Positions 1 through 64,000 of a DNA stretch of 64,000 nt are shown in pieces. Where the stretch lies: NCBI GenBank assembly GCA_026770025.1, contig JAMXDE010000022.1, positions 124,001 to 188,000 on the forward strand, in the 5' to 3' direction. Position 1 is the first letter of the stretch. Each line of letters begins with the position of its first letter. The translations under genes were made by a program, and so were the position numbers. The notes beneath the pieces are model-generated. The model saw only the letters and a program-made list of their open reading frames with translations. It searched no databases and had not been told where the DNA came from. The DNA comes from Craspedostauros australis. Its lineage: Eukaryota; Bacillariophyta; Bacillariophyceae; Mastogloiales; Achnanthaceae.

Positions 1-12
1 AACGAACCTGCG

Positions 13-333
13 TCACCATCGTTCTCGCACCGAAAAATCACTTTTCGCTTCCTTCGCGAAGGCCGACAGAAACCCGGCGACTCCTCGCAGCGGTGGCTTG
101 GGCGGTGCATTCAATGCCGTCTTAGCCTTGGTCGTTGCTGATGCTTCTGCTGCCGCTTCGTTCATCAGCTCATCCATCGTCTTGTTCAAATGCTCCGCAC
201 TCTGCTTCTGCATTGTCTCGTATCGCTTGCTGCTGCGCACGGCAAACTTCTGGAAGCTCTTCGAATTGGCCAAGCCCTTCACGATGATCTCGTTTCCAAC
301 ATAGTTGGCGATACGTTGGAAGAACTGGCTCAT
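13..333 (-). CDS. Small conserved-looking protein, 106 aa, function unknown
   Basis: An ATG at 333 opens a 106-codon frame ending in TGA at 13-15. The N-terminal 45 residues read as an amphipathic, basic segment (FFQRIANYVGNEIIVKGLANSKSF begins near residue 4; key features are the NEIIVK and LANS..FQ..AVR patterns). A helical, Lys/Glu-rich stretch follows, then an Ala/Pro-rich linker. There is no signal peptide or membrane span. The evenly placed hydrophobic residues and sensible codon use suggest a real gene, and the LANSKSFQKFAVR stretch resembles small uncharacterised eukaryotic proteins, but I cannot name the family. It is transcribed away from the gene at 1097, with about 760 bp between them. 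Confidence 0.65.
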   Translation of the reverse strand: MSQFFQRIANYVGNEIIVKGLANSKSFQKFAVRSSKRYETMQKQSAEHLNKTMDELMNEAAAEASATTKAKTALNAPPKPPLRGVAGFLSAFAKEAKSDFSVRERW

Positions 334-1096
334 TGTTGATCTCTGCTATTCGCACGAGTATGATGTAGAATAGGAAGGACTCTGGCTCTTGGTGCGATCG
401 ATCGTTCGTCTCTCTCTCTCTCTTGTGTTTGATGGTGTCTTCGTCTCCTCCTCTTGATGCCCTTGTTTTGTTGTTGGGTTTGGGGCGTGTTTTGCGTGCT
501 TTGTGTGTTGGTGGCAACGTGTCTCTTGTTTCGTTCATCGTGATGCGTTTGGGACTGGATTCTTCGTGTTTCGAATAATTGTTCTTGTTTGTCTTGTATA
601 GTCTTGTTGTACTACGGTCACAGGATAGACAGAAAACGAGAATCTTATGGTCAAAGTAGTCACATACCTACATTTCAAAAGGTAACGGTTCAACCCCCAC
701 AAAAAGACATTCCCGCACGCGCCAAGCGACACTCGCGGGAAAACTTCCCGCCATTTTTTGATGGATCCCACCAATGCCCCCACAAGCCACAAAGACTGAG
801 TATCGTGTTTGTATCAGTGGGATCGTTCATTCGGCATCCATCGTGGAAGTAAATTGGCGTGGCTGGTGATTACCATGAAAGCCTGGCGTGGATTGACTGG
901 AGAGCTGCGAGTACTTATGGTACGATTGCCGTGCGCCTTCGAAGGCACAAGTGAGGAAGTGACGATCGGAATACCGACACTCCACAACTTCTCACAAATC
1001 ATCACGCACTCCAGTTCTCAACCACCCACGGAACTAGAACAAACATACAACGAGTAGTAGAGTCAGAAACGAACTGTCGATCACATCAAGCCAACA
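334..1096. other. Intergenic, divergent promoter region
   Basis: No gene seen. This is the shared upstream region of the divergent genes at 13-333 and 1097-1747. It contains a short TC dinucleotide run at about 409-423. The open frames here have no coding character. Confidence 0.5.
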
Positions 1097-1747
1097 ATGA
1101 GAGGAACGATGCCACCCGCCACACCACCCCAAGCAAGAGCAGGTCTCGATTCGCCGGACCGATCGCAGTCCACCACGAAGGGCCACGGCGGATCCCCCAC
1201 AACCGTGCAGGTCGATCTGTCCACCGTCCAGCACAACGAACGCCTCCCCGACCTCAAGGACGTCGAACGCGAGATCCAGCTCGTCGTGCGCCGATCCGCC
1301 CAATCCAAGGCATCCTACAAATCCAAGCTGGGTCAGCTGTCGAACGAAGTCAAGGAGCACAATGCGGTGGTGCAGGATCTCGAGGCGGAGCTGCGCCTCG
1401 CGACAGAACAGCGGGATCGTCACCAATCGGCGTTGGACCGGATCAAGAACCGTCGAGAGCACGAGAGCGACACGCTGCAGATGCGACGGTTGAACCTCGA
1501 CATCATCAAGCTCATTCTGACCATGCCCAATGCCAAATCCAGATTTGCGAAAGGATTGCCGTACGACGTGTCCCTGGATTCCTCCGTCACGACAGACGTC
1601 AAGCAGAAGCGTCGGTTGGAGGTCGTGTACCAAAGATTACAGGAATCCAGAAAGCTCACGCAAAGCGAGGACGGTGACAAGGTCATGGAAGGTGAAGAGC
1701 TGTGCAGCGAGGCGACGGATGAGTTCCTGCAGCTGAAAGCAATGTAA
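1097..1747 (+). CDS. Coiled-coil protein, 216 aa, function unknown
   Basis: ATG at 1097, TAA at 1745-1747. Residues 1-45 are Pro/Ser/Thr-rich and probably disordered. Residues 50-150 are rich in Glu, Lys, Arg, Leu and Gln with heptad-like spacing, as expected for a coiled coil. The C-terminal part has a second charged helical stretch. No signal peptide, membrane span or catalytic motif is visible. A 199-residue frame lies antisense across the first half. I prefer the plus strand because its frame gives a coherent coiled coil from a good ATG and shows third-position GC enrichment. The family is not recognised; a structural or scaffold role is only an inference from the coiled coil. Confidence 0.6.
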   Translation: MRGTMPPATPPQARAGLDSPDRSQSTTKGHGGSPTTVQVDLSTVQHNERLPDLKDVEREIQLVVRRSAQSKASYKSKLGQLSNEVKEHNAVVQDLEAELRLATEQRDRHQSALDRIKNRREHESDTLQMRRLNLDIIKLILTMPNAKSRFAKGLPYDVSLDSSVTTDVKQKRRLEVVYQRLQESRKLTQSEDGDKVMEGEELCSEATDEFLQLKAM

Positions 1748-2410
1748 TACGATTCCAAGGCACATGTTCGAAGCACATGCGTCGAACAGATTGGTGCCAA
1801 GAGATTGGTCTTGAGAGACGTCAGGATCTGTTTGCTGGCGTTAGTTGGCGCCAGCCAGCGCACTCGTCGGCATACTGTGCTACGAAACATTCGATGCATG
1901 GAACATGCATGCATGAGTTCTCTATGCTATTAACTTGAGTTTGGGATTGTTGGGAGAAACAGAGATCAGCGGGACAATCTGCAACTTGCAAGCCATCTAC
2001 CTATGACGTCTATAGACAGATGCACATCGTGAAGCATTCATATATATATATCAATTAATGCATCAATTAATGCACCAGTCGATCGAAGTCGGCATACCAT
2101 AGAGCCAAAGGGAAGAGAGGAAGGAGAAGACGAGGAAAGAAATGGTCCGAAGTATCATAGAATACCATACATGCTGTTGCTCTCGGAATGCTGGATTGCT
2201 TGTTGACCCGCACACACACCAATGTGACACGAAGGTACCACAGAGTACAACGAAGCAATCGTCTACACGTCATAGAGTAGTAGTACATGTGGTCTTCTAT
2301 GACTTCTCCTCTCTCAAGTACACTTCTATTATGTCGCACTTCTAGTATACAATCTGCCAATCACGCACTTGACAAGGCCATGCATTGGACTCATCATGCA
2401 TCCCTGGCGC
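1748..2410. other. Intergenic between convergent genes
   Basis: No gene seen. It separates the 3' ends of the coiled-coil gene (+) and the transporter (-), so it should hold their 3' UTRs. An AT repeat lies at about 2041-2050 and a purine-rich stretch at about 2106-2140. Confidence 0.5.
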
Positions 2411-4051
2411 TCACGCCACCCCAATCGCCACCAAGACAAAACTTGCCACCAAACCTCCCAACGCCGAGATGGAGAATGCGACATTCAACATGCTCGCCTG
2501 CTTGGAGACGTTGGCGTCACGGATGCGCGTGCTGAGCACCTTGGGCGCTAATTGAAAGCTGCCCGTGACGAGGTATCCCGACAGGAAGGCGATGCCGCTG
2601 ACCAGAAAGATCGTCATGTGATCGTCGCCTTGCATCGTGGAGCTAATGATGAAGAAGAAGACGACGGGGATCAAGCGGAGCAACGAGGTGACGCCGAGGC
2701 AGCGGATGCTCCTGGGCGGGATCAGCACCGTGACGATGCGTCCGACGAAGTCGCTGCCGATTCTGGTGTAGAAGAGGATCTGCGGGAGCTGGAGCCAGTC
2801 GGATTTGACCTGGGTGAACCACGAGCCGACGAGGAAGGATGGTATGAGCGTGATGATGAGGATGGTGCAACACTGCCACGTGCTTTGCAGCAGCTCCGTG
2901 TACGTCAGGTCGGGGCTGACGGAGGATGGCGCGGTGGATGTCCGAGTAATCTCTTCGTCTTGCCATCCCTCCGTTCGCTGCTGTCCGGGCCGTCCATTGC
3001 TCCTGTCGCTGCCATTGTCACTGCCGTCGCCGGTCCCGACCACGCTGGACGGAGTCAGAAGCGGCACCAACGCGATGAGGGATGCATCTCTGCGCAGCAT
3101 GGAGGCGGCGACTTGCGGCCGGTCGATGATGAGCGTCATGAACATGAAAAAGCACATGCTTTCCAAGACGAGGACGAGGAAGAAGAAGAGATGCAACGAG
3201 GCACCGTTGGCGTCGCTTCCAAACCCCGTGATGACGGAAAGCAGCAGCACGACCAACGCCGAGGACTGTATGCCGGCCGAGACGGCGGCCTTGCACTTGC
3301 CGCTCGTGGTCTCCACGAAGGACGCCATCTGATTGAGCGTGCCGAGCAGGACCGCGCCGCCGATGCCCTGCAAGGTGGCGGCCACGAGCAACTGGAAGAA
3401 GGTGGATTGGAATGGGACAAGGACCGTGCCGAATATGGAGAAGACGAAGCCGGAGACGCCGCGGAAGAGGTAGGTGCGATAGCTCCTGTAGATCTTGTCG
3501 AAGTGCTGGTCCCACAGCGCCTGCAGGATGGTGATGGGAACCAGCGGGATGTAGACCGCCAGGTTGAGGTAGATGTAGGAATCGGCGTTGTACATCATCA
3601 TGAAGTACACCAGCGATGACAGCGTCGCGATGTAGCACAGGGAGCTGCCGAGGCCACTGGCGAAGAACAGGACGAGCTCGATGTTGCTGATTTCTCGCGA
3701 GTTCCCGGACGGCGTTGTGCGTCCAGAGCCCTGTCTTGGCGTCAGCGGGATGGTCAGCGTGTCCACCTGAAGGACCATGGCATCCACGTCCTCGATGTCG
3801 ACGCCCATGACCATTCCATTCAACGAAGGGTTCATTTCGGAAGAAGAAGCGGAAGAGTTGGAGGGTATTTGTGAGATGATCTCAGTCCTAGCTGCTGAAG
3901 GCGCAGCCGAAGAGACTCTGCCCTGCGTCACTGGCACGTTGTTCGTGGCCTCATCTTGCACAGCCGCGATCCCATCACTTCCTGCTTCGGCAGATGCAGC
4001 CTGGGCACCAGCATCCTGGTTGGTGCAGGTATCTTCTTTCGTCAGCGGCAT
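2411..4051 (-). CDS. ENT/SLC29-like multi-pass membrane transporter, 546 aa
   Basis: I start at the ATG at 4051; the frame is open 24 codons further upstream but without an ATG. Residues 1-122 are Ser/Thr/Ala-rich and probably cytosolic. From about residue 123 there are some eleven hydrophobic segments. A polar loop (about residues 325-390, Gly/Asp/Ser-rich) sits between the sixth and seventh, which is the layout of equilibrative nucleoside transporters. The motif IGSDFVGR near residue 440 resembles the conserved Asp..Gly-Arg of ENT helix 9. The family moves nucleosides or nucleobases across membranes by facilitated diffusion. Substrate and membrane are unknown here, and a divergent MFS protein is the main alternative. 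The long, acidic open frame on the opposite strand (2552-3619) is a shadow of this gene. Confidence 0.72.
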   Translation of the reverse strand: MPLTKEDTCTNQDAGAQAASAEAGSDGIAAVQDEATNNVPVTQGRVSSAAPSAARTEIISQIPSNSSASSSEMNPSLNGMVMGVDIEDVDAMVLQVDTLTIPLTPRQGSGRTTPSGNSREISNIELVLFFASGLGSSLCYIATLSSLVYFMMMYNADSYIYLNLAVYIPLVPITILQALWDQHFDKIYRSYRTYLFRGVSGFVFSIFGTVLVPFQSTFFQLLVAATLQGIGGAVLLGTLNQMASFVETTSGKCKAAVSAGIQSSALVVLLLSVITGFGSDANGASLHLFFFLVLVLESMCFFMFMTLIIDRPQVAASMLRRDASLIALVPLLTPSSVVGTGDGSDNGSDRSNGRPGQQRTEGWQDEEITRTSTAPSSVSPDLTYTELLQSTWQCCTILIITLIPSFLVGSWFTQVKSDWLQLPQILFYTRIGSDFVGRIVTVLIPPRSIRCLGVTSLLRLIPVVFFFIISSTMQGDDHMTIFLVSGIAFLSGYLVTGSFQLAPKVLSTRIRDANVSKQASMLNVAFSISALGGLVASFVLVAIGVA

Positions 4052-4492
4052 ATTTGTCACAAGAGGTGCAGTATTAGTCTGGCACCGTACGACTATACTG
4101 GACAAGGGATGAATGGATACCAATTCTATGAGCCCAACCAGATGCTTTGTCGCATTTGGCGGGATCGATGCCGTTGCAATTCTGCATTGTTGGTCGTTAC
4201 TCGTCGCCAGCCAACCAAAAGTGCCACGTGAGGAAAAAACGATCGCAACTGTGGAAGAACTCTCGTGTTCGACACGTGGCCAATCGTGACATGGATGTCG
4301 ATAAATCTCCTTCTTCGTTGTTCTGCGGGCGCCTCGGCCAACTTCAAATTCGAACGGGCATTCTACACAGGGAGACGAGACGCTACGACCATGGATTGTG
4401 CTTTCGACTTTCTGCGAGTGGAGAGAGAATGTATGGTATGATTATTATTCTCCCAACCCGACTCTCTCTCTCTCTCTCTAGATTATTCTACT
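4052..4492. other. Intergenic with CT repeat
   Basis: Upstream region of the transporter and 3' flank of the CXC gene. A CT dinucleotide run spans about 4462-4479. No gene seen. Confidence 0.5.
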
Positions 4493-6650
4493 TTAGGTTG
4501 AATCAACATCTTTGTCGCCACTTGCCTTGCTTGTTTCTTCATCGGCATCAGCGCCGTCGTCGTTGTTGGCATCACTACCACTGCCGCTGTCGTTGCTGCT
4601 TGTATCTTCAACGTTGAGACATCCAGTGCAGGCGCAGACGTCCGGGTTGCACTTCTTTCCTTTCTGGAAGCAGATGCAATACTTCTTGATGCAACGGGAG
4701 CGCACGCAGTTGCAGGCAATCTCGCCTGCGGCCAAGGTCTTCTTCTCAGTCGCGTCGGTCGGTGAAGTGAATGCCCGTGGATTGCGTGCAAGCAGTGCTT
4801 GGATGGCCTGCAATGTACATCGAATGTGGAGGTACGTATGAAGAGCAAAGGAGAATGAAGGGGCACGTATAATTCGAGTGAGAACATGAGAGAATATGAT
4901 GTGCAGTCGCTGCCAAAGTGCCATTCGTGCACATTCGTACGATCGGACTCACCTTCGTCCTTGCACCGTCTGATCCGCTCTCTTCGACCGTGTTCTTGCA
5001 ATTCAAGCATGCGCAGGTTATTGGGCAGCAACGGCGGCCAGCTCTGAAGCAGTCGCAGTACAATGCCAGGCACCTGGATCGTGGACAGGAGCAACCTCTC
5101 GGGTTTTCCTTCAACGGGCCCAGGCTGAAGATAGCAGAGCACAGCAGATCCATGTTGTCACTCTTTGGTTCTAGGTACGTCTTGATTCTCTTCGCTGGTG
5201 GAGCCGCCATGTTCGCCCCGAAGATCCCGGCGACGTCCGAGGGCACAGCATGCTGTCCGGGTGAAGAATGACTGGATGCCGGCGCGGATAGCGTGGCGGA
5301 CGTTGATGGGGATGTATCGGCAGTGGAGGACGATGTCGAAAGGCTTCGTTTGGCGTACGGATTAGAGCCTGCGGACAGCATGGTGTCATTCATCCGCGCC
5401 GCGTGTTCAGCCCGTTGGGCAAGTCGTGGCGGGAGCATTGAGTGGCGTTGCCGATCGCCGAAAGATCCGGTCGGGGTGTGGTACTTGCCGAAGTGTCCGC
5501 GATGCTCCATTACGGCAGTGTCGAAGGGATGCGCTGCAGAGGTTCTATCTCTGCGGTTCTCGTCATGGGTCGCAGATGCTGATGCAGCCATTCTGGACCC
5601 TCCCCTCGATGCTGCAGCTGCCCTACGACTGTCGGAAATGGACTGGTACCGTGTATCTGGTGGTGGGTAGTCGAGGATCCATTGGTTTGGTCCTGCTGTG
5701 GCGTAGCCTTGTGAACTCCTCGATGCTTGTGCCCTGACTGATGCAGGTAGGGAGGATGGAAGGGGGAGCTCTGAGTGAGCAGCAGCGTGTGCCGACAGGC
5801 TGGATGATGCATACGGCGGAGGTCTGTCTGGTGCTACCGCCGCGATACTGTATTGCTTGCCTTGACGTTTGTGAGTCTGAATGGCGGCTGTCTCGCGAGA
5901 ACGCCATTCGGAGGCTGACTGGGGTCTCCACGCCAGCTGCTCTGGCGCTCGCCGCTCCACGTTCGGTTGATGTTTCGACTGGCTGGTGTTGAGACCAGCG
6001 TTTGGACGATGAGGGTGATGTTGGTCGCTCAGACCGAACGCCTGGTGCAAATGAGACCGCTGGTACCGATGTGGATGATGTAGGTCTTGGTGATGATATT
6101 GATGCGAGTGCGAATTCTGCTGTTGATGCAAGTTCTGGTGCTGGTGGACAAAGATCCCCTGTTGTCCAGCGGCGCTCATCTTGTCCGCCATTGTCTGGTG
6201 CGCTCGCTCAGTTCTGTTGTTGATGATGGATGCGGATGTTCCCAGAAGCGCCACTGCCGCATTCATTGCCGCAATATCCTCTGGGACGGACGCCATATTC
6301 CTCAAGGTTCCGGGTAACGATGACAACAGCGCCTCCCCAGCTGCTCCTGCCGTCGTGGACGTTTCCGGCGTCGTTGCTGCCGATGATCTCGCCACTTCGG
6401 TCGACCCTGCTTGTACAGCCGTTGTCGCCAGGGGGGCTTCTGGTGCCGCCGTTGCTGACGATGATGGCAAGTTCTCGTTGGAACGGTATCGGTGGAAGCG
6501 AGGTTTGGCGGTGGTGCTGGTGTTGCTGTCGTCGTCGGCAATCTCCATCATTGATGTCAGCTCTGATCGATTCCAAGCTTCGATTAAATGAGGAGTGCAA
6601 GGCCGATACTGACTTTGGGCGACGAGTTGCAGCGCGGTGATGCCCTCCAT
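4493..6650 (-). CDS. Tesmin/TSO1-like CXC-domain DNA-binding protein (LIN54/CPP family), two exons, 670 aa
   Basis: Exons are complement(4953..6650) and complement(4493..4807). The intron 4808-4952 (145 bp) has GTGAGT at its 5' end and TTGCAG at its 3' end, and joins codons cleanly (Lys then Ala). Residues 1-510 are low complexity, rich in Ser, Thr, Gln, His and Ala. The first CXC repeat begins near residue 518 (CSCPRSRCLALYCDCF pattern). The intron falls in the linker, which continues with the family's RNPxAF signature (ARNPRAF). The second repeat (CNCVRSRCIKKYCICF pattern) is in exon 2, followed by an acidic tail. Family members bind CHR-type promoter elements through the paired CXC repeats, in cell-cycle (LIN54, DREAM/MuvB) or germline (tesmin) regulation. 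Both repeats look complete, so DNA binding is likely; the targets are unknown. Confidence 0.9.
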
Positions 6651-6671
6651 TTGGTGATGGGCGAGTTACGG

Positions 6672-6730
6672 TGCGTTGCGTTGCGTTGCGTTGCGTTGCG
6701 TTGCGTTGCGTTGCGTTGCGTTGCGTTGCG
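6672..6730. repeat. TGCGT pentanucleotide microsatellite, about 12 units
   Basis: An uninterrupted run of TGCGT units lies about 20 bp upstream of the CXC gene's ATG, so it probably falls in its 5' UTR or core promoter. On the minus strand it makes an artefactual NATQR repeat in open frames. Confidence 0.95.
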
Positions 6731-8535
6731 TTGGGTTGGATTTCGCCTTGGTTTGGTTGCTTTGCGTTCAGTGCTTTCAGTGCGAATCCAGTTTGGTTGT
6801 CGATTTTGTGAGCGGAGTATGATGGTCGAGTTACGACGCGAGCTTCTCTCTGCGTTGCACTATTCGTTCGATTTCCCACAATGTTCGGTGTGGTTGCAGT
6901 CTTTGTTCCTCTGTCTTTACTTGTTGGCCTGCCCGCTTTTGGTTGAGTTTGATCGAGTTTGTTTGCTTGGCGTGATGTGGTGCGTTGCGGTGTGGCGCAG
7001 TGTGGTGCGGTGTTGCACCAAACAGTAGAAGATGGTGAAGGCTTGGGAGTTGGATGATGCGGTCGATGGATGGAAAGTTGGATAGGAGACTGTATTGTGT
7101 TCTCAGACACAGCTTGGCAGGTGCTGCGAATAGATGGATCGCACTGTTGGTGCTCTCGGCTGTGAGGCAACTCCAAGCACTGAGCGAATTTTCAAAATGA
7201 GTTGAAGGAGCTCACATCAGTTGGCCCTGTGATAAGTTGCTCGACCGAGGTGCGCAGGCGCAAAGCCTGGCGATGATCTTGTTCTGAACGATGTTAATTA
7301 TCGGTTTTTTCAATTGTTGCGTCGATGTGATGATTCAAATCGCAGGTTTGCCAAGGTTGGAGATCATCACATGGTACAGTTGGTGCGCCATGATGCCGTT
7401 GCCGTGACGGTGATGGCCTTTTGATACAAACCCTTGAGAGCAGGCGACGCCTTGCGGTCCTGTCAAAAAAAAGTCATCTCTTTGTCGGATGGTGGTTCTC
7501 ACGGTATTGCACTCGTCTGTGTGGTGTGGAATGTTGCGTGTCGTATGTTGTCGTACACCCTCCTCGGACGACTCCCACTGATCGTCAATTGTTGCTTTCG
7601 CACATCATGCTGCCTCTCATCGTCCCACAAAGCAAATATTCATGTGGTAATGGTACTGTTGCATCATAGTATGCAAACCCACATCGCCGACGGGTGTCCT
7701 CTCACATTTTCTTGCGAAACCCTCATCCGACTATGATGCGGAATGAACGTGCTTGCAGCAATGTCGTAACCTGGCAAACTTCCTGGCGCCTCGGAATGTT
7801 GAAAATTTGGCTGCATTTGCTCTTCGTTCCTCGCTCTTCTCCGGTTCCTGCGACTGTTGGTACGCCATTGTCATCTCGCTCCTGCTTCGCTGAATGCCGA
7901 CCCAGGAGTGTCTGCGATTGTGTGGAGTTGGTGACGTCTTCGTGATTTGGCCTGTTCGTTTGTGTGTGTGTTCGGGTGTTCTTGATTTCTTGGAGCTTTG
8001 GTTCGCGTACCTCACTGTGTGAGGTTTTGTGGGTTCGGAATGTGGGAGTTAAACAGACGTTATTTTATCAATGTTGCTTTTCGAATTTTGAAATGAGCCT
8101 CTTGATTGAGTCAAACAAGTCTGCTGTTCACTTTATTTATTTCTATTCGGCAGTTGAGCTTTATGAATCGGAACCCATTCGCGGATCTTGTGTGGAAACG
8201 CCAAACAAGCCAAAGCGAAGAATCTTTTTCTTCACATCTGCGCGCTGTGGGTCGTTCTCGTGATCGTATCCAACGCCTCTGTGCGCACTCCAACCACGAC
8301 GAACAAAGTGTGGAATGGGTTCGTCGAAAGATCCGCGGCGGTACTGGTCGTGTTTGGCGGCTTGGGATGAAGAACGCAGACACTGGAGCGACGACGACGA
8401 TAACAACAGAACCGCCAACACACCCTCTGTCATAAAATCGCAAATCCGAAGATTTGGAACTGCCGCCACTCTCCCGTCTATCCATCGATCCATCCACCCA
8501 TCCACTCCCTCCTATTCTACTTGCAACCTGACAAG
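6731..8535. other. Intergenic, divergent promoter region (1.8 kb)
   Basis: Lies between the CXC gene (-) and the lipase gene (+). I see no supported gene. The open frames here are short or follow the microsatellite. GATCGATCCATCCACCCATCCACTCC-type pyrimidine-rich sequence precedes the lipase start. Confidence 0.45.
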
Positions 8536-10282
8536 ATGAACATCATCCGGAGTCTCCTGGCATCAGCCTTGCTGGCCTCCCCATGCGTCGCCGATGTCGT
8601 CCTCAGCAAGGAGTTGATGGAGCTCACGAAGCTGAGCGCTGAGCTCTCCAGCCTGGCCTACGCAGAGAGTCCTCCAGGCGATCAATACGATCACTTTGGA
8701 TTCTTCGACGCAGGTAAGGAAGGGCAGTACTCGTATGGTATAATGCCACTTGTTCAATAGTAGAGTAGTTGCTCTGCTACCTCCCCAAGATGCTGGTGGC
8801 GGCGCTGATGTTGTTCGTGTTGTTGGTGGGCGATGGCATGTGATATGTGACAAGCCCTCGCCAGATTCAGTCGGGCTGCGCAATCGGCACCCACGCGCGA
8901 GTTGCTGCCTTGATCCATGGACTTCCACACCTGCTCACTTAACTCACTCAACTCACTATTCTCGAGAATGTGAACACCTTTGCAATGGATAATATGGACG
9001 TTTGCCCATCACAGAACCCGACCAGGCTCTCGTGGTCAAGCAGGACGGATACTGCTTCGGCGCATTCCGCGGAACCACCCTCACGTTCGATGACTGGTCC
9101 CAGAATTTCGACCTTGGATTCGAGGAGATTTGCGACACGCAGGCAGACGAATCGAAGACGTGCTGCAGCACCCGCGAAGGCTTCTACAAGGCCTACTACA
9201 CCGACTACCAGGAGGAGATGGAGACGGCCATCCGGGAATGCGCCGCCGACTGTCAGAACGCTGACGAATGCGTCGTCTTCACCGGCCACTCCCAGGGAGG
9301 CGCCATCGCCGCCGTTGCCGGACTCGTCATGGCCGATCTCAATCCGTACGTCATCACCTTCGGACAGCCAGCCACCATCGACGCCCCGTGCGAAATGGTC
9401 ACATCCGAGCGCTGGTACCGTTTCGTCAACACCAAGGCATCCATCGATAAGATCGGAATCACGTACGATCCAATCCCGTTCGCCCCAGGCGTCGGCGCCG
9501 ACTCCTTCGGTCACATGATCATCCTCGGAGAAGACCCAACTGGCGTTGCCTACATCGGTCTGGATGCGCAGGACAAGTTCGGCCCCCTCAACACGGCCGG
9601 GTTCGAATCTCACTCCATGGTGCATGGTGAAGGCGTCGAGTACCCAGGATACCTCGACCGCATCAACACCCTCCTCAACAACACCGACGCCTTCCCAATC
9701 CGCGCCAACGGCTTCGCCGCCGGAACGCTTTGCAGTGAGGGATCGGAATGCATGTCCGGCGTCTGCGATGCCGAGACCGGCTTGACCTGGAACCGCTGCG
9801 TCGGCGAGGAGTGCAAGGAAGATGACGAATGCGAGTCCGGACGTTGCGACTCCGGAATCTGCATCCCCAAATTGTCCAGCTGCATGGCATGCGACGAGGA
9901 CACCGACTGCGCCGGTGGCAAGTGTCTCCTTTTCAAGTGCTCTGGCCCAGAGGGGCTCATGGACGACAACTGCAATTGCAAGTGGGACTCGGACTGCCGC
10001 AGCGAACGTTGCGAGCTCTTCGAGACCGGTTTCTGCGAGGCCAAGCTCGCCATCGGCGGAAGCTGTAACGAAGGCACCGACTGCCAGTCCGGCTACTGCT
10101 CGTGGAGCTTCGTCTGCGAGGATGCAGAGATCGGAAAGGAGCGCGCGATAAAGGCGAAGAAGGGAGGACTTGGTGCCCTTGGTGTCATCGTCATCCTTGC
10201 CGTCATCGGTGGTATCGGCTACTGCATCTACACTCGCCGCCAGAACGACTACGATGAGATCGTCCAAGAGGTCGTCGTGTAA
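8536..10282 (+). CDS. Secreted or surface class 3 lipase with Cys-rich repeats and C-terminal membrane anchor, two exons, 481 aa
   Basis: Exons are 8536-8713 and 9015-10282. The intron (301 bp) runs from GTAAGG to CACAG and splits a Glu codon. Residues 1-20 form a signal peptide (MNIIRSLLASALLASPCVAD). The Lipase_3 alpha/beta-hydrolase domain follows. It has AFRGT (oxyanion region) and the nucleophile elbow GHSQGG with Ser152, and Asp and His partners can be picked further on. From about residue 300 there are tandem Cys modules of the form CxxxxxCxSGxCD, like the Cys-rich repeats of secreted eukaryotic proteins. A Gly/Val/Ile-rich membrane helix (about residues 445-467), a basic stop (TRRQ) and a short acidic tail ending VVV complete it. 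The enzyme would hydrolyse acylglycerols at the cell surface or in a secretory compartment. Membrane anchoring beside extracellular Cys repeats suggests a surface enzyme. Confidence 0.88.
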
Positions 10283-11059
10283 GGTACCATACTAGGTATG
10301 GAAAGGTGAGAAAAGCGAAGACCAATACCACCATCACCACTTCGATGGTTAGCAATCAGTTTGCTTCGGAGCTGTCAGCTGTTGCACTGCACGCTGCACA
10401 ACACGTTAGGTGTCTTCTCGATATCACGTAGCCCAACGCAATGTCCTCAGCCTTGCGATAAGTGTCGTCCTGTATCCGTGATCAGAACCACATCCGCGGG
10501 TAAAATCAGAGCAGAGCAGCACACACCACTCATGCTGGGTGCGTGTTCAGGGATATCAACACAAGCAACTCGGGAGCAATCCATCATGAGAGCACGTACG
10601 AATGGCAGAACATATCCAGACTGCGACTGCCCACTCTAACAAATATTATAGCCTGTGAATAAAACCGAAACACGGCCATCACATTGGAGGCAGTCGAGCT
10701 GATGCATCGAGAGTGTGGCATGGTATGGCATACCTACACCATGTGTTGTCATCGCAAGAGTTGCTTGATCATCTACGAGCTGGACGAAGAGAGTCTATCT
10801 CTTACTGTCTAGCGAGTACGCTCCCAGGCTCCAGCGAAGTGACAAGGAGTTCGGATTGGTTGGCGCCATTTCTGGCCATTCACGGATCATTGCTGTTTGC
10901 GTGACTGCGTGCGTTTTCCCCAACGGATGCCGAGGGTTCGCGATGCGATGAGGCGCAACTCTGATGATGTGCGCGTCGACGGATGGCCACAATGGAATTG
11001 TGGGATTGCTGCCAGCTGGGAGGCCCACAAGCAAACATAATCAATCACAATCAATCACC
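10283..11059. other. Intergenic
   Basis: No gene seen. It holds the 3' flank of the lipase gene and the promoter of the next gene. The frame of the next gene is open upstream to 10964, but the signal peptide argues for the ATG at 11060. Confidence 0.45.
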
Positions 11060-12454
11060 ATGACGTGGATGAAACGAAACCAGTTGCTGTGCTTCGTGGG
11101 ACTGCTCGTGCTCTGCCTTGTATCGCAAGGACGATGTGAAGCATCATCGAACGAAGCAACACAGCATTCGGGTGCGCACAACGATGGCATCGCCTGCGAT
11201 TGCAGCAAGGTGGAAGACCTTCTTCGATCAAGCGTCATGCATTCGAAATCAGCGCAGGCGAAAGCTAAGTCGTTGCAAGCGGAGCTAAAGGCGGCTCAAT
11301 CCAAGATGCAGGCAATGCAGCAGGAGAACTCCGAGCTGCAAACCAAGTTGGACGGTGCGTCCAGTGATCTGGATGCCGCCAAGGCTGAATTGGAGCAAAC
11401 GAATGCGAAGCTTGCAACGTCCGGCAACGAGAAGGCCGAGCTGGAGAAGCAACTGGAGGCAGCCAACGCGGCGATCGATGACACCAAGTCAACATCCAAG
11501 AACATTGAAGCACGTCATGATGCCAAGGTGAAAGAACTGGAGGCGCAAGCATCGTCACTGGCCGACAAGATCAAGAGCTCCCAATCCAATCTTGATGCTG
11601 CTGAAGCCGACAAGTTGCAGTTGCAAAAGGCGCTGGATGAGGCAACCGCTGCACTCGATGCAACCAAGTCAAAGTCCCAAAACGAGGCAAAGAGCAGCGA
11701 TGCACGATCGAAGGAGCTCAAGGACAGGGTGTCCGCAATGACCCAACGCATTGAAGAGCTCAAGGACGTCATCACGCGTGCGCAGCAGCGCAACGATGCT
11801 CTGCGCGATGACAAGGCCAAGCTGTCTCAACGCACCAAGGAGCAGCAGCAGGAGCTCCGCGCATTGAAGGACGCGCAGTTTATGCTGCGCCAAGAGAACT
11901 ACGAACAGTTCCAAGAGATACAGAAGGCAAAACGCGACACTCTGTGGTACCGTCTCAGCATCATGTGGAGTGGCATTGTGACCAATCCGGAAATCAAGAA
12001 TGTCATCAACTCCGTCGAGCACATATGGGGCAATCTGAAGGTCGGTCGCATCGAGCTGCCACGCGACGGGTTCGTCCTCAATGCATTCTACCGCGTGCGT
12101 CGGATCTACAAACTCGTCACGGAAGAAACGAACGAGTTCCTGCACGAGCTTAGCCGGTTCCAGGCCGTCTACGCCGTCCTGAAGTTCCGCCATGACACAC
12201 TGGAATTCATCGACCGCACAGTGCACACGACGGGGTCGGTCGGCAGACGATACTGCATCCTGCAGGAGGGTCCTGACACCGAAAGCATCTTGCATTCTGT
12301 CAGCTGCTACCTGGAAGAGAACAATGAGCAGATCACGGACAGCGTCGAGGTGGCGTTTCTGCTCTTGGTTGTGCCTTACCTTGCGATGGTACTGTGTTTC
12401 AAGAAGAAACCGTCGGTGGTCGATGGAGGTGCCGTCAAAGCAAAGGCAGATTGA
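11060..12454 (+). CDS. Signal-peptide, long coiled-coil, membrane-anchored protein, 464 aa
   Basis: The ATG at 11060 is chosen because it places a signal peptide at the N-terminus (MKRNQLLCFVGLLVLCLVSQGRCEA region, cleavage near residue 24). An earlier in-frame ATG at 10964 would bury it. Residues 55-300 form a near-continuous coiled coil of Lys/Glu/Ala/Leu/Gln heptads. About 110 residues with a more globular pattern follow (aromatic and Arg-rich, with two or three Cys). A single membrane helix at about 430-447 and a short Lys-rich tail end it. The topology would put the coiled coil in the ER lumen or outside the cell. I do not recognise the family. Tethering or golgin-like scaffolds are possible, but golgins usually lack an N-terminal signal peptide. 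Confidence 0.75.
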   Translation: MTWMKRNQLLCFVGLLVLCLVSQGRCEASSNEATQHSGAHNDGIACDCSKVEDLLRSSVMHSKSAQAKAKSLQAELKAAQSKMQAMQQENSELQTKLDGASSDLDAAKAELEQTNAKLATSGNEKAELEKQLEAANAAIDDTKSTSKNIEARHDAKVKELEAQASSLADKIKSSQSNLDAAEADKLQLQKALDEATAALDATKSKSQNEAKSSDARSKELKDRVSAMTQRIEELKDVITRAQQRNDALRDDKAKLSQRTKEQQQELRALKDAQFMLRQENYEQFQEIQKAKRDTLWYRLSIMWSGIVTNPEIKNVINSVEHIWGNLKVGRIELPRDGFVLNAFYRVRRIYKLVTEETNEFLHELSRFQAVYAVLKFRHDTLEFIDRTVHTTGSVGRRYCILQEGPDTESILHSVSCYLEENNEQITDSVEVAFLLLVVPYLAMVLCFKKKPSVVDGGAVKAKAD

Positions 12455-13024
12455 TGCAACTCGCGCATTGATGCATTGATGCATTGCATTGAGTGTCAGC
12501 AGAGCACTCACATGTCATGAACACCACACAGGAAAGGATCGCAAGCAAGAGTGATCGACACACCCACATAATCTTTGCTCCAATCTCTGACAAAAATAGA
12601 ATATTCCTCAGGTCGCTTCATGCATACCTGACTTCATGAAGGTGTAACTGCAACAGCACGGATGGAAGGTCTCCTCGTGTGTTGGTACGCGAAGATTCTT
12701 GTTTGAATTCACATCATCCCAACCAGAGTAAAGGAGAAGCCCTCTAGCCTGTCTACGACTCCTTCGATTGAACCACTCAACTCATCACCACAAATTCACC
12801 GCCATCACTTTTTTCTCTCATTTCCCACAACTGTCCTGCTCAGTCCGGATGTCTTCCTTGGCGGCGACGATCATGCTTCCCACAAATACTCCCACACACT
12901 CTACCAATACTTACACTCCACTCTCATCAGAGTGATCATCATCGGAATACTCTACTCTGATCGACGCCAATCCAATCTAATCTAATCTACTTGCGTTACC
13001 AGCACGATCCGCAACACATTCGCT
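12455..13024. other. Intergenic
   Basis: No gene seen. It carries the promoter of the helicase gene. TCTAATC repeats and CACTCTACC-type pyrimidine-rich sequence lie just before its ATG. Confidence 0.45.
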
Positions 13025-16000
13025 ATGAGACGTTCAAAGAGCGACCCGTCCAAGTATGCGCGGAACTACCGCAAGATCTCGCAGCGTCGAATGACGCAGT
13101 TCGATGACATCAATGAGGATCAGGAGATCGATCGGCTGCGCAAGTTGCTCAGAGATTCGGAGGCCCATCTGCAGAAGCATACCGTTGAACCCGATGAAGA
13201 GGACAATGGTGATGATGATAATGCGGCAACAGACGACGTTCGTCCCCACAGACGAGGCAAGAAGCGCAAGGCCGTCGCGAATGGCAATGCGTCACAAGAA
13301 GGCGGATACGGTCAGGACGCCGACGATCAGCTCATCATCCTGGCAACGAAGAAAAAGAAGAAGAAGCAAGGCAAGAAGGCGCCCGTCATACAGCTCACGC
13401 CGCAGGAGATCAAGCAGGCCAAGGCATTCCAGAAAAAGACGGAACGAAAGTTGCACCAATTGGAAACGCGACGAGCACAAAAGCTGAAGCGCAAGGAGCT
13501 CTACGACAAGCTGGAGCAGCACAAGATCGTCAACGCCGACGTCATTCCCCTGCTGCGATCGTCGGCGAGTTTGTCGCGCAAGCACAACATGACGAAGAAG
13601 CAGCAATTGCAAGTTTTGATTCGAAAGGAGAAGATGGGAGTTCAATTGACGGAAGAGGAAAATGATTTGCTGTATTCCAAGAAAGTCGTGGATGACGCAG
13701 AGATGGATGCTGTGGTGGACGAAGACGAAGAAGATGATGGTGATGATGACGATGACGATAACGATGAACAGGTAAAGCCATCTACCGATGCATCGAACAA
13801 CGATCAATGCGCCAGCGGCGGCAACATGAATGCGACATCGAAGAAGTCCAAGAAAACGAAAAAGTCGAAATCAAATCCCGCAGAGATTGACGACGAAGAC
13901 CACGATGCGACGGGTGACATGAAAGTCAATGGGAACGGCAAGGGAGAAGATGACACTGAGAAGGACCCGGAAAACGAAGCTGATGAATCCGCAGCAACAG
14001 CAGCGGCGGCGGAACCGACGCCGTCCCCCATGGACTTTGCGGCTCAAATGATGGCATCGCTAACCACATTGAAACACAAGACGCAAGAGAAGAAAGAGCC
14101 TGAGGTCGTGGAGCCCGCCAATGATCTGGTCACGATCGCAGCTGCGCATTCGGGACCGAGGTACGTCCCGACCAACCCGACCCCGGTCATCACGGCCGCT
14201 GCCATGGGATTGGAGAGCTCCGCGATGAATCATTCGCGCCGTGTCATGGAGATCAAAAGGCCGAAGGAGGTCAGTGACAAACGCTACGATTTGCCGGTGT
14301 CGACCATGGAGTTCGAAATCATTGATGCGATCCGCAACAATGATGTGACCATCCTGTGTGGTGAAACAGGAAGCGGAAAGAGTACGCAAGTACCGCAGTT
14401 CCTCTTCGAGGCTGGTTTCAGCCTGTGTCCTGGCGACGAGAGCAAATTCTTCAAGATCGGCATCACGCAACCACGTCGTGTTGCCGCGGTCTCCACGGCC
14501 AAGCGCGTTTGCTACGAGATGGGTCAGGGCGATGGACAATCTATCAAGTCCAAGGGCAGCGGCAAGAAAAACAAAAATGGAAACCTTGTCTCGTACAAGA
14601 CAAGATACGAGAGTGCCGGTCTCGGCAGCGACAACGCGGTTTGCTTCATGACGGACGGAGTCCTCCTGCAGGAGATCCAGAACGACCTCTTGCTGCGGCA
14701 GTACTCCGTCATCGTGTTGGATGAAATTCATGAGCGCAACCTTAACACCGACGTGCTGATAGGATTGCTCAGCGCCGCCATCTCGTTGCGCAAACGTGCC
14801 GCGGCGGAAGATGGCATGGTACCACTGAAGCTGGTGCTCATGAGTGCCACCTTGCGTGTGGAAGACTTCACGAAGAATGAAAAACTGTTCCTCAATGGCA
14901 AGCCAGCTGTCGTGCGCGTGCCAGGTCGCACGCATCCCGTAACGATCCATCATTCGAAGGTGACCGAGCTGGATGATTATGGTAAGCATTGTTTGGATTG
15001 TTGCATTGCATGTGTGTTGGTATTGTTGCTGCACACTTGCTTTGTTGGCTGTCTTTCGTTGCAGGAGATTGCATTTTTGAATGGTATTATGTATGCTGCC
15101 AAGCCATTGGTTTGGACCACGCGGTCGATTCTCATGAAATGCAATAGTGCAGTTAACTGTACCAATCAAATCTCACACACTCTCCGCGCCCTTGTTTCGT
15201 ATGTGCTGCTCTACAACTTCATGCATAACACCATCTTTCCCATCGCAAACCAACCAACCAACCAAACGGCTTGCAGAAACTGCGGCCTACAAGAAGATAT
15301 GCAAGATCCATCGCAAGCTGCCGACTGGTGGCGTCCTCGTATTTTTGACCGGAAAGCATGAGATTGTTCGCATGGTCAATCGACTTCGCAAGACCTTCCG
15401 CAAGAGCAGCAGGAACGTGCAATCGGAAGACACTTCCATTTACACCGGAGACAATGATGTGACTGTGGACGGTGTGGACAAGGACAGCGATGGTACTGGC
15501 AATCCGGACGACCGTGTTGCTATCCGAGAAATGGATGATGAAGAGGTGGATGCGGAAGACATCACGGATGATTACGACGAAATGGAGAATGATGAGATCA
15601 TTGGCGACATCGAATCGACAGACGATAACATCCCCAAGAAGGCTCTCATCTTGCCGATGCATTCCATGCTTTCCGCCGAAGAGCAAGCCAAGGTGTTTTC
15701 CGAAGTGCCCGACGATCATCGTCTCATCGTGGTTGCGACGAACATCTGCGAAACCTCCATCACAATCCCCAACATGAGCTACGTGGTGGACACCGGGCGT
15801 CATAAATGCCGCAACTACAACTCCAGCACCGGCGTGGCCTCGTACGACGTGATGTGGATCAGCCGGGCGGCCGCCGATCAGCGTGCAGGACGTGCAGGCC
15901 GCACAGGACCCGGGCATTGCTACCGGCTGTACTCCAGCAGCATGTACGCGCGTCACATGGATGCATTTGAGATTCCAGAAATCCTGAGCCGGCCTTTGGA

Positions 16001-17552
16001 GGATGTGGTTCTGGCGATGAAGTCGTTGCGCATCTCGGACGTCTCGGCCTTTCCATTTCCCACGCCGCCTGATCCCAGCCAATTGCGCGATGCCATACGG
16101 TTGTTGTCGCGCATCGGGTGCGTTGATACGTCGAACGTGGATGAGGATGGCGGCGATGGCATTGTAACGAAGCTCGGTGCTGCGGTGGCCAAGCTACCGT
16201 TGGGTGTGCGATGTGGCAAGATCCTCCTGGTGGCTGCCAACGCAGGAGTGCTGGATTACGCAGTCGCCATGGTGGCCGTTCTGACCGAATCCAACATTTT
16301 CCAAGTCCCCGGCTCTCAGAAGATCAAGGAGAACGATGTTGATGTTGATGGTGGCAATGATAATGCCAACAGTAGTGACGACGACGCGTCGTTGGATGAG
16401 CACGACGCTGCTCAAGTCGAGAAGATGGCATCGAGGAAGAAAAAGACCAGGCGATGGCACCATCCCAAGGGCGACGTGCTGGCTGCCACCTTGGCGGTCG
16501 GCGCTTGCGCGTATGCCGGACGCGGCGCTGGCGGTGCATCGGAACATGCGGCGATCCAACGCTTCTGCGAAGACAACAGCCTGGACTTCGTCGCCATGAC
16601 CCGCGTCCTCAAGATGCGCAACCATCTGGCCCGCATCGCCAAGACGCGGTTGAACTGGGCCGATGGGACGGTGGCACGCACGGGAACGGTCCTAAGCAAG
16701 ATGAAACCACCGGGCAAGGTGGAAGAGTTGCTGCTGGCTCAGGCCATCGCATCCGGATCGCTGGATCATGTGGCCATCCGCGCACCACCCGGTTCCATCC
16801 CGGGCGATCATCCATATAGTCTGCGCACGGCGTACATCAGCTGCACGGGATCGGCGCAGGAACCGCTGTTCCTGGACCGCAACAGCGTGCTGTATGCACG
16901 CGATAGCCGCGTGCTGCCGCAATGGATCTGCTACAGCGATCTGGTGCGCAAGACGCTGAAGGACGGCGCCTCCGTGTCGGTGATGAAGAGCGTGACGCCG
17001 GTGGAACCATCGTGGATCGCGGCATTGTCGCAAGGCAGCTCCCTGCTGCAGGTGGGCAAGCCGCTGTCGTCGCCACCGCCCATCTACGATGCTGCGCAGG
17101 ACGCCGTGACGTGCGCCGTGCAATCCAAGTTCGGGATTCATGGTTGGGAGCTGCCGCCGTTGCGCAAGGAGATGTACACTGTGGTGCAAGCCAACCTGGG
17201 ATCACCGATGGAATTCGTGATCGACGATTCGTTCCGGTGGTTCGCACGGTACCTGCTGGAGGGCAAGGTGCTGGCAGAGCTGAAGGGATTCCGCGCGTAC
17301 ATGAACGGGGATCCCGGCATGATCACGCGCAAGACGCCGATCTCGAAGGTGAGCCTGCTCGTATCGTCGCTGTCGTCGGCCGGTGTGGACAGCGCCGCCG
17401 CGTTGCGCAAGCATTGGGCGGAGGTGGACGACAAGCTGCTGCTGCGCGAATTGAAGGGATGGATCCTGTCCGATGAGAAGGAGGCCGCGAAATCGTGCTG
17501 GCGTGCCGCCGTGAAGGCAAATGTGCAGAAATGGAAGCGCGAGCGGCGGTGA
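13025..17552 (+). CDS. DHX37: DEAH-box RNA helicase of the DHX37/Dhr1 (ECM16) type, two exons, 1410 aa
   Basis: Exons are 13025-14981 and 15277-17552. The intron (295 bp) runs from GTAAGC to TTGCAG and splits a codon, giving Glu. The N-terminal 400 residues are Lys- and acid-rich with several nuclear-type basic runs (KKKKKKQGKK). Helicase motifs follow in order: GETGSGKST near residue 445, QPRRVAAVS, DEIH at about residue 566, SATL, then in exon 2 FLTGKHE, TNICETSITIP and QRAGRAGRTGPG. After these come the helicase-associated and OB-fold regions. DHX37/Dhr1 acts in the nucleolus to remove U3 snoRNA from pre-18S rRNA in the small-subunit processome. The KICKIHRKLPTGGVLVFLTG stretch and the acidic insertion between the RecA lobes fit this subfamily. 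All motifs are intact. Confidence 0.93.
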
Positions 17553-19228
17553 TGCGATGCGGTACTCTCAGGTGTTGTGATGGATCTTGCATCGCTAGAT
17601 GAGGAGATCGATAGATGAGGAAGACCAAGGCACTGTTCTTGTGGAAGCAACATTATCAACAAACGAGGGGAGAAAATTGAATGAAGCGCCGTTCGAGCGG
17701 ATTGCTCTGGCATACTCAACCAATAGAACGTGCCATGGCAATACGCATGCGAACACAGTAACTCGTGGCATATCTTGACGGCGCTCCATCTGCAGCTACA
17801 TGTGCGTTCGTATTGACATCAGTCTGTATGAATCCTGATCCCACATCTCATGGTGCCGGTTCGGGTAGATGCTTGCTAAGTTGCTTCACGTCGATGTCGC
17901 CCGTGACGGAAGAAGATTCCTGACGGTGATACTATCAAACCCACCACGACCGACTTTGCCACACGGAGGCTCTGTTCCGTTTGCGGCGTTCGGAAGCTGC
18001 GAAACGATCATCGGCAGTTCGTCATTGCACAGTGCGTTGTGGCGGTATCTTTGTGTGTTGCGAAGAATCTTTGGATCGTGGCGCGGTTTGAAACACGAAC
18101 CAAGATCGGAGTTTTCAACCGCTGTGGGTGTGACACGAGTTGCTTCACAATTATGAATATCATTCGGGCATGAATATTTATGTATATGAGAAAGTGCGAT
18201 TCCCCCCATTCAGCGATGATTGACTCAACGATGAGACGGTTATCACGGTCTTAAGTGAAATGTGGCGGTCATGTGTGTCACATTCGTGCATTTTTGCCAA
18301 TTTGGGGGAAACAACAGACACCACCACCAAAACAGGCCATCACCGCGTGATGCTTGGTTGACTGGACACGAGGTCAAATGAGGCGAAGCAAGCCGCACAA
18401 CGTGGAGTCGACCAACGCCACACAACTCAAATCAAACGGAGAAATCTGGCATAGCATTGTCTTGGAAGTGCGAAGAAAGCGACATCACCAAATCCTGAGG
18501 CTGTGCTCTGCTCAACTTACATGGCAACCTCATCAAGACAACCTGACCCACCAACAAACACACCTGCCACATCGATTCACGACGACGACGACGACAGCAT
18601 TGGCAGTGGGTGCAAGACAGCACGAGGGCTCTCAGCAACAGCAGTGCCTTCGCATATCTGATCGGTGGTTCGGCATTCTCTCATTTTGCAACACCCCATC
18701 CTCCACATCATCATCTCAGCTGAATACGAGCTATACACATCCTCCTCCGGCTTCACTCCTCCCAATACTCCCGCTGCACGAGTCAAGAGTCAAGAGCAAT
18801 AGCGACCTCTGGGGAATCTGCCGGCATCTCGTCTTGTGAAGAACGCATCAAGCAACAGATCGGCGTTGTCAAGACCATCAATCTTGGATGCGATCAACAC
18901 AAGCAATCATCATTCATTCATCCATTCATTCATCGACCCATCCATCCATCCATTCATCAACAGCTGTCAAGACCGATACCACCTGATCTGAACAGGGGAG
19001 AGTAGATTTGATACTCATTGAGCACCCGTAGATCACATCCTCCACATCACAAGAGCTGAAACATCATCCGATCGACGACTCTGATTCGCAGCATTCGGAA
19101 TCAGCGCACTGGTTGGCAGGCAATTACCAGCATATACCTACCTATCGTGCCAAACTCGTCCTCTTTCCAACAGAGCACAAATACCCACCAGCACACATTC
19201 CGCTTCACAACTCTACGACATATTCAAG
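17553..19228. other. Intergenic, 1.7 kb
   Basis: No supported gene. The open frames are short and lack codon bias. It contains the microsatellite at 18902-18959 and the promoter of the PT-rich membrane protein. Confidence 0.45.
18902..18959. repeat. CATT/CATC tetranucleotide microsatellite
   Basis: Imperfect tandem CATT and CATC units (cattcattcatccattcat and so on). Confidence 0.9.
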
Positions 19229-21892
19229 ATGCCACCTTCCAATAGATCGACAAGACCGCTGCGGCTGCCGCAGCAATCATCACCTTTTTCGGCAATGCGA
19301 TGCACGATGTTCATGATTATGGCGATCCTGATGTTCGGAAGCAAATCTCAAATGATGGCGACTGCGCAATCGATGGAACCTTCACCGGCGGCCACATTTT
19401 TATCGACTTCCGATCCAACCGATGCGACTGCATCACCGACATCCAATCCAACCGAAGCAACTGCGTCGCCGACGTCTAATCCCACCGAAGCGACTTCATC
19501 ACCGACTTCCAATCCAACCGAAGCGACCGCGTCGCCGACGTCCAATCCGACGTCAGCCCCGACGCTGAAGCCATCCGAAATGGCATCGTCGATGCCAACA
19601 CCCGCAGAAACACTGCCGCCGACGAGTATGCCAACCTCTAAGCCTACAGATATGCCGACATCTCAACCTACAGATATGCCGACGTCTCAACCTACAGATA
19701 TGCCAACATCCCAACCTACGGATATGCCGACGGATATGCCAACAGTGCCAGCCGCCACAGCAACGCCCACGGCAGCAGGTTCCGAAGCGCCGACCGCTAT
19801 CCCTGTCATTGCTTCCGCCGACCCATCAGTTGAGCCGACCCAGGAACCTGTCACGGCCAGTCCGTCAACTTTGCCGTCGCAGATGCCTTCTGCGAATGCT
19901 CAAACGGCAATGCCGACCCCCGTCGCAGGTAAATATCCAACAATTGAATTCTGAAACACATGCCGATGAAAATGCTCGCGTTTGTTCTCTGTGGTGCTAA
20001 TTGCGTTCTTTTTTTTGTGAGATGGAATGTTCCTGCACAATTCGTTCATTCATTCGTATGCCAATGACACCATTCATTCCAACATCTGTATTGCGTCGCG
20101 TCATCTCACATCATTATTTCGCCTCACCACCTGCATGGACACGTCATTTTTTTGTCATTTGTGGAACCATGAAGTCTCGGGAAAGCCATCTCATGCTCCA
20201 ACGTCGAGTACCTCACCAAGCATCATGCCAAGTGCGATGCCATCCGAGCTTGTGCCAACTTCCGCGGTGCCATCAGCAATGCCAAGCCATTCTCCCTCCA
20301 CGACGCCATCCTCTCCACCAACTCCCGCCGACAGTCTCTTGCCCAGCCAGGCTCCCGTCGATCAACAGACCAAACCACCGACCTCCATGCCAACGTCTAC
20401 ACCCACCATCTCACCAACTTCGGCTCCGACAACTCCTTTTGAAACGGCCTCTGCGCAGGGCTTGCAGATGACCTTGAGCGGAGTCTCCTCGCAAAACCTT
20501 GGCGATGCATCCAACGCGGCTTTGGCGGCCACCATTAAGTCGCACGTCGAATCATTCTTCGCCGCCAACGATGTGTACAACGTCCTCGACCTCACATCCA
20601 CCGTCACCATCGCCACGCGCCGACGATTCTTGCGCTCCTCACCGGCCGACGCTGCACGCGCGTTGCAGGATGATGCGAATCTTCAGGTCGTCGTCTACGA
20701 TCAAACCTTCGAGTACCGCGTCGCAAATGGCATCGATCCCAACAACGTCACACCGAAGACGCTTGCTACGCAACCATTCGCGCTGGCTGCCAGCCGCGAT
20801 CAGTTCCGTGATGCCCTCATCGCCACGGATGACGATGCTCTCAAGGAGGTCACTACCGTCACCGACGTCATCTTCCCAACCGTCGATCCGCCCACCACCG
20901 CACCAACCGCGGCACCCACAGCTCTGCCGACATCGTTGCCGACAACGAACTCCGGTGGCGGTGGCGACAGCGGACTCGGCACCGGTGCCCTCGTTGGTAT
21001 CATCGTCGGCGGCGTCGTGGCGCTCATCATCATCTGCGTCCTCGCCTACCTCCTCTGCGGCAAGAGTGACGACAGCGATGATGAAGATGGCGAAGCCCTC
21101 ATCGGAGGTGGCCGCGAACCGCCGCCTGCCGAACTCAAGGTCAAAAACAAGGAAGACGAAGTGTCGGCCCTTGACGGAAACGCAGGTGCCACGACCGCCA
21201 ATCCAAACTCCATCGATTCCATCGCCGGGTACGGCGATCAGAGGTGAGTGTATTGTATCGTATTGTATCATTATGTATTGTTCATTGCATTGTATTGTTG
21301 GATATTTGACGATGATGGTCTTCCTCACACTTCCATTCGACTTCACGTTCCAACACCCAATGGTTTGTAACAACTCCATGATTTATGACTGCATTCTTCT
21401 TTCCGCAGCGTTGCCACTGTGGATTACGACTACTCCAAGGCGTACGGAGGCGGCGGTGATACCTCCGTTTCCAGCGCTGGCGGCACCTTCGGATCCAACA
21501 CGCAAGGCTTGTCCACGTTGGAAGCCGCCAATGCAGCAGCCACAGGCGGAGCAGTCCTGGGCGACGGCCCCAGCTTCTCGGATACCGATTCCTTCGAGGC
21601 CCACTACCGCAGTACGAATGCCAACATCAAGGAGGAATTCATAGACATTTACGCACCGGCTGGTAAGCTGGGTGTCGTGATTGACACACCCGACGACGGC
21701 GCCCCGGTGGTGCACGCCGTGAAGGATTCGTCCGTGATCGGTGACAAGATCCGCGTGGGCGACAAGCTGGTGGCCGTCGACGAGGAGGATGTTCGGTCGA
21801 TGACGGCCATCAAGGTGTCCAAGCTGATCAGCCGCAAGAGCGCGAATCCCTCCAGGAAACTCAGTCTCATCCGTACCATTGTCGTCGAGTAA
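19229..21892 (+). CDS. Pro/Thr-rich type I membrane protein with C-terminal PDZ domain, three exons, 750 aa
   Basis: Exons are 19229-19928, 20175-21243 and 21409-21892. Intron 1 (GTAAAT to GAAG, 246 bp) has a weak acceptor and is the least certain; intron 2 (GTGAGT to CCGCAG, 165 bp) is clear. The frame is continuous through both. The N-terminus has a signal or anchor segment (about residues 23-45). Residues 50-340 are Pro/Thr/Ser repeats (PTSNPTEATASP-like and DMPTSQPT-like units), probably heavily O-glycosylated. A folded ectodomain of about 150 residues follows, with dibasic RRRFLR suggestive of processing and a vaguely SEA-like pattern. A Gly/Val/Ile membrane helix lies at about 503-528. 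The cytosolic part is acidic and then Gly-rich, and ends in a PDZ domain (about 667-748) with GKLGVVID in place of the GLGF loop. The likely role is cell-surface or wall-associated, linked by PDZ to cytosolic partners; this is inference. Confidence 0.82.
19424..19740 (+). repeat. In-gene tandem repeats coding PT-rich units
   Basis: Two repeat blocks. A 36-bp unit (about 19424-19550) encodes a PTSNPTEATASP-like motif in about four copies. A 24-bp unit (about 19640-19740) encodes DMPTSQPT in about four copies. Copies vary mostly at third positions. Copy number is likely to vary between alleles. Confidence 0.85.
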
Positions 21893-22302
21893 ACCTGCGC
21901 ATGCTCGATGTATTAGTCTGTGCCTTGAATGTAAAGAAACAATCCTGAAACAATGGAATACAATGATCATAACAAGTATTATAATAACATCATGAGTACC
22001 GTAACATGCATGTTGTCAGCGTGAGCATAAGTGATAGTTCCTGTTCTTGACAATGGACGTGTGCAGCACAAGGATTTGGACATGGAAGCACGAGTTCAGT
22101 TGGCATGGGGCTGGCTAGCTGGACATGTGGGAGTGACTCCATCAGGGCATCATGGAGAAGGGAGCGCAAACGGTAGGTAACATGATATGGCATTGTACTA
22201 GAGTATTACAGATCCTTCCTTCATTCCTTTCTTTCCTATTGCTTCAGCTGATGCAGAGTATGTATATTCACAAAACGTAACGTCGTTCCATCGATCCATC
22301 CA
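21893..22302. other. Intergenic between convergent genes
   Basis: No gene seen. 3' flanks of the PDZ protein gene (+) and the Gln-rich gene (-). Confidence 0.45.
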
Positions 22303-23062
22303 TCACAAACCCAAGGCGCTGTCGGAACTGCCGGATGAGGGGATGTCGGGATACAGGGATTCCATCCAATCCACATCCGTCTCATTGTTGTTCGTGTTGG
22401 TATGGTCGACGGCAAAGTTGGTGGTCGTGATGAGGGGTGTGAAATCAAAGGCGCTGGCCGTACCCCGCATTGGGTTGTCCAATGCTTCGAATCCTGTGAG
22501 GAGCTGTTGCTGCTGTTGCGATTGTTGTTGTTGGTGCTGCTGCTGCTGCTGCGAATGTGTGGAATGGAGATGATCGGAAGCAGAAGACGAGGTCGATACG
22601 GTGGAGATGGACGACGATGACTTGCCACCTGCGTTGTTGTGCAGATTCATCCGGCTCGTGGAGTTCGGGAAGGATGAACGATGGTTGAGCATGGCCTGCA
22701 TCTTCTGCTGCGCGCTGGATCGGATCTTCATAAATCGACCCTGTCTCTTCCGCTGAGATGATGTTGACAACGACACGAAGCTGTCTCCTCCAAACGAGGC
22801 ATCGCTCGAGCCCGTCCTTGTCCTGTGCCTGGCCGGGATGATGTTCTCATTGGCCGCGGAGGGGAATGACCCGAGGGGGTTTTGGGCACCGGAGGACGGG
22901 AAGGAGCCCTTGCTGGTGTTGCGTCTCGTGAACATGGTCGGCATGGTTGCTGATTCTTGTGTTGCCGTTGTTGCTTGCCGTTGTTGCTGATTATGCTTCT
23001 GTTGGATAGAGGTTCGCGTTGAGTCTATTCTCTTGTCACGCTTCAGCTGTTGTTCCGCGTAT
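22303..23062 (-). CDS. Gln/Ser-rich protein, probable 3' exon, 5' end unresolved
   Basis: The minus-strand frame is open from the stop at 22303 to about 23076 but has no ATG at its 5' edge; the first codon there is TTG. A good splice acceptor (CTCCGCAG) ends at 23063, so this is probably a downstream exon with its start further 5', perhaps within 23063-23500. An internal ATG about 43 codons in is the other option. The protein is rich in Ser and Arg/Lys, then has a poly-Gln tract (about 22500-22560) and an acidic C-terminus with DWMESLYPDIP. Low-complexity Gln plus an acidic/aromatic end is common in transcription activators, but no DNA-binding domain is visible. Function unknown. Confidence 0.5.
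22500..22556. repeat. CTG/TTG trinucleotide repeat coding poly-Gln
   Basis: Imperfect CTG/TTG units read on the minus strand as CAG/CAA, giving the Gln tract of the gene at 22303-23062. Confidence 0.9.
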
Positions 23063-24542
23063 CTGCGGAGTTTCAATGTGAATGGAAAGCAAAGAAATGA
23101 GGCGCTCTGTTTGGTTTGAGGCCGAGAGAGTGCTCGAAGTCAAGGGTGCGCGCTGTGTGATTATTGCGGTGAACGGCACAACTGCACTGAACAGAAAGGG
23201 ATCGTTGTTGAACTGGATGGACTTCTAACACCGCCGTGGTTGTGAGGGTGATAGTGAGGCGCTCTGTATGGTGAATGAACAAGCGAGATCTTCTCCACAA
23301 TTTTTCGTCGAGAAATTATGAGACTGGATTGTTGGTTTTTCTGCTTCTGCTGTTGTTGAAGTGTTGTTGAAGTGTTGTTGCTGTTGCTGTTGTCGTTGTC
23401 GATGTTTCTGTTGTTATTGACGACGTTGCTGTTGCTGAACACACGATTTGAACAGCAGAATGGACTGGAGGAAGTCAGGGTGAAGCGCAGTCATGCGATG
23501 TGATGCCATACCAGTGTGCACAGATCGTATAATGGGAAAGCGAATTCAAAGAAGGTTGGTCAGTCATATCGATGAATTTGAAAGCAGCGGAATTGAAACA
23601 TCTTTTCTTCCTTGTCCTTTGTCCTCTATCAGGTCGCCGTTTCTGTCACCTCTCTCTGTTCTGCATCCTTGGCGGCTTTGTGGCTTCAGGTCATCGTCAC
23701 GTGCAATTGAAGAGGCCGAAGGACACCAATGATACCGTCTCAATCACAAGAGAACACGGTCGTCATTGTCCCATCTCTCGCATGGTGTGCCGCACGGATG
23801 CATTGGCTCTTCGTGTCCCGTGTCCCCATGGCCTCTCGTCGACGAAGCTTTGTGCACCTCTCTGCTCGCAGCTTCCCGTGATCGACCTCCCCCAAGACAA
23901 CACACCATCACCAAATTTTCGTCTCTAAGTGAGTTCCATCGTTGCGACACGTTGGTGGATTGGAATTTTTAAAGCCGCGAGGTTCACGACAAGCCATGCC
24001 GTTGTGGGATCCTCCACGCAACCGACCACCAAAGCCACAGGATTTGTTTGCTGTTTGGCTTGGCTTGCACGGCTGCGCGGCATGTTCCTCTCGCAACACC
24101 GGGGCATGCCACGTGCGGCGGATGAAGTGAAACGGTGCTGTATCCTATGCAGCGCAGCACCATGGTGACGCTGCTGCAGCTGGATACGACCGTTACTCCA
24201 TCGCCGCAGGCGTCATGTCGCTCGACGAATTTGTCGAGTGTCGGTGTTCATGGCCGTTGCTGTCGTGCTCACATGCCAAACACAATCCATCGCAGAGCCA
24301 ACACAAACTCCTTCCCTCTTGTACTCACTTCTTGCTTGTTTGCTTCCTTGTTGCCGTTGGTCGATGACGAAGAGAATAGTCAATCCTGTTCTGCTCTGTC
24401 GGATGATGCGTCGGTATCGCTGAGCCTTTGCTGTTGTTGTATCACTCTGCACTCCGTATCCAAGGAAGTTTCTTGGTCGGTTGTGGTTGTCGTGTGTGTG
24501 TTGCTACCTTTTCTTGTTCTGTTGTGTCAATCCCTTCAGTGC

Positions 24543-24580
<38 letters not shown>

Positions 24581-25364
24581 CTGTTGTCTTTTGACTGGTG
24601 TGCTTCGGATGACGGTGTCGCAGCCATCGGCATGGAGGTGCCGACCATCGATCACCATTGCAAAACCCGTTCACGTGCATGCCGCACCACTGTTCATCCA
24701 CCATTTTCATCATCGTGGCGAGCTGCGCCAAGTTCCGCGGTTGGGATTGGAGTTGCCACCCAAATTGTTAGCCAATGCATCCCCATCTGACACAATGAAT
24801 GTCATCGCAAATGTATACGAACATACACCCCAGCGTCCCCAACGACATACCTCCACCATGTGCAACGGCGCTTTTTCGAAAAACTCTCCGCGCCTTTCGC
24901 CAAACAGGAGCAATCTTGCAACGGAATGAACGACTCCGACCATTTTCGGTTATAATGACGTTAACATGAATATGTTTGAAGCGGGGATATTGATTCGTCC
25001 GACTGGATGGACGCCTTCGCAAAAAATGAGAACTGCCTCCGAACAGGCCATCAAGGCCAAACTCCTCGTCGTGTTTGTGTCTGAGACTTTCTTGGCCGTT
25101 GTCACGCCAGCCAGGAGAGGCCCCCAGGTGCCGGAGGAGATGGGTTTGGATTGCATCCTCCATCTTTCAATGACTACATGTGCTACTCGTACTCGTATGG
25201 TGCGCGTATGCAGGCCTAACAATCGCAGACTTGGGATACGTGTTGGGATAGCACATTCAATTGCGTTACGTATGCACCATAGTATATTTGACATTCTGCA
25301 TTGGATCTCGCACTCTTGTCAAGTGCACATTCTTCCAAATGTAATATGATGCAGCCGCACCACT
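23063..25364. other. Intergenic, 2.3 kb, with several CTG/TTG repeats
   Basis: No gene I can support. It may contain the missing 5' exon of the Gln-rich gene; a short frame opens at an ATG near 23494 on the minus strand. CTG/TTG repeats lie at about 23341-23436 and 24541-24587. A plus-strand frame of 264 codons (24135-24929) crosses the second repeat without an ATG at its start. Confidence 0.45.
24541..24587. repeat. CTG/TTG trinucleotide microsatellite
   Basis: A run of CTG and TTG units of about 47 bp outside any supported gene. Confidence 0.9.
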
Positions 25365-26030
25365 TCACAGGAACTGCTGATTTCCAAATTCTCCCTCCAC
25401 CTTGTGATCCTTCTTCATGCCTCTGGCCTCGTACACAGCCTCCACGACCAGCCGCTTCGCGCGCGTCCCCTTCCCCTTCAAACCAATGTATGTAATGATG
25501 GTGGCCACGTCCTCGTCGTCATCGCCGCCGCCATGATTGTCGGCCACAAAGATCGTCAGACTCGAAATGCTCTGAAATCGCCCCGCCGGCCGCAACGGAT
25601 AGTCGATGGTGCCATCCACGAAGTGATGCGGCGGCATCAACTCCAACTCCATCTGCGGCGCCAGCTCGCGCACCGTCTCGAAGTCCAGATCATCGCGATT
25701 CGCAAACAGCTTGATGTTCCGAGGCGGCGCGACGGGGAAGTCGCGGTCGTTACCGGCATCGACGGAACGCACGCTGATGGTATAGACCGTGACGGCCTCC
25801 GTGAAGGGAATGTGCAGCAGCAGTTCCGGATCGTCTTCTTGGCTTATCAGGGCAGGTTCCACGCTCAATCGATCTTCGTGCAGCTTGAGAACGGCCTTGC
25901 CGCGTCCGACAATCTCTTCGTTGAGGCACGTGACGCCGTCGAAGTCAATCTGCGGGCGCAGGCTGAGTCCCAGATCATCGCCGTGATCATGATGGTCATG
26001 AGAATGGCCGTGACACTCTGGTGGATCCAT
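25365..26030 (-). CDS. PITHD1: PITH domain protein (PITHD1-like), 221 aa
   Basis: The ATG at 26030 is chosen because it gives the family's usual length and N-terminus. The frame stays open upstream to 26354 but without an ATG, through Gln-rich sequence. The N-terminus is His-rich (HGHSHDHHDHGDD), as in animal PITHD1. A PITH jelly-roll domain covers most of the rest (about residues 25-200), with CLNE near its start, LLLHIPFTEAV, the IKLFANRDDLDF strand and FYIGL-like TYIGLKGKG near its end. In TXNL1 the PITH domain binds the 26S proteasome; PITHD1 lacks the thioredoxin part, as here. A proteasome-linked role is inferred from the family. The gene is divergent from the PsbP-domain gene at 26721. 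Confidence 0.9.
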   Translation of the reverse strand: MDPPECHGHSHDHHDHGDDLGLSLRPQIDFDGVTCLNEEIVGRGKAVLKLHEDRLSVEPALISQEDDPELLLHIPFTEAVTVYTISVRSVDAGNDRDFPVAPPRNIKLFANRDDLDFETVRELAPQMELELMPPHHFVDGTIDYPLRPAGRFQSISSLTIFVADNHGGGDDDEDVATIITYIGLKGKGTRAKRLVVEAVYEARGMKKDHKVEGEFGNQQFL

Positions 26031-26720
26031 GATAAGCGTGGTGCTGTTGGTGCGGATTGTTCGCGGTTGGTTGTTCCACTCTCGTTGCTGTTGTTGCTGT
26101 TGGTGTTGTTGTTGTTGTTCAAATGTGTCGGTTGGTTTGGGCTGGGCTGTATTGCATTTGTGAGGGTGGCCACGATCGTGGTCATGGGCAGTGCTATTGG
26201 AGGGGTTCGTCTGTGTTTGCTGGTGCTCTCCTCGCCATCGTTCGCTTCTCGACCCGCCCACACAACGACCACCACCATCGGCGCACTTCTCATCGATCTT
26301 TCGTTGTGGTTCCGAACTCGTGACTGCATCAACGTGATTCAAGAGTCGTGACACCCTGATTCACGAACATGTCTCGATGAGTCATCCAAGAAGATCGTCT
26401 CTTTTGGCATCAACAGATGTGACAAGATGTTGACAACACGCACGCCACAACACCAACTCCAATGCCAGCGACACCAGCACCAACAACACCACCGTCGGCA
26501 TCTTTCTGTGTCATCCTTCCTTGATCATATCTTTCGCATCAGCAAAGAATTGTACTTCACTCTTACTTGGAAGCAGACACAATCAGCACCGAGGTATTCG
26601 TCCAGCATCGAAGCATTCCCAGGTTCCGAGCCACCCTAAGCTATTCTGTTCTACTCGATACGTACATACGTATTCACCACTGACCACTGACCACTCATCA
26701 TTCATCATTCAACATTCATC
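26031..26720. promoter_or_regulatory. Divergent promoter region between PITHD1 and the PsbP-domain gene
   Basis: This 690-bp gap separates two head-to-head ATGs and must carry both promoters. It contains a TTG/CTG-type repeat at about 26081-26120 and a CAC/CAACA-rich stretch at about 26445-26500. No specific element can be named. Confidence 0.55.
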
Positions 26721-27596
26721 ATGAAGCACGTCACATCCACTATTGCAACTGCGGCCTCCGTCGCAACTATCATCGCCATCGCCGCCGTGGAACCATGCGA
26801 GGCATGGATCCTGGCAGAAGCCTCGTCAAGAAGACAGGCGCTGAGCTGGATCGCGGGAACCGGCGCCATGGTCTCCGTGGCCAAAACGGCCAACGCGGAT
26901 CCGGACGGCATGAACGTGGATAACTTCCTGAAGACGGGCATGGTCTCGCAACCCATGGGCGTGTCGGGACAGGCCGGCAAATCGAAGCCAGAAACTGGCG
27001 TCGTTCTGCGCGATGGCACAGATGTGGCCAAGGACAGCAAGAGCAACAGCGTGCTGGCCGAGCTCGTCGTCAAGTCCACGGGCTCCGAGCTGATGGCCGT
27101 CCTCACGACGTTCCAATCCAAATGGCCTCTCGCGACGGGCGCCGTGTTCGATGTCGAATGCCGCGATCCCGACACGGGCGACAGCGCCTTCCTCGCCGTC
27201 ACGCCCGACACGAAGGGCAAGAACATCACGGAATTGAAGGACTCCTTCTTTGTCAACTCCCTCTTCTCGCCGACGGGACGCTTCTCCTTCTACGGCCAAC
27301 CCACGGACGTCAAGGTGAAGAAGAGCGAGGTGCGCGGCGAGTACCGCGTCATCGATGTCGGCTTCTCTACTCTGTCGCAGTCGACGCAGACGGAGATTCC
27401 ACGCAAGGCGCAGGTGGTGGCCACCATTCCAAAGGGATCCACGCAGGCCATCATGCTGGTCGGCAGCGCGTCTTCGTTGCGATGGAAGAAGGGGGCGGAT
27501 CAGGTCGTGGCCTCCACCGTCGCATCCTTCCGCGCCACGCCGGCGCCAGTCGGGTCATTGAAGGTGCGGGCCAAGGAGGCCAACAACATTTTCTGA
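26721..27596 (+). CDS. PsbP-domain thylakoid lumen protein, 291 aa
   Basis: ATG at 26721, TGA at 27594-27596. The leader is tripartite. An ER signal peptide (about residues 1-28) ends EPCEA with Trp at +1, the diatom-type plastid import site with Trp in place of Phe. A short transit region contains SSRR. A hydrophobic lumen signal then ends ANA before Asp, with the twin Arg suggesting the Tat route. The mature part (about 230 residues) is a PsbP fold: the DFVDP-like start is degenerate, but LVGSASSLRWKKGADQVVASTVASFRA near the end matches the family well. PsbP and its relatives sit in the lumen at photosystem II and help water oxidation or PSII assembly. Whether this is oxygen-evolving PsbP itself or a PsbP-like assembly factor cannot be settled by eye. 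It shares a promoter region with PITHD1. Confidence 0.9.
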   Translation: MKHVTSTIATAASVATIIAIAAVEPCEAWILAEASSRRQALSWIAGTGAMVSVAKTANADPDGMNVDNFLKTGMVSQPMGVSGQAGKSKPETGVVLRDGTDVAKDSKSNSVLAELVVKSTGSELMAVLTTFQSKWPLATGAVFDVECRDPDTGDSAFLAVTPDTKGKNITELKDSFFVNSLFSPTGRFSFYGQPTDVKVKKSEVRGEYRVIDVGFSTLSQSTQTEIPRKAQVVATIPKGSTQAIMLVGSASSLRWKKGADQVVASTVASFRATPAPVGSLKVRAKEANNIF

Positions 27597-28754
27597 GGAG
27601 ATATGGCAGGAGAACCAGACAGAAAGAGATAGAGAGACAGCAGAACAGCAATGAGATGGGATATGTTGTGTTACCACATGTATGGTGAGCTCCAAGTCGC
27701 CATGGATGGCGCGACATGCAGATGAATGGATGAGTCGATGGGATTTGATTGCACGCCACATCCAGCCAAACATGAAAGAGAGCTCTGGAGAGCACCCCAT
27801 CCTTGCGCTTGTGAAACTGTCTTGTCCACTTTCTCCTTCGACGATGCCTCAAGTTGTGAAGAGGCAAGGAGAGATCCTCATCACATAAAGTCGATACTTC
27901 ATCGAGAGGCAGCAAGCTATCAAGTGGATGAGGCCAAGACCATCGTCAGAAGCGAATGGCGACGTCATCCACAATGCGAGTAGACACGTGCATACTCCAC
28001 CACACAATACTGCACATCATGCATAATCCAAACCATGCTTTTCATTTCAGACAGTGACACCTATCCTTGTGCACCATCACAGCATGCAAATGGATACCGT
28101 CACTCTTTGAGCGCAAGCAGACGGCCACGTGGTCAGAGTTGATCGAAAGTGTCGTTCGCGTCTGCTTCTTAAGCTCTGGGCAGTAGAGGTTTGCACAGTC
28201 GGGTATCGTATGGGAGATTGGAGCATTGGGTGTGCCGATTGCTTCGCTTTGCAGATAGTAGTAGAAAGATGGTATGCATGTTGGTGCTTGCAAATGTGGT
28301 GCCGATGGGTGCAGGCCCTCGTACGTAAGCCCCAAGAACATTTCATGTCAACACGATCCGTAGCCGTCCTCGTATGTACGATACGATTGAAGAGGTGTCA
28401 TGTGTGGGAATGATTCTCACGTTACCACCCATCCTGTGCGCGCATTGGGCGTCTGCCGATGATGGAGCGGTCGAGGTTACAACCATGAGGAAGCCGTTGC
28501 AGCTGGACAACGACGATACCATGACAACAAGGCAATGTCCTGGACTCTATTGGTACGGGCAGGTGGAGATTAGACAGATGTTACATCTCGTGTGCGTGTT
28601 CAAGGTTTTCTATTTGATCTATTGCTTACTTGAGCGAACATGGATGTCCGCATGAAGTATCAAAATGACTCATGGGGTTTTAGTTGCGGTTGCTGTCGTC
28701 ATGGCAGAGCCAAAGCGAATGCTTCTGTGTGTGTGTCTCATCCAGTCACCGTCT
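27597..28754. other. Intergenic between convergent genes
   Basis: No supported gene in 1.16 kb. 3' flanks of the PsbP-domain gene (+) and of the plastid protein gene (-). Confidence 0.45.
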
Positions 28755-29312
28755 TCAGCCTCTCATGTCGACAGGCACTTCGGCCATGGCGTATTCCAGC
28801 TGGACCTCCAGCATTCCGTTGGAGCAGCACATCTTCTTGAATCCGAGATCGCAGCACACCTTCGGCGATTCGCAGTCGAAGCTGGAGAAGCAGCTGTCTT
28901 CCGTAGTGGATTTCAGCATCTTCTTGGCGAAGCTTCCGAATGGCGAGCTGCTCTTGTTGCTCGGCTGGTCGTCCTGTCTCACTTGCTGCTGCCGCTTCAT
29001 CTGGAGATCGCGTTCCATCTGCGCCACCTGCGCTTGCAGGTCCATGAACTCAATAGGAGTGATGGGCTTCAGGCCGAACTTCTCACGCGAGGCGTTCTTC
29101 TGGTCGAAGGCCTGCTGGTTCTCTGGTGCGAGTGCGACGCCGTCGTTTGGTGACGACGAGAAGAGGTGGGTGGCGGAGCGGGATGCGGCCATCGGTTGCT
29201 GTTGCTGCAGGAAGGCATCGGCTGGGGTTGCCAGGGACATGGCGACGATTGCCGCGGTCACAAGTGCCGATCGCATGCGTCGGCGTGGTCTCATTTGCTG
29301 TGTCTGTGTCAT
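28755..29312 (-). CDS. Plastid-targeted Cys-rich protein, 185 aa
   Basis: The ATG at 29312 is chosen. The frame extends 62 codons upstream to 29498, but only this start puts the signal peptide at the N-terminus. Residues 1-33 are a basic start and hydrophobic core ending TPADA, with Phe at +1 (ADA/FLQ), the canonical plastid import motif of diatoms and relatives. A Gln/Ser/Ala-rich transit region follows, then a helical segment (about 75-105) and a Cys-rich C-terminal module (about 135-165) with CFSSFDCESPKVCCD and KKMCCSNG. The paired-Cys module recurs in plastid proteins of algae and plants as far as I recall, but I cannot name its function. No membrane span follows the leader. A redox or metal-binding role is only an inference from the six or seven clustered Cys. 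Confidence 0.82.
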   Translation of the reverse strand: MTQTQQMRPRRRMRSALVTAAIVAMSLATPADAFLQQQQPMAASRSATHLFSSSPNDGVALAPENQQAFDQKNASREKFGLKPITPIEFMDLQAQVAQMERDLQMKRQQQVRQDDQPSNKSSSPFGSFAKKMLKSTTEDSCFSSFDCESPKVCCDLGFKKMCCSNGMLEVQLEYAMAEVPVDMRG

Positions 29313-32300
29313 CTTGCGTGAGTGTTGTGTTGTATTTGCTGTGCTTGCTGTGGGTGGTTGGATGTGGTGTTCAGTTGCTTGTCGCTTGTCGGTTGTGGGT
29401 TGTCGTTGCTGGGGTGCGTTGAGGTGTGTTGAGGTGTTTGCAGATTGCGTTTTATGATGAAGAAGAGAACGTTGAATGCTCAGACGCAGTACCGACACTG
29501 ATGCCGATGCCGATGCGGATGGAAAAAGGTGATGCTGTGATGATGCAGTCTTCGCTCGTGTCCACCAAGAACTGTCGTGGCTTGTGCCGTTTCTGTGCGG
29601 GTGTGAGTCAACCCTTCTGTGAGCATTTTCGTCTTCAGGAATCAGAGAGAACAGCGCAACAGCGCCGGTGCTTGGCCTGTGTTTGGAGTGTGCTGCGTTG
29701 TGTTGTTCGTGGTTGCGTCACAAGCGAAGCATGTGGCCAAGATGCCCACTCGTCTCCTTGACGTTTGGCATGCACGCGTCATGCGGAAGAACATGCAAAT
29801 GCCAACACGTCGCCCAGGCCGTTTCTGATTGGTCCGTTAGATGTTCCGCGAACATCTTACCATGTGGCCGAAGAACCGCTGTCAAGAATAGAATTTGTGA
29901 GTTCAATCATCCGACGTCACCTTGACGCAGCCCCAGAACAATCGACTCGATCGAGCACATCTAAGCGTTCCGATAGATCAAAGCAAACGCCAATCCCGAA
30001 TTCTGCGACACAAACCATGCACGAATGAACTCTCACACTTTCAGGTTCGCGCGGTCGTGATCAATTTTCTTCCTTCACGCACAAGTAGCAACGCCACCAC
30101 GATCCCAACAAACATGCTTGGGACATGGCCACTGGTCTGCGTCACAGAAGAGCGGAGTGGGGCACCAGTATCGCTCAACTCGTTATCATTGCAACCTTGG
30201 AGTCATGTGTGAACAGCGCAAACATCGTCATCCAGCATGGATTGCAAATGTGGAGGAGGATCAGTTTGATGTAGAGTATCTTTGCGGGCGGTGTAGCGTA
30301 TGAGACGATACGAGCTACGTCTGGGCGAAGCTGCCCTCATGGATAGCTGACATACCTACTCATCTATTATATGAGCTGTTGCACATCAAACTTGGTGCGC
30401 CGCACAACAATCGTCGCACCAGGAAACGAGAGTTAACAAGGCGACGGAAAAGAATGTAGCAGATCAAGATGAAATGTGAACGGAAGCAGCGGCAAATGCA
30501 CATTCCATCTCTTCACAGAATTTCAATCCACACATCCACATGGGACACTCTTCCACATAGAAACACACAATGTGATCAATCGGCATCTTACCGAAGGCCC
30601 CCTTCACTTCTGTGGACCAAGGTTGCGAGGCATGCAGACAGAACCGTCCACAACAAGCAGCCTGTGGCACATAGCAAATGTGCAACAAATGCACAACAAG
30701 TCAGCGGCTATTGTGCCCAGTCCCCGAAGCTGAGCGTCTCTGTTTGGAAGATGACGTTTCTGCACCATCGCACAAGTGAATGGAACTGTAGTTTTCGGTG
30801 GATTACCTGCAACGTTCGAACTACCAAAACGGAAACTATGCTCCATACTATTGTATAATATTATATAATATTATATTATACTCTGCTATATCTCTCCGCT
30901 GACTCGATCATCGCCCTCGTCGGCATCGGCATTCATGTCCACATCTACACCCACATCTACATCCACTTCTGTAGCGGAACCGTTGCTAGTAGCGTTTGCA
31001 CGATTCGTATGATAGCAGATGAATCAATTAGATTCCGCTTGGGTGCGGAGCTGAATGTGCGGTTGGATGTCTAGTCCATAGATCATACTCTATCTGGAAG
31101 CCTGACCACAGAGCTGATGGTCGGCTTTCACAACCTCGCCGATCCGCAGCGCACTCCTCCACTGAATGTTTGGGTTTTCTATGTTTGGCTGACGAGTGCT
31201 CGGTTTGCTCCTTCCCATCACCGACGCCTCGTCCTGGCTCGCATCACGTTGGGCTGTGTGATGCAATTACATGTCTGCATCCTCGAAGAGTACATATTCC
31301 AGAGTGCTCCACTCTATGGTGCGTTCCCTTGTTCTGTGTCGTCTGCATTGATTGAACTAGCATAATAATCGCGAAGACGATGGTGGCGGTTACGACGACG
31401 ACGACGACAACGACGACGATGATGATGGGCGCAACCATGCTCCACAATTTGGCGGTTGCGGTTGCGGTACCAGTAGTCGATGGTTACGATGGACTGCTTC
31501 GGATATCACAGATCGAACACATTTATGCTGAAGACGGTTCACGCACTTCTGCTTCTCTTCGCGTATTTTAGCTCCGGCATCGACTTCTGTGAAGAGTTAA
31601 GCTCGCGCAAAGTCAAAGCTGTCGCTTGGGGTGATTGTTCAACGAGGGAGCCTCATTGTGATGACACTCGTTCTGTCTCACATTTCTCCGCAAGGTATCC
31701 ACCATCACGAACGCATTTGCAGTCGCTTCACGCTGTGGCATCATCTTATGGGTATTACATCATGAACGGTCATGATCATTCCTTTGTTCATGCTCCTTCA
31801 ACAAAACAGCCCCCAACACGCCAACGATCACATGAAGCAACGCCTGAGGACCTGAGGGAACGACCATCCCACTTGCCGAGGTGGCCTGCGACGTGCTTCG
31901 GGATGAATGAACGGGATGAATGAACGGGACGGCGATTCGGGGATGGACACGGTAGCCAAAGAGCTTGAGATTTATTGAACACTCGAACCGACAAGGGACA
32001 TCCAAACATACAATTGCATACCAGTACGAATACGTTCACATTTTGATACTCTCTGGTCTCTGCTCTTCACAGATGTGTGTGTGGGTGTGGATGAGTGTAA
32101 CACGCATTGGAGGAAAGCTCCAAATTGATGCGAGCCACGAGTGGAGCACCCATCCATCAGGAAATCTCGAGAGTGGATGGCTGCACATGATGTCCACCTT
32201 CCGTCTTCTTGCGACTGCGAGTACTCCCCCGAACGCACAGAGCAATCGCCAACCAGAAGCGCGGATACCCAACCATCCGACTCTTCGTGTCAAGGCTTCC

Positions 32301-32681
32301 AAAAATGCAACAAGACAACAAGGCGACGAACAACATGTTACATTTAACACACATCTGCGTATGATGCAGTGCTTGAACGAGAATAAGACGGAGAGATGCG
32401 AAGTCGCGCTGCTATGTTTGCGAAAGTCGTCTGATCACGCACGCTGTGAACAGATTCCGCGCACCAGATGCTCTTGCATGCGTACTTCGTTCTTCATCCT
32501 GTCGCCGATGGTTTCCCATCACGTTCTTCCCTCCGTCTTGTCAATCCGCAGCTCACAATACCGCCACGAGCACAAACGCAACCGCACAAACCAAACATAA
32601 AATCACAACAGCCCACAGCAAAAAGACAAACCACCAAGTTACAAAGCAACACAACAGCAACGTAAGCCACATCTCAACATC
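29313..32681. other. Gene-poor intergenic region, 3.4 kb
   Basis: The longest gap in the gene-bearing half. I found no frame with coding character on either strand, no tRNA-like cloverleaf and no transposon ends. An AT-rich patch of ATTATAT units lies at about 30849-30890, and a GAC/GAT trinucleotide repeat at 31391-31427. It could hold a non-coding RNA or a decayed element that I cannot recognise. Confidence 0.4.
31391..31427. repeat. GAC/GAT trinucleotide microsatellite
   Basis: Tandem ACG, AAC and ATG-type units in an intergenic region. Confidence 0.85.
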
Positions 32682-33935
32682 ATGAGCATCTCCACCTCCG
32701 AATCCATTGCAGTCGCAGTCGCAGTCGCGCCATGCCATGAAGCATTTTTCATGGCCAGGCTCGCCATCCCATCCAGCGGAGCCAACCTCAGCAACATTTT
32801 GTCCGCTGACGTACTACTATCGGCGGTACCACCCGTTGGCAATGCCATCATCAACATCAATGCGACCAACAGCACGAGTACGAGTACGCGTACCCATGAC
32901 GACCAGGCTCCCATCTTCACCGAGACCATGTCATCGTCATACTGGATGGTCAGCACAATCTTCACCATCGCCATCTGCCTCCACGCCTACCGTCATTGGC
33001 ACATTCCCAAGATCACGTCAAGAACGCTGGCCATGATCAACCTCGCAATGTGCATGACAGCGATGATCCCTTTCCTCATCTACGTCGTCACGAAGAACTC
33101 GTGGAGTGGCGGCGACCTCCCCGAGCTGCAGCGGTACCTCATCGATCACCTCCACCTCATCCTCATGTCTCTTTGGGCTGTCGTATCCACCGCGCAGGTT
33201 CTCACCGCCATCTTCAAGGCCTACAGACTGCATTCCATCTTGGGTTGGTTCGCTTTGGACGTGCTCCTCCCAGCCATCATCGTCGAACTCCACACGAACG
33301 CTTCCTGGGTCTTCGTGTCCACCAAATCGGCCGCATTGGCACAAGGACATCTGTTGGCGGACGCCGTCGACCCAACCATGTGGCAGACCGCCCTTTACTC
33401 CCTGCCATTCGCCGCAGCACTGCTCACGCCGACCATGATCGCCATGTTCTGGTGGTTGAGCCGCTCCAGCCTGCACGACACCAAGCGCATTCCCAGCCGC
33501 GCCGTGCGTTTCCGACTCCACATCACGTACATGACCTTGCTCATGACGACCATCTGCGGCACGGGATTCTCGCGATGGGGCTTTCGCATCGCGTTCCGTA
33601 TGACGGAGTGTCCTGCTCATCACCATGACATCATCAGCATCCGCATTCAGCACCTGGCTACCACTCACGGTGCCTGCATGCTGTTGATGGTCGCGACCCT
33701 CATCTACATGACGATTCCAAAGAGCATGAGGCAGCACGGCGAGGCTGTTGCAACATCGGCATCCGAAATGTCCATCAGCACGAGGAACGCCAGCAAGGGA
33801 CTGCGACTTTCATTCTACGCGTTCCTGATGCACGGACTTTTGCAACTCATCGCAACGCAAGCGATGGACTTTCCATTCGCATTTAAGTGCGATATGCCAA
33901 CCATCGACGCCTTCATCTCGCAACATGGGCTGTAG
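32682..33935 (+). CDS. Multi-pass membrane protein, 417 aa, family not recognised
   Basis: ATG at 32682, TAG at 33933-33935. The first 85 residues contain one hydrophobic patch and several Asn-x-Ser/Thr sites (NLSN, NATNST), so the N-terminus may face the lumen. From about residue 86 there are about seven hydrophobic segments: near 86-103, 111-135, 155-178, 183-200, 225-250, 280-300 and 325-345. A further weak one lies near 370-390. Seven main spans with a glycosylatable N-terminus recall receptor-like topology, but I see no diagnostic motif of a known receptor or transporter family. Codon use and the unbroken frame support a real gene. It lies just upstream of Copia element 1. Confidence 0.68.
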   Translation: MSISTSESIAVAVAVAPCHEAFFMARLAIPSSGANLSNILSADVLLSAVPPVGNAIININATNSTSTSTRTHDDQAPIFTETMSSSYWMVSTIFTIAICLHAYRHWHIPKITSRTLAMINLAMCMTAMIPFLIYVVTKNSWSGGDLPELQRYLIDHLHLILMSLWAVVSTAQVLTAIFKAYRLHSILGWFALDVLLPAIIVELHTNASWVFVSTKSAALAQGHLLADAVDPTMWQTALYSLPFAAALLTPTMIAMFWWLSRSSLHDTKRIPSRAVRFRLHITYMTLLMTTICGTGFSRWGFRIAFRMTECPAHHHDIISIRIQHLATTHGACMLLMVATLIYMTIPKSMRQHGEAVATSASEMSISTRNASKGLRLSFYAFLMHGLLQLIATQAMDFPFAFKCDMPTIDAFISQHGL

Positions 33936-34382
33936 AGCCGATGAATGCAACGCAAGAGTGAGAGCTGCTCTGCTCTACTCGACTGTACTCTGCTCTACTC
34001 TACTCTACTCTACTCTATTTCAATCAACTGTAGAGTAGGACGCTGTAAATACAACGTATTCATAAACGTATTTTTGCACAACTGAACTCATGATTGTGGT
34101 ATCTCGTGGGTTGCTCTGTGGAGAGAGAAAGAGAGAGAGAACATGTTGCATTGGTGATCCAACCTGCACACTTTGCTTCCTCCGCTCTGTTTTTTCCCTT
34201 TGTGTTTCGTCTCGTTCTTCTTGATTCGTTTTCGTGAGTATCAATACCTGTGGACTGATTCGACCAAACTCGATCTTCGTCCATGACGTCATGATCATGT
34301 CGAAACCAAACCCATCACTCTGCGCGGCGTCGTTGTTGATGTCGTCGCAAGAACTGATCACAACACACACACACATCAGATC
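33936..34382. other. Intergenic with CTCTA repeats, left flank of Copia element 1
   Basis: Contains an imperfect CTCTA pentanucleotide run (about 33976-34018), a GA run near 34122-34139 and an ACAC run near 34364-34374. No supported gene. Confidence 0.5.
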
Positions 34383-34387
34383 ACCAC

Positions 34388-34557
34388 TGACAATTCTCAC
34401 TGAATTCCTTACTTCTTACTCTTTTACTAATCGTACTAGTCAAATACTGGTCGGGGGTTGTCTTCGGACAACACTCACAAATAAACAACAAGAGCTCCGA
34501 CCAGGGCACGCAACAACAGGCCAATACGTCTTTCGTAGTTACTTGTACTGTTTGACA
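34388..34557 (+). repeat. 5' LTR of Copia element 1 (170 bp)
   Basis: Starts TGACAATTCTCACTG and ends TGTTTGACA. Compared with the 3' copy I count three differences, all transitions. It is short for an LTR. No convincing primer-binding site complementary to initiator tRNA-Met follows it. Confidence 0.95.
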
Positions 34558-34633
34558 GATTAAGAGTCGTGCTTACCAACACTGAGCAACACCCAACACC
34601 ACACCACCTTTTACCATCTTACGAGTTACCACC

Positions 34634-36103
34634 ATGGACCGCCCAACCAACATCAACACCTTCAACAAGATCATCCAAGAGCTGGTTCAGCTCGATGATG
34701 AAGAGATGGAGTTCCTTGGCGAGAAGCTCGGGAGACTCGATCGTGCGATCCGCAACTCGGACGCGACCATCGTGGCGGCATTGGCGCTCTCGCCAACGCT
34801 GTCAGCAATCAGCATCACCAACATCCTCCGCATCTTCGTGTACGCGAGAGCCAACACAATCACTGCGCGGACCGACTGGGCAGCCATCGACCTGTTCAAC
34901 GAGGCGAACAACTACGTGCCACCAGAGGTCAGCACGCCAGTCGCGAACGCAGCCGCCCAAGTCCGGTCGGAAGTCGCAATCAGAGAGGCAGCCGCAGCCG
35001 CGGAAATGGCTGGCGCAACAAGTCGCGAAATCACAGTCAGCTCCCCGAGCCGCATGACGCGAACATCGCGATCACCACGGACTCCGCGAACTCCATCAGG
35101 ATGGAAGTTCGACAAGGTCAGCATGCCGGAAGCACCCGAATTCACTGGAATGAACAGTGACTGGTATGACTGGAAGATCGCATTCAAGCGCCAACTGGTT
35201 ACGTCTAGATACGCCGCATATCTCAGCACCAACAAGCCGTTGCACTTCAAGACGGAGATTGACACGCAGCTGTACACGGTACTGCACATGAAGACAGCGG
35301 AGGGATGTGCAGCATTCATCGTGGAGGCCCACGAGCCCAACGGACACGATGCATTCCAGGCGCTCGTACGAACGTACGAGTCGACCGATCACAAAGCTGA
35401 GGCCATCGCAGAAGAAGAACAGAAGATCACCGAACTCCGTTACGACGGGTCCGGACCATTCCCAGTATTCGTCAACGCTTTCTCCAAATGCATCCGTGTC
35501 ATGGAGCAGAACGGAAAGCAGATGACCAACCAGCAGAAGATCGCGAAGTTCTTTTGCAACATCACGGACGATCGCTTCACGAGCGAGATGTCCAGGTTCC
35601 GCAACACGGAACAATCCTTCAACGCAATCCGAGAGGCGTTCATGCAACATGACGCGCTCCTCACAAAGTCGGAAGGACACTACTCTCCCAAGCGCAATCG
35701 TCGCTACCAGCAGAAGGACAACAAGGACGACCGCAAGAGGCCACGCGAATCCTCCAAGTGGGATCGCAAGGGCGCCGCATCGTTTCGGTTGCCAGACTCC
35801 GTCTTCCGTCGCATGCCGGCGAGCACACAAGTGCTCCTCGTCGAAGCGTCCTGTCACTTCCGCACCACCGGGAAACCAATCGATGAGGATACCCTCAAGC
35901 GCAACAAGCCGACAGAGTACGCGCGCAACCTCGAGTTGCCAATGACCCAGCGCGGCCTCGCACGGGCGACCACAAGACCGGACGACCCGGCACCCAAGGA
36001 CCATGGAACGCCGGTTCTTAACAATCAAAGACGGGCACAACTCGCCGTCAGTCGGAGATTGTCATCCACCTCAAACCCCGCGACTGTAGGGGAGCGAGCG
36101 TGA
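34634..36103 (+). CDS. Gag-like protein of Copia element 1, 489 aa
   Basis: ATG at 34634, 76 bp after the LTR, TGA at 36101-36103. The N-terminal half is helical and the middle (about residues 155-350) resembles the Copia gag domain, with YDWKIAFKRQL and TYESTDHKAEAIAEEE stretches. The C-terminal part is basic (KRNRRYQQKDNKDDRKRPRE), a likely RNA-binding region. No classical CCHC knuckle is in this frame. The pol frame is open from 36022 and lies in the -1 frame, overlapping gag by up to 82 bp, so pol could be reached by -1 frameshifting or by reinitiation at the GTGA overlap at 36100-36103. The gag frame itself is intact, although the element is otherwise broken. Confidence 0.85.
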   Translation: MDRPTNINTFNKIIQELVQLDDEEMEFLGEKLGRLDRAIRNSDATIVAALALSPTLSAISITNILRIFVYARANTITARTDWAAIDLFNEANNYVPPEVSTPVANAAAQVRSEVAIREAAAAAEMAGATSREITVSSPSRMTRTSRSPRTPRTPSGWKFDKVSMPEAPEFTGMNSDWYDWKIAFKRQLVTSRYAAYLSTNKPLHFKTEIDTQLYTVLHMKTAEGCAAFIVEAHEPNGHDAFQALVRTYESTDHKAEAIAEEEQKITELRYDGSGPFPVFVNAFSKCIRVMEQNGKQMTNQQKIAKFFCNITDDRFTSEMSRFRNTEQSFNAIREAFMQHDALLTKSEGHYSPKRNRRYQQKDNKDDRKRPRESSKWDRKGAASFRLPDSVFRRMPASTQVLLVEASCHFRTTGKPIDEDTLKRNKPTEYARNLELPMTQRGLARATTRPDDPAPKDHGTPVLNNQRRAQLAVSRRLSSTSNPATVGERA

Positions 36104-39100
36104 CAACCGCAGCGGGAGTGCCCGGACGTGCACGTCCGGAGGTACCACAAGAGTCCTGTCCGTGCACAACCCACCCAACCGTGGAGCATTGCATCCGAAG
36201 GGCAAGAGTAATGAACAATAGCCAAGGCTTTATCATCCTAGACTCAGGGGCGGACGGAGACATCGTTCATGCGTCGGGCTGGGAGGTGACCCACACACAC
36301 CAACAAGAGTTTCGTGCCCGAGGGGCGACGATCAACTCACCAATCGAGACATTCCAGATGGTCGACGCGGTGGCAGCATACGAGCCCCCATCAGGCGGCG
36401 TGATCCTCATCAAAGCAAACTACGTGGCTCTCGACAAGCATCCACAGCAGACGGAATCACTGTTTAACACACATCATATGCGCGCGTCCGGACTGAACGT
36501 CTACGATCGCCTAATTGAGCATCAGGGACAGCAGCGGGTCTCATCGGGTGATATCAGCATCCCACTGGACAACCATGACGGCAACACGCTCAGAATTCCC
36601 ATCAGAAAGCCAACAGCCCACGAGATGGCGACGGCAAAGCATATCATCATATGCGACAGACACCAGCGTCTACGACGCAGCACGGGTCGGATAGACTTCA
36701 AGCGAATATTCCGACACCTTCCACCACACGTGGTGGAGAAGACAATGGCGGCATCCACTCAGCTGGCGGATACTCCGATCGAGGCAGAGTCAAGGCTTAT
36801 CCCACGGCAGTATCGGACGCAGCGAGCAGGAGTGCTGCAACCCACAAGAGTCAATGGCAGAGTCGACACGGACACGTTCTTCTCTACGGTTCAATCCATC
36901 CGGCACTACAAGTGCTTTCAGCTCTTCTCATACAACCAGTCAAAATTCATCTGGGCGAAGCCACTGAGCCGCGAGGCCATGGTGCCAGGGGCGCTCACGG
37001 ACTTCATCGTCCGCATCGGCGCTCCGGATCTACTCGTATCAGACAATTCGCAGGTGCAGTCGGGCAAGGCATGGAAGGCGGTGACATCCCGCTATCTGAT
37101 CAAGCATCAGTTCACCGTGCCGATGAATCAGAACCAGAACCACGCAGAGCGGGCGATTGGCAATGTCAAGCGGCATGCATACCAGTTACTATGGGCGGCC
37201 TCGGTGCCACTCTCGTTCTGGTGCTATGCTGTGCAACATGCTATCGACGCTTGGAATTACACGGCGAAGGCGAGCCTCCAATGGCGTACTCCGATTGAGA
37301 TTCTTCGCGGCAACACTCCCGACATCTCGATGTTTCGTTTCACGTTCTTCCAACCCATATGGTTCTTCGAACCCATGACCAAATTTCCAAACCATCCATT
37401 CAAGCCAGGGTACTTCCTTGGCATCGCATGGAACCACGGCGATCCGTTCACTTACAACATATGGTCACCACGGGGAGATGACGTCACGAAGGGCACTGCG
37501 CTTGTGCGAAACATCGTCAAGCCGCGTGTCGTCGAAGACGCCATTCCTCCACGCATCACCGACGCGGAGATCAACCGTATCGCTCAGCTCGATATCATAC
37601 ACACCACTACTCGCGGAGAGTCCGGCGAACGCGCCAGAACCAAGACATTGCCGGCAGAGCTCGCTCGACAGGTCCGCGAGGCCATCGACGCGATTGCTGT
37701 GCAATCAGGGGCGGCGGCGGGTCCACCGGAGCCGGCGACGCAGGAGGTCAGGGGCGTATCCGCTAATAACACGCCAGCAGGAACTGCTGACCATTGGTTT
37801 GGACAACCCAACGTAATACCCAACGACGGCGACAAGCCGGAACATGATGCACACGGCGTCATCTCAGATGACGACAGCGACGCATCCACAGGTAACATCT
37901 CTGAGGAGACCGATGACTCCGACGTCACAGCGATGCCAGATCCTCCGGAGCACCGCTCTCAGGGGCGTGAGTCCTCTCTCATCGAGAGAGAGCATGACAA
38001 GCTGTTCCGAAACCAGGTCGAAAACGAGAAATCTGACGACTTGGCAATCAAATCAATCCTCAGCCACGCATTCAGAGACGGACATCTACACTTCAACGCG
38101 AAATGGTCCAACACTGAAACGCAATGGTTCCGCTACGACGTGATCCGAGCTGACCATCCCGAAATGGTAGCACGGTACATCATCGACAACGAACCACGAC
38201 GCAACGATTGACACAATCGACAATCGCAAGTCCTACTCAAGTGGGCAAAACATGCACTGCGAGCCATCAGGCGCAGAATCCGAAGAATCGAACAAACTCG
38301 AGCCTTCACAATGGATGAGAATGACAACATCATCATCATCAGACGAATCCGTCCAGGCAAGAAGAAGCCGAAACGAGACTACTTCGCCACTGTATATCAA
38401 TACAGTGTCGAGGTCCCACGCAACATGAAACATGCATTGCAACTGGATGAGGCCAATGGGGATCACCAATGGAGAGACGCGGCGAAGAAAGAGATCGACG
38501 CATTGATCGAACTCGACTGCTTCACATTCCACCCATCGACATACCAACCACCAGCAGACTACCAGAGCACGAAACTCTGACTCATATTCGCGGTCAAGCA
38601 AGATCTGCGACGTAAGGGGCGCTTGGTAGCAGGCGGGCATCTCATCGAGCTGGCGGATAACATCCGAGTCTACTCATCAACCGTCAAGTCGACAAGCGTC
38701 CGCATCCTCGATGCGATTGCAGATGCCAACAACCTGCAACAGCTATGCGGAGACGTCGGCAACGCATTCGTCAATGCATACACCAATGAGAAGATCTACG
38801 CGACAGCAGGAAAGGCATTCGACGACAAAGAAGGACAAGTCATTGTGCTCAAGAAAGCACTGTACGGTCTTCGGTCAAGCGCACAACGATTCCATGCACA
38901 CTTCGCTAACACTCTCTCATCAATGGGATTCACGCCATCTTGGCATGATCAAGATGTATGGATCCAGCGCAGAGATGACTCTGGCTACGATTACATCTGC
39001 ACCCATGTGGACGACTTCAAGATAGTCGCCAAAGACCCAGATCAGTACATGAAAGCGATCCAACAAGTCTACACAGTCAAAGACATTGGACCACCGAAGT

Positions 39101-39402
39101 ATTATCTTGGCAACGATTATTCCAGGAACGCAAAAGGAAAATAGAGCGTCGGATGCGACAAATACATTTCCAATGCGCTGGACAAGATCGAACAGCTCCA
39201 TGGGGAACTGCATGATCAACATGTACCCATGAAGAGCAAGGATCATCCGGAAACGGATGATACACCACTACTAACACCTGACGAGCAACAACAATTCCAG
39301 CAGCTCATTGGCATGCTGAACTGGGTTGTACAAAAAATAACGCAAAGATTAGATTACCACTGTGGCATCTGCGCCGTAGGCGCTTTTCTCCGCCTCCTTT
39401 AA

Positions 39403-39423
39403 TCTTCCCGCTAGGCGGGAAGA
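39403..39423 (-). other. Hairpin in the LINE 3' UTR
   Basis: A perfect 9-bp stem with a TAG loop (CTTCCCGC-TAG-GCGGGAAG plus one outer T:A pair). A second stem, GCGCC-GTA-GGCGC, lies at 39371-39383, and AAGATTA (39345-39351) can pair with TAATCTT (39400-39406). In several LINE groups 3' UTR stem-loops are the signal recognised by the reverse transcriptase; that role here is inference. Confidence 0.7.
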
Positions 39424-39491
39424 GAGCACGGACTCGACATTGCTGTGTGTATATGTATTGTGTCCCCAGAGCGGAGGCGGCATCGCCGTCG

Positions 39492-42400
39492 CTAATCGCC
39501 TGGCTGGGCTGGTTGGACGTGCTGCTTGTACCGTAGCCAGCGACTCAGCGTGCCATGGGCAGCTGGTTCGCCGAGCAGGCGAGCCGCTTGCTCCAGCCAT
39601 ACAGCGACTTGCGACACTGACGCGCTTACTCCTGGGGCGGTGTCGACGATTCGTTGGCTGCTGGTCGGGGACTCCTCGAGGCGCTGCCGGATTGAAGCCA
39701 CGCGTGTTCGCAGCGCTTGCTCCATTTCGGCGTCGGCCGAGTCGTCCTGATGGAATAATGCGTCGTTACGCACCTGCCATTGCTCCCAAGCTATTTTCCA
39801 GATGCGTCGCACCAATTGGATGGACCACTTTTTGGCCGTTTTCCGTGTTTCCTGTTGCTGTAGAAAGGTCTCCTGCAAGGCGCACCACTCGATGGACAGC
39901 AAACCCTTCCGAAGGGCCATGCGCCCCACTGTTGCCTGGCTTTGAGTGGCAGATCGCATCCCCGCACTCATATCCGCCGGCTGCAGCAGCATTGTGCCGC
40001 TAACTTGGCTGCGGAGCGCTGAGATGATGGCTTGCGTGACTCCCGGGCTGGTGGGGTACCGCTGCATCCAACCCCGGATGTCCCTGACATGCCGGCTGGC
40101 CGCCTTAACCCTGACTGGATCTCTGCATTCCCAGAAGTGCGCGCTGCTCTCCGGTTCCCCACAATTGGGACACTTGTCGGAGTCGCGCAGGCCCCATTGC
40201 TTCATGCGCTGGCCTGTTGCTGCCTCCCCTGCCACGAGCTTGAAAGTGAGAATGCGCTTGGTGTGCTCAAGAGACCTGAGGCCTCCTGCAATTGCTTCCC
40301 AATGGACTTGATCCGCCTGGTCAACAACTTTCCGCGCAGTTAAGGCTGCGATCGCTGCTTCAGCGGTGGATTCTCCGAAGATGCTATCATACCGAATTGT
40401 TGTCAGCTTGCGTCGGCCGTGAATGGACACCCGCTCTCCGTGGATAGCACTGCCATAGACTCTTGCTTCCGGAAGAGACACGCGCGCCGAGCCCGCCAGT
40501 TTGTCTGCTTCAATATTGAGCTTAGCCCAGTCATCGAGGGTTGCCCATTCTGCTGCGTCATCCTGATGCCCTTTGACATGCTTCCCTGTTACCACGACTG
40601 GAAGACCCTGACTGAGGCTTCGAACTGCCCGTTGCAGATCCGCGTCGGTGGATCGCAGGGACAGATGCCATTCGCCGTCTAGCGCTTTCAGCGCACTTAA
40701 GTTGTCACACCCCAGAGTCATCGATCCCCGCGTCACATTGCATGCTTCGCAGATGACCTCGATGAATACTAGGACTCCGTAGATTCCAGCAAGCTCCGCC
40801 CGGTGCGACTGCATGACCTCATTCGTTGCTGGGGTCCTGTGGGTGAGCCATAGCTTAGTCTCGTCGCCCTGATGGCATGCGCGAATGACTGCGCCCGCTG
40901 CTCCACACCCGTCCGCCACGGATCCGTCGCTGCACGCCGTGAGGGTGCCGGACCGTAGCGAGTGGGCGATGGTATCGACCTTTCCCACCATGTCATGGAC
41001 ATGTATCGCCCATGATTTGGATGGCGGCATTGCTTCAAGGAGAGCATCGAGCTGAGTCACTGGAGAAGCGTCTGGTGGAATGCCTGGACCCGAGTTAACG
41101 ACCATCAGTCTTCCCTGGGATAGGTACCCGTCGACCACCTCCTGGCCTGAGTTGATAGCTCCTTCAGCAACCTCATATTGTCGCTGCCTCCGGCGCCTGG
41201 GCATCCTGCGAAAGTGTTGATCGGGTCGCAGAGAATGAGACAGCCGGTCCTCTTGAGCATTGCGAAACACCAAGGGCCTCATCGACGAGAACTCCCTCCA
41301 TCTTCCCAGAGGCCGCTCAAGCATGATGGCGCTTGTTCGAGATGCCGGGAAGCACTGGCTGATCGCCTGTCTCCACTGACGCCACTTCGCCGAACTGACA
41401 TCACCCATCGCTGGCCACGTCATGACCGATTGCCTGAGCTGCGTTGGTTCTGGGCCGAGCACGTTGGGGACCAGAGCATCACCTGTGGCATTTACGATGT
41501 CTGACAGCCAGAAAACCTGCTTCTTCTGCCTGCATAGGTTGACTGCCCGTAGCGTTGACTTGGGTAGCCCCAACTTCATCACTAGATCCATAACTGGAAC
41601 GTCGTATTGTCTCAGTGGTGTAACAATAGGTGTCTCGAATCGTATCTGGATGTCCGCCCCATGAGTTTCTCCCCACACCGACTTCATCCAGGACTCTTCG
41701 GCGAGCGGGCCCCACTTGTCGAAGTCCATCTCCATCACTCTGGGAGTGCCTACCTGGAGTGTGAGGATCTCAACTTGCGTTCGTAGCAGCCTTCCGGTGA
41801 GCGAGGGCGTCTGCCAGTGCCGAACGATTGCCTCTATGTGTCGGACTGTCTGCGTATGGTAGAGGTGCGGCACCCCAAGACCTAGACCTTGGGGCGCCCC
41901 GAATACCAGCGCTCTGGAGACGTTGCGCTGTATGCCAGACGCAGGTAGTGCAGCCTGGAGTATGGGCCGCATGATGCGCTCCGCCGCCGCCTTGGAGAAG
42001 GTGGAACTCAGAAGAGGATACTCGATCGTTTTCCATATAGTCGCCTTCATCGCGATCCACGCATGCACTCGCAGAAGTTTTCCTCGTCGCATTTTATCTG
42101 CCCATTGCTGTGCTTTCCCGACATAATATGCCTCATTGCTCTCCTGGTTGCCGTCGTGCCGGACCATGACCCCCAGCGCCTTCCGGGCCTGGTCGACATG
42201 CAGCCGCTGGAGCTGCGATTTATCGTTGCTGTCGGGCTGTCGGATGCTGATTTCGCCTGGTTGTTCCTCCACTGTTTTGTATCGCCAACGCTCTCCGTCC
42301 CAATGGAATGCCATTAGATACCAGTAGCTTTTCCTCGGTTCGAGAGCGCCGCCGGTTGCCCGGAGCATTCCCTCCCACGAATCCACCACTGCTTGGATCT

Positions 42401-45122
42401 CTGCAATGCACTCGTTTGGGTCGGATGCGTCGCTTCGAACCGAATGGATCAAATCCGTGTCGTCGACGAAGGAGAAACATACCAGCCGTGTCGTTGTTTT
42501 GGAGATTGGACTAGTTGCCCTGAAACCATATCCTTGCCGTTGCATTGCCTGCATGAGCGGGGAGCTCATCGACACCCATCCTGCGGGGGAGATACCGAGC
42601 CCTTGGAGCAGACCCTGAAGCTTGGTTCCTTTGGTGGGATACGTTCGCAGCGATCGCCCGAAACTGGTGAGGACATGATGCTTCATTCCTTCAACCGCAT
42701 TGGTCACGCTATGGCTGATCCATGGTGGGACTCCAATTCGACCCATACTCATTCGCAGAGGGTTGTGCGCCATTCTGTCGTAGCAACTCTTCGCATCGTT
42801 TGAGCATATGGCACAGGTGGTTCCCGAAATGCGGACGATATCATCGATCATGCGGTTGTTGAGGCTGACTTCCGCCGCACTTCTCTGTTTCCGGCTGCCG
42901 TACTGCTCCTCTGGAAGCATGTCGTGGCGTTCTGCATGCTGCATCATGATCTTGCCCACCCATTTGAGGTTTGCATTGAAATCTCCTTCCACCAAACTGA
43001 TGGTACGGAACCTCGTCACCCTGTAGTTTCCGGCTTCTTTGAGCAGCGTTACATCCTCACACCTTAGCCATCGTTGCAGATTGTACCCGGTTCGAAGAGA
43101 AATCTCTCTCATTGCCGCATCCACTGCCGCCAGTTGGTCGTCCTTCGCATTGGCCTTCCAGAGACCAAAGTTCAGCCCAGACGGCCCCGACGTGGTGCGC
43201 TCGCGAGCTTTGGACCACAATGCCTGGTGGCTTTCCACAGTGACGCTCAAAAATTCGGCTGGCCATGGGACGGGATGACCGGACAGGAGTTGATCCATCA
43301 GCATATTGTCGTACGGGCCAAGCCTGTGCTGATGCCGTTGGCGAGCTTGTGTTGCCCCGTGCTGTTGTACATCCTGTTCGAAGCTCCGTTCTTGCAGTGG
43401 CGTGACGTAAGCTTGCCTATACTTGGCTTCATTGGCCTTCATACACTGTTTGATGACGGCTTGTTCGGTGTCGTATACCTCTTCCTCGCCGTCCGCGTTC
43501 GTCGCGATGACCAGTGCCACCTTGCCGTTGGCGTCGTAGTTGCCTGTGACTCTGCGGATGGCCTGGAACGTCTGCACCACTTCCTCTCGCTGGACGATGT
43601 TGGACAGTGCCGCGGCCACTGTTGTCTTCCCGGCGCGAGCCACTTCTTCGGCTCTTTCTTCCAGAAATGTTTTCCTGTACTCCGCCGCGTCGCGTTTGGC
43701 GTGTTTCCACAGCTGGTGCGCTCGTTGCCGTCTCTCTTGAATCTCCTCCGTGGACAGTGTTGCGGTGCGTATGGTCAGATGTGCCTTCTTTTTTGCTCGG
43801 TTATACCACCTGGAACTCACAGTCTTCCCTTGGCGTTTCTTCCAAGCCAGATCCCAGAATTGCTTCTCCATTGTTTTGCGTTTTATCTCGGGGGAAAATG
43901 GGACGTTCCCCAGGAATACTCGCCGTGCTCGTTTCTCAGCATGCAGCATCATGTGCGTTCTGTCTGCATCAATGGATTCTGCCTCTGCGATTTGCTCCTC
44001 TGTAAGACTCACTCCTGCTACTGCTGCCTGTCGTAGATTTTGCACTCTTTGCCCTATTTGCTTGGAGCGATATTGTTTGCGCAACTGCTGCTGGTAGCGT
44101 GACACCGTGTTGGGCCGGTTGAGCTGCACTCTACGACCGCTGAATGTTGGCGTGGGCTTGCTTTGTGTGCCGAAAATTGATTCCGACGTGACCTCCACCC
44201 ACGCGGTGCGGTGATCCCACGGCCCAAATGCGCTGTAGCCTGCCCGTACAATGTTTAATGACTCTGACACCCATATGCCGTCGATGACTCGATCAGATTG
44301 CGCCCTGATGTTGGTGGACATGCCTGGAGCGTTGGGATGTCGGCTCAATATCGCCTCCTTCATGCCCTGGCGTCGCATCATCTCGGCCATTTGTGACCTG
44401 TCGACTTGCATGTTGACATCACCGCCGATCACTATTGTCTCCCCTGCACCTCTCCATCCCTGCAGGGCCTCCTCGAGGTCTTGTATGAGCTGCTTGATTG
44501 GGGGTGTATCGTTACCTTGTGATTCCAGCCATGATGCTTGCTGGTTGTACACCGTGCCTGCACTTTTGCCGCCTTTGGATGGGACATAGATGCTGACCAT
44601 TCGCACGATTGTGCCTTGCTTCCCGCGCATGGTGAGGCTCGCCCACCTGCCCATTCGCCTCGGATCCTTCTCTTGCGCCGTGACTCTGCCTGATGAGTGT
44701 CCTGTCGTCGTGCATGCTGTGCCTCCCCACTGTCGCCGGCTTCCGTATTGCTCGTGCTCATTGTGAGAGAGGGCATGTCGTTCGGTGTGCATATGTTGTT
44801 TCGCTGCCGCGTTCCAAGACGTGGTCCCTCCCATTTTCGACCAGTTGATGCCGATTTCTGAAAGGAGTGTCACATCAAACTTCATCTGCTTAATCCATTG
44901 CCACATGTCTCGGTTCTTCCAATGGTTGGACTCGCTTTGGAGGCACCCCACGTTGAGGGCTGCTATTCTCAATATCGAGTGGCCCTTTGTCGCCGTGGAG
45001 TCTCCCCAGTGCTTGTCCTGGAGGTTTCGCCCTTCCTGGCGCGTCCCCTCCGGGGTTGCATCCATTTGGCTTGCGGGGGTGGTTGACGATGCTTCGCCTG
45101 CCCCCAGCCGTGCATTATTCAT
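39492..45122 (-). CDS. LINE ORF2: endonuclease, reverse transcriptase, RNase H, CCHC, 1876 aa
   Basis: The ATG at 45122-45120 is chosen; the frame is open 32 codons upstream without an ATG. An APE-type endonuclease occupies about residues 50-280, with LRIAALNVG (Asn57), LLSEIGIN and VIGGDVN motifs. The reverse transcriptase core is at about 700-960, with SNDAKSCYD and the catalytic FVDD (residues 885-888). RNase H is at about 1395-1540, with CSDGS (Asp1399), HRAELAG, GCDN and KGHQDD. A C-terminal CPNCGEPESSAHFWEC zinc motif lies near 1650. The protein nicks target DNA, primes reverse transcription there and removes template RNA. There are no stops or frameshifts, so this copy could be active. 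Its start overlaps the ORF1 stop by 8 bp (ATGAATAA). Confidence 0.93.
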   Translation of the reverse strand: MNNARLGAGEASSTTPASQMDATPEGTRQEGRNLQDKHWGDSTATKGHSILRIAALNVGCLQSESNHWKNRDMWQWIKQMKFDVTLLSEIGINWSKMGGTTSWNAAAKQHMHTERHALSHNEHEQYGSRRQWGGTACTTTGHSSGRVTAQEKDPRRMGRWASLTMRGKQGTIVRMVSIYVPSKGGKSAGTVYNQQASWLESQGNDTPPIKQLIQDLEEALQGWRGAGETIVIGGDVNMQVDRSQMAEMMRRQGMKEAILSRHPNAPGMSTNIRAQSDRVIDGIWVSESLNIVRAGYSAFGPWDHRTAWVEVTSESIFGTQSKPTPTFSGRRVQLNRPNTVSRYQQQLRKQYRSKQIGQRVQNLRQAAVAGVSLTEEQIAEAESIDADRTHMMLHAEKRARRVFLGNVPFSPEIKRKTMEKQFWDLAWKKRQGKTVSSRWYNRAKKKAHLTIRTATLSTEEIQERRQRAHQLWKHAKRDAAEYRKTFLEERAEEVARAGKTTVAAALSNIVQREEVVQTFQAIRRVTGNYDANGKVALVIATNADGEEEVYDTEQAVIKQCMKANEAKYRQAYVTPLQERSFEQDVQQHGATQARQRHQHRLGPYDNMLMDQLLSGHPVPWPAEFLSVTVESHQALWSKARERTTSGPSGLNFGLWKANAKDDQLAAVDAAMREISLRTGYNLQRWLRCEDVTLLKEAGNYRVTRFRTISLVEGDFNANLKWVGKIMMQHAERHDMLPEEQYGSRKQRSAAEVSLNNRMIDDIVRISGTTCAICSNDAKSCYDRMAHNPLRMSMGRIGVPPWISHSVTNAVEGMKHHVLTSFGRSLRTYPTKGTKLQGLLQGLGISPAGWVSMSSPLMQAMQRQGYGFRATSPISKTTTRLVCFSFVDDTDLIHSVRSDASDPNECIAEIQAVVDSWEGMLRATGGALEPRKSYWYLMAFHWDGERWRYKTVEEQPGEISIRQPDSNDKSQLQRLHVDQARKALGVMVRHDGNQESNEAYYVGKAQQWADKMRRGKLLRVHAWIAMKATIWKTIEYPLLSSTFSKAAAERIMRPILQAALPASGIQRNVSRALVFGAPQGLGLGVPHLYHTQTVRHIEAIVRHWQTPSLTGRLLRTQVEILTLQVGTPRVMEMDFDKWGPLAEESWMKSVWGETHGADIQIRFETPIVTPLRQYDVPVMDLVMKLGLPKSTLRAVNLCRQKKQVFWLSDIVNATGDALVPNVLGPEPTQLRQSVMTWPAMGDVSSAKWRQWRQAISQCFPASRTSAIMLERPLGRWREFSSMRPLVFRNAQEDRLSHSLRPDQHFRRMPRRRRQRQYEVAEGAINSGQEVVDGYLSQGRLMVVNSGPGIPPDASPVTQLDALLEAMPPSKSWAIHVHDMVGKVDTIAHSLRSGTLTACSDGSVADGCGAAGAVIRACHQGDETKLWLTHRTPATNEVMQSHRAELAGIYGVLVFIEVICEACNVTRGSMTLGCDNLSALKALDGEWHLSLRSTDADLQRAVRSLSQGLPVVVTGKHVKGHQDDAAEWATLDDWAKLNIEADKLAGSARVSLPEARVYGSAIHGERVSIHGRRKLTTIRYDSIFGESTAEAAIAALTARKVVDQADQVHWEAIAGGLRSLEHTKRILTFKLVAGEAATGQRMKQWGLRDSDKCPNCGEPESSAHFWECRDPVRVKAASRHVRDIRGWMQRYPTSPGVTQAIISALRSQVSGTMLLQPADMSAGMRSATQSQATVGRMALRKGLLSIEWCALQETFLQQQETRKTAKKWSIQLVRRIWKIAWEQWQVRNDALFHQDDSADAEMEQALRTRVASIRQRLEESPTSSQRIVDTAPGVSASVSQVAVWLEQAARLLGEPAAHGTLSRWLRYKQHVQPAQPGD

Positions 45123-47028
45123 TGGTTGCGCCCCCTTCCTTGCTTGAGTCGGGGGGAACTGAGCCGGCCGCCTGTAATTGGGCGCGCAGCGCTGCGATGA
45201 TGGAGTCTTTGCTGGCAATCTCGTTGGATTGTTCTTGCACTCTCTTACGATTGCGTTCCGCCTCCTGGTCTTTCCTTGCTTCTCTCATGACTGCCTCCAG
45301 TTCATTCTCTATTTCTTCTGCCTCCGTCTGTGAGTCTGGTTGCGTGTACCGTGACGATGCCATTGATTTGCCAAGCTCAGTTGTGAACGTGTAGACCGAT
45401 TCATCCTCCAGCCTTGGCTTCTTTCGCCTTGGCGAGGCCTCTTGATCGTCTTCCATCATGCCCATGCCGTCGATTTGCACTTCTCCAAAGCCTTCGTCGA
45501 GCAGAAAGTCCATCTCCAGTTCCATCTCGGCGTCAACGTAGTCTCTGCTGTCGTCTTTTTGCATGAGACAGCTCATTTCGACGATGTCATCTGAGAACCA
45601 CGTGTTGGTTGACGCGTTGATCTCTGTGGCACATCGGACAGCGATGGTGTGGATGATTCCAACTGCTTCCGGGAATCGTTCACCAAATGCGACGATGTGT
45701 ATGGCATCTTCTTTACCGTCCGCCATGTGAGTGGTGCTCACGTCGTGGATGAGTGGACATCCCTCTTTGGTCTGCTTTGCCAGGAACTGTCGCAGCGTGA
45801 TTTGTTTGGTCTCTGGATCTGTTTCATCGAGCGAGAAGTCTCCCTTGAGCTGTTCGTACTTAAGCTGTCGCACGTATCGCTGGTGTTTCTTGATCATGGC
45901 CTTCACTTTGGTGGCGGTCTTGGCTCCCATGACGGACGTTCCCGGTTTGGGCACGTAGCGGTAGTTCAGCCCCCCACGGTGCGCGTCTCTTTTGTTGAAG
46001 ATTTGTCCCAGCATTTTGGATGCCCGTCGAGCGTCTTTGACGTCTGCGTGGATGTGCAGCGCCATCCATGGCGCGTTGTACCAGCTTCCTCCGTTAGCTC
46101 TGTGCTCGTCTTGGACGTCCTCCTGGACTTTTCCGATGAATTTGACTCTACCTCCAACCTTGATCTTCGCTCTGCTTTCCTCCAGCAGTTGGTTGATGAT
46201 TTCGAGGGTTTGCTTCGCCTTCGTGAAGTTGCCTGAGTATGCCATGAATCCGATTTCGGTGATGTGCTCCGCGTCCCTTAGGTCTTGGACGTAGGCATAT
46301 TCTCCTTCGGTGTAGGATCCTTCCATCTCGTTGCTTCTGCTGGTGAAGATTTGCATGTCGACGTTGGAGGCCAGTAGAATCTGCATGTACACGTCCTCGC
46401 TCCTTGAGCTTGGATTCGCCTTTCCCACGTAGATTCTGAGGTCCTTCCATTGGGCTGGAACTCCCTCTGTTGTTGAGATGCATCCTTTCTTTTTGTTCTT
46501 CTTGTACCACGGGCGTATGACAAGACTCTTGTCCATTTCTTTGGCCTCCTCCCACCACTGTGCGAACCTTGCCTGGAAATCTCTGACCGGCGTGCGAGAC
46601 CCTTTCGGGATCTTCAAGCGCATTTCAAATCTTTCGTAGTGGCGCCGCTTGATGTTACCGATCTGCGTCTCCCTTGCCTCCACTGTCGTCCACCCTTGCT
46701 TTTTGGCGGCGTCCTCTCCAGATTCCCCAGATGCGTCTGGTTGGTCAGAAGTAGGATTGGAGCTTGGAAGTGCTGCTGCTGTCGGGGCTTTGACGGTTTT
46801 GGGTCGCTTGGATTTGCCCTCCTTGACTGTGGTTGTGAATGCCGTGAGGTTCGATTGGCGCAAGGGTCGCTTGGTGATGAGCGCCTCGAGGTCGTGACTG
46901 CTGTCGTCGCTATCTTCTTCCATGGGTTCCAATGCTGAGTCAACCTCCGGTGGGCCCAGCTCTTCTGGGTATTGGCTGCCCATGTAGTTGACTGCGGCTG
47001 CCCACATGATCGTCATCTGATTCGCCAT
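45115..47028 (-). CDS. LINE ORF1 protein, 637 aa
   Basis: ATG at 47028, TAA at 45117-45115. Residues 1-110 are acidic, then basic and low in complexity. Residues 120-480 look globular with repeated hydrophobic strands (RFEMRLKIPKG, DLRIYVGKAN, ALHIHADVKDAR, AIHIVAFGERF). From about 560 a charged coiled coil runs to near the end. LINE ORF1 proteins bind the element RNA and multimerise through coiled coils; the basic region and the coil fit that, but I see no RRM or CCHC motif that would prove it. The start lies 18 bp after the ORF0 stop. The frame is intact. Confidence 0.82.
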   Translation of the reverse strand: MANQMTIMWAAAVNYMGSQYPEELGPPEVDSALEPMEEDSDDSSHDLEALITKRPLRQSNLTAFTTTVKEGKSKRPKTVKAPTAAALPSSNPTSDQPDASGESGEDAAKKQGWTTVEARETQIGNIKRRHYERFEMRLKIPKGSRTPVRDFQARFAQWWEEAKEMDKSLVIRPWYKKNKKKGCISTTEGVPAQWKDLRIYVGKANPSSRSEDVYMQILLASNVDMQIFTSRSNEMEGSYTEGEYAYVQDLRDAEHITEIGFMAYSGNFTKAKQTLEIINQLLEESRAKIKVGGRVKFIGKVQEDVQDEHRANGGSWYNAPWMALHIHADVKDARRASKMLGQIFNKRDAHRGGLNYRYVPKPGTSVMGAKTATKVKAMIKKHQRYVRQLKYEQLKGDFSLDETDPETKQITLRQFLAKQTKEGCPLIHDVSTTHMADGKEDAIHIVAFGERFPEAVGIIHTIAVRCATEINASTNTWFSDDIVEMSCLMQKDDSRDYVDAEMELEMDFLLDEGFGEVQIDGMGMMEDDQEASPRRKKPRLEDESVYTFTTELGKSMASSRYTQPDSQTEAEEIENELEAVMREARKDQEAERNRKRVQEQSNEIASKDSIIAALRAQLQAAGSVPPDSSKEGGATNE

Positions 47029-47046
47029 CGTCTTTGGGTGCTCCCC

Positions 47047-47596
47047 TCATGGTGATGGTCCAAAGCATTTACCAGGGTCAGTGAGAGACAAGTCTGCTAT
47101 CATCTGTTTGATTCCTGTTCGCTTGGGGTCATCCGGTGAGATTTTTGCCTTCCCAAGTTTTGTGATTCTGCCGTCCATCACGACTTGGAAGAACTCAGTG
47201 ATCTCTTGGACTGTTGGGACCATTGCCGAGACGAGAGAGGTGTCGTTGCCTTCCCACAGAGCTTTCTGAGACAGCACCTGCTTTGTCTTGTTGTGCAGCG
47301 ATCGTCCCGTCTCTCCAAAGACCTCCTCTGCGGTGTATCCTTTGGCTTGCGTGATGACGCTCAATGGGAGTTTTTTTCCAACGAGAAGCGTTGGGAGTTT
47401 GCCATGTGGTGGCTATCCATCCTTGTTTCTCCAGCTCTACTGCTTCGTTTGCTTTCGGATCTGGCTCTGGCGGTGGCTTTGTCTGCTGGGCTTGTGCTCC
47501 GTTGGTTGTTGCTTCGACTTCCATGTCGTCAACAGCTTTGTCGGTTACGATGCGGACCTGCTTCGTGGTCTTTTTCGCTTGCTGTTTGCGATCCAT
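47047..47596 (-). pseudogene. LINE ORF0, small basic/acidic protein, frameshifted
   Basis: An ATG at 47596 begins a Lys-rich, then Gln/Pro/Glu-rich frame. It switches frame at a run of seven A (minus strand) near 47368-47375, after which the second frame (47047-47364 region) continues to a TGA at 47049-47047. Both halves have coding character, so one ORF of about 180 residues is likely in an undamaged copy. The shift is either a one-base indel in the homopolymer (mutation or sequencing error) or a programmed slip. I see no known domain. Confidence 0.6.
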
Positions 47597-48468
47597 GGCT
47601 GCGTACAAACTTCTGTAGACTTAGTACCGTGAAATTGTTGATGTGTTCTGTTTTGGATTTTATTGTTGTTACTGTGTGTTTCGGATTTTCGGGTTCTGGT
47701 ATTATGAACTGGGTTGTACAGCTCGGACGTTTCAACGTCGCATTTGCAACCTCTTCTCTCTCGCGTTTCACGTCGACACCATGAAAAGGGCATCTCACAC
47801 GAGCACTTAAGATATGGGGGTACCTCAAGAACAAATCAACGCTCAGAACCATGATCGACTCAAAGCCCATCGCATTCGAGAACTTCAATCCAGAATCGCC
47901 CAACCCGGAGATGGTTGCACAGATGAAGGAAGAGTACCCCGAAGCGGCTGAGGACATTGACGATCAGGCACCAGCAGCGATATATCCTGAGATCCAGATG
48001 TGCGCATTCGTTGATGCGGACCATGCACATGACCTGGTCACGCGGAGATCGAACACCGGCATCATCATATTCCTGGGGCGCACCCCAGTGCACTTCTCCA
48101 GCAAACGCCAGACATCAGTCACAACATCAACGTACGGAGCCGAATTCAATGCAATGCGCTCGGCTACCGAGAAAATCATTGCACTCCGATCGCTGGGAGT
48201 CACAGTCAAAGCGCCAACGATCATGTTCGGCGACAACAATGCAGTGATATCGAACACGACCATTGCAGACAGCTTGCTTCAAAAGAAGCACGTGGCAATC
48301 TCATTCCACAGAGTCCGCGAAGCGGTGGGAGCTGGAATCCTTGTTCCAGTCTATGTCCCATCGAAGCAGAACTTTGCGGATATGCTCACAAAGGCACTGG
48401 CAAAGCCAGAACTCACATCATTTGTCACAACTCTGTTCTATGCAGGTCTACCTCGAGATCAACGGGCG

Positions 48469-48638
48469 TGACAATTCTCACTGAATTCCTTACTTCTTAC
48501 TCTTTTACTAATCGTACTAGTCAAATACTGGTCAGGGGTTGTCTTCGGACAACACTCACAAATAAACAACAAGAGCTCCGACCAGGGCACGCAACAACGG
48601 GCCAATACGTCTTCCGTAGTTACTTGTACTGTTTGACA
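48469..48638 (+). repeat. 3' LTR of Copia element 1 (170 bp)
   Basis: Same ends as the 5' copy. Its first three bases (TGA, 48469-48471) form the stop codon of pol, so coding sequence runs straight into the LTR. There is no clear polypurine tract upstream. Confidence 0.95.
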
Positions 48639-48643
48639 ACCAC

Positions 48644-49579
48644 CATGCTCCGCAATTGGCACAATAACCGAGGGGCAGGGGTTGCTTCGGCGACTAACAA
48701 TCCAATCAACCATAGATTCAATCAACCAACTGCTCCAGAGTTGATCTTCAAATGGAAGGAGGCCGCTCCCATGATGGGATTCGTTGGCGACAGCGCTGCG
48801 AGCGAAGCGGCTTTCGCACTATCATCATGATGGGCAGTGCCGATCGGCTTCGTCATAGGCCGTGCGTGCAGTCCTCTGTGCCTTCAACATGCCAGCACTG
48901 CCAGCACAAGAATCCCTTGGCCTGCACAGCCGCTGATCGCGAACACTCGAGTCAACTCAGACCGCACAAACAATTCTCGCACCACAACTGGTGCGTGACC
49001 ACATCAGCTCAATGGAACGTGGTTCGTTGTCGTCGTTTGGTGATCCGCATGAGAGCCCGCCAATTTATCGCTCTCACTATTGAATGCGTCATTCTGCAAC
49101 CAAGATAAGACGCATTTATACAGACCAATGGTGACACTATCGGAAACGCAGTGGCTTGCCGGTGGGTACCAGGCATGCTCAAATGGCTGGCCGCCACGCA
49201 TGGTTTCTGTCGTCTCCTTCAGGCGGGCCGAGGTCTTCATCAGAGCTCGACTCAAAACCGAATGTCGAGCATCCTCAACCGCATCCTTCACTTTCGCCCA
49301 GGAAACCAACGATTGCAGCAGGCATGGGAAGATATCGCCAAGGTGCCGCGATGAACGCGGAAGAAGAGAGCAAACGGGCGGCTCGGATGGTGAAGAATCC
49401 CGTCGGCACTACACTATTGTGGTCTCTGCGAACAATGGCGAAGCATCTTCTGCATCGCCACGAAACGAAAATGGTGAGACGGCACGCCGCGAAGTTTGTG
49501 AAACAGTATCTGACAGCGGCTCTATTGTGTTGTATACTCTACTCACTGGAAGGCAGTTCTATTCGTACTCCTGTTCCTC
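48644..49579. other. Right flank of Copia element 1, no resolved gene
   Basis: About 0.94 kb. Both strands have open frames over 49004-49730. The minus-strand one has a charged helical stretch (about 49100-49310) and the plus-strand one is Lys/Arg-rich near 49350-49500. They contradict each other, and neither has a clear start and end. The 3' UTR of the split secreted-protein gene should lie at the right edge. Confidence 0.4.
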
Positions 49580-50179
49580 TCAGAACAACATCACAATGGA
49601 TCCTAACGTGGACACAGCCGCCAATGAACCCAACTTCCACGCCAACGCACCATCTGCGCCAGACGCATCAGCCTCACCACCAACGACTTCACTGACATCT
49701 TCAGCAAGGAACTTGTCCAATGCCTTCTGAGCAAAGGAAGAGAGAGCACGCCCACCTCCTCCATTGCTGCCAGCATCATTGCAGTCCAACATGTCAGCCT
49801 CAAAGCCAGGACAGCTGCCGAAGTTGATGTTGTAGAACGCACCCCAACGGTTGGACTGCATCCCGAACAACGCATCCGGGTTCACCTCCAAGTTCTCATG
49901 AACGATGAAGTCGAAGCACAACGGCGTGAATCGTCCGAAACCGACATCACGGCCGATGTCGAAGCAGATGGTCTGCTTTCCGGTGAAGGTGATGAACTCG
50001 AAGTTATCACGAGGACGCGCGGAAGGGAAGACTTCGAGGTTTGTGTGGAGGCGATTCTTCGCTCCGACTCCCGTTTCGCAGAATGCGAGGAGTTCCTCCG
50101 ATGTCGTATGACATTCGGCATCGCCTTCGCAATACTCGAAGGTGGGCGCATCAGCGCTGTTGCTATTGCTGTTGCTGTT
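49580..50179 (-). pseudogene. 3' half of a secreted-protein gene split by Copia element 2
   Basis: The frame continues from the 5' half at 57559-57939 across the insertion, beginning with an Asn-Ser repeat that includes the duplicated GCTGTT (AACAGC in sense). It encodes 199 codons ending in TGA at 49582-49580. The body has six or more Cys (YCEGDAEC, FCETG, ICFD, LCFD, SCPG, LDCND), consistent with disulphides outside the cell. The C-terminus is a hydrophobic stretch (LGSLAAVSTLGSIVMLF) after a Gly/Ala/Ser-rich segment, the pattern of a GPI-attachment signal. Without the element the gene would encode about 324 residues. The family is not recognised. As the sequence stands, no single transcript from the gene's own promoter would reach this half without crossing 7.4 kb of retrotransposon. 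Confidence 0.82.
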
Positions 50180-50353
50180 TGTCAGGAATCGGGTGTTCTG
50201 AAACACCATATTGCCGCACCTCCCAAGAGTAAGGAGCCGAACGTGGGGATATTCTACATTACCGCAACTCCCACGTTTGATCATTGTGACACAGAAAAAT
50301 GTGAGCTGCACGTAACTCGCGGTGGAGAACGCCACGTGCCGAATACGAACCAT
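50180..50353 (-). other. LTR-borne antisense ATG in frame with the split host gene
   Basis: An ATG at 50353 on the minus strand of the 5' LTR opens a frame that crosses the LTR edge and continues in the host gene frame to 49580. It would join 58 LTR-coded residues to the C-terminal half of the host protein. Confidence 0.75.
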
Positions 50354-50995
50354 GCCTGACGTTCATGACTCCAATGCAGGAATGCGAATCACACGTGTAT
50401 GTCGCAGGGGGCGGGGATGTTGGAATCGTGACCAACATCACGATACGAACAACTACGGCCCCCACATCGCAACCAATGAGATAAGAGTACTGGGAACGAA
50501 CCTGGGAACGAACCTGGGAACGAACCTGGTATGAGGAACATCCAGGAAGCCGGTGAAGTGATCGGCGAAGAAACAATCAGAAACGATCGGAGTCGACCAG
50601 TGTTGATCGGAGATGATCGGAGATGTCTGATGATCAAGGAGCTGAGCAAGCTCCCAACCAAGGCGTTCCCGCAACGGATGAGAGATCGTGATCTGATCGA
50701 ATGAGCCGATCTGTGTCATGCCTACGACTCGGTGATGTCTAAGGCATCGAAACTATTGGCGGAGGACAACGTGCTAATGTGCACGAATATGGGGTACTTG
50801 GTGGTGCATGCATGTCCATGATGAATTTGCGATGAATGCAAGATGGATGTCTGCTAGACCAACAGGGGGACCCATGGCAATCTCAGGAGGAGATTGGACT
50901 TTGCATTCGAGAGCAATGAAGAGCTCACAGTTCAGAGAAGTAGATTCTAACAAACGATTAGTTCTCTACTATCACACCACCCCGGATTTCCAACA
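50180..50995 (+). repeat. 5' LTR of Copia element 2 (816 bp)
   Basis: Starts TGTCAGGAATCGGG and ends TTTCCAACA. It contains three tandem copies of a 12-bp unit (GGGAACGAACCT, about 50494-50529) and a GATCGGAGAT repeat near 50606-50626. Confidence 0.96.
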
Positions 50996-51073
50996 CGTTT
51001 CGAAACGTTACGATTGAAATCCTACGTTTCACCCCGCACCAACAAGCCATCATCCACCTTCATCATCATCATC

Positions 51074-54000
51074 ATGAGTACCTACGAGACCAAGTCCGAC
51101 AAGATCGTCTACTTTGACGGTAAAAAGGAGAACTGGAAGTTCTGGCACGCCAAGTTCCTCTGTCGCGCTAACCGTCGTGGTTACCGCGACATGCTCTTGA
51201 AGCCCTACTCCGATGTGAAGGTGACTGCTCCCTCCGCCGCAGCCGAGTCCCTGGTCGCAACCATCAAGCCTGATCCAGGCGCCAAACTCAAGGCGGGTAC
51301 CAAGTCTGGTACCAAACCAAGCGCTGCGGATCTAGCGGAGTACAAGGCAGCAATGGCAAGGTTCGCCTTCGAGGAACTGACCATGGCAATGAACCATGAT
51401 TCGAAGGAAGGCAAGATCGCCTTCGAGGCGGTGTGGGGATGCGAGGGCATGCTGAATGGAGGAGGCGATCCTCATGCAGCTTGGGTGGCCCTCGGTCGCA
51501 TCTACGAGCAGCGCACTGCGCCTATGAAGGCAAAGTTGCTGGCGGAGCTCAATGCGATGCGATTGAAGAAGGGAGAGAATCCGGATCTCTTCTTGACGGA
51601 CATGGAGGTCCTTCGCAACCGACTGATCGACCAGGAGGTGATCATCGATGCGGAGCAGTTCAACATGCTCGTGCTCAACGCACTCTGCCGCGAGTACGAG
51701 ATGGACGTGAAGCTGCTCGAACTCAAGTTCCACGGAAAGGAACGAGAGATGACTGTGGGCGACATCCGCGAAGCTGTGAGCCTAACCTACGACCGCCACC
51801 ATCTCAAACATGGTTATAAGCGCGCAGGCAACAGCAGCAACGAGGAGCTCGCTCTGTTCGGAGCTGGACAGTTCAAAGGAAACTGTCGCAACTGCGGTGC
51901 CTACGGGCACAAGAAGGCGGACTGTCGTGCGCCAGCCAAGGGAGGCAACAACAAGAAAGGCGGTGGGTCCAAGAAGAAGGGCTACAACGCCGATGCCAAG
52001 AGCGGATCCAAGAAAGGCGGATTCGACGGCAAGTGCAACTACTGTGGAAAGGCAGGGCACAAGATCATCCAATGCTTCAAGCTGAAGGCAGCAATGAAGG
52101 AAGCCGAGAGCGCCAATATGGCGATGGATGGCGACGACGCGATGGACGACATGGCACTCGTCATCGCAGACGGTGCATTCGTTGAGATCGACGATCTTGA
52201 TGAGATCGAACTCGAGGATGGACTCGAAGAGGATCTCTTCGAAATCATGGAGTCGTTTCCTTCAACCGTGAGAGCCGAATCGCCAATCAACGAAGGCATC
52301 CGTGACCTCATGAACGATGACCTGCTCGAATCAGACGAGAGCATCGGGGTCACTGAAGTCGCAATGCCAGGGGTCGATGTCAACAATGCGCCACCAGCGC
52401 AAGAAGAGGAAGCAACCGGCACTCGCATGAGCAGCGCCATTGACTACTTCCTACGTGACGAGATCGACCGCGTGTGCGAACGCAGCAGGATGGATGCATG
52501 GTGTCCAATCTGCCTCGCGCGTGGAGCGATGTATTCGTGGTGCACGGAGTGCACCGAATTCAACGTGTTCAAGATCCGAGCCCCATGGGCGTTCAGAAAG
52601 ATCCCGACGACCACCGAACCGGAAAGGATTCGCCGTCGCGCGATCCTGAGCCGATTCGACTCAGTGGAGGACGCCGTGAGGGTCTCTCTCTCCAACGTCT
52701 TGGAAGCCGTGCAGGTGCGAATCAATGGCGCCATCTTGTGCTACGACGTGAGGAGGGAATCCATTCGGGAGAGAGCCTACTGCTTGGGAACCCGAGAGCT
52801 CTACTACATGCTCACCCAAATTGGGTTTGATGGAGCATACGACATATCGCTCAAGATCGTGGTCATCAACGAGCTGCTCGAAGAGAAAGGACTACCACTA
52901 CTCCCCAAGCACCTCATCTTGAGGATGAGCCGCTTATGTACCCAACGCGTCTCATGGATGAGAGGCTGGGACGACACCGAAGTAAGAGACGGCTTGGAGT
53001 GCCCGGAACTCCCAAAGGTCAGACCAATGGCAGGAAGCCCGGAATACAAATTCGAGCTGATGGAACACTTCGAACAAGCAAGGTTCGGACACGAAATGGC
53101 CATGGTGATCGAAGATCACGATTCGAGTGAGAGCAACCGCGAGCTGGTTGCATCAGACCAACATGAAGCTAACACATGGTTGGGGGATACCGGCGCGTCT
53201 TGCCACTTGACTAACAACGATGAGGGCATGACTAATGTGCGCCTCTCGAACTTTTCTGTGAAGGTGGGAAGCGGAAAATTCCTCCGCGCCACCAAGGTCG
53301 GTGATCTACGCATGCGAGTGATGCAGAAGGACGGCAAGAGTGCCATCATCATCCTGAAGGGAGTGCGTTACGTGCCTAAGCTCTGGGTCAACCTGTTGAG
53401 CATCGGCAAGGCGCTCCATAATGGATTCAACATCAGTAACAAGGGCGTGATCATTGCACTGGATAAGAATGGGCAGCGCATCCAATTCGATCGGATCATG
53501 GCAACTCACAGCGGATTCGTGCTCGGTGTGAACATGATACCTGCCCCCAAGAGCGAAGAGATGGCGAATATCGGGCTCGACACAAAGAAGCCCAAGGATG
53601 TGAATAAACTCCATAAAATGCTAGGCCACGTTGACTCTTACACGATCTCCAGGACGGCGAGACAATATGGATGGAATGTCACTGGGACTCTTAATCCATG
53701 CGAGGACTGCGCGATCGGAAAGGCGAAGCAAAAACGCCTGACCAAAACTCTCCAACTACGAGCGAAGAAGGTCGGAGAACGACTCTTCATGGATACTTCA
53801 AGTGTCCAAGCAACGAGCTTCGGACATGGGAAGTACTGGTTACTGGTCATCGACGACTACAGTGACTACTGCTGGAGCTACTTCGTTAAAGAAAAGAGCG
53901 AAGTCGGTCCCAAACTACTATCCTTGTTGAAGTGGCTATCAGGCAATCAACAAGTGACAGTGAAGAATGTCAGATGTGACAATGCCGGAGAGAACTACAG

Positions 54001-56704
54001 CGCAGAGGCCCTGCTACTAAGAGCAGGCTTCGCCCCGTCCTTCGAGTACACCGCTGCTTCGACTCCTCAACAGAATGGAAGAGTTGAACGGAAGTTCGCG
54101 GTTCTCTATGGTAAGGTCAGGTCAATGCTGAACCAGGCACACCTACCGAGACAGCTGCGCGGCAAACTATGGGCAGAGGCAGCAAGGAACGCAACGCAGA
54201 TCGAGAACATCATCGAGACTAAGTCGAGAGATCCTGCGTGCCTGCTACTCAATGGACAGACCCCAACCTACGCGAAAGGATTGCGTATCTTCGGGGAGAT
54301 CGGAATGGTCTACATCGGCAGTCGCGCAATCAAAGCGAAACTGGATGACAGGTCCAAGCCAGCCATGTTCGTCGGTTACGGACAGTCTCATGCGAATGGC
54401 GTATACCGCATGATGAATCTGGCAACCACGAGAATCCTAATCACCAGAGACGTGACATGGATGAATCAGTCGTACGGGCAATTCAAAGGTGTTGAGAATG
54501 CCAACAGAACACAAATGGTGGATCTGGAAGACGACGACTTCAATGCCGGAGCAGCACTCCGCAATACGAAGGTTACTTGGGAGAATGACACGAGTATCGC
54601 AAGAGAAGCGAAGGCCGTATCATCTGATCGAAGCAGAGAGCCCGGAACCGACTACAAAGGTATCGCAGGCTATGCATCGAAGCAAGATGAACTGCTACCT
54701 GCCCAAGGAGACGATCCATCGGACGATGAAGACGACGATGAATCCGGAAGGGGCGACACACGAGTGACTCGAAGACAAGCCGCCGAAGGCAGAGAGATCG
54801 AGCAACCCCCAGCAAGACCTGTGGCAAAGATGTCAAGGATGCTACGGGGTTTGGTCCCGCACAACAATCCACCAGGATATGAATCCGACTCAGAATCAAG
54901 CAGTGGAGAGGATGAACCAGCTGAGACAGCTGAGACAATCCATGCAACCACGGGCGAACGAGACTTCCATTCGAACATATCCATGTTCAATCGAGACGTG
55001 GCGAGTCTAATGATCGACACCACAGAAGGGAGAATGAGACTGGATGAATTCATTGCAGCGAACCAACGAGTCGAGAGAGGGGATTGGAACGAGACATCCG
55101 AGCACGCATACACGGCTATGATGCTGGACCCAACCACCTTCGAGGAATGCTGGGATCATGCAGATCCAGCGAAGCGGAGGAAATGGCGGGAGGCCATCAA
55201 TAAGGAGTTCTACGACATGACGAGACGAGGAGTCTGGCAGAAGATCAAGAAGAACAAGATGCCGAGGGATCGGCGATGTGTGAAGACGAAATGGGTCTTC
55301 AAAGAGAAGAGGAATGGAGTCTTTCGCGCCAGGTTGGTTGCCTGTGGATACTCGCAGATTGCTGGAGTGGATTTTTCCGCTCATCATGCGCCCGTTATCC
55401 ACGATGCAACGTACCGAGTGATGCTGACCATGAAGATGTTGTTGAAGACAGACAGCATCATCATCGACTTCGAAACCGCCTTCCTGCACGGAGACCTCGA
55501 GGAAGAGATCTACATGCAATGCCCCAAGGGAATGGAGCATGAACCGGACGAATGCCTGCTGCTGAAGAAGACCATCTTCGGGTTGGTCCAGAGCGCAAGG
55601 CAATGGAACAAGAAGCTTGTGGACATCCTGATCAAACTTGGCTTCCGGCAGAGCAAGGTGGACCCATGCCTGCTAATTCGGAATCGGGAAGGGAATCTCG
55701 TCCTCATCGGGACGTACGTCGATGATTGCCTGTGCATCGGAAGCACCCTCGAACTGAAGCGACTGGTGAAGGACATCAAGCGCGAACGATTCGGCATCAA
55801 GGTCGAGGATGGACTCGAAGACTACTTGAGTTGCCGGATCGAATTCAACAAGAGCGAAACCAACTGCTGGGTGAACCAGCCACACATCATCAAGAACATC
55901 ACGGATACATTCAAGAGCGACGTGACGAAGCTTCAACGATACGGAACCCCAGGCACACCAGGTCAAGGGATCCAGAGGAACAGTGAAGCGCCCAAGGTCG
56001 ACAAGGATCGACACAGCAGATACCGCAGTGGAGTGGGTATGCTACTATACCTGGTGAAACACTCAAGACCAGATATCGCGAATGCAGTCCGAGAGCTTAC
56101 TAAGGTGTTGGATGGACCAACGACCACAGCATACAAGGAGATGCTGAGAGTGATGAAGTTCGTGTCGGACACGAGAGAATACGGATTGAGGATGGAACCC
56201 AAGCCGTTGAACAACAACCCATGGAAGATCGTGGTGTACACCGACAGCGAGTTCGCTGGAGACAAGGACAACCGCATCAGTGTTGGAGGACATCTGGTCC
56301 TGCTGCAAGGAGTGCCTATCATCTGGAGATCGAAGGCGCAACGCAGCGTGACACTGAGCTCGACCGAGGCCGAGTATGTCGCACTGTCAGAAGCTGGAAA
56401 GGAGATCCGCTTTTTGACTCAACTGATGGAAGACATCGGATTGAAGATGGAGAGACCTGCAGATGTGATGGTCGACAACGTGGGGGCGATCTTCATCGCC
56501 ACCAATCCATCGACATCAGCGAGAACGAGACACATCGATATACGCAACCACTTCATCAGAGAGCTGATTGCTAACAAGGAGGCGAGAGCTCGATTCGTGA
56601 AGTCGGAAGATAACATCTCCGACGGATTCACGAAGAACACTAAGAAGGAGATCTACGATCGGCACAAGGGGAGCATCATTCAGCCCAGATCAGCATTGGA
56701 CTGA
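51074..56704 (+). CDS. Gag-pol polyprotein of Copia element 2, 1876 aa, intact
   Basis: The ATG at 51074 is chosen; the frame is open 20 codons upstream without an ATG. Gag domain at about residues 1-250, then two CCHC knuckles near 271 (CRNCGAYGHKKADC) and 321 (CNYCGKAGHKIIQC). An unusual region of about 380 residues follows, containing CPICLARGAMYSWCTEC near 476. Protease DTGAS has Asp705. Then comes the pre-integrase HHCC region (LGHV...CEDC). The integrase has Asp near 907, Asp in RCDNAGEN and Glu in GRVERK. The reverse transcriptase has YVDD at 1548-1551. RNase H has YTDSEF near 1723, SSTEAEY and VDN. All catalytic residues I can check are present. The single frame without a frameshift is a common Copia arrangement. 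The stop lies 38 bp before the 3' LTR. Confidence 0.96.
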   Translation: MSTYETKSDKIVYFDGKKENWKFWHAKFLCRANRRGYRDMLLKPYSDVKVTAPSAAAESLVATIKPDPGAKLKAGTKSGTKPSAADLAEYKAAMARFAFEELTMAMNHDSKEGKIAFEAVWGCEGMLNGGGDPHAAWVALGRIYEQRTAPMKAKLLAELNAMRLKKGENPDLFLTDMEVLRNRLIDQEVIIDAEQFNMLVLNALCREYEMDVKLLELKFHGKEREMTVGDIREAVSLTYDRHHLKHGYKRAGNSSNEELALFGAGQFKGNCRNCGAYGHKKADCRAPAKGGNNKKGGGSKKKGYNADAKSGSKKGGFDGKCNYCGKAGHKIIQCFKLKAAMKEAESANMAMDGDDAMDDMALVIADGAFVEIDDLDEIELEDGLEEDLFEIMESFPSTVRAESPINEGIRDLMNDDLLESDESIGVTEVAMPGVDVNNAPPAQEEEATGTRMSSAIDYFLRDEIDRVCERSRMDAWCPICLARGAMYSWCTECTEFNVFKIRAPWAFRKIPTTTEPERIRRRAILSRFDSVEDAVRVSLSNVLEAVQVRINGAILCYDVRRESIRERAYCLGTRELYYMLTQIGFDGAYDISLKIVVINELLEEKGLPLLPKHLILRMSRLCTQRVSWMRGWDDTEVRDGLECPELPKVRPMAGSPEYKFELMEHFEQARFGHEMAMVIEDHDSSESNRELVASDQHEANTWLGDTGASCHLTNNDEGMTNVRLSNFSVKVGSGKFLRATKVGDLRMRVMQKDGKSAIIILKGVRYVPKLWVNLLSIGKALHNGFNISNKGVIIALDKNGQRIQFDRIMATHSGFVLGVNMIPAPKSEEMANIGLDTKKPKDVNKLHKMLGHVDSYTISRTARQYGWNVTGTLNPCEDCAIGKAKQKRLTKTLQLRAKKVGERLFMDTSSVQATSFGHGKYWLLVIDDYSDYCWSYFVKEKSEVGPKLLSLLKWLSGNQQVTVKNVRCDNAGENYSAEALLLRAGFAPSFEYTAASTPQQNGRVERKFAVLYGKVRSMLNQAHLPRQLRGKLWAEAARNATQIENIIETKSRDPACLLLNGQTPTYAKGLRIFGEIGMVYIGSRAIKAKLDDRSKPAMFVGYGQSHANGVYRMMNLATTRILITRDVTWMNQSYGQFKGVENANRTQMVDLEDDDFNAGAALRNTKVTWENDTSIAREAKAVSSDRSREPGTDYKGIAGYASKQDELLPAQGDDPSDDEDDDESGRGDTRVTRRQAAEGREIEQPPARPVAKMSRMLRGLVPHNNPPGYESDSESSSGEDEPAETAETIHATTGERDFHSNISMFNRDVASLMIDTTEGRMRLDEFIAANQRVERGDWNETSEHAYTAMMLDPTTFEECWDHADPAKRRKWREAINKEFYDMTRRGVWQKIKKNKMPRDRRCVKTKWVFKEKRNGVFRARLVACGYSQIAGVDFSAHHAPVIHDATYRVMLTMKMLLKTDSIIIDFETAFLHGDLEEEIYMQCPKGMEHEPDECLLLKKTIFGLVQSARQWNKKLVDILIKLGFRQSKVDPCLLIRNREGNLVLIGTYVDDCLCIGSTLELKRLVKDIKRERFGIKVEDGLEDYLSCRIEFNKSETNCWVNQPHIIKNITDTFKSDVTKLQRYGTPGTPGQGIQRNSEAPKVDKDRHSRYRSGVGMLLYLVKHSRPDIANAVRELTKVLDGPTTTAYKEMLRVMKFVSDTREYGLRMEPKPLNNNPWKIVVYTDSEFAGDKDNRISVGGHLVLLQGVPIIWRSKAQRSVTLSSTEAEYVALSEAGKEIRFLTQLMEDIGLKMERPADVMVDNVGAIFIATNPSTSARTRHIDIRNHFIRELIANKEARARFVKSEDNISDGFTKNTKKEIYDRHKGSIIQPRSALD

Positions 56705-56742
56705 ACATGGTGGATGATATGGTTGGAGCGGCAATGGAAGGG

Positions 56743-57558
56743 TGTCAGGAATCGGGTGTTCTGAAACACCATATTGCCGCACCTCCCAAGAGTAAGGAGC
56801 CGAACGTGGGGATATTCTACATTACCGCAACTCCCACGTTTGATCATTGTGACACAGAAAAATGTGAGCTGCACGTAACTCGCGGTGGAGAACGCCACGT
56901 GCCGAATACGAACCATGCCTGACGTTCATGACTCCAATGCAGGAATGCGAATCACACGTGTATGTCGCAGGGGGCGGGGATGTTGGAATCGTGACCAACA
57001 TCACGATACGAGCAACTACGGCCCCCACGTCGCAACCAATGAGATAAGAGTACTGGGAACGAACCTGGGAACGAACCTGGGAACGAACCTGGTATGAGGA
57101 ACATCCAGGAAGCCGGTGAAGTGATCGGCGAAGAAACAATCAGAAACGATCGGAGTCGACCAGTGTTGATCGGAGATGATCGGAGATGTCTGATGATCAA
57201 GGAGCTGAGCGAGCTCCCAACCAAGGCGTTCCCGCAACGGATGAGAGATCGTGATCTGATCGAATGAGCCGATCTGTGTCATGCCTACGACTCGGTGATG
57301 TCTAAGGCATCGAAACTATTGGCGGAGGACAACGTGCTAATGTGCACGAATATGGGGTACTCGGTGGTGCATGCATGTCCATGATGAATTTGCGATGAAT
57401 GCAAGATGGATGTCTGCTAGACCAACAGGGGGACCCATGGCAATCTCAGGAGGAGATTGGACTTTGCAATCGAGAGCAATGAAGAGCTCACAGTTCAGAG
57501 AAGTAGATTCTAACAAACGATTAGTTCTCTACTATCACACCACCCCGGATTTCCAACA
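56743..57558 (+). repeat. 3' LTR of Copia element 2 (816 bp)
   Basis: Same length and ends as the 5' copy. The five differences seen are A/G, A/G, A/G, T/C and T/A (5' versus 3'). Confidence 0.96.
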
Positions 57559-57939
57559 GCTGTTACTGCTGCTACTGCTAGAACCGGATCCCGAGCCTGA
57601 TCCTGATCCAGAGCCAGATCCAAAGACGTTGCCGTTTCCTGTTGGGATGGACGCTCCTGCGAATGTGAGGAGGAAGTCGTTGCAGTCCAGGAGAACTCTG
57701 TCGATTTGGTAGTCGACGAAGGCTTGAGCATTGGCTCTGGTGAATGGTGTTGGGTTGGTTTGTTGGAGAGCCCTTTCTTGGTGATTGCCATCGATGGGAT
57801 CAACAGGATCGATGGGATCGATAGGATCACGGTGATTGACCGTGATGGCTTGGGCCTTGGAGCTGAATGCGGTGAGAAGCACAGTGAGCAAGAGGGTTGC
57901 TGTCATGGCTTTGTTGTTGGTGATGTTGATGAAAGACAT
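57559..57939 (-). pseudogene. 5' half of the secreted-protein gene split by Copia element 2
   Basis: ATG at 57939. Residues 1-31 are a signal peptide with a short polar start and an MTATLLLTVLLTAFSSKAQA core. A DPIDPID repeat follows, then a conserved-looking segment with LDCNDF, and a Gly-Ser and poly-Ser tract that reaches the insertion point. The frame stays open into the LTR and stops there (57535). The sense strand reads into the 3' half at 50179 in the same frame. The insertion landed in the Ser/Asn linker between the two halves. Confidence 0.82.
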
Positions 57940-59137
57940 GTTGGTGTTCGTGATTGTGATTGTGATTGTGGTTGTGGTTGTGGTTGGTTTGGTTGTATGT
58001 CCTCGTGTTGGTTTGGTTTGGTTTGGTTTAGTTTTGATTAGATCGGCTGATCGTTTTTATGATCAGATCTGGAGTAACATCCATCAAGATCGATGGTGTT
58101 GATGGTGTTGATGGTGTTGATAGATTGATGGCGAGAAAGCATGGGCAACCAGTGGTTGGTACAATGGGTTGGGTGCATGATCGTGTGCATGTAGGTATAG
58201 TCATTCTCGTGCCTGTGCTCCTGGTCATACGATCCATGCTGCACTTGTACGATCTACTCTACGTGGATGGAGTACTGTATCCTGCGGTGATACGGGAGCC
58301 TCCTATGATGATGATGTGTGATGGTGTGTGGTGTGTGGTATGTGAGTACTCCACTCTGGTACATTCCTCTGCACTCTGCCCGTGTAGGTCGATGCCAAGT
58401 ATTGACATGGCTCTGTCCATGTCTACATCTACCCATGGCTCTCTCTCTCTCTCTCGTGGATGGCACAAGGTGCTGAAGACATAGTCATCATACCCTCCAG
58501 AGAGTCATCATACCATGCAATACTCCGTTGCATGCTGCGAGTTCTCAGTTCTCTCTCTGTGTTGGTACACATCGACATTGCTCCTTGTACCCCACCCAAG
58601 TCGGACATATCTCGGCTTCGTCGATGTCAGATGCGAGAAGCGGGGAGAAGGGAGGAGAAAAGGGAGGAGAAAGAGGAAGATGAGAAGGAGGAAGGGGAGA
58701 AAGAAGTGCTCGTGAGATTAGATTTAGATTAGATTGGACTTGGAAGAGATTTGGACGAGACTTAGAGAAGAGGAGAGCAAAGTCCCTCTCTGTGGCATGA
58801 CGAAGCAACACATTGCGCCCCGATGGATGCACAGCGTTGCCGATGAAAGCTTGTACGCCGTCATGGTGGCACATCCTTTGCTTTGATGCTTGCTTTGATG
58901 CTTTCTTTGGTGTTTGCTTTCGTCTTGCTTCCTCTCTTTGGGAAAGCCATTGTGTATCAAATCTCCGATTAGAGTCACCTCATCCGAAAGGAAGACGACA
59001 ATACTCGTGGTTCGTATCACAGGTTGGATGAAAGTTGTGCAAAGGTCACAAACGAACCATTGACCATCGATATTTCTGGATGTGAAGAGTGGAGGTGTTT
59101 TCTCATACTCCACGTGTACGAGTTGCTCGTATGTAGC
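57940..59137. other. Intergenic with several simple repeats
   Basis: Promoter side of the split secreted-protein gene. It contains TGTGATTG/TGGTTG repeats (about 57951-58030), a GTGTTGATG run (about 58094-58122), a CT run (about 58440-58456) and an AG-rich tract (about 58630-58710). No supported gene. Confidence 0.5.
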
Positions 59138-59160
59138 ATACTATCCCTTCATGACCCAGG
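59138..59160 (+). repeat. Left terminal inverted repeat of the piggyBac-type element
   Basis: ATACTATCCCTTCATGACCC then AGG, an exact inverse of the right repeat. Confidence 0.9.
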
Positions 59161-59522
59161 GCCTATAGTGAATCCAAATAGCAAAAAATTTCACGGATTC
59201 TCCATTTTGACGTCGACGTTTACGTGTAACATATCATTTTCTTCATACCTGAAGAAAGCTTGAGAGATGGGCGATCCAGCCATGTGTCGCTTTCGATGGG
59301 GTTGTTAGGATGCTTGTGTCGCAATCAGAGCCTGAACTACTCGTGAATCGTTTTTTCGCCAGCGGGACTGTCGCAAAAATAAATCGGCGAGCCCGTCCCT
59401 CCCAATTTCGGTCTCTCCATCCCATTTTTGTCGTCACATCTCCCCTTCCCATCACATCACAAAATCAAAAGATCACAACATCACATCATCACATCATCAC
59501 ATCACCACACTGATCATCCATC

Positions 59523-62027
59523 ATGGTCAAGTTCACCCGTGCCAAGCGCAAGGAGCCACCTTCCACACCAACCAGCAGCCAGCCGTCCTTCTTCGCAGAG
59601 CCTGATCTCCCCTACACCAGCTCTCGTCCGCATGTGGTTTTCCTCAATGATTCTCCAAAGTTGAATCGGTCTCCTCCATGCAAATGGCTGCCTCTGGATT
59701 CAACCACCCTCAGGGGCCTCGACGACAACCCGCCAACAACCAATCATTCATCAACCACCATGCACACCAATGGCAAGAGCAGCAACATCGTTCCACCTGC
59801 GGTGGATGGCAAAATTGATGCCAGCATCATCATTCCACCTTCAGTGGATCGCAAAATTGATGCCGGCATCGTCATACTACCTGCAGTGGATGGAACGAGC
59901 ATCGTCAGCAATCCGTCTGGCATTGCTGGGCACATGGCCACACGCATGTCAACGCGTATGGCCACGCAGATGGACACAGCATCCAATCAGAGCAACACTG
60001 CATGCATCAAAACTGATGCCAGCCCATCAAATGAAACCATCACAGCTGACTTTGCAATCACAGCTGACCCATCTGAAGGATGCATTGGGAACCAGGAAAG
60101 CACCGGCACCCGTGCAACAGTTGATGGCAGTCAGTACACCATCAACATCAACAGCAACCATCGAAGCAACTACACACCACTCCCTGTGGGCAATCACAAG
60201 CCCATGTTCCGTGGAATACCAAATGTTGCCACAACAATCGATAGCATCTTGGAAATCTTCTTCCCTGAGACTCTTGTGGAGAGCATCCAGCTTCACACCA
60301 ACAATCATATTCGAAACAGTCGATCCAATGCTGAACCGGTGACAGTATGTGAACTGTACATATTCCTTGCAATGTACTTCTACATGGGCTTCTTCGGCGC
60401 CCTTGCAAAGAGAGACTACTGGAGAGCTGCTTCCATTTCCATTCCTTCTCACGAGTTCATGACATACATGTCAAGAGCACGATACCAAGTCATTTGGAAT
60501 CACATCCATCTCACTGCAATGGCTGAACACTCGGATGGCCAGTCAGATTCTTCAATTGACAGCAGCAATACATCTGCAGACGATATGGATGATGATGTCT
60601 CTCCAACAGATCAGAGCCGCGGTACCAGATCATCATCGCAGACGGTCGCAGCTTCTGGAACGTCAGCTGATGCCTCAACATCCTCGTCAACGCTATCTGA
60701 CCTCTCTGACGATGTTGCCCCACATGGGTCTGGGAGCAGGGCAGCCTGCAAACCTGCACCACCACCACCTTCAATGCCCCCTGTGATCATTTCCGATCGC
60801 TCATGGTATGCCAAGGTCCAACTACTGCTGGACCATACCAACCGGGTCTCTCAGAAGGTGTGCGCAAAGCCAGGGTTTGCCTGCTCCATCGATGAGATGA
60901 TGGTACGCTTCAAAGGCCAATCGAGCCAAACCCATCGCATGAAGCAAAAGCCCATCAAAGAAGGATACAAGTTCTTTGCGCTGTGCTGCTCTGCATCTGG
61001 GTTCATGTACCATATCCTTCCTGCTGGAAGACTGGATAAGACAACGAAGATCAACAACACAGTGCAAGAGTTGATGGCTGTTCTTGATCCAAATTTGGGG
61101 CACGTCGTGGCGATGGATAATCTTTTCACAACAAAGACTGTGATTGAGAACTCCAGGAGAATGGGGCTGGGAATCGTTGGCACTGTTTGGAATCGTCGTG
61201 GCTTCCCTCCCAAGGAGCTGAAAGATATTGAGGATGGACGCTTCAATTCGCTGTATCTGTGGACACAATCTGATGATCACGTCATCACAAGATGGGTTGA
61301 CAACAATGTTGTCTTGATGGTCAGCACCATCCACTACGGAAATGAGACAGTGCAGAAGGATCGCCACAAGCCAAGGGAGACCCAGACGAACAAGTCTCAC
61401 CACAAACAAGTGTGGGGGAGCAATTGGAACGCGAGGATTCACATACCGAAGATGATTGACGACTACAACCACTGGATGGGAGGCGTGGACAAGTGCAATC
61501 AGTTCATCGCCTACTACAGACCGAATCTCCGATGCCGACGAGTGTGGATGCCCCTGATGTTTCACCTGCTGGACATCCTGAGGGTGAATGCCTGGATCGC
61601 CCACAACATGCTGGTCGAAAAGGAGCATCAATTGGAGCACAAGGCATTTGGTTTGCAGATGATTGAACGGCTTGTTGCGAAAGGTGTCATGTATGAATCG
61701 AGGTCAACAAGGGCAAGGGCACGGGCAAGGGCAACCACACCATCAAGGCCAGTGCCAAGATCGATCCAAACAGCATCCAGAATGAGCAGAAAGTCACCAA
61801 CGCTGAGTTTGAAGAGACTGACAGGAGAGTATTGCAACCACAAGGAGCTCATCGTGAGAGAAGGGTGCCAGCGGACCTGCACATACTGTGCGTTCTTGAA
61901 GGCGAAAGCAAAGAAAGACGGAAAGGCAGGGGTGAAACCGAAAAGAGTGAGAAGGATGTGCAACATCTGTGATGTCTACATCTGCAAGCAACACTGGGCT
62001 ACATACCATGGTCAGGATCAGGGCTGA
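59523..62027 (+). CDS. piggyBac-type transposase (DDE_Tnp_1_7) with N-terminal low-complexity region and C-terminal Cys-rich finger, 834 aa
   Basis: ATG at 59523 in a good context, TGA at 62025-62027. Residues 1-230 are Ser/Thr/Pro-rich with a repeated PAVDGKIDAS-like unit. The transposase core begins near residue 235 (FRGIPN...IDSILEIFFPE). The three catalytic Asp are in SIDEMM (Asp457), AMDNLF (Asp532) and GGVDKCNQ (Asp656). A Ser-rich insertion (about 340-420) splits the early part of the catalytic region. After a basic RARARARA stretch, the C-terminus has a Cys/His module (CNH...C...CTYCAF...CNICDVYICKQHW) like the cross-brace finger of piggyBac proteins that binds the terminal repeats. 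The frame is intact and the element has both ends, so it may be mobile; domestication is less likely because the repeats are perfect. Confidence 0.92.
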   Translation: MVKFTRAKRKEPPSTPTSSQPSFFAEPDLPYTSSRPHVVFLNDSPKLNRSPPCKWLPLDSTTLRGLDDNPPTTNHSSTTMHTNGKSSNIVPPAVDGKIDASIIIPPSVDRKIDAGIVILPAVDGTSIVSNPSGIAGHMATRMSTRMATQMDTASNQSNTACIKTDASPSNETITADFAITADPSEGCIGNQESTGTRATVDGSQYTININSNHRSNYTPLPVGNHKPMFRGIPNVATTIDSILEIFFPETLVESIQLHTNNHIRNSRSNAEPVTVCELYIFLAMYFYMGFFGALAKRDYWRAASISIPSHEFMTYMSRARYQVIWNHIHLTAMAEHSDGQSDSSIDSSNTSADDMDDDVSPTDQSRGTRSSSQTVAASGTSADASTSSSTLSDLSDDVAPHGSGSRAACKPAPPPPSMPPVIISDRSWYAKVQLLLDHTNRVSQKVCAKPGFACSIDEMMVRFKGQSSQTHRMKQKPIKEGYKFFALCCSASGFMYHILPAGRLDKTTKINNTVQELMAVLDPNLGHVVAMDNLFTTKTVIENSRRMGLGIVGTVWNRRGFPPKELKDIEDGRFNSLYLWTQSDDHVITRWVDNNVVLMVSTIHYGNETVQKDRHKPRETQTNKSHHKQVWGSNWNARIHIPKMIDDYNHWMGGVDKCNQFIAYYRPNLRCRRVWMPLMFHLLDILRVNAWIAHNMLVEKEHQLEHKAFGLQMIERLVAKGVMYESRSTRARARARATTPSRPVPRSIQTASRMSRKSPTLSLKRLTGEYCNHKELIVREGCQRTCTYCAFLKAKAKKDGKAGVKPKRVRRMCNICDVYICKQHWATYHGQDQG

Positions 62028-62176
62028 CGAATTTTTTTACTAGTAAAACCATGTGAATAAGAAGAATGGTTCCGAACTAGATTAAAAAAGAAAGCTTTCT
62101 GTCGTAGCTCCTGGTAGGGAAACCTCGTTCAAAATTTAACACGGGCCGAAAAAAAGGATATAATGAATGCATTGGG

Positions 62177-62199
62177 CCTGGGTCATGAAGGGATAGTAT
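62177..62199 (-). repeat. Right terminal inverted repeat of the piggyBac-type element
   Basis: Reverse complement of 59138-59160 over all 23 bases. Confidence 0.9.
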
Positions 62200-64000
62200 A
62201 CGTGTGTATCGTTGTATAGTATGTCACTTCTCGTGTTCACAACTTCAAAGGAGTGACCCGAATCACAACCAACCCCATCAACTGATCATCGATTGCATCA
62301 GGGTCCAGTACCCGTAAGCGCATGAGGCTTATCGAAGGGTGAGCCAATCCACCAACTCGCCATCCGCAACCAAGATGTGATACCGTCATTTGAGAGTGAC
62401 CAGGACGAAACCGATGTTGAGATTTATCGGCATGAACTGTGACGAGGTGTCATTCCGACCCAACAAATGGCGAAGCAATCAACGGAACGGGAATGGAGGA
62501 ATGGAGGAGCATTCCAATCCAAACAAGAGAAAGGAAGGATGGATGGATGGATGGAAGGAGGTCATTCAATCCAAAACGTAACATCGATCGAACACAACGA
62601 AACAAAGATGACATTCGCAATGTGGTACCAAACCACACCATACCATAGTCGTACCATAGTCGTACTATACCATGCCTCTCGAATCGCAAATGGTTCCATT
62701 CATTTCTCGATACGAGCAGGTCGTACTTGCTGCTCCTTCCACTCTACGTTCTGCTCTCTGCTCTGGTTGTCTCCATGCCTCTTCAATAGTTGTATGTTGC
62801 TATTTCCACCTCGTGCTATACTTGTGATGCCGATGGTCATTTCCAATATTGGCCCAACATGAAGCCCGAAAGGAACAGACCTTCTGCAAGCGATATCTAT
62901 ATCTACGTTCCATGTTAACCGCATCAGATAATGGCCGGCTAACTTCAGATGCTTAATGGGAGACCTCTGCCCCAGCATCTATCAATACATAGTAGTATCT
63001 ACAACCAGCTTGCGGTCGCCATGTACATGACCGCCCCAACACTCTGAGGCTGTTGTCTCCAACCGTCGAGTGAAGTCGAAGTGGAGCCGAAGTGAAGGCA
63101 ATGCGAGCCGAGATCTCCAAGTGCTCGTATGCTTTCAAATGTCACCATCTGGAGGTGCCTGGACGGACAGATCAAGCTGATGATGTGGATTAGAATGCCA
63201 CTGAGTGTTCGTAAAGTCGAGTCGACTTGAGTCGAAGAGGAGCTGGATCGCAAGAGGCCGACAAGTCCAGCATGCGATCGTATTCCATACCCGTCTTCCG
63301 AGGACAAGTTGGGTGTTGCACCGAACCTTGGCTCCGGAGCGGCTTGGATGGAATGGTTGTGTATTCGCATGGTACTCCTGTTGGAGTACTATACCCTTGC
63401 AGAGCAGTTGGATTGACCTCGGTGTGCGTGCCAACTTCAACTCCAACGCCAATGCTAACGTCAACGTCAACTGTAACGGCAGCGTCGACGGCAACGCCAG
63501 GCACAGTGTCGGCAGCGAGCAAGTCCATTCATGGGCATCTGTCCATTCAAGCTTTTCTTGTGCCTAACTTGCACAATGTAGAATGAATCGCACACGCCTA
63601 AAACGGGACTGGGTTGAGGGAGTGGGAGTCCCGTGCGTACCAACACGTTGACGGAAACAACAACAGCACGATGCAGAACTGGACATGCTGCGGCTAGCAT
63701 CGTGAATATCCATAATGATTTTGGCCTGGTACTGGCCTACGTGGCTTGTCTCCCCAGGCAAATTGGAGGTGCAATTTGTCTCCACAGGCAAATTGGGGTC
63801 CATTTGTCTCCACAGACAAACTGCGACTCAACGGACTAGCCCAAATACGCTTTACGAGAAGCCGTTTTTTTTCAAACCCTTTTTCGCTGGCCATCTCGAC
63901 TCACGACATGCCTCATGTGATAAATTTATAATTATCGTTGCAGTTGTGGGAATTGAACAAACAATGATCATGCGTCGTGCGTCACCCTCCTTGTCGTGTC
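62200..64000. other. Right-hand intergenic region, no gene seen
   Basis: 1.8 kb without a frame of coding character. Holds a GGAT run (about 62537-62554) and the tandem repeat at 63746-63830. Confidence 0.45.
63746..63830. repeat. Three tandem units of about 28 bp
   Basis: Three imperfect copies built around TTGTCTCCACAGGCAAATTG. On the plus strand each reads LSPQANW-like, but no gene is supported. Confidence 0.75.

Follow-up and report, generated by a model that had tools for sequence, protein, structure and literature searches.

Does a minus-strand gene for a secreted protein stand here in two halves around a retrotransposon, and what became of it? We examined this question in a window of 64,000 nucleotides from Craspedostauros australis (bases 124001–188000 of contig C20; the assembly comprises 74.8 Mb in 90 contigs), taking as a starting point a preliminary description that had proposed a split gene, joined in frame by removal of a young, intact Copia element.

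The two gene pieces and the element between them

The 5′ piece of the gene (57565–57939, minus strand, 125 codons) contains the start codon, a leader-like hydrophobic stretch near the start (AMTATLLLTVLLTAF), the first conserved cysteine and a Gly/Ser tract. The 3′ piece (49580–50179, minus strand, 199 codons plus stop) begins in an Asn/Ser tract and continues through seven conserved cysteines to a hydrophobic, GPI-like tail and the stop codon; scored by hydrophobicity only, the hydrophobic 15-mers fall at residues 11–25 of the 5′ piece and 185–199 of the 3′ piece. With the hexamer GCTGTT counted once, the 125 codons and the 199 codons plus stop share one frame, which bears out the in-frame join of the preliminary description. 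Its portrayal of the left half as Cys-rich, and of the break as lying inside an Asn/Ser repeat, likewise held up: seven cysteines were found, along with a hydrophobic C-terminus that may be GPI-like, and the element sits in an Asn/Ser-coding linker. Both halves are free of stops and frameshifts. Structure prediction of the 3′ piece alone gave no usable model (mean pLDDT of 37), and a sigma-70 promoter scan upstream was set aside as inapplicable to a eukaryote.

Between the pieces, and oriented opposite to the host gene, lies a Ty1/Copia-type element of 7,379 bp (50180–57558, plus strand), with an open internal frame and flanked by copies of GCTGTT at 50174–50179 (left) and 57559–57564 (right). 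Its long terminal repeats (LTRs; 5′ LTR, 50180–50995, of the form TG...CA; 3′ LTR, 56743–57558; both on the plus strand) measure 816 bp each and differ at exactly five positions—the same count as in the preliminary description. The internal frame runs uninterrupted through 1,902 codons, starting at 50996 and reaching a stop at 56702–56704, and the element still looks intact, as had been claimed. Within it, an uninterrupted Gag-Pol frame of 1,876 aa (51074–56704, plus strand) matched, in a Pfam profile search, Retrotran_gag_2, zf-CCHC, Pol_BBD, SH3_retrovirus and RVT_2, in the order of Copia elements; the last three matches lie above the Pfam cut-off, and those to Retrotran_gag_2 and zf-CCHC both fall below the curated cut-off. 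The reverse transcriptase is of the RVT_2 type (PF07727, E 1.4e-38, 133 bits against a cut-off of 31.6). SH3_retrovirus (residues 1068–1131), which we take to be the C-terminal part of integrase, precedes RVT_2 (residues 1395–1612), and its position indicates that integrase is encoded before reverse transcriptase, as expected of Ty1/Copia; no Pfam model for the integrase core was listed at E 0.01 for the polyprotein. The direct TG...CA repeats and the 6-bp target duplication also agree with a Ty1/Copia assignment.

The element resembles the diatom Copia elements described by Maumus et al. (PMC2806351) in several respects: the CoDi elements share its Copia-type polyprotein, diatom Copia elements have similarly well-matched LTRs, and the 5,182–8,062 bp given for diatom retroelements encompasses its length. 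The target duplication, in contrast, is of 6 bp here and TTCC for Blackbeard, and the present element lies inside coding sequence, whereas none of the SSAP sequences from that study lay inside a gene (PMC2806351).

Several further features of the window and assembly were recorded. A 170-bp direct repeat, 98% identical between its copies (34388–34557 and 48469–48638, 14 kb apart), flanks a minus-strand frame (39492–45218) with a reverse transcriptase of the RVT_1 rather than the RVT_2 type. On contig C62 (19001–31000; L034, L035), many short inserts interrupt the 18S gene; in the scanned stretch, their apparent 5′ ends show 14 GTAAGT/GTACGT motifs, and their 3′ ends are, by eye, mostly CAG; one group I intron was called in the LSU gene. 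Spliceosomal and group I introns have been published for diatom rDNA, with eleven 18S inserts in Chaetoceros diversus 2 (PMC6306197). The silicon transporter family (PF03842, best E 4e-249) yielded 88 matches genome-wide (L087–L094 and others), 32 of which cover at least 480 of the 513 profile positions and 28 of these 32 without a stop, a count that may include allelic duplicates; across 14 control genomes, the profile found a match in one, below the cut-off. Three to five silicon transporter copies are described as typical in a published account (PMC10700740). The large transporter family and an 18S of diatom-like appearance both fit a diatom genome.

Uninterrupted relatives and an eight-cysteine family

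Separate DNA searches with each flank of the element led to the same two places on contig C55. Copy A (C55:305356–306354, plus strand) has a stop-to-stop frame of 366 codons, or 333 aa from the first ATG, and copy B (C55:315381–316373, minus strand) one of 364 codons, or 331 aa; in both, the gene halves are adjacent and the site is free of the element. The C20 locus is 90–92% identical to these paralogs in DNA, over about 1.6 kb and 0.66 kb. At the protein level, the 5′ piece shows 91–98% identity with both paralogs, the value varying with the aligner and the range compared, and the 3′ piece matches A at 87–88% and B at 87%. Between themselves, A and B are 98% identical, and B likewise carries eight cysteines. 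The two copies form an inverted pair (within C55:296001–323000) with arms of about 3.6 kb that are 94% identical. Two RAL motifs (HQERAL and GGGGRAL) are the same in the broken copy, A and B; they may be reminiscent of the RXL motif at which silica-associated proteins of diatoms are cleaved.

More divergent members on contigs C15, C68 and C30 also cover both halves: C15 with one match, C68 with two, of which one is strong and the other weak, and C30 in the alignment alone, the search having matched just its 3′ half. Homologues spanning the junction, whose absence had been named in the preliminary description as the result that would count against it, are thus present in A, B, C15, C68 and C30. 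Since uninterrupted paralogs and divergent members alike bridge the two halves, these were originally one gene, and the notion that they were never so—two unrelated frames that stand beside an element—has nothing in its favour, is refuted by the five relatives and retains practically no probability. The minus-strand gene in two halves, as first described, is accordingly what the pieces at 57565–57939 and 49580–50179 represent.

Alignment of four uninterrupted frames (A, C15, C68 and C30) revealed eight invariant cysteines; in the broken copy, the element separates the first of these, carried by the 5′ piece, from the other seven, carried by the 3′ piece. C15, C68 and C30 either lack the Gly/Ser/Asn tract that took the element or have a much shorter one. 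By this alignment, the element landed in a subfamily-specific linker within one conserved eight-cysteine unit, not between two domains. The match at C15:366578 is partial, covering part of the 3′ half, that at C55:319541 is decayed, with three stops, and the remaining matches are weak. Searches with the host family against Pfam gave no significant match (best Serglycin, E 0.004, below the cut-off), and those against the PDB gave weak matches only (best E 0.0021, over the Gly/Ser tract, and best E 0.12 in the other search). Pattern matches in viral contigs (76) and prokaryote contigs (48) yielded no confirmed relative.

The target duplication and the age of the insertion

GCTGTT-like units follow one another at the insertion site itself—GCTGTTGCTGTT matches the window at four places, two of which overlap—and a chance repeat therefore had to be excluded. 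A sister set was drawn from 42 listed LTR matches, two of which are the LTRs of this element; 37 of the 40 others were fetched, and the remaining three, partial or more diverged, were left out. These matches are a sample, as 40 of 358 first-look candidates were scored. Identical 6-bp repeats were found in the outer flanks of nine of the ten other LTR pairs, that is, of all nine with host flanks (L040/L041 among them). The tenth pair (L054/L055) belongs to a tandem arrangement, the outermost LTRs of which (L055 and L070) share ATCGAT. Solo LTRs with host sequence on both sides displayed an identical 6-bp repeat in 10 of 11 cases, L058 being the exception; L060, L067, L069, L071 and L072, each with a partner or end missing, were not counted. 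A 6-bp target duplication is the rule in this Copia family, which places the flanking GCTGTT repeat beyond chance.

At the sites of the five LTR differences, the other 37 LTRs carry the base of the 3′ LTR in all cases at three sites and in 35 of 37 at two; all five changes thus appear to have occurred in the 5′ LTR. G:C to A:T changes make up four of the five, and three fall at CpG; methylation decay would leave such a pattern, and part of the 5′ LTR divergence may have arisen in this way. Poisson limits of 1.62 and 11.67 were used for the age of the LTR pair. CpG methylation of the Blackbeard element is given as a preliminary result by Maumus et al. (PMC2806351), and a GC-to-AT bias is reported by Krasovec et al. 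(PMC6604790). At the rate reported there for Phaeodactylum (4.77e-10 per site and generation; PMC6604790), five differences in 816 positions correspond to about 6 million generations, or 2–15 million with the Poisson limits; a raised mutation rate at CpG would make the insertion younger than ~6 million generations.

The preliminary description had called the event young, and this holds only in part. The insertion is young beside the divergence of the paralogs (dS 0.05–0.16), but not within its own family, where this LTR pair is the most diverged of the 11 measured: among the other ten, three pairs have no difference, six have one and the tandem pair has four, over 828–829 positions. Five differences exceed the sister mean of 1.0 with P 0.003, a value that allows neither for uncertainty in the mean nor for sampling.

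The broken copy and its duplicated block

Taken together, we conclude with high confidence that one of three close copies of a putative secreted-protein gene was split by a Ty1/Copia-type integration with a 6-bp GCTGTT duplication. The retrotransposon integrated antisense to the gene, into the Asn/Ser-coding linker, and duplicated its 6-bp target GCTGTT; the interrupted copy would then have stopped making the full protein, with the C55 copies probably covering its function. From its original start, the 5′ piece reads into a product of 134 residues that ends seven codons into the LTR and lacks seven of the eight conserved cysteines as well as the tail; the 3′ piece, for its part, is left with neither the original start nor the leader.

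An ATG in the antisense LTR (50353) opens a 257-codon frame that runs in phase into the 3′ piece. Together with the leader-like stretch retained by the 134-residue reading, this frame lends something to the idea that the pieces are now separate genes, one for a short secreted Ser/Gly-rich peptide and the other for a C-terminal product started in the LTR; such a partition, however, would divide the eight-cysteine unit one versus seven, and we regard it as very unlikely. Slightly less probable again, and likewise very unlikely, is the reading that the element is spliced out as a very long intron, through minus-strand sites within the LTRs or next to them, with protein of nearly full length still being made. 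In its favour, both halves are still stop-free and, by eye, the antisense 5′ LTR contains a TTTCAG whose end is 18 nt from the junction, with GT dinucleotides shortly ahead of the other junction; yet, also by eye, pairing the GTs nearest the 5′ junction (phase 1) with the TTTCAG acceptor (phase 0) would shift the frame, and an intron of 7.3 kb would be exceptional for a diatom. Returning to disruption by the element, we infer from the sequence of the pieces that the broken copy no longer yields the full protein.

How long the copy was maintained can be gauged from its substitutions. Against A and B, its dN/dS is 0.23–0.38, compared with 0.15–0.20 between A and B, on small counts of 4–24 changes per class. 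These values, combined with the lack of stops and frameshifts, suggest constraint on the broken copy until recently, and some relaxation could have predated the insertion, dN/dS being above the A–B value. Because the C55 copies probably cover its function, the loss may be nearly neutral.

The locus shares a duplicated block with copy A (49521–63711), interrupted by the Copia and a piggyBac-like element, and, from DNA comparison, with copy B (49530–63469). We considered whether A and B might be the other haplotype of this locus and rejected this idea, given their placement together on another contig, a DNA identity of 90–92% and homology to C55 that ends at window positions 49521 and 63711 (within the 27 kb of C55 read). 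The empty site observed belongs to a paralog, and, by eye, its Ser/Asn tract is 9 nt shorter than the two flanks of the broken copy less one GCTGTT. No empty allele was found in the assembly, where flank searches show the locus once and have A and B as their next matches. Maumus et al. (PMC2806351) describe diatom insertions that affect one haplotype and apparently leave the other intact. Among the papers listed in a search for coding-sequence disruptions in diatoms, none was clearly on point, judged by titles and the opening of abstracts.

The piggyBac-like element (59145–62192) lies upstream of the split gene, and neither C55 paralog has it. Its product, 834 residues long, contains a transposase domain (PF13843, E 1.3e-46) that we take to represent the piggyBac-type transposase family, and the element has a 69% match to another part of C55. 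Both of its ends begin CCCTTCATGACCCAGG. Both ends were read in three copies, namely this one, L074 and L075, and in each of them TAT precedes and ATA follows the element; the 3′-end sequences of L074 and L075 are not the same. The empty site of this element is seen in A and suggests a 2-bp duplication (AT or TA), where TTAA is expected of piggyBac. Paralog B has an extra C at this site, which could be an excision footprint, and also differs at nearby bases.

In kind, the event is an ordinary gene loss, cleanly documented. More tentatively, and with rather more doubt than belief, we picture a loss allele that arose recently and may still be segregating, in a diatom family, as yet undescribed, of secreted proteins with eight cysteines, in which the inverted C55 pair keeps the function and two different transposons have inserted in the block of the third copy. 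The broken copy offers a roughly datable retrotransposon interruption with close uninterrupted paralogs for comparison, and the Copia insertion a marker for typing strains by its presence or absence. Moreover, the analysis points to a putatively secreted eight-cysteine family without a significant Pfam or PDB match.
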